A stretch of DNA of 25,229 nt from a virus, in the IMG/VR virus record IMGVR_UViG_3300033571_019100, positions 1 to 25,229 of that record; one strand, given 5' to 3'. The number at the start of each line of letters is the position of its first letter. The first letter of the stretch is position 1. The notes below the pieces were generated by a model. That model was not told the origin of the DNA and did not search any database. It saw only the letters and a list, made by a program, of their open reading frames with translations. The translations under genes and the position numbers were made by a program. Below, one piece after another: positions 1 to 25,229 of this stretch.

Positions 1-106
1 CTATTAATTTTGAAGCATCTGCTGCTTGTACTGACGTGGTATTTGTAAATATCTTACCAAGTGTGGCATCCACTAAAATACTTCTTGATCTTCTTGTTGT
101 TGTCAT
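1..106 (-). CDS. Start of a further fibre-cluster gene (partial)
   Basis: An open frame starts at the ATG 104-106 and runs off the window after 35 codons (M T T T R R S R S I L V D A T L G K ...). A GAGG ribosome site lies eight bases upstream. Another ATG at 108-110 is closer to it but its frame stops after 18 codons, so I chose 106. The start overlaps the region just after the stop at 110-112, as in a coupled operon. The product is unknown; position suggests another fibre or fibre-associated protein. Confidence 0.6.
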   Translation of the reverse strand, partial: MTTTRRSRSILVDATLGKIFTNTTSVQAADASKLI

Positions 107-109
107 ACA

Positions 110-829
110 TTATACCTCTAACACTGTTAATGCGCATTTCCAAGATAGTGTTTTACTGGTATTGCCAGTAACGTACATATTAACGCTATTATTGGCATCG
201 TCTGCACGAAAATCAACGGCAAAATTTGCGTCAGTTCGTGCAATTACTATTTCGTAAATAAGGCCAACATCAGTAACGGTGCCGGCTACGTTAGTTGCTA
301 CGCCTTTTATATAAAATGCGGCATGGTCGCCGGCAGTGTCTGTTCTACGACATACTACATCTGCTGTATAATAAACAGTTTTATTAAGTGGTACTGCTAT
401 GCGACTATTGCTTACTCCATCTATAAATAATTCAGTTTCAGTTGAATTATTAGTAGTTCCAGTTAAACTATGTTCTGCAGAATAAATACTAGAAGCTGAC
501 GTAGTGGTAGTAGTGCTTCCAGTAGATATTGAAACGTCAGCTTCTAGCTCTACCCATTGGGAACTACTACCATCATTTAAGTAAGTATATTTTATACCTG
601 TTGCGGAATCAACCCAACCGTCTCCAACATTAGGCGAAGTAGGAGGTGTAGCAGACACAGTTAAGTTACCACCACCGCCACTGCCACCTAGTTCAGCAAT
701 AGTGTTGCTGGCAGTTTTGTAGAATATTTTTCCATCGGCATAGTTAAGTGCTAACTCGCCAAAGTCTAAGTCACCTGTAGCAGGTACTTTTCCTGGTACA
801 GAAGACTTTTTTAAGATTATCTTACTCAT
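110..829 (-). CDS. Tail fibre tip protein
   Basis: This 239-aa protein starts MSKIILKKSSVPGKVPATGD and continues with ELALNYADGKIFYKTASNTI, a very common fibre N-terminal module. After a Gly hinge (SGGGG, about residue 50) comes PPTSPNVGDGWVDSATG with YLNDGSSSQWVEL, another known fibre module. The C-terminal 120 residues form a beta-rich domain with AAFYIKGVATNVAG and a final TLSWKCALTVLEV. It resembles the tip domains found at fibre ends. The 49-base gap to the preceding gene holds a 6-bp inverted repeat (855-870) but no good promoter. It probably provides receptor contact. Confidence 0.7.
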   Translation of the reverse strand: MSKIILKKSSVPGKVPATGDLDFGELALNYADGKIFYKTASNTIAELGGSGGGGNLTVSATPPTSPNVGDGWVDSATGIKYTYLNDGSSSQWVELEADVSISTGSTTTTTSASSIYSAEHSLTGTTNNSTETELFIDGVSNSRIAVPLNKTVYYTADVVCRRTDTAGDHAAFYIKGVATNVAGTVTDVGLIYEIVIARTDANFAVDFRADDANNSVNMYVTGNTSKTLSWKCALTVLEV

Positions 830-878
830 TGGTTGATCCTAAAAAGGTATATTGAGTAGTATAGACTACTTTAGTATA

Positions 879-2201
879 TTAATATGTTCCACCGTCAACC
901 TGTGCAATACTAACTGCACCTGAGGTTACTGTAAAATCTGTGCTATCAAAACTTGCTAAACCTAACACGCTTGAAGTAGCTGTTGGAATTGCTGTGCTTC
1001 CAGCAGCAGTAATTAAACCTTTGGCATTCACAGTAAAGTTTGGTACTGTAGTACCGTTACCAAAACTTCCAACATTTGAATTAACTGTGGCTAAGGTAAG
1101 TGCTGCACTAGCGTTGGCACTACCATCAAAGTTAACAGTCCAACTAGCGTCTCCACTAATTGTAATGCTGCGAGCAGTTGCTAGTTTAGTGGCGGTTGAA
1201 GCATTTCCAACTAAGTCGCCAAAAACTGTAGCAACATTTAAGTTTTTATTAAAATTCCAGCGATCATCAACACTGGTATAGTTTAATACCGCAGCTGCTC
1301 CCGCAACTGTTATGCCCGCACCATTAGCTTCACTATTGTTTGTAGCATCTTTTGCTAACACAATATTAATATCGCCAACCGCTAAAGTTGTGGAATCAAT
1401 AGTAGTTGTTGTACCTTGAACAGTTAAATTACCAGTAATAGTCGCATTACCAGTTACACTAATATTACTTGCAGTTACGTCATCACTGTTAAGTGTGCCA
1501 TTTACTGTTACGTTATTAAATGTTACGTTATCAGTAGTACCAACAGCTTGACCTATTGCAAAACTAACTTGGTTGTTTGTTACTGCTGTAGTAACCCCAG
1601 TTCCGCCTGCAAAAGCCAAAGTATCTATTCCAAGCCTAATTACATCTGTACCAGTAGTACCACTAATATTTAATTCGGTTGAAATACTGGCTGAAGTTAC
1701 TGATGTAACTAAGCCTTTAGCATTAACTGTAATAACTGGTATAACGGTTGAGCCACCAAAAGTTCCAGTAGTAGTGTTAACTGTTGCTAATGTCAGTGCC
1801 GCACTAACATCTGCGGTACCGTCTACATTAACCAATGTTGCCGTGCCGTCACCAGTTAAACTTAATCCACGTGGAGTTTGCCATTTTGTAGTGGTTGCCG
1901 CATTTCCATCTAAACTTGCGGTAATTGTACCGGCTGCAAAATTACCACTTGCGTCTCTTTTTACTAAAGTACTTGCAGTATTTGTATGTGTGGCTGCAGT
2001 AATTTGATCAGTAAAAAACTTACCGCCAATTACAACGTGGTTTACAGCATTACCAGATGTTTCAGTACCTGTACCAATATATAAACGATCACCACCATTG
2101 GAACCGTTATCTGTTAGTGCACTGTATGCAAGCTCACCTGCACCCAATACTGCTGGATTGCCACTTACCTCACTGCGCTTTATTTTTAAAATAGAAGCCA
2201 T
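879..2201 (-). CDS. Tail fibre protein with internal repeats
   Basis: This 440-aa protein starts MASILKIKRSEVSGNPAVLG, the N-terminal module of fibre proteins in many aquatic phages, with a DRLYIGTGTETSGNAVNH strand set. Two similar blocks of about 60-70 residues lie near 110-169 and 345-405. Each contains S-A-A-L-T-L-A-T-V-N followed by T-V-N-A-K-G-L-(V/I)-T. Between them (about 235-330) is the module VNGTLNSDDVTASNISVTG plus GNLTVQGTTTTIDSTTLAV. The composition (Thr, Ala, Val, Gly, Asn) and repeats fit a trimeric beta-rich fibre shaft. The ribosome site AAGGAAAAG precedes the ATG. It is probably a side fibre contacting the host. Confidence 0.75.
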   Translation of the reverse strand: MASILKIKRSEVSGNPAVLGAGELAYSALTDNGSNGGDRLYIGTGTETSGNAVNHVVIGGKFFTDQITAATHTNTASTLVKRDASGNFAAGTITASLDGNAATTTKWQTPRGLSLTGDGTATLVNVDGTADVSAALTLATVNTTTGTFGGSTVIPVITVNAKGLVTSVTSASISTELNISGTTGTDVIRLGIDTLAFAGGTGVTTAVTNNQVSFAIGQAVGTTDNVTFNNVTVNGTLNSDDVTASNISVTGNATITGNLTVQGTTTTIDSTTLAVGDINIVLAKDATNNSEANGAGITVAGAAAVLNYTSVDDRWNFNKNLNVATVFGDLVGNASTATKLATARSITISGDASWTVNFDGSANASAALTLATVNSNVGSFGNGTTVPNFTVNAKGLITAAGSTAIPTATSSVLGLASFDSTDFTVTSGAVSIAQVDGGTY

Positions 2202-2212
2202 GTTCTTTTCCT

Positions 2213-2479
2213 TTAAAATTGTCCAGCCTCAACTATTTGCTGATCTAGCAGTTTAGTAGCGGTCCATTTTTCTGTTTGAGCATTATAAACAAGTATTGCT
2301 CCAGCACTTAATTCTGTTACGTCAATATCTCGTAATTGACCTATATCGACAGCGCTTGTAGGTGCCATCATACCTGTTACAATAGTTTGTACTGCAGTAG
2401 TTTGAGTTACTATTGTTTGTGGCTGACTTGACGATGTTACAACCGTATTACTTTGCTCAGTTGTAATAGTTTCAGTCAT
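2213..2479 (-). CDS. Small fibre-associated structural protein
   Basis: This 88-aa protein has a Thr/Val/Gln-rich, low-complexity N-terminal half. Its C-terminal half is IGQLRDIDVTELSAGAILVYN, then EKWTATKLLDQQIVEAGQF. The D-I-D-V-T-x-L ... G-x-I-L-V-Y-N-x-x-T-x-K-W motif is a widespread short repeat in phage fibre and structural proteins. It overlaps the previous gene by ATGA and is followed after 11 bases by a large fibre gene, so it is probably a linker or adaptor in the fibre assembly. The family is recognised from memory and no enzymatic role is suggested. Confidence 0.65.
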   Translation of the reverse strand: MTETITTEQSNTVVTSSSQPQTIVTQTTAVQTIVTGMMAPTSAVDIGQLRDIDVTELSAGAILVYNAQTEKWTATKLLDQQIVEAGQF

Positions 2480-3072
2480 CGTGTAACCTCCGGCACTAGT
2501 GTTAGATTACCTGTTAAAAACGGCAATACAATACCATTAGATTCATATAACTCTAAGCTATATACAGCGGTGGAAAAAGAAAAATTTTGTGTAACACTGG
2601 CTGGAATTGTAATTGTAATAGTACTTAATGTTAAATCTATTACTATATTTCCACCCGGTCCACTGGTTGTAGAGTATAAAGCTACAGGGCTTTCAACTGT
2701 TTCACGAATTTGCATGCGTGCACTATAAGCCTGAAGCGGGACAGGTTGATTATACTCAACGATTCCTCCACTAGTATAATTGCTATACTGTGTGCTATTA
2801 ACTTGATTTAGTGTAATTGTAGATGCACCAACTGAAGTAGCTAGGTGATAACTATCACCCACACTGTTAATTTCTTTCATTCCGCCAACACCAGTTACAC
2901 GAAATCTCCAGCCAGCCGGTAAACTATGTGTACTTGCTGTTGCTATTACACAGGGCGCACTTTTTGAAACAACTACGATTGGTTCATAAACTTTTGTTTC
3001 TGATTCCCAGCGGTAACTTTCTTGAAAAGTGCTGCCTTGATATATTTTATAATTAATTTTTGCTGGTTGCAT
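2476..3072 (-). CDS. BppU-like baseplate/fibre attachment protein
   Basis: I chose the ATG at 3072 (198 aa) because an AAGGAA ribosome site lies six bases upstream. A GTG at 3093 would add seven residues with no better signal. The N-terminus KINYKIYQGSTFQESYRWES and, later, LQAYSARMQIRET, VIDLTLSTITITIP and LTGNLTLVPEVTR follow a pattern common in phage baseplate/fibre proteins of the BppU N-terminal type. Between them (about residues 30-90) an extra beta module is inserted, with THSLPAGWRFRVTGVGGM. It resembles the FCCH-like module in the 918-aa fibre protein. The gene overlaps the preceding one by 20 bases and the next by ATGA. It probably anchors side fibres to the tail tip. Confidence 0.65.
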   Translation of the reverse strand: MQPAKINYKIYQGSTFQESYRWESETKVYEPIVVVSKSAPCVIATASTHSLPAGWRFRVTGVGGMKEINSVGDSYHLATSVGASTITLNQVNSTQYSNYTSGGIVEYNQPVPLQAYSARMQIRETVESPVALYSTTSGPGGNIVIDLTLSTITITIPASVTQNFSFSTAVYSLELYESNGIVLPFLTGNLTLVPEVTR

Positions 3073-3415
3073 TTGCTGTTCCTTTGTATGCACTAGACAA
3101 CTGCTTAAATTTTACGACTTCTTTAGTAAGTGCAGATACTTCAGTGCGTAAGTGCTGGTTTTCAAAAGTTAATTTTTGTAATTCGCCATTTAGTGCAATT
3201 ACTTCTGAGTGCAACCTACCAAGTTCTATACTAAGCTTTGTGTTTTGCTCACTCATACGCTCCAATTCTGCGTGCATAAGTGTTATAATTGAAGTTTCTG
3301 CTTCAGTGCTTCGCCAATTTTTCAAGATTTTTTGCGCACCTATAAAAACCGCCATTACTGCTATTGCAATCAGGCTAGTAGCTTGTAGGGTTTGCTCAAA
3401 ATTAGATTCTAACAT
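3053..3415 (-). CDS. Membrane-anchored coiled-coil protein (spanin-like build)
   Basis: This 120-aa protein has one N-terminal membrane segment (about residues 12-30, ATSLIAIAVMAVFIGAQ) followed by a basic stretch and a long coiled coil (about 41-110) with regular Leu/Val heptads. The layout matches inner-membrane spanins of the Rz type and also some phage membrane proteins of unknown role. No lipoprotein partner, holin or endolysin is in the window, so the spanin reading is a hypothesis. The ATG has a strong AAAGGAG ribosome site, and it is the first full gene after a strong promoter. Its 3' end overlaps the next gene. Confidence 0.65.
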   Translation of the reverse strand: MLESNFEQTLQATSLIAIAVMAVFIGAQKILKNWRSTEAETSIITLMHAELERMSEQNTKLSIELGRLHSEVIALNGELQKLTFENQHLRTEVSALTKEVVKFKQLSSAYKGTANATSKN

Positions 3416-3434
3416 AAGCTAGTTCTCCTTTTTT

Positions 3435-3506
3435 CTATCGGCTGTAAACTACGCAGCCACTAAATTTATTTAACTGATTGTATTCTAGTGCAATCCCTTT
3501 TAACAT
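3435..3506 (-). CDS. Possible 23-codon leader ORF
   Basis: In the leader after the strong promoter an ATG at 3504-3506 opens a 23-codon frame (M L K G I A L E Y N Q L N K ...) ending at TAG 3435-3437, just before the ribosome site of the next gene. There is no Shine-Dalgarno sequence before its ATG. It may be chance, or a short leader peptide affecting translation of the gene behind it. Confidence 0.2.
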   Translation of the reverse strand: MLKGIALEYNQLNKFSGCVVYSR

Positions 3507-3538
3507 AAAAAATTAGGAGACCACGAACATTTTGGTAT

Positions 3539-3567
3539 ATTATAGCACAAGGGCATGATAAAGTCAA
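3539..3567 (-). promoter_or_regulatory. Strong sigma-70 promoter for the distal fibre cluster
   Basis: TTGACT (3562-3567) and TATAAT (3539-3544) are exactly 17 bases apart on the minus strand, eleven of twelve consensus positions. It lies directly after the terminator at 3575-3602. Transcription would start near 3532 and give a leader of about 115 bases before the 120-aa membrane protein gene. Confidence 0.88.
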
Positions 3568-3574
3568 CGCAAAA

Positions 3575-3602
3575 AAATACCCACCTTTTGTGGTGGGTAT
3601 TT
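3575..3602 (-). terminator. Rho-independent terminator
   Basis: A 9-bp stem (ATACCCACC at 3577-3585 with 3592-3600), lengthened by A-T pairs, has a six-base loop and seven T residues on the minus strand. It starts a few bases after the stop of the 237-aa gene. Confidence 0.9.
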
Positions 3603-3606
3603 AAAT

Positions 3607-4320
3607 TTAAAACTCTTCTAAGTCAACTGAACTGGTGTATCTGGTATACTGAGCGTAACTGATTCCACTTAAATTTGATAGTTTGCCATATATAGAGTAC
3701 ATTTGCTCACGAGATTTATCTGTATCTTCTGGAAAAGCTGATACAAATACGCAACCAAATTTTCCAATACTTTTTAGTATACTAAAAAATTCATACTTGT
3801 CTGTGTCTGTTAAGTACTCTAATTGAAACTGCATAGTTTTATTACGAGGCCCTGGTGTCGAGTACAGGTCGCCGCTTTGTAATCTTTCCGAAGTACTAGT
3901 ATCAATATATCCTGTAGTAATTCCAAAAGGAATGTTATGTTGTGGACTCCAATAGTTGCCAACTATAAAGCGACTAACTTTTACGCTAACATTGAAAGTT
4001 ACTGTAAAACTAGTACGTGCACTGACTCCGGTTAAGTATACTACAACATACTTACCGCCGCCGTAACCATTTGGAAGGTTTATGCTGGAGCTAACAGTTG
4101 GCTCTGTTACTGCTGGAAATCCAGTAACTGTCATTGTTATTGACCCAGTATGTTCTGGTAAATACGCTACCACAGCTATGTTTCCGGAAACTGAGCTAGT
4201 GGTTAGTACAAAACTGGTGCCTGTAGAAGTTTGTGATTTATAATCATTGGTGGTAGGGTGTGTACTAGATCCTGCCACTTGAGTTAATCTATTATTATGG
4301 ATTATTCGTAAGTGTGCCAT
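3607..4320 (-). CDS. Minor tail protein, Dit-like C-terminal half
   Basis: This 237-aa protein has a beta-rich N-terminal half (about residues 25-115). Its C-terminal half has SGDLYSTPGPRNKTMQFQLE, a helix DTDKYEFFSILKSIGKFG, and a final YSIYGKLSNLSGISYAQY with SSVDLEEF. That layout is a strand set, a short helix for a replaced region, FVSAFPE, then a closing strand. It resembles distal-tail or minor tail proteins of siphophages. Its position after the tip proteins is unusual for a Dit. A clear terminator follows its stop, closing the unit. The assignment is by general resemblance. Confidence 0.5.
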   Translation of the reverse strand: MAHLRIIHNNRLTQVAGSSTHPTTNDYKSQTSTGTSFVLTTSSVSGNIAVVAYLPEHTGSITMTVTGFPAVTEPTVSSSINLPNGYGGGKYVVVYLTGVSARTSFTVTFNVSVKVSRFIVGNYWSPQHNIPFGITTGYIDTSTSERLQSGDLYSTPGPRNKTMQFQLEYLTDTDKYEFFSILKSIGKFGCVFVSAFPEDTDKSREQMYSIYGKLSNLSGISYAQYTRYTSSVDLEEF

Positions 4321-4378
4321 TGAATTCCTTGGGTTAATATAACTATTATTGTACTACTTTCTCTCACGCTAACCCCAA

Positions 4379-5692
4379 TTATAAAGTAGTATTTAAAGGG
4401 GCCCAGGAATACTGTTGAGTATCAATAGCCATTATTGAAGCATGACCTGTTAGGCTAGGTAAAAGATACCCGTTAGCCACTGTAGTCATTCCAGGATACC
4501 AGCCAGTATTAGACGCCCAGGTGCCTGCACTCTGTAGAGTACCTGCGGGCCTCAATGCAAATGTAGAGGGGTTAAGAGGATCAACAGTATAAAAAAGAGG
4601 CATCATATACCCAACACTCCCACCAGGATGACTTTGCCCAGAGCCTGCTTGACAATAGTAATAACCTACAGGAGAGCTTTGCCCTGTGGCCCAAGTTGTA
4701 GGTATACTACCGTATGTAGGAGAATAATTAGGTAAAGTTGTGGATGAATAAAATGTTCTAGTAGGTCTAAAACCTGCTACTAATCCAGAATTGGATAAAT
4801 TTGGGTCTAGTCTAGCTGCTGGTTTTAGTAGAGGAGAATTAGTATTGAAAGAACAAATACCTGAACTATCAAATGTTCGCATACCGTACCCTGTTGATGC
4901 AGCTCGTGTAGAGTAATTCTTACAAAATAAATAAAATTCATAGTCTGCAGGATTTAAGGAACCGGTTCCATTTGTGTACAAATTAAACCAATAAGGCTTT
5001 CTACGAATAGTAAAACAATACCCGGCACTTATACTAGAATTAATGGGGCTAGATACTGTCATATTAGATAGGTGAGTAGATCCACCAATTGATGGAAATG
5101 CTCCTGGCGAAGCAGCATTTAAAGTATTGTAATTTACGCCTGTTACTATTCGTGTTCCTGGTATATTACTAAATGTACCGGGACTAATTGTGCCATTCAC
5201 ATTTACATTACAGGAGGCTGTAACTGGGTTAAAATAAAATATTTCTAAAGTATCGCCTACACGTATAGGTACATTATTGTATACTCTCCAAGAAGCAACA
5301 CATTGCATATTTATATAACTAGAGCCATTTGGAGTAGGATACCCTATCTGAGACAGCATGTACCTTGGAGTTGTTCTAGTAAATTCGTCTTCTTTACTAT
5401 ATCTTTCTGGTACTGTAATAAGGCCAGTAGGTACTATAATAGGGGTACCAGATCCAACATATCTAGCAAAACACATCCAGTCAGTTGGCTGTGTACTATA
5501 GGCTTCACATGCAGCTGGTAAATCCAATTGCACGCACCACGGTACTAATCCGGAACCTATAGCATTTTGGTTACTTAATGTAGCTCCATACACCCTGGAA
5601 CCGCTATATCTACCAACAAATTGATACATGTGTATGGATGTATCAAGTACTGTATACCCTTCTGCATTTTTAAATTTAGTTCCGTATGTCAT
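4379..5692 (-). CDS. Unknown cysteine-rich tail protein (M-x-Y-G start)
   Basis: This 437-aa protein begins MTYGTKFKNAEGYTVLDTS. I recall that pattern from tip proteins of siphophages, but I cannot name a family. It holds nine cysteines and many Tyr, Pro, Gly and Ser residues, with short beta-strand-like stretches and no helix-rich part or membrane segment. It follows the 238-aa gene with only two bases between, so both belong to one unit. Together they might form an adhesin or a decoration at the tail tip. A 58-base gap separates it from the next gene. Confidence 0.55.
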   Translation of the reverse strand: MTYGTKFKNAEGYTVLDTSIHMYQFVGRYSGSRVYGATLSNQNAIGSGLVPWCVQLDLPAACEAYSTQPTDWMCFARYVGSGTPIIVPTGLITVPERYSKEDEFTRTTPRYMLSQIGYPTPNGSSYINMQCVASWRVYNNVPIRVGDTLEIFYFNPVTASCNVNVNGTISPGTFSNIPGTRIVTGVNYNTLNAASPGAFPSIGGSTHLSNMTVSSPINSSISAGYCFTIRRKPYWFNLYTNGTGSLNPADYEFYLFCKNYSTRAASTGYGMRTFDSSGICSFNTNSPLLKPAARLDPNLSNSGLVAGFRPTRTFYSSTTLPNYSPTYGSIPTTWATGQSSPVGYYYCQAGSGQSHPGGSVGYMMPLFYTVDPLNPSTFALRPAGTLQSAGTWASNTGWYPGMTTVANGYLLPSLTGHASIMAIDTQQYSWAPLNTTL

Positions 5693-5694
5693 TG

Positions 5695-6411
5695 TTAAAC
5701 CCAGAAGAAATAAAAATTTATTTTACAAGCAGGAGCACCGTACGGCGTTTGTGAAAAACCTCTATCGTGTGAAGTAAATGCAATAGTACCAAGATTATTA
5801 TCGGTATAAGGGATTGGCTTATATGACATAGTATAACTTCTATCGTAGTTTTTTATAACTACTGGAGGATTAACGGCACATTTTGCTATACCTACACTTA
5901 TTTCATCCATACAGGAAGTACCCACATTTGAAGAAGGTTCCCAGTTCCAGATAATAGTAGAGTTAGCTGGCGGTATTATACCTGTAGTAGTTGTATATGT
6001 AGAAAAATCCCTGGTGATCCATCCACCATTACCATCTGCTACCGGCTTTCCAATCTCACTGTATCCTACGGAACCGCTTGAAGGTGTAGTACCTCTATCT
6101 GGTTGCACATAACCAGGACTTTGTGAACAGCCTATCCAATTATCTGCAATAGCGGCGGAAGATTGTCCATAGCTTTCATTTGATATATGACATATTGCCC
6201 AAGAAGGTCCGCGCTGCCCAGAAGTATAGGTAAACGACTGTGATCCAGAAGGTGGAGACAGTACCCTAGGATCTTGCTGATTAAACCAGGTGGATATAGT
6301 TGGCGAACGTACTATCTCGGAATGAAACAGTATAGGTGTTGCAGGATCAGTATCCGTAAATGTTACTGTATTAGCAGCCCCCCCTGTTTTAATTGAAAAA
6401 CCATAAATCAT
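5695..6411 (-). CDS. Unknown tail-associated protein (M-x-Y-G start)
   Basis: This 238-aa protein is not firmly recognised. It begins MIYGFSIKTG, like a loose class of phage tail proteins that start M-x-Y-G. It is Tyr/Pro/Ser/Gly-rich and contains five cysteines, unusual beside neighbouring fibre proteins that have almost none. No signal peptide or membrane segment is seen. It lies 24 bases after the central fibre gene and two bases before the next gene, whose protein has a similar start and composition. A role as a tail tip or receptor-interacting component is inferred from position only. Confidence 0.55.
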   Translation of the reverse strand: MIYGFSIKTGGAANTVTFTDTDPATPILFHSEIVRSPTISTWFNQQDPRVLSPPSGSQSFTYTSGQRGPSWAICHISNESYGQSSAAIADNWIGCSQSPGYVQPDRGTTPSSGSVGYSEIGKPVADGNGGWITRDFSTYTTTTGIIPPANSTIIWNWEPSSNVGTSCMDEISVGIAKCAVNPPVVIKNYDRSYTMSYKPIPYTDNNLGTIAFTSHDRGFSQTPYGAPACKINFYFFWV

Positions 6412-6435
6412 TAATAGTTGCCCTATAATTATATA

Positions 6436-9192
6436 TCATGTTGTTAAATCACCTAGGTGTACACGAAGTACTCCATTTGAGTCATATACTTTTATAGCCC
6501 GCGAATCCATTTCCATACGAGCCCCAGCTGTAGCTGATTTTACGCTAAAGTTATTTATGCCTGTTAGTGCTAGTGATCCGATCTGTGCACTACTAATTGC
6601 GGCATTTGCAATATAAGTACTGGCGTTGCCGGAAGTAATTTGCGCAATACCGCGTCCAGATGCATATGGTGTAAAATCTACTTGGCCAGTACCCGCCTGT
6701 CCAAAATATACGTTTTTAAAGAAAACATACATATCATTTTGAGCTATAGACCGACCGCGTACAATAACATAAGCAAATCGTGCAGTTGCAGGTGCAGTTG
6801 CAAAAGTTTGTGAAGCTCGTAAATCTGCTAAGGTATTTACTACGCTTTGAAAAGTTACTGCATTACCTGTTGACTCACTAATATAAGCAAAATTACTGTC
6901 CACCCATACTACAGCAACAGTAGCTCTACAACGGTGAGCATTTAGTAATGCAGATACTTCATATCTAGTATCTGGAGTAACTGGAATATAATTTTGTGAA
7001 GTACTTGCATCAAATACAGTATCTACTACAGAACTACCAAACCTATAAGAAAACCCAAGACCTAGCCCTTTTAAACTATAATCTGGATTTAAATTATGTC
7101 CTACTGTGTGTGCAGCACCGGTTGTATTATATCCGGCCAGCCAGCCAGCAATACCATCTTCTAGCCCTCCATTATATAATAAGTTAGAGCCAAAACCAGC
7201 AGTTATTCCACCACTACCAAGTAGTAATTTACCATTAGTATCACGAACTTCAAGTCCATTTGAATTTATTTTACTGGCAGTTACCGAACCGGTTACAAGT
7301 AAACTTCCATCAATAATTGTGCCTGGAGGCACCCACGATGTACCATTGTGGGTAATAGTATATACGTAGTCACTTCCGTTAGTAAAAGTAACTGTATCAC
7401 CATTAATGGGAGTAGTAGGATTGCTGCCTGCTGTGGCTGCAGCAATTAGTTGAGTAGCGCGAGCAGCATAACTTGCAGCACCTGCTGCTGTAGCCCCGGC
7501 ACCATCAATATCATAAGTGGCGACATACAGCGCATCAGTACTGTATAGCTGTCGACTACCGCGTATACCAAGTGTACCTGCTTTTACTTTGGTTATTACT
7601 TGCGTAACTGTTTGATTACCTATAGAGCCATTAACCCTAATATAGATTAAAGGATAACTAACTGTTACTGCATCCACAGTGTTGCTCATAGCACTGTGCT
7701 GTGCAACAACAGCCGTGGTAGTAGTTGCACCACTGCGAGCACCTACAGTTATTGCGTTAGCCACTGATAGTGTTGGGGTTCCAATAGTAAATGTTTTTGC
7801 CACAACATTTCTTACTACGGTGCCGGCACCAGCTACACTAGTAACTGAGGTGCCTGTGTTTGAATATGTAAAAGTTGTAGTATTAACAACAGTTATTGCT
7901 GCACTAACTGCGTTAAAGCTAGTATTACTAGTACAATCAATGCTTACTACGTCGCCTGTGGCTAGTCCGTGCGCAGCTGTAGTAGTAATTGTAGCTATGT
8001 TTGAAGTATTTCTAGCTACAGTGCTTATAGTTGCTGTAGCATTACCAAGTGTGGTTACATAAGTAAACTGTTCACTGCCTTCTAGTACCTGTATGTTGGT
8101 GCCACTGCCTACGTAAGTACTAACTGCACCAGAATTGTCTGCTGGTATAGGATAATTACTATTAGTTAAACTAAACGTCATTGCACTACTGCCTGATACA
8201 ACAACTGGTACTTCTTGAGTATCCAATAATATTGCGGTACCGCCGGCGGCATATAATTCAAACTTTAGTATTCCAATAGTAGGCGTACTTGGTGTATAAG
8301 TGTATGAGCTTTGATCAGCGCTGCTTGTATACTTTACTGTTCCGTCTTCATATATTCTAAATCGGCCTGTGTAGGCAGACTTTGTAGCATCAATAGTAGA
8401 AAATCCACTAACAACTATACTGGCAGGAGTTAGTAAGTTGGTTGCGCTACGAGATATTACTGGTGCACTTACGGCTACTTCATAAAGAGTAGGAGAAGTG
8501 CCATTTGTTCCAGGAGTGCCTTTGAATGTAACATTTAAAACTTGAGAAGTTACTGCTGCACCGCCGCTTGCTGCTAAGTATAGTCTAATAATATAAGAAG
8601 ATACTTGGCTGTTAGATAGCGTGTTTAAGTCAAAAGCTGTTGAGCCGGTATCTACACGAGCACTTTCTACGCCAGTTGTGTTTGGAGTAATAGTTATCCA
8701 GCCAAAATTAGTGGTTGCTGTACCATCATAACGCTTACCTTGAACTGAAACGCTTGTGTACGTGCCCGTAGTAACAGAATCAGCAGCATTTTTGTAAATT
8801 GCAGGAGCACTAACAAAAAGAGTATTTATAATTGCATTGCTTGGTGCTTGTGATACAAGTATTGGAATTGTTGCAGTAATTGTATTGTTGTTATGCTCTA
8901 CACTAACTGAAACTGTTGTTGCTGCAACGCTATAGTTGGTGGCTAAAGTGGGTGTAAAAGTTGCGGTTGTGGCTGTAGTAGATAATACGCCTGTAGCACT
9001 CCAAGTATAAGATTTTGGTGTAAGTGAAACTCCGCCACGAAATAGTGAAACACTAAAAGTTCCTGCAGCGGAAGGTGTAGGGGTGCTTCCATTAGAAGCA
9101 TAGGAAAAGGTTCTATTACCTCCAATAATAGATAAATTATACCCATCATTGGCATCTGTAATAGTTATTTGTCCTGTGGTAATTACGGGCAT
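6436..9192 (-). CDS. Tail tip central fibre protein with J-type C-terminus
   Basis: This 918-aa protein is the largest fibre-like protein. It starts MPVITTGQITITDANDGYN. Beta domains follow, including a module near residues 396-464 with TTAAHGLATGDVVSI and TTFTYSNTG, of the FCCH-like type found in many phage fibres. Residues 535-640 contain GIRGSRQLYSTDALYVA and GTIIDGSLLVTGSVTASKIN. A possible carbohydrate-binding-like segment starts at NLLYNGGLEDGIAGWLAG near residue 669. The end has repeats such as ANAAISSAQIGSLAL. It closes with MEMDSRAIKVYDSNGVLRVH, the usual ending of J-type tip attachment proteins. The ribosome site is GGAAG seven bases upstream. A role in host contact is inferred. Confidence 0.75.
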   Translation of the reverse strand: MPVITTGQITITDANDGYNLSIIGGNRTFSYASNGSTPTPSAAGTFSVSLFRGGVSLTPKSYTWSATGVLSTTATTATFTPTLATNYSVAATTVSVSVEHNNNTITATIPILVSQAPSNAIINTLFVSAPAIYKNAADSVTTGTYTSVSVQGKRYDGTATTNFGWITITPNTTGVESARVDTGSTAFDLNTLSNSQVSSYIIRLYLAASGGAAVTSQVLNVTFKGTPGTNGTSPTLYEVAVSAPVISRSATNLLTPASIVVSGFSTIDATKSAYTGRFRIYEDGTVKYTSSADQSSYTYTPSTPTIGILKFELYAAGGTAILLDTQEVPVVVSGSSAMTFSLTNSNYPIPADNSGAVSTYVGSGTNIQVLEGSEQFTYVTTLGNATATISTVARNTSNIATITTTAAHGLATGDVVSIDCTSNTSFNAVSAAITVVNTTTFTYSNTGTSVTSVAGAGTVVRNVVAKTFTIGTPTLSVANAITVGARSGATTTTAVVAQHSAMSNTVDAVTVSYPLIYIRVNGSIGNQTVTQVITKVKAGTLGIRGSRQLYSTDALYVATYDIDGAGATAAGAASYAARATQLIAAATAGSNPTTPINGDTVTFTNGSDYVYTITHNGTSWVPPGTIIDGSLLVTGSVTASKINSNGLEVRDTNGKLLLGSGGITAGFGSNLLYNGGLEDGIAGWLAGYNTTGAAHTVGHNLNPDYSLKGLGLGFSYRFGSSVVDTVFDASTSQNYIPVTPDTRYEVSALLNAHRCRATVAVVWVDSNFAYISESTGNAVTFQSVVNTLADLRASQTFATAPATARFAYVIVRGRSIAQNDMYVFFKNVYFGQAGTGQVDFTPYASGRGIAQITSGNASTYIANAAISSAQIGSLALTGINNFSVKSATAGARMEMDSRAIKVYDSNGVLRVHLGDLTT

Positions 9193-9208
9193 ATTTTACT
9201 TCCATTAA

Positions 9209-9233
9209 AAGAGTACTCTAAACGAGTACTCTT
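9209..9233 (-). terminator. Inverted repeat, possible weak terminator
   Basis: A perfect 10-bp inverted repeat (arms 9224-9233 and 9209-9218, five-base loop) is followed on the minus strand by T-T-T-T before AATGG. It lies in the 54-base gap between two tip genes. The stem is half A-T and the T run short, so it may attenuate transcription or mark an RNA processing site. Confidence 0.45.
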
Positions 9234-9246
9234 GATCTACTATACT

Positions 9247-10656
9247 TTAGGGTCTTACAGCATCTACTACAATAGTTGCTTTAGCGTCCACGTCAAACTC
9301 TGTTACACTAAGTGTATTAGTAGTAGTAATTCTTTTTGATAATGCTCTGTATAAGGTACCATTTGCAAACTCAGTTGGTAAAACTGTAGTAACAGTATTT
9401 ACGTTTGCATTATCTCCGGTAGCTGTTTGAAAGGTTACTGTTGTGCCAGTACTTGCAGCTACTTGTGCAAATTTTACTATACTACCATCAACACTAACCA
9501 ATTTTACTAAATCGCCTGCAGCTAAAGTAGCTGAAGCATTTAAAAGCACTGTAGTAGTAGAGTTTGTACTAGCACTAATGCTTCTGGTAATGTCTGGGGT
9601 TGGAGGGCTTGCGCTAGCTACAAATCCAACTCTTGTACCATTACTGTTTCTGATATACCAGTCAAACGTCCATCCAGTATAAGCAGCAATTTCTGCAGAC
9701 CCATTAAATACCTGAGCTGTTAAAGTTGTGCTTCCAGCTCCATTTAATAATCTGTCTCCATTACTGGATAGTATATTAACTGTGTACGGATCACTTACAT
9801 CATAAATTGTAAAAAATGTAGAATATACAGCAGTAGAGCTATCTGCGGAATCAAATACATCTACTTTAAATAGTTGAAAATTGGTGATTGCATTTTCACT
9901 TACAACTAGTGTATTATATCCTGGTTGATTTGCTACTAAACTGGTATATGATGTGGCTGTGGTTACGCCTGCGGTTGTAAATGTTGCTGCCCCAAGATTG
10001 CTGCTTGTTGCTACAGGTGCTGCTCCTATAGCTGTGGTCATTAGGCCGTAATTGGCTACACCTGCTACCCCACTCCACAATTGCGTAGCAATTCCAGCAC
10101 TGCTAATTGAGTACCATTTATATTGCAAACCGCTTGTATCTGCTCCTGAACTGCGTACTAGTTCTGCTTTAATAGCAGCTACATTTTTTGTTGCAGTATC
10201 AGATTGTACTATTACATCTACACCAGAAGTTAAAACATACACTGCATTAGTACCAGTTTTAACAATACTTAAAGTAATTTGAGAGTCAATGCGAGAAACA
10301 ATCCTAGTTACTGGATCTGTATAGGTACAAGTAAAGAAGTAAGTTTGACTGGCGTCATTAGGCCCAAAGTTTGTGTTTCTGGTAAAAGTTTTGGTGCTAC
10401 TAATCGATGTACCGTCAAAAGTTGTGCTCCACTTTCTGTTTGAAATAGAAGCTCCGTCGATAATGTTAACTCCGCTTACAAATACTGCAGCTGTTAATAT
10501 AAGTGGGGTTGTAACCCAGTTAGGTGTAAATGTTTCTACAGTATTGTCTTTGCTGTATACTTGCTGTACTGAACCATTTGCGCTAATAAAAGCCATAATA
10601 GGCTTAGCATCATTTTGGTCAACAATGGTAAACTGACCTGTGGTAATAACTGGCAT
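9247..10656 (-). CDS. Tail tip/fibre protein (paralogue of the next gene's N-terminus)
   Basis: This 469-aa beta-rich protein begins MPVITTGQFTIVDQND, nearly the same as the start of the following 918-aa protein. Near residues 295-315 it has SSNGDRLLNGAGSTTLTAQVF, matching the C-terminal module of the preceding 436-aa protein. Here that module is interrupted by an inserted stretch with LAAGDLVKLVSVDGS near residues 375-392. It lies 13 bases after the preceding gene with an AGGA ribosome site. It therefore joins features of both neighbours and is best read as another piece of the tail tip shaft, probably born by duplication. The exact function is not known. Confidence 0.6.
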   Translation of the reverse strand: MPVITTGQFTIVDQNDAKPIMAFISANGSVQQVYSKDNTVETFTPNWVTTPLILTAAVFVSGVNIIDGASISNRKWSTTFDGTSISSTKTFTRNTNFGPNDASQTYFFTCTYTDPVTRIVSRIDSQITLSIVKTGTNAVYVLTSGVDVIVQSDTATKNVAAIKAELVRSSGADTSGLQYKWYSISSAGIATQLWSGVAGVANYGLMTTAIGAAPVATSSNLGAATFTTAGVTTATSYTSLVANQPGYNTLVVSENAITNFQLFKVDVFDSADSSTAVYSTFFTIYDVSDPYTVNILSSNGDRLLNGAGSTTLTAQVFNGSAEIAAYTGWTFDWYIRNSNGTRVGFVASASPPTPDITRSISASTNSTTTVLLNASATLAAGDLVKLVSVDGSIVKFAQVAASTGTTVTFQTATGDNANVNTVTTVLPTEFANGTLYRALSKRITTTNTLSVTEFDVDAKATIVVDAVRP

Positions 10657-10669
10657 GAAAAAATTCCTA

Positions 10670-11980
10670 TTAATTTAATATATCACAGTGAAAGGTAGCT
10701 CGTTGCCACACGTCTGATACGGATATTGTTATTGCTTTATACCCTGAACTGTATGTTTGATTCCATGTAGAATCATCATTTGGAATCGGTTGAGGGTCGT
10801 ACGAAACTCGAGTCCACATAAAATTTGAAGCCGGAATGTCATCTGTGACTTCTACATCGTTTTTAAATACCCTGGCTCTTAGTATTGTTGTTAGTGTTTG
10901 TCCAGGTTTAAAGACGTCACCATTACTGCTTTCTACTACTACCCTATAAGTAACCGCGTCTTTTACCTTAGCAAAGTTAAAAGATTTTACTAGATCAGAA
11001 AATCCTGTACGAGTTGCTGTAATTGTTATGTAACCTGAGTCTAACGTATCAGGAATAGAGGTTAAAACAATTGTGTTGTTAGTAGTACCCGTAATGGTAG
11101 TAAACACTATACCAGGCGTATGATCGGTTATATCAATAGCCCACTGGTCCGAAACATCGGTAAACCCATTGTATACATATATTGTGGTACTTGCGCCGTC
11201 GTAATTAGATATTACACCATCAAAGTTTGTATTAAAAATGTGGGTGTCTTTGGATAGTAGAATACTAGTAGTAGAAGCAGCTACTACTTTACTTATACTA
11301 AAACGCTTTACCACGTCTGGGTAGCCTTGACGTGTTGCGGTTATATCTACGTAACCGTTTAAGGTATTTATAGGTAAATTAACACGAATAGTTTTACCAT
11401 TAATAAGATCTGCACTAATACCAGTGCTAGCCTCAATACTTGCAGACCAGTTTTCGCTGTCATCTGAACTACCGTTATAAATAGTTAGTGTTGATTCAAT
11501 AACAGTGTCTGACGGAATAGCTCCGTCTTCGCCAACTGACACGGATACAGAGCTATTTGATAGAGTACCTAGAATACTGTTTGAACCCAGCCTAACTATA
11601 GGTAATGTTACGATTGCTTCTGATAAGTTTGCAGCAGTTGTTGATGTTTCGATTACTTCAACTTTATACTGTACAATCCCAGAATTTTGAGAATCTGTTA
11701 TAAAAGTTTGATTGCCTATAACATTCAGCACAGGGTTATTGCTGTTGGCTATAGTAGTAAAATTTCCTGTATCGCTAAAACGTCGATACCAAGTATACTG
11801 TGGAACTATATACAGCGAAGGTATTGCAGTTAAATTAAGAATACCTGGCAAAGTAGTTGTGGAATTTTCTGGTATAGTAAAACTGTTTGCAACACCCGTG
11901 GTTATGTATACTGTGGCCCCAACAATTCTGGTTGAGGCTGAATTTAAAAACTGATTCCTACTATTTAATAAAGTTGCCAT
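10670..11980 (-). CDS. Tail tip protein with tandem Ig-like repeats
   Basis: This 436-aa beta-rich protein contains two related repeats of about 85-90 residues, roughly at 145-233 and 245-336. Each ends in an ITATR-(Q/T)-G-(Y/F)-x-D-x-V-K segment, followed by F-x-(I/F)-(S/A)-K-V. The C-terminal part (about 345-433) has SSNGDVFKPGQ, R-A-R-V-F, IPASNFMWTR and RATFHCDI, a module frequent at the end of tip proteins attached to J-type hubs. It is translationally coupled to the hub gene by TAATG. I infer a structural part of the tail tip shaft. The domain pattern resembles the middle of fused J-type proteins in other siphophages. Confidence 0.65.
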   Translation of the reverse strand: MATLLNSRNQFLNSASTRIVGATVYITTGVANSFTIPENSTTTLPGILNLTAIPSLYIVPQYTWYRRFSDTGNFTTIANSNNPVLNVIGNQTFITDSQNSGIVQYKVEVIETSTTAANLSEAIVTLPIVRLGSNSILGTLSNSSVSVSVGEDGAIPSDTVIESTLTIYNGSSDDSENWSASIEASTGISADLINGKTIRVNLPINTLNGYVDITATRQGYPDVVKRFSISKVVAASTTSILLSKDTHIFNTNFDGVISNYDGASTTIYVYNGFTDVSDQWAIDITDHTPGIVFTTITGTTNNTIVLTSIPDTLDSGYITITATRTGFSDLVKSFNFAKVKDAVTYRVVVESSNGDVFKPGQTLTTILRARVFKNDVEVTDDIPASNFMWTRVSYDPQPIPNDDSTWNQTYSSGYKAITISVSDVWQRATFHCDILN

Positions 11981-13509
11981 TAGGTTAGTACCTCTACTTC
12001 TATTTTTCCAGTTAACCAGTTAGGTTTAGTAGAAATAACTAATCCTAATTTACCAGAATTTAAACCGTAACGACTAGATACTAACGTAACTGGAGTACCT
12101 ACTTCTAAACTAAGATATTTGCTGGTGCAAGTCATTGCATAGATTATTCGCGGAGTTTTAAATAAGTCTAATTTAGACGCGGCTGCTGCTTCTGCTTGTG
12201 CACGATTTATTAAGTAAGTCGGCTCTAGTACTGGCTCAGAATTTAGATCATACTTGGTAATAACAGTTTCATCTTTTGCTAATGCTTCTAAATATTCTCG
12301 GGCCAATAAATCTTTGTGTTCTTCTGGAATACCTGTTGTTAAATTGGTTTGTATAGTATAGTTTTTAGCGTATCCAAGTTTAATTGCTCCATATATAGTA
12401 GGCTTATCTACTACACGTAAAGTATTTAATACCGTATCATTGTCGGATATAGTAACAGTAGCACTAGTAGGAATCTGTATTTTTACTAATTTAACTTTGC
12501 CTGTTCTGGTAACTGCTAGAGTTAATCCTGCGCTTTTTGCTAATTCTTGGCAAATAGCCAATACATTGGTACGTGAATTTAAATAAACACCACAAGCCTC
12601 AGTGCCAAGAGTTGCAAAACTAGCCGCGTCTATTTCACTGTACTCTAAATTTTTACCAGTAAATTTTAATAAGTTAAGAATTGTGTTTGATATAGTAGGA
12701 GAATATGTGTCTACATAAGTAGAATTGATTATATTTACTGTACGGGCAATACCTTGTACAGAAGCAGTACATGTGCCTTTTAATGGACCTATTACTCTAA
12801 AACTGCCTGGAGCCAAGTAAGGGGTACCGCTGTGTTGAACTGTAGTAAAACTAACCGGAGCTCCATTATCTAGTACTTCTATGATTTGTTCTACTGGTCC
12901 ATCGGCAACCATATACTCTCGCTCAGTTGGATCAGTTAGTATAGGCGAAATATTGTGAACTTCGCCGTAAATTGTAGGTTTTAATGTATTTCTGTTTTGG
13001 TTAACTGTTACAGTTTCAGCGACTACCTCACCTTTGTAGTAGTTGCCTATAAGAGTTTCCGTTACAGGAGTGTTAAGTTTTTCTAGTTTATCACGTATTT
13101 TTAGGTTAACAGATTGTCGCGACTTAGCGTCAATATCTGTACAAACTCCGTCAAATATTAGTTCGAAGTTATCAACTAAAGTTACAGTGCTACCTGGTAT
13201 AGGTAATCCTCCGTAATAGATTTTTACAGTACGATTTTTCCAGATATAGCTTAACCAGTTGTCTAGTTCACCAGCATTGTTGACTAATTCAATATCTCCA
13301 ACACTAATGCTGGCAGAATAGTCTAAGTTTATTGATTCGTCTATGCTAATGTTTGTTCTTATTAATGGTACATATTCTACACCATTTACAGTTACTGCGT
13401 GTGTGCTTAGGTATTTTACTTGCTCAACTCCACCTATCTGTACTGATACTTGTGCCAGCAAGATACGTATTTCTTTTGAGCTTTCTAACCATGTTTGATA
13501 GTTTAGCAT
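11980..13509 (-). CDS. Tail tip / baseplate hub protein
   Basis: This 509-aa protein has the features of a phage tail tip hub, the ring that closes the tube and carries the central fibre. Residues 50-95 (SASISVGDIELVNNAGELD, then WKNRTVKIYYGG) and 185-225 (PTIYGEVHNISPILTDP) follow a pattern I recall from J-type or gp27-like hub proteins. The C-terminal part (about 425-509) has the usual helix with repeated Ala/Arg residues. It is followed by LEVGTPVTLVSSRYGLNSGK, a strand pattern common at the end of hub domains. The start has an AGAGG ribosome site. The stop overlaps the next start as TAATG. It directly follows the tape measure gene, without the lambda M-L-K-I set between. Confidence 0.7.
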   Translation of the reverse strand: MLNYQTWLESSKEIRILLAQVSVQIGGVEQVKYLSTHAVTVNGVEYVPLIRTNISIDESINLDYSASISVGDIELVNNAGELDNWLSYIWKNRTVKIYYGGLPIPGSTVTLVDNFELIFDGVCTDIDAKSRQSVNLKIRDKLEKLNTPVTETLIGNYYKGEVVAETVTVNQNRNTLKPTIYGEVHNISPILTDPTEREYMVADGPVEQIIEVLDNGAPVSFTTVQHSGTPYLAPGSFRVIGPLKGTCTASVQGIARTVNIINSTYVDTYSPTISNTILNLLKFTGKNLEYSEIDAASFATLGTEACGVYLNSRTNVLAICQELAKSAGLTLAVTRTGKVKLVKIQIPTSATVTISDNDTVLNTLRVVDKPTIYGAIKLGYAKNYTIQTNLTTGIPEEHKDLLAREYLEALAKDETVITKYDLNSEPVLEPTYLINRAQAEAAAASKLDLFKTPRIIYAMTCTSKYLSLEVGTPVTLVSSRYGLNSGKLGLVISTKPNWLTGKIEVEVLT

Positions 13510-13533
13510 AAACCTCTCTTTATTATAATTATT

Positions 13534-13563
13534 AAAAGAAGGCCCAGTTTAGGGCCTTCTTTT
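13534..13563. terminator. Rho-independent terminator after the tape measure gene
   Basis: A 9-bp GC-containing stem (AGAAGGCCC at 13537-13545 with 13552-13560, six-base loop) extends by three A-T pairs and has A/T runs on both sides. On the minus strand the hairpin begins right after the tape measure TAA at 13564-13566. It can work in both directions. Confidence 0.85.
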
Positions 13564-16500
13564 TTAAATAACAGCAGCTTTATTACGTTGCTGCCACTCT
13601 TTTAGTGTGGCAGCATTAGCCACTTCAGTTGTTACTGCTTCAGCTGCGCGGTTATTAGCATCGTAGTTGCTTACAATTAGATCACCAGTTTGTTGCTGTT
13701 GTTCTTTGCGTAATTGAGCTAATTCTTGTTTAACTTGACGTAACTCTTGTACTACTTGACTTACACTACTAGACATAGTTGCTTGAGGAGCAAACATGCC
13801 ACGAGTCTGATCAGCCGGGTACACCCTTCCTGGATAAGAAAAGTCTACTAGTTCGGGGCCGCGTTCACCGACTATTGTTAATCCACTTGCACGGCCACCT
13901 GCCGCTAATTGTGGAACACCAGCTAGTATAGCAATATTAGCATCAATGGATTCTAACGTTCCTAGTTGCTTTTTAGCTATATTAATTTGACTTTCAGTTT
14001 CGGTAATACCTAACTTAGTATCCTCTAAAACCTTGTTAAAATCTTTTATATATTGGCCGCTACTAGCAAAGTAATTCCCTGACGCGCTTAAAAAGGTTTG
14101 TGCAGCTGACTGATATTCGCCCTGAGCTTTTTCGTCTCCGGCAAGTGCTTTTGCAAACGTTGTTTCATACTGCATTTTAGCTTCTGTATATTTTTCTAAA
14201 GGACTTAATATACTTTGGCTGCCAAGCAGTAGGCCGTCTCGGAACGAGCGTAAACTAATACCAAATTTATCAAATTTATCAATAGTATTTTGCAAACCAG
14301 TTTGTAAGCCGGCCTTTTTATCTTCCATAGCTTCTGTAATTGCTATAAAACCTTCTTGCACATCCATTAGTGCTTGATAGTTGTCGCGACCAGCTTTTGT
14401 GTTAAGGTCTAAACCTTGAACTAAAAGTTTAAATTGATCCCTAGTTTTAATATTAGCAAAACCTAATCTGTTCATTTCAGCTGTAACTGCTTTTTGAACT
14501 GGAACTAATCGCTCTGCTTCAGTTAAAAAGTTTTCTGAAAAGAAGTTCATTTGGTCAACAAACTTATCTAAACCAGCTGCACCCTTTATTAATAGTTCTG
14601 CTACTTCATATGCATTGGTAGCACCCCTACTAAGCAAATCAAATGCGCTGCTTATAGATAATAACCCTAATCTTACTTGTTCGGTTTGCTGAATTATACG
14701 TATAACTGTAGTTCCGTAATCTTCACCTGCAGTCTCAAAGGCCTGAAACTCAGGAAATAAGGCTTTTAGAGCAATATTGTTTATTTGACTAAAATATGCT
14801 TCAATTTCGGCACGTATTTCGTCGGCTCCATTTAAACCCATTAAATCTAACTTAAGTGGTTGACCTTGTGAGTCTACTAAAGCTATTGTCTTTAACTTGT
14901 CTGTAACAAACTTTAATGGGTCGTCTTTTTTAAGTTGGGCGGCTATTTCTTCGTAACCTTCTTTAAAGTATCCCATTACGTCTTTAAAGGCTTTTTGTAG
15001 CTCTGGGGTTACGGAAGTAACTGATGTTTGAACAAACTTACCCCCACTATCGCTACCAAACCATCCACCGTCTTCGTACCAGTCTACTAATACATCTGTT
15101 ACTAACTTTAGGCTATTTGACATGTCTTTGCTTACACTATCAAAAGTTCCTTGCAGTTCAAGTCTACGGTTTTGAAGTGTACGAGTTTCTGAGTAGTTAC
15201 CACCAAGTACGCCACCAAGTAAACTATCAATTAAACCAATACCTGTAGCATCAAATTTATCTTTGCTAGTTCCAAGAGTAGCTGCAAGTTCTGTTGGTAC
15301 AGTTCGTAGTCCTGAAGTTACAGCTACATTAGTAGCCTTACCGATTGCATCGGAAATACTTTGAAAACTACGTAATAGTTTATTATCATAGCTTAAAGAT
15401 TTAAAGGAGTTATCTTTTAAAATTTCCAGCGAGCGTACAACTGAATTAGCTTTTGCTTCATCATCACCTAAAATTCCTCCGCCGGTAGCAACTTTTTCGC
15501 CAAGAGCGTTAAAAGTCATTCCAGTGCCTTGAGTTTGTTGAAGCTGTTCGCTGGTAGCTGTAAATGGCGCTGGACTTCCTCCACCGCCACCTTTTCCAAT
15601 AAGTCTTAAGAAGTATGCTCCGGCTGCAGCGCCGGCTATCATGCCCCAAGGTGCTGGAATTGATTTTAAATATTGTCCAACGATTTGCCCGAAAGTAAGT
15701 GGTGCGCGAGCAGCTGCGCCAGCACCTTCTACTGCGGTTAAGGCACCTTCGCTTGCGGCTTTAACTGGAACTGCGCTCCACCACGCACCAATTTTACCTG
15801 CCATAGTTTTTAATTCCATAGCTAGGCTTGCTAGTTGTGTGCCTTTTTCTAGGGCGGCAAATGCTTTGTGAGCTGCGGTTTTCTCTTTAAATACCTTTTT
15901 AGCAGCTCCGGCAACCTTACTAGCGTTTGCCATCTCTGCTTTCGTTGATTTTTCGTTTAGCGTAATTTCTTCTTGCTTTAATCTATTTAACTTATCTTGA
16001 TTTTCTTTGCTTAGACCAAGAGGGTCGTCAATATCATTTAGCTTTTTCTGCTCTGCAGCATTATCTGCAAGTAATTTATTATTTTTTTCGCTTTGTACAG
16101 CTAGGTTGACCATAGCTGACACGACTCCGCCTACTGAACTTCCTAAGTCTTTGAAAACTAAGGTTAAGTTCTCTGCTAAGTTATTAGAAGATTCAATTAA
16201 TAGGTTATAGCGTTCTTGTTCTAAGTTAATCTCTTTTGACTTTTCTAGAACAGCTACTTTATTATTATACTGTAATGTAAGTCCTGCAACCGTGTTATTT
16301 GTTAGATTTTGCTGTCTGGTTAGCTCAGCAGTTTCTGCATCAATAGCTGCCTTATTTTTAACAGCCCCATCTGCCTTTAGTACTGCTATTCTTGCCTCCG
16401 ACGCTTCACGTTTCTGTGCTAAAGTATCTTGGGCTTGTTGTTGAGCAATATTTAAATCTAACAATGCTTTTTCTTTATCTAGAGCAGTTTGAGTATTAAT

Positions 16501-19500
16501 AACGTAAGTTTGTGAATACTGACCTGCTTGACTTTGTATAGCAAGCAATTGGCTTTGAACATCTAATCTGCTTGTAGTAGTTTGATTTTCTAGTTCACTA
16601 GTGCTGCGTAAAGTTTCGTAGCGTTTATCAATATCTAATAATTCTTGCGTCAATAGCTGCTGTCGACCTTTGGCTGTAATTAGCGAAGTATCTGCTGCTT
16701 GTGCTTGCTCTGTACGCTGTTTAACTTGTTCAAGAAAATTAATCTGAGCCAGCTGACCTTTTTGTGCGTCAGCATCCCCGCGAGCTACAGCATCCCTATA
16801 TTTGCCCTCTGCTTGAGCAATTTTATCGTTGATAGCTCCAAGTTCTCGATTTTGTTGTACGGCTTTTTCAGTTAATTCTGCACTTTGTCTATTTTTAATA
16901 ACTTCCGCACTAGTAACACTAGCAATGCTTGACATTATATCCTGTCTTGATATTAAACTAGCAGTTGTGCGATCTGTTATCTTTTTTAGTTCTTCTTCTT
17001 GCTGTGCTTGAGCTATTGGCAAGTCGCCTCTTAAACTTAATTGACTAGCCTCTAGCTGACTTTTGGCTAGTATTTTTGCTGGTTGTAGTGCGGCTTGCTG
17101 TACCATTTTTTGGCGGGCTTGGTCCTGCCTAATCTTAGCTTTTTCCTGCTCATCTAGTAAATCGGAATTAAGCATACCAGCAGCACCAACGCCTGCAGCT
17201 CCTAATTGAGCTTTTGCAACTTCTTTAGATGCTCTTTTATTTTCTTCTATTGCGGCTATATCAGTTTTACCAGCGTTTTTTTGTAGTACATTGGCTTCTG
17301 CTTGAAGTGCATTTGCCAACTTCATTTCATTTACAAGCTGAGTTTGAGTATCCATCATTTGTTCGGATATACTAATATCAGCTAAACGTGCTTTTAATTC
17401 TTGTTGAGCATAAGCGGCATCAGCTTGTAGCTTTTGTGGTCCTGTTAAGTTTGAAGTTAAAACTTTACCAATTGTTATTGACGCAGTAGTTTGAGCATCT
17501 CGCACTGCTTTACCAATAAATGCCATTCCTCTATCAAATAGGCTTTTAGCAGCGGCCTCAACTAACTTTAAGCTTTTGTCTACTGCGTCACGAGGTGCAG
17601 CAGCTAAAGCTTTCTGAAGTTCTCTAACAGTACTATTAGCAATACTAGCTTGCTGACGAGGACCACTGCCTTGTGCTATATCTAGAGTAGAGGTCCCTCT
17701 TGCAGCTGAAGGGGCCCCAGGAGTCTCTGTAAATACAGCGCCTCTAGTTCCTGCAGCAGTGTTAGCTAAACTTAATTCTTTTTTATAGGTTACCAGTGCA
17801 CTACTTAAGCCGTCAATAACTGCTTTTTGTTTTCCAAATTCAGAACTTATTTTTCCGAATTCACTAACGAACTCTGGGCCAAACATGGCGGCTTTTTCCA
17901 TGTTAGCGGAAAGTTCCTGTAGTGCTTGCGAAACTCTTTCAGGTCCTTGAGTTATTAGCTCGTTTAAACTATTGCTAACAGCAATTAAACCTTCACCATA
18001 TTTAAAGGCAGGGCTAGAGTCTAGAAAAGAATTACTTAGTACTTTTTGAGCTTTTAATGCTTCATCTGTTTTGTCTTTAAAATTCTGAAGTGCACTTCCG
18101 GCATTGCCTAACGCTCTATTAGAATTTTCTTGTATAGAAATTAAAGCATTCTGTTGTTCTTTGTTTAGGGCTTTAAAAGCAGCAGTTACTTGTTCTACGC
18201 TTTCTAAGTTATCAACTTGTAAGATTTTTTGTACTTGCTGTTTATAAGCCTCAGCCAGCCCTTCACGACTTAACAAGTCGATACTAGACTGTATCTGTTT
18301 TGCCACGTTTTTTGCTAGTTTACTGGCTCTGTCTCTTCCTACAAATGAGAATAGTCCATCCCAGAACTTATCCCAACTATTTGCAGCTTTATCTGCTTCG
18401 CGGGAAACTTTTATAACTTCTGATAAGCTACTAGTTACTTCGCTTAGAGCATTTGAAAAAGCTACAGTATTAGCAATTGTTCTTGTAGCAAAACCTTCTG
18501 TAGTAGTAGCAGCACTTATTGTTCTAGCTATGTTTGACATAGCCTCTTCTGCAGTTGTTAAAGATTTACTAAATTTTTCAGCTTGTTTTGAGTTACTAGT
18601 AAACCAGCTATCTAATAGCATAAATCCTGCTACAGCTAAACCGATGGCTTGCCCAACTCCAGCAAAACTTGATATAATACCCATTACTCTCGTGCCAACA
18701 GCAGCTAAAGTACCTTGAGCCACAGTACTATACTTGGCAAATCCGGTAACTCCTTTTTCTGCTATTTCTTGATTTAACAATTGGTAAGCAACACGTACGC
18801 CTGCAATTTGCGAAACTTGGGCAGCATTGGAAATAATATCAGCTCTAACTACTTTGTCTTTTAGATCTTTGTATTTTCTTTGTGCAATTATTTCTGCGTC
18901 TAATCTGCTTAGTGGGCCACTAGCTGCCTCAACTGAACCTTCGCTGGCTTCTGCTAAACTCTTCTTTTGTTTGTACAGAAGAATTTCTTTTTCGATATAA
19001 GCTACTTGTTGCTTGGCTTGTTCAATTTGTGCATCACTGGCTTTTTTACTGCCGCGCATACCTGTTTCAATAGTGGCGTTGCGAGTTTCTAATAAACTAT
19101 TAATCTTCTTTTGATTTAATTCGCCTGCTTGTAAATCTTTTAGCGATTCTGGTACTTTTCCAGGAAACTTAAGTTTAGCTAAGTCTTGTTCTGTTTTACG
19201 AATATCTGCTTGAAGATCTGGGATTTTAAAGCGTTTTTCTAGGATTGTTTGGAATTCGTCACCAAAAGATTCTTTAAAAGCTTCTGCTGTTTTTAGCGCT
19301 TCTTCAGCACTATTTTTTAGTCCAGCACGAAGCTGCCCAATAGCAGGTAATGCTTGCTTTAGCAGTACTACCCCAATTCCAGCTAGTACAGCACCTAATG
19401 CTGCAGGAGATTCTGCTAACAATGAAACTATCGGCACTAAAACTTTATTAACTAACTCTAGTCCAGACTGTATTACGTTTTTTAGGTTAGCTAGTAGCTT

Positions 19501-20352
19501 ATCATATGGATTTGCCGCTGCTTGGGCAAGTGCTCCAAATTTCTTTTCACCTTCTTCTAGCACAGCATTAGCAAATGCTTGGCGGCGTTCAAAATCGCTT
19601 AGTGCATTAACGCTTTTACCAATTTCTAAGGCATAACGTTCAGTGGCAGGACCGATTTTTGTAAATAAACCTAATTCGTCTAATAATTCAGGCTCTAGCT
19701 TAACAATACCGCGACTTAAGCGACTTAGTGCGTCCGGCATAGCTACACCAAGTGCTAAACTGGCATTTTTTGCCACTAAAGCTAAACGCTCAATGTTTTT
19801 GCCGCTCATGCCAGCACTACTGGCTTGAGCGGTTGCAGTCATTGCTTCGCGCATACTAATCGCACCATCTGTTACTTCAACTAGGCGCTTACTTAGGGAA
19901 CCAAGTGCTTGGCCACTGGCGGCACCAAGCGTATCTAATCCACGTACAAGATTGGTAGTATCTGCGGCATTTTTAAGTGCAGTAAAAGCAGCACTTGCAG
20001 CAAATACGTTGGCAGCAAGTGTAGCGTATAAGCGCACCAACCCGCCAAGACCTTGAGCTTGGTTTGCAAAATCACGAGCACTGGCTCCGGTGGCTCCTGC
20101 AGCACCACGAGCACGGCCGTAATCTTCGCCACTCATTATACGTTCGCTGGGAGCCATGCTTGCAGCGACCATGCGCGAACCACTGGTACCACCAGGTGTC
20201 AGGGTGCTTTTAACTGGTGTTGCTTTTATACTTTGCGAAGCTTGCTGGGCTTGCGTAGCCGCTTGCGTTATTTCTTTAAAGCTTTGAACAACTTTTTTAG
20301 CTGTTCCATTGTCACTGACATTTATGCCAATGTTTATATTTTGTGTGGCCAT
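13564..20352 (-). CDS. Tail tape measure protein
   Basis: At 2262 aa this is the largest gene of the window and, from its position after the chaperones, the tail length ruler, which is ejected with the DNA. The N-terminus (about residues 1-300) has the Ala-rich helical tape-measure core with GLGGLVRLYATLAANVF. Hydrophobic segments capable of crossing a membrane lie near residues 316-338, 555-584 and 1566-1592. The last ends in a glycine linker (GKGGGGG). Most of residues 340-1500 is Gln/Glu/Ala/Lys-rich and predicted coiled-coil. Near residues 2142-2184 is the common C-terminal motif GERGPELVDFSYPGRVY. No lysozyme or peptidase motif was seen. Translation starts at the ATG with AGGAG five bases upstream. 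It has its own promoter and terminators on both sides. Confidence 0.95.
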   Translation of the reverse strand: MATQNINIGINVSDNGTAKKVVQSFKEITQAATQAQQASQSIKATPVKSTLTPGGTSGSRMVAASMAPSERIMSGEDYGRARGAAGATGASARDFANQAQGLGGLVRLYATLAANVFAASAAFTALKNAADTTNLVRGLDTLGAASGQALGSLSKRLVEVTDGAISMREAMTATAQASSAGMSGKNIERLALVAKNASLALGVAMPDALSRLSRGIVKLEPELLDELGLFTKIGPATERYALEIGKSVNALSDFERRQAFANAVLEEGEKKFGALAQAAANPYDKLLANLKNVIQSGLELVNKVLVPIVSLLAESPAALGAVLAGIGVVLLKQALPAIGQLRAGLKNSAEEALKTAEAFKESFGDEFQTILEKRFKIPDLQADIRKTEQDLAKLKFPGKVPESLKDLQAGELNQKKINSLLETRNATIETGMRGSKKASDAQIEQAKQQVAYIEKEILLYKQKKSLAEASEGSVEAASGPLSRLDAEIIAQRKYKDLKDKVVRADIISNAAQVSQIAGVRVAYQLLNQEIAEKGVTGFAKYSTVAQGTLAAVGTRVMGIISSFAGVGQAIGLAVAGFMLLDSWFTSNSKQAEKFSKSLTTAEEAMSNIARTISAATTTEGFATRTIANTVAFSNALSEVTSSLSEVIKVSREADKAANSWDKFWDGLFSFVGRDRASKLAKNVAKQIQSSIDLLSREGLAEAYKQQVQKILQVDNLESVEQVTAAFKALNKEQQNALISIQENSNRALGNAGSALQNFKDKTDEALKAQKVLSNSFLDSSPAFKYGEGLIAVSNSLNELITQGPERVSQALQELSANMEKAAMFGPEFVSEFGKISSEFGKQKAVIDGLSSALVTYKKELSLANTAAGTRGAVFTETPGAPSAARGTSTLDIAQGSGPRQQASIANSTVRELQKALAAAPRDAVDKSLKLVEAAAKSLFDRGMAFIGKAVRDAQTTASITIGKVLTSNLTGPQKLQADAAYAQQELKARLADISISEQMMDTQTQLVNEMKLANALQAEANVLQKNAGKTDIAAIEENKRASKEVAKAQLGAAGVGAAGMLNSDLLDEQEKAKIRQDQARQKMVQQAALQPAKILAKSQLEASQLSLRGDLPIAQAQQEEELKKITDRTTASLISRQDIMSSIASVTSAEVIKNRQSAELTEKAVQQNRELGAINDKIAQAEGKYRDAVARGDADAQKGQLAQINFLEQVKQRTEQAQAADTSLITAKGRQQLLTQELLDIDKRYETLRSTSELENQTTTSRLDVQSQLLAIQSQAGQYSQTYVINTQTALDKEKALLDLNIAQQQAQDTLAQKREASEARIAVLKADGAVKNKAAIDAETAELTRQQNLTNNTVAGLTLQYNNKVAVLEKSKEINLEQERYNLLIESSNNLAENLTLVFKDLGSSVGGVVSAMVNLAVQSEKNNKLLADNAAEQKKLNDIDDPLGLSKENQDKLNRLKQEEITLNEKSTKAEMANASKVAGAAKKVFKEKTAAHKAFAALEKGTQLASLAMELKTMAGKIGAWWSAVPVKAASEGALTAVEGAGAAARAPLTFGQIVGQYLKSIPAPWGMIAGAAAGAYFLRLIGKGGGGGSPAPFTATSEQLQQTQGTGMTFNALGEKVATGGGILGDDEAKANSVVRSLEILKDNSFKSLSYDNKLLRSFQSISDAIGKATNVAVTSGLRTVPTELAATLGTSKDKFDATGIGLIDSLLGGVLGGNYSETRTLQNRRLELQGTFDSVSKDMSNSLKLVTDVLVDWYEDGGWFGSDSGGKFVQTSVTSVTPELQKAFKDVMGYFKEGYEEIAAQLKKDDPLKFVTDKLKTIALVDSQGQPLKLDLMGLNGADEIRAEIEAYFSQINNIALKALFPEFQAFETAGEDYGTTVIRIIQQTEQVRLGLLSISSAFDLLSRGATNAYEVAELLIKGAAGLDKFVDQMNFFSENFLTEAERLVPVQKAVTAEMNRLGFANIKTRDQFKLLVQGLDLNTKAGRDNYQALMDVQEGFIAITEAMEDKKAGLQTGLQNTIDKFDKFGISLRSFRDGLLLGSQSILSPLEKYTEAKMQYETTFAKALAGDEKAQGEYQSAAQTFLSASGNYFASSGQYIKDFNKVLEDTKLGITETESQINIAKKQLGTLESIDANIAILAGVPQLAAGGRASGLTIVGERGPELVDFSYPGRVYPADQTRGMFAPQATMSSSVSQVVQELRQVKQELAQLRKEQQQQTGDLIVSNYDANNRAAEAVTTEVANAATLKEWQQRNKAAVI

Positions 20353-20380
20353 TTGTTCTCCTAATAGCTGTACACCATCC

Positions 20381-20394
20381 TGGTTTTAAAACCA
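20381..20394 (-). repeat. Palindrome in the tape measure mRNA leader
   Basis: TGGTTTTAAAACCA is a perfect 14-base palindrome in the 5' leader between the promoter and the ribosome site (AGGAG at 20358-20362). As RNA it can form a short 5-bp hairpin. It could be an operator for a dimeric repressor or an mRNA-stabilising hairpin, but it may also have no function. Confidence 0.4.
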
Positions 20395-20419
20395 AAAACC
20401 GGGATTTATAGTTTACACG

Positions 20420-20448
20420 ATTATAGCATACAGGCAGCAATTTGTCAA
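20420..20448 (-). promoter_or_regulatory. Perfect-consensus sigma-70 promoter for the tape measure gene
   Basis: On the minus strand TTGACA (20443-20448) is separated by exactly 17 bases from TATAAT (20420-20425), matching the consensus at all twelve positions. It lies just after the terminator at 20469-20504 and starts transcription around 20413, giving a leader of about 60 bases before the tape measure ATG. Host RNA polymerase should recognise it without phage factors. Confidence 0.9.
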
Positions 20449-20468
20449 ACCAAATTTTTTTAGCTACA

Positions 20469-20504
20469 AAAAAGCCCGCAAGCTTTTACGGCTGCGGGCT
20501 TTTT
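20469..20504. terminator. Strong bidirectional terminator overlapping the T-like stop
   Basis: A 12-bp perfect stem (20469-20480 with 20493-20504, core GCCCGCA) has a 12-base loop and A/T runs on both sides, so it can end transcription from either strand. On the minus strand its first arm encodes the last residues of the T-like ORF, and the loop contains the TAA at 20486-20488. A ribosome finishing the T frame would cover the first arm. Confidence 0.9.
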
Positions 20505-20872
20505 GCTTTTATTTTTTCTGCAATTAACTTTTGACGGATGCCGTCCATGTGCTGTAAAAAATCCAAACATAGTAGAATTTCTTCAGTGTCGACTATGTCG
20601 TATATACGAAACAGGTCAAATACCATTGCATAGTCTTTACCCATGTATCCGCCACCCATCGAATCCCAGTTATCTGATAGCATTCTGTATACTAAAAAAC
20701 ACTGTTGTACCAATTCTGGAAAATCACTGATTTCCACAGGTATTTCGGATTCTAGCGGTTCTTGTCCCAGCATTTCACACATCTCAAAGTAAGAGTCCTT
20801 TGTCATGTGTACGTCACTATTTTGAAAATAGTTTCGTAGCTGTTCACGCAATAAAGTTATTTGCTCGTTTGA
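20486..20872 (-). CDS. Tail assembly chaperone, T-like extension made by -1 frameshift
   Basis: This is the downstream half of a G-T chaperone fusion. Slippage at 20872-20878 after residue 132 of the G-like protein gives seven linking residues (S N E Q I T L). They are followed by the 121-residue helical, acidic region from 20851 to 20486, for a fusion of 260 aa. The only conventional start near the head of the ORF is a TTG at 20851 with no clear ribosome site, so independent initiation is unlikely. In lambda the T domain binds tube subunits while the G part holds the tape measure. The stop codon falls inside the loop of the terminator hairpin that separates this gene from the tape measure gene. 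Confidence 0.85.
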   Translation of the reverse strand, partial: SNEQITLLREQLRNYFQNSDVHMTKDSYFEMCEMLGQEPLESEIPVEISDFPELVQQCFLVYRMLSDNWDSMGGGYMGKDYAMVFDLFRIYDIVDTEEILLCLDFLQHMDGIRQKLIAEKIKAKSPQP

Positions 20873-21267
20873 AAATTTGCAAGATCAGTTACCTGCTCAC
20901 TTACAAAGCTATCAAAGTTTGTGGAATTTTTCATTAAGTAAAGAGCGTTTTCTTCTGAATACTCCAGTTCTGCATCCATATCTTGACCGCTTAAATCTAC
21001 TGGAGCTAATTGCTCCAAGTACTTAAGTTTTAAGCCACTCCAACCTTTAACTGCACTTTTAACGTAAAGTTCTAAAAACAGCTCGTCGTTTAGTTCTTCT
21101 ACTGGTTGACGATTTTTAAAGCTGGTTTTTGTAGCCTTTTTACGAATGTTTTGCAGAGTTTCGCGACTTAAAAAAGCAATCTGAATTTTAAAGTCCGGCA
21201 TCCCTGGGTACTCTACCTCTAGGGATTTTGAAGGAACTAAAAGAGTTTTTAAAGAAATGGTTGTCAT
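20857..21267 (-). CDS. Tail assembly chaperone, G-like (upstream frame)
   Basis: This 136-aa protein is a tail assembly chaperone of the lambda gpG type, which coats the tape measure and recruits tube subunits and is absent from the mature virion. Family-like features are the acidic, helical body, the VKGWSGLKLKYLEQLAPVDL segment near residues 73-92, and YSEENALYLMKNS near residues 103-115. It lies between the tube and the tape measure, the diagnostic position. Its last codons contain an in-phase A AAT TTT heptamer. A minority of ribosomes probably slip there and continue into the next frame to make a G-T fusion. An AGGA ribosome site is about 12 bases from the ATG, so initiation looks modest. 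Confidence 0.9.
   Translation of the reverse strand: MTTISLKTLLVPSKSLEVEYPGMPDFKIQIAFLSRETLQNIRKKATKTSFKNRQPVEELNDELFLELYVKSAVKGWSGLKLKYLEQLAPVDLSGQDMDAELEYSEENALYLMKNSTNFDSFVSEQVTDLANFQTSK
20872..20878 (-). other. Predicted programmed -1 ribosomal frameshift site (A AAT TTT)
   Basis: The heptamer lies in the zero frame of the G-like ORF as A-AAT-TTT, exactly the X XXY YYZ pattern. Slippage by -1 lets both tRNAs re-pair on AAA and TTT. The -1 frame is open from 20884 down to 20486, after a TGA at 20885-20887, so the heptamer lies in the short permitted window before the G stop at 20857-20859. An AGCAGG stretch about 13 bases upstream could act as a Shine-Dalgarno-like stimulator. I see no strong hairpin within 10 bases downstream. 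Confidence 0.85.
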
Positions 21268-21292
21268 TGTGGAGTTTATCCTAATTATATAA

Positions 21293-21326
21293 TGAAAAAG
21301 TAGGAGTGGTGATCAAGCCACTCCTT
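21293..21326 (-). terminator. Rho-independent terminator after the tube gene
   Basis: An 8-bp perfect stem (arms 21318-21325 and 21302-21309, loop of eight) is followed on the minus strand by A-C-T-T-T-T-T-C. It begins 20 bases after the tube gene stop. It would reduce transcription into the chaperone genes relative to the tube, matching their lower demand. A TATAAT hexamer follows at 21284-21289 but has no -35 at a usable distance. Confidence 0.75.
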
Positions 21327-21345
21327 GTGTAAAAGCTACACTAAA

Positions 21346-22452
21346 TTAAACTGCGTAATACTTAACAGTTAGTTCGTTAGTAGCACCGATATCGTAAGGG
21401 CTAGCAGCGGTACCGCCTGTCGAACCCTGTGCGGTAAAGTTAATTGTAGTAGAAACAACTTGCTGAACATCAATTGTAGGAATTGTTAACATAGTTGTTG
21501 GCATTTCTAGAGCCACTTTGATGCTGTTTGTTGAGCCACCGATTGCAACTTGCAAGTTGAAGTTAGGTTCAACGTTGCTGGTATCAGCCAACATAGAAGC
21601 TAACAAGGCGCCAGTGTCTGTGCTTCCGCCAGTTTTTAAGTAAGCATTTAAACTACCGCTAATAGCGCGAGTACCTGTAAAGTAAGTAGCTGGTTGGTTA
21701 ACAATAGCTAAGTTAGCAGGTACTAGGTAAGTAACGTTGTTGTTAATTGTTAGAGTACCACCAGTAATAGCGATTTGATATGTTGTACCACCGCGTGCAA
21801 CTGTAGCAGTGCTCAACTTATTGGCAATAAACGGTGCACCAGTATTCTTTTGTGTATAGCTGCCAGTTAAACCGCCACCAAAAGTACCTGCTGAAGCTGT
21901 AGCGTTAGTGTTTAGTTTACGCAATGTTTTGCCTTGACCAGTCCAAGCAATTGTAGCAATAGCATCAATACCAAAGTCAATTGTTGCTTGTGTTAAAACA
22001 CAGTCATCAATAACATAGGTAACATTGTCAAGAATAATAATTAAACCAAACTTTTGAAGTTGGTGTGCATTACTACCATCAAAGTCAACTGTGGAATTAG
22101 TAGAACCAGCTGTCCAGCCGCTACCATCAGTGCTTGATAAAGCGCCCCATAACACGCTTTCTTCAGCTTCTACGTTTGTTGTGCCCATGTCTGGACGCAT
22201 GTATGTGCTCATAGAAAAGTCAACTGGAGCTAAACTGGTGTTAAAGCTACGCTGACCACGAACAGGAGCACTGCCTGCTTCGTTGATTGTTACTGTTTCT
22301 TGGTTAGTGTTTTGTGAGAATGTAAATCCGTCTAGAATTTGAATTTCCCACGTTTTTGCGCTTTCTAAAGCGCCGGTATCCACTGCACCTGTAGTAGAGT
22401 TAACGTCTGTAGTAAAGAATACTCTACTATTACGTACTAAATTTAATGCCAT
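21346..22452 (-). CDS. Major tail tube protein
   Basis: This 368-aa protein is beta-rich and Thr/Ser/Gly/Asn-rich, nearly free of Cys. The segment ETVTINEAGSAPVRGQRSF followed by SMSTYMRPD is typical of siphophage tube proteins, which stack as hexameric rings. It is longer than the lambda tube protein (about 246 aa). The extra length suggests an inserted or appended domain, perhaps around residues 200-270. A good ribosome site (AAGGAAAG) lies six bases before the ATG. It sits just after the tail terminator and just before the chaperone pair, the standard order. A rho-independent terminator follows the stop, fitting a highly expressed structural gene. Confidence 0.85.
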   Translation of the reverse strand: MALNLVRNSRVFFTTDVNSTTGAVDTGALESAKTWEIQILDGFTFSQNTNQETVTINEAGSAPVRGQRSFNTSLAPVDFSMSTYMRPDMGTTNVEAEESVLWGALSSTDGSGWTAGSTNSTVDFDGSNAHQLQKFGLIIILDNVTYVIDDCVLTQATIDFGIDAIATIAWTGQGKTLRKLNTNATASAGTFGGGLTGSYTQKNTGAPFIANKLSTATVARGGTTYQIAITGGTLTINNNVTYLVPANLAIVNQPATYFTGTRAISGSLNAYLKTGGSTDTGALLASMLADTSNVEPNFNLQVAIGGSTNSIKVALEMPTTMLTIPTIDVQQVVSTTINFTAQGSTGGTAASPYDIGATNELTVKYYAV

Positions 22453-22530
22453 AATCTTTCCTTTTTGGGTTTAGTGCGCAGGTGTAATTAACGAGACTTT
22501 TATCTGTTGCCAACACTTTAGCACGGTTGC

Positions 22531-22968
22531 TTACATTATTGCATAACGCACTTGTAAGTTAATTTCGCCAACTGCATAAGGAGCTAAAAGTCCCTCATCA
22601 GTTGTAATTGACTGAATTAAAATTTCAGTTGTTTCATAGCCACGATCTGTGTCGTATACTAGTACCCGGTTTGCATCTATGCAAGTTTCGACATCTTCTA
22701 GTAACTGCTCTAGCTGTAGCTGAGCTTCTTCTCCGCGACAGTAAACTTTTATGCTTATACCCAAGTATCCCCAAGTAAAATCTGCTGGTAAATACTCGCG
22801 TTGTTCTGATCCAGGCGTTAGGTAAATGCTGGGAAAGTCCTCGACTTCATCCCAGAATTTTAATTTTGCAAATGCATTGCCGCTTAGGTTGACTTGATAA
22901 GGTGCGGTGCCGTCAATTAACTTAAGTTTTTCTGTTAACGCTGCTATAATTGATGTTCTACGACTCAT
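22531..22968 (-). CDS. Tail terminator / tail completion protein
   Basis: This 145-aa protein has the pattern of phage tail terminator (lambda gpU-like) proteins. It starts with a helix, SRRTSIIAALTEKLKLI. Beta strands follow around residues 38-80, ending in the GYLGISIKVYCRG strand. A helix EEAQLQLEQLLEDVETCI and a C-terminal strand pair, IQSITTDEG and VGEINLQVRYAIM, complete it. Tail terminators cap the tail tube and stop its growth at the length set by the tape measure. Its place directly before the tube gene and after the neck protein is canonical. The start overlaps the preceding stop as ATGA. It could alternatively be a related neck protein of the same fold. Confidence 0.75.
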   Translation of the reverse strand: MSRRTSIIAALTEKLKLIDGTAPYQVNLSGNAFAKLKFWDEVEDFPSIYLTPGSEQREYLPADFTWGYLGISIKVYCRGEEAQLQLEQLLEDVETCIDANRVLVYDTDRGYETTEILIQSITTDEGLLAPYAVGEINLQVRYAIM

Positions 22969-24635
22969 ATATTGACTGCCCTTAAACGGTTGCCGACTTG
23001 TTGTGCTGCAATTTCACGAATTGATTTGCTTATCAGCAATTTAGGGTCACGCGACCTTGGATTGCTTTGTCTGCCATTATCACTGAAAGTTGCATAAGGA
23101 TTTTTCATGTAGCTGTAGAAAGCAGTTATCATTCCAGCACGGCTTTGCGACATACTTTCTACTGTAGCACTACTAGCTAATCGGCCAGTGCGATAGTTTA
23201 GTACATCTCGTCTATTGCCGTCGCCCATGTTGGCACTAATCACGTCCTGTAATTGACTATTAATTAGATTCTGTAAACTAGTTAAGTTAGTGGTTTTAAG
23301 ATTAGCCGGTACTGAGTTTAACTCAACTATACTATAAGGTATCTTACCTGTAAGCTTGTTCTTATAAGATATATTTTTTGGAGTATAATACGTCTTTTCA
23401 GTTTTTACTACTTTAGAAGTCTTGTGTTTAACCGACTTAATCGGTTTTGCTTTTAAAGTATCTATTAATGCGTCAGTTAAGTACTCTACCGCTGTTTTAC
23501 CGCTTTTTCCTAATAAAGGATTTAATTTGTAAACGGCTAAATATAGTCTGTTAGCTAATCTTTCTACGGCTTTTGCACTTTGTACAGGTGTTTTAATAGT
23601 ACCTATAACCCTAGCGGCGGGGCCCTCGTATCTTCTTCCACGGTCTGAGTTAATCGCAGCGTCTTCAATATTGGTAAAAGTTACGCCAAGTGCCATTAGT
23701 ATACCATAGCCGCTGGTTACAGAGCCAAAGTCTTTTGATACCTGTATTTTATTTTCTATAATACGGCTTTCTTTTTTGAAGAAATCCGCTGCTTGACGCA
23801 GTTCAGTTGGACCAAATTTACTAGACCCACCTTTTGCTACGGTAAATAAACTTTTTGCAAAAGCTGGACTATTTACGTAACTTCCTAATTCATTAACTAA
23901 AGTGGCGTGGCCTAGGTTTACTATTTCGCCGATCTTTATATCTGATCTTGTTTCTAATTCTCCACCAAGCATACGGTTACGTATATAGGATATCAATGGA
24001 GCGTATATTTTTTGTCTAATTGAGTCTCCAATAGAGGAAAAACTAGAAGAGAAAAATATGTATGTAGATTCTGAGCTACCAAGTTCTGGGGCATTTGCCG
24101 CTAAAACTGCACTATTGCCAAATACTCGCCTAATACTTTTTCCAAAAGCTACTCCAAGAACCCTGGCAGATACATCGTTTTCAATATTACGAGTTCTGTT
24201 AAATATTGTTCGTGCTTCGTTATTTAGCTGTGCGATTGGGTTGGAGGTCTTTTGCTTTAAGAGTATACTAGCGTGGTATACTTTAACTAATCTATGTATT
24301 CTAGTCCTTAAAGCAATATATTCTTTGCTGGACGTATTGCCCCAGTCTTGCTTTACTTTTGTAGAGCTAAATTCATCTAAAAACTTTTCAGGATTAGAAA
24401 TAATTTTATTTATCAATAAATTAGTAAACGTATCTATATCTAATACTAACACGTTTGGTATTAATCTATCGTAACTATCGCGTAGATCTGAATATACTTT
24501 ATTGATTTCTGTTTGTATCTTTTTATAGGCTCTATCTTTAGAACTATTGGATGCAGCTTCTTCTACAGCTATTCCTAATAGAAACTGCTGTGCGTTTGCA
24601 GCAACACTAAAAGGTATATTTGTTGCAATACTCAT
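22965..24635 (-). CDS. Large neck protein with HK97 gp10-like C-terminus
   Basis: This 556-aa protein sits between the connector and the tail terminator. That slot usually holds a 100-150 aa head-closure or HK97 gp10/lambda Z-type protein. Only the last 80 or so residues look like that family: YRTGRLASS near residue 481, then an aromatic segment, and a basic PRSRDPKLLISKSIREIA helix at the end. The first 430-480 residues are helical, Lys/Asn/Ser-rich and not recognised. They contain no clear membrane segment. The gene overlaps its neighbours by four bases at both ends. I infer a neck or tail-completion role from position and the C-terminal motif. The long N-terminal part could be a fused second virion protein. 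Confidence 0.6.
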   Translation of the reverse strand: MSIATNIPFSVAANAQQFLLGIAVEEAASNSSKDRAYKKIQTEINKVYSDLRDSYDRLIPNVLVLDIDTFTNLLINKIISNPEKFLDEFSSTKVKQDWGNTSSKEYIALRTRIHRLVKVYHASILLKQKTSNPIAQLNNEARTIFNRTRNIENDVSARVLGVAFGKSIRRVFGNSAVLAANAPELGSSESTYIFFSSSFSSIGDSIRQKIYAPLISYIRNRMLGGELETRSDIKIGEIVNLGHATLVNELGSYVNSPAFAKSLFTVAKGGSSKFGPTELRQAADFFKKESRIIENKIQVSKDFGSVTSGYGILMALGVTFTNIEDAAINSDRGRRYEGPAARVIGTIKTPVQSAKAVERLANRLYLAVYKLNPLLGKSGKTAVEYLTDALIDTLKAKPIKSVKHKTSKVVKTEKTYYTPKNISYKNKLTGKIPYSIVELNSVPANLKTTNLTSLQNLINSQLQDVISANMGDGNRRDVLNYRTGRLASSATVESMSQSRAGMITAFYSYMKNPYATFSDNGRQSNPRSRDPKLLISKSIREIAAQQVGNRLRAVNI

Positions 24636-25198
24636 GTATAATCCGCTACATATAGGTCTAGTACGCGCTTAATGTGTGCAGGTAAGCTAGTAGTTGAAAT
24701 ATACTCGATTTGTACAGCATTAGTACCCGGAGCTTTTGTTGAGTGAATAGCTCCGTCATTTTTGCGATAGTAGGTAACTAAGTCCAAAACTGCTAAACGC
24801 AAGTCTTGTGGTACTGTTTCGTATCCTGCAAAATAAGTTACTTTATAACCATTAATAAGCGGCTCGAATCCGCGTGGATTAATACTAACTACATAATCGC
24901 CGGTCTGAGCCCAGTCTGTAAATTTAGTTAACTTAGTGTAAGTTTGCCCATAGTCTGTACTACGCTGAACAGAGATAACTTGAGTTACAGGTGTTTCTTT
25001 TAATAACAACGAGCCAAAGCCACCTTCAAACAGCTCGGTTTTAGCCTCGTCATAGAAGTCTACAAATGTACGACGGCAATATGTTTTTACTAGTTCGCTT
25101 ACTCGTGGAATTAATAAGTCAATTTCTGCATCTTGATTTGTGGAGGTGATGCCAGCGTATGTTTTATATTCCGCTTTTGTGATTAAATTTGCTCCCAT
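24632..25198 (-). CDS. Head-tail connector (gp6-like adaptor) protein
   Basis: This 188-aa protein has the build of the phage gp6-like head-tail connector (adaptor) family, which forms a ring between the portal and the neck. Its N-terminus, with ITKAEYKTYAGI followed by acidic helix residues and LIPRVSELVKTYCRR, is the typical helical start. A central beta segment carries the usual ETPVTQVISVQRS stretch, and a late helix follows in VPQDLRLAVLDLVTYYRK. The length fits the family. The ATG at 25198 has a weak AGG-type ribosome site, and the stop overlaps the next start by four bases, so the two genes are probably translationally coupled. Being first before the neck and tail genes agrees with the role. 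The family assignment rests on remembered motifs, not a search. Confidence 0.8.
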   Translation of the reverse strand: MGANLITKAEYKTYAGITSTNQDAEIDLLIPRVSELVKTYCRRTFVDFYDEAKTELFEGGFGSLLLKETPVTQVISVQRSTDYGQTYTKLTKFTDWAQTGDYVVSINPRGFEPLINGYKVTYFAGYETVPQDLRLAVLDLVTYYRKNDGAIHSTKAPGTNAVQIEYISTTSLPAHIKRVLDLYVADYT

Positions 25199-25229
25199 TT
25201 AGCATACCTTTCTTGTTTTATAAGTGTAC
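25199..25229 (-). CDS. Possible 3' end of an upstream gene (partial)
   Basis: On the minus strand the last nine codons before the window edge are open (Y T Y K T R K V C) and end in a TAA that directly abuts the ATG of the head-tail connector gene. In a packed structural cluster this could be the tail end of a capsid-region gene. Nine codons are too few to be sure, and the stop could equally occur by chance in a short leader. Confidence 0.2.
   Translation of the reverse strand, partial: YTYKTRKVC

Follow-up and report, generated by a model that had tools for sequence, protein, structure and literature searches.

A consensus sigma-70 type promoter behind a terminator at the tape measure gene of an uncultivated T5-like phage lineage

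Results

Genes and regulatory elements around the tape measure gene

The window is the whole 25,229-nt stretch of viral DNA analysed here, and all coordinates given for it below refer to features on its minus strand. The major tail (tube) protein gene (21346-22452; PHROG 3575, E 5.9e-64) is followed by a terminator-like hairpin (21302-21325, -13.6 kcal/mol), a tail assembly chaperone gene (20857-21267; PHROG 313), the frameshift extension of the chaperone (20486-20851; PHROG 3914), and the gene for a tape measure protein (TMP) of 2262 aa (13564-20352; PHROG 3779, E 1.2e-46), which is homologous to the TMP of T5-like phages. By frame arithmetic, a candidate slippery heptamer, A AAT TTT (20878-20872), would shift ribosomes by -1 into the ORF at 20486-20851; the chaperone with its predicted frameshift has the same arrangement as lambda G/GT.

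Directly upstream of the TMP gene we identified a sigma-70 type promoter (20448-20420) with the -35 element TTGACA (20448-20443), the 17-nt spacer AATTGCTGCCTGTATGC and the -10 element TATAAT (20425-20420). The hexamers match the consensus at 12 of 12 positions, and their spacing of 17 nt falls within the 16-18 nt range of sigma-70 promoters. A TG at -15/-14 (20428-20427) makes this an extended -10 (TGn), and an UP-element-like A/T tract, AAAAAAATTT (20461-20452), adjoins the -35 element on its upstream side. In the aligned promoters, columns up-11 to up-5 of this tract have an information content of 0.8-1.75. Within the spacer, positions -23 to -21 (20434-20436) read TGC, an element found in other late promoters of the group. 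The match is the sole perfect one in the 25-kb window, with a mean of 0.06 perfect matches expected at spacers of 15-19 nt from dinucleotide shuffles. Promoters that combine full consensus hexamers with an extended -10 can be slow to release the polymerase, and the match alone therefore does not give the strength of the promoter.

Transcription is predicted from the sequence to start near A20413 (+/-1), in agreement with the promoter spacing, leaving a 5' untranslated leader (20353-20413) with an AGGAG ribosome-binding site (20362-20358). Right behind the predicted start, a weak inverted repeat (20405-20377) surrounds GGTTTTAAAACC, and weak hairpins of a similar kind are present in many relatives. 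The folding energy across relatives is only about 1 standard deviation below that of shuffles, and the hairpin, which had no match in Rfam, was discarded as a conserved RNA element.

Relationship to T5-like phages and probable host

A DNA comparison of the window with 50,697 phage records returned no match and thus no close isolate. Protein matches to T5-like phages were found for the tail tube (34% identity to T5-like major tail proteins) and for TMP residues 94-415, and the terminase of a near relative (G012) is ~50% identical to those of Vibrio T5-like phages. The terminase, tail tube, TMP and chaperones are homologous to those of T5 and lie in the T5 order. The T5-type replication genes and tRNA array were looked for in relatives because the window is too short to contain them, and both were found: the relative G002 encodes, as T5 does, a split NAD ligase, DnaB, primase, polymerase, SbcD/SbcC and a D15-type exonuclease, and each of the two longest records has ~20 tRNA genes. 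By protein homology together with gene content and order, the window phage is best classified as an undescribed T5-like phage related to Demerecviridae. Three T5-like relatives also encode, within their tRNA arrays, a permuted tmRNA of the betaproteobacterial type (L083:8462-8858, L089:212-604 and L094:5775-6129) with tags such as ANDETFALAA. Going by the tmRNA type alone, the host is probably betaproteobacterial.

Conservation of the promoter

Using the chaperone protein as query, we collected 80 related IMG/VR loci. The window and those IMG/VR relatives that cover the TMP start, with a score of 10/12 or better, form a set of 68 loci. In all 68 the promoter lies 38-76 nt before the TMP start codon, and the spacer is always 17 nt long. 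There are 47 unique versions of the promoter, of which 34 match at 12/12 and 45 at 11/12 or better, and the TG is present in 47/47. Among 22 copies chosen for dissimilar spacers, pairwise identity is 93% in the hexamers and 100% in the TG vs 36% at spacer positions 1-14. Retention of the hexamers while the spacers drift points to purifying selection on the promoter. By information content, spacer columns 7-10 are conserved and columns 1-6 drift, and the TGC is missing from some TMP promoters in the group. Although a perfect match at a spacer of 15-19 nt did arise in 6 of 100 shuffles, the probability that the TMP promoter is a chance match in A+T-rich intergenic DNA is negligible, since its conservation at the same place across the 68 loci rules this reading out.

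Terminators and extent of the transcription unit

Ahead of the promoter lies an intrinsic terminator (20499-20468), GCCCGCAGCCGTAAAAGCTTGCGGGC-TTTTTT, with a folding energy of -19.2 kcal/mol; 25 bp separate its hairpin from the -35 element, and the hairpin is present in 53 of 54 unique loci. Another intrinsic terminator (13563-13534), AAAAGAAGGCCC-TAAACT-GGGCCTTCTTTT, with -20.7 kcal/mol, directly follows the TMP stop codon; a generic scan had missed it, since the stem takes up its T tract. These findings bear out the initial annotation where it described a full-consensus TTGACA-17-TATAAT directly behind a strong terminator, terminators on both sides of the TMP gene, and a promoter set apart from the chaperone genes. 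Its further claim that the promoter is dedicated to TMP alone holds in the window, where a terminator follows the gene, and fails for the lineage: a terminator after TMP is present in only 12 of the 40 loci with a complete TMP gene (the window and 11 further), and the other 28 have no convincing one. Most of the loci without this terminator have the next tail gene starting a few bases from the TMP stop, and such loci still keep the promoter and the upstream terminator. Because the next gene abuts TMP in this way, the promoter would start a unit of TMP and the tail-tip (distal-tail) genes, and we take the start of this unit, rather than of one gene, to be its conserved function.

It could nonetheless be argued from the terminators that flank TMP in the window and the 11 further loci that the promoter starts a unit of this one gene, meant to set the level of TMP and nothing else. 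We consider this unlikely, given the 28 of 40 loci described above. Moreover, in the window no promoter-like site was found on the minus strand at 13509-13563, the position behind TMP that P-G25 occupies in T5, so that the tail-tip genes of the window's subclade, behind a terminator and with no promoter of their own there, would depend on read-through. TMP is also a low-copy virion protein, and a strong promoter for TMP alone therefore makes little sense. A lambda-type single late operon with antitermination was rejected, as it would have terminators (21302-21325, 20468-20499, 13534-13563 and 3575-3602) and promoters (20448 and 3567) inside it.

The upstream hairpin overlaps the end of the preceding reading frame. 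In 48 of the 53 loci that have the hairpin, the chaperone extension ends inside it, with its stop codon in the loop in 31 and in the stem in 17; in the window this codon falls in the loop of the 20499-20468 terminator. Ribosomes that translate the frameshift product to its end could melt the hairpin (20474-20499) of the terminator. The one relative without the terminator upstream of the TMP promoter, L007 (G018:C1 ~10962-11010), has at the same spot a promoter-like site facing the opposite way, before a start codon on the opposite strand, which suggests an inserted gene.

Further promoters in the late region

The initial annotation had proposed a search of the rest of the genome for similar promoters. 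We searched 16 long records and the window for sites with at most 1 mismatch in the -35 element and a 17-nt spacer, and found one more in the window and others of the same class in relatives. Three late sites recur: one at TMP, one close to the head genes ~8 kb upstream, and one 9-20 kb downstream of TMP. The structural-gene region thus contains several host-type promoters, as in the late plan of T5. The second promoter in the window (3567-3539) reads TTGACT-17-TATAAT and has both the TG and the TGC spacer element; a terminator (3602-3575) lies directly before it, and the T tract of this terminator merges with the A/T tract that precedes the -35 element. This terminator-promoter junction (3539-3602), which the initial annotation did not contain, precedes a 120-aa ORF and tail-fibre-like genes.

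The TGC at spacer positions 7-9 (-23 to -21) is present at 27 of 35 late sites vs none of the 40 opposite-strand promoters in intergenic DNA. The corresponding Fisher test gives p ~1e-13 without correction for relatedness; this value is too optimistic, since the genomes are related and the position ranges of the sites were chosen with the data in view. The difference between late and opposite-strand promoters has a clear direction even so, and while the motif was first noticed in the TMP set, 15 of 19 sites at the other two late positions have it too. The TGC element may mark late promoters, or it may be only a structural preference of the spacer. An ATT-type discriminator is found at 0 of 35 late sites vs 11 of 40 opposite-strand promoters; as a way of telling early from late promoters this is suggestive and was given little weight, since T5 P-G25 has ATT and yet is late.

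A separate family of consensus promoters has an 18-nt spacer and comprises 43 copies in 10 records (among them L121:1984-2030 and 2668-2710, L110:346-400 and 1400-1460, and L133 ~3550-8500). The -10 element of these promoters lies inside an inverted repeat (GGCCAAAATTATA..TATAATTTTGGC) that is followed by GGCGC and often by a second hairpin, and the family has no match in Rfam. They face the same direction as the late genes, but most of their positions are between opposite-strand genes; their transcripts would accordingly be antisense or small RNAs.

Comparison with T5 and other T5-like phages

In the annotation of the T5 record (AY692264), the promoter P-J5 lies inside the tail terminator gene, ahead of the tail-tube gene pb6, and P-G25 lies between pb2 (TMP) and pb9, just behind a terminator. 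P-G25, which is late in vivo, resembles the TMP promoter of the window in being of the host sigma-70 type with a 17-nt spacer and in bordering the TMP gene with a terminator directly before it. It differs in sitting after TMP, where it serves pb9 and the tail-tip genes, and in sequence, with TTGATA as -35 element, neither TG nor TGC, and the discriminator ATTGTT. P-J5, also late in vivo, shares the TTGACA, the 17-nt spacer and the place within the tail module; unlike the TMP promoter, it has TATACT as -10 element, lies in a coding region, serves the tail-tube gene and carries no TGC. As both T5 promoters are without it, the TGC element would be a feature of this lineage. In Providencia phage PSTCR5 (T5-like, Priunavirus), a full TTGACA-17-TATAAT lies behind a terminator at the end of the TMP gene, although this predicted promoter follows TMP instead of preceding it.

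Behind TMP, a terminator and a promoter-like sequence, the latter read by eye, are present in each of the 8 T5-like phages examined. Directly before TMP, 7 of the 8 have a terminator but no promoter, and Vibrio phage Chester is without that terminator. The seven are TrudiGerster, DaisyDussoix, Klebsiella P5010, Providencia PSTCR5, Eos, Vibrio VCPH and D353; they share with the window a strong intrinsic terminator between chaperone and TMP, but in these phages TMP follows within tens of bases with no promoter between. By analogy, the window phage would use the terminator-promoter device of T5 one gene further upstream, a likeness of kind and not of position. An open-access literature search found no direct precedent for a promoter at TMP.

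This relationship alters two expectations of the initial annotation, that such a promoter is odd for a siphophage and that a consensus host promoter might be active early. The window phage is T5-like, and T5 splits its own tail genes by P-J5 and P-G25. In T5 all temporal classes of genes use host sigma-70 RNA polymerase (PMC7472727), and transcripts from P-J5 and P-G25 are first seen at 30 min and build up afterwards (PMC7472727). Since these promoters are host-like yet late, early activity does not follow from a perfect match to the host consensus.

Discussion

The element itself, its conservation, its neighbours, the terminator before it and the spacer element shared with other late promoters can all be read from the DNA, and from them we infer, with high confidence, a terminator-promoter junction in the late region, at which a late-class promoter recognisable by the host restarts transcription for the TMP and tail-tip unit. 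The terminator at 20499-20468 would stop most transcription arriving from the head, tail-tube and chaperone unit. Host RNA polymerase with its main sigma factor would then recognise the -35 element, the extended -10 and the A/T tract upstream, and a fresh start near A20413 would supply the very long TMP gene. Read-through would serve the tail-tip genes or, in relatives, their direct linkage to TMP. The late region would have several late promoters at intervals of roughly 8-15 kb, the TMP promoter among them; by analogy with P-J5 and P-G25, the activity of the TMP promoter would be late. Such an arrangement could uncouple the level of TMP and tail-tip mRNA from that of the upstream unit, and could offset the loss of polymerase across a late region that would otherwise be tens of kilobases long.

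The timing and recognition of the promoter can be read in other ways. Full consensus hexamers with an extended -10 should suit unmodified host RNA polymerase, and on this ground the promoter could fire as soon as infection begins, whether early or constitutively and with no need of a phage factor, so that TMP is made early. We regard this as quite improbable: the T5 late promoters are host-like as well but late in vivo (PMC7472727), and the spacer element of the TMP promoter is common to promoters of structural genes and not to those of the opposite strand. The discriminator, which is not of the ATT type, points the same way, a weak argument given P-G25. It is somewhat less improbable, if still unlikely, that a phage-modified polymerase or a phage activator reads the TGC and that the host-like hexamers alone do not fire the promoter; the distribution of the TGC between late and opposite-strand promoters and the conservation of spacer columns 7-10 next to drifting columns 1-6 argue for it. 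A complete sigma-70 consensus, however, normally needs no activator, an activator of this type is not known for T5, and some TMP promoters of the group do without the TGC.

We thus favor the host-recognised late promoter, within which the role of the TGC can be treated separately. The proposal that the TGC at -23 to -21 is a late-class mark, read by a phage factor or by a phage-modified host polymerase, is doubtful and offered tentatively. If true, the mark would explain the switch between early and late transcription in this lineage, despite the sigma-70 consensus in both classes.

Conservation, and not just inspection by eye, reveals an uncultivated T5-like lineage in which a terminator followed by a consensus host promoter precedes the TMP gene. 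The promoter alone is an ordinary device of T5-like phages; what is new is its position and the lineage in which it occurs. The interest lies in the late-class TGC element, which separates late promoters from the others where all look like sigma-70 promoters. For promoter switching of the T5 type, the mechanism of which has been stated to be unknown (PMC7472727), the TGC element provides a concrete test object.
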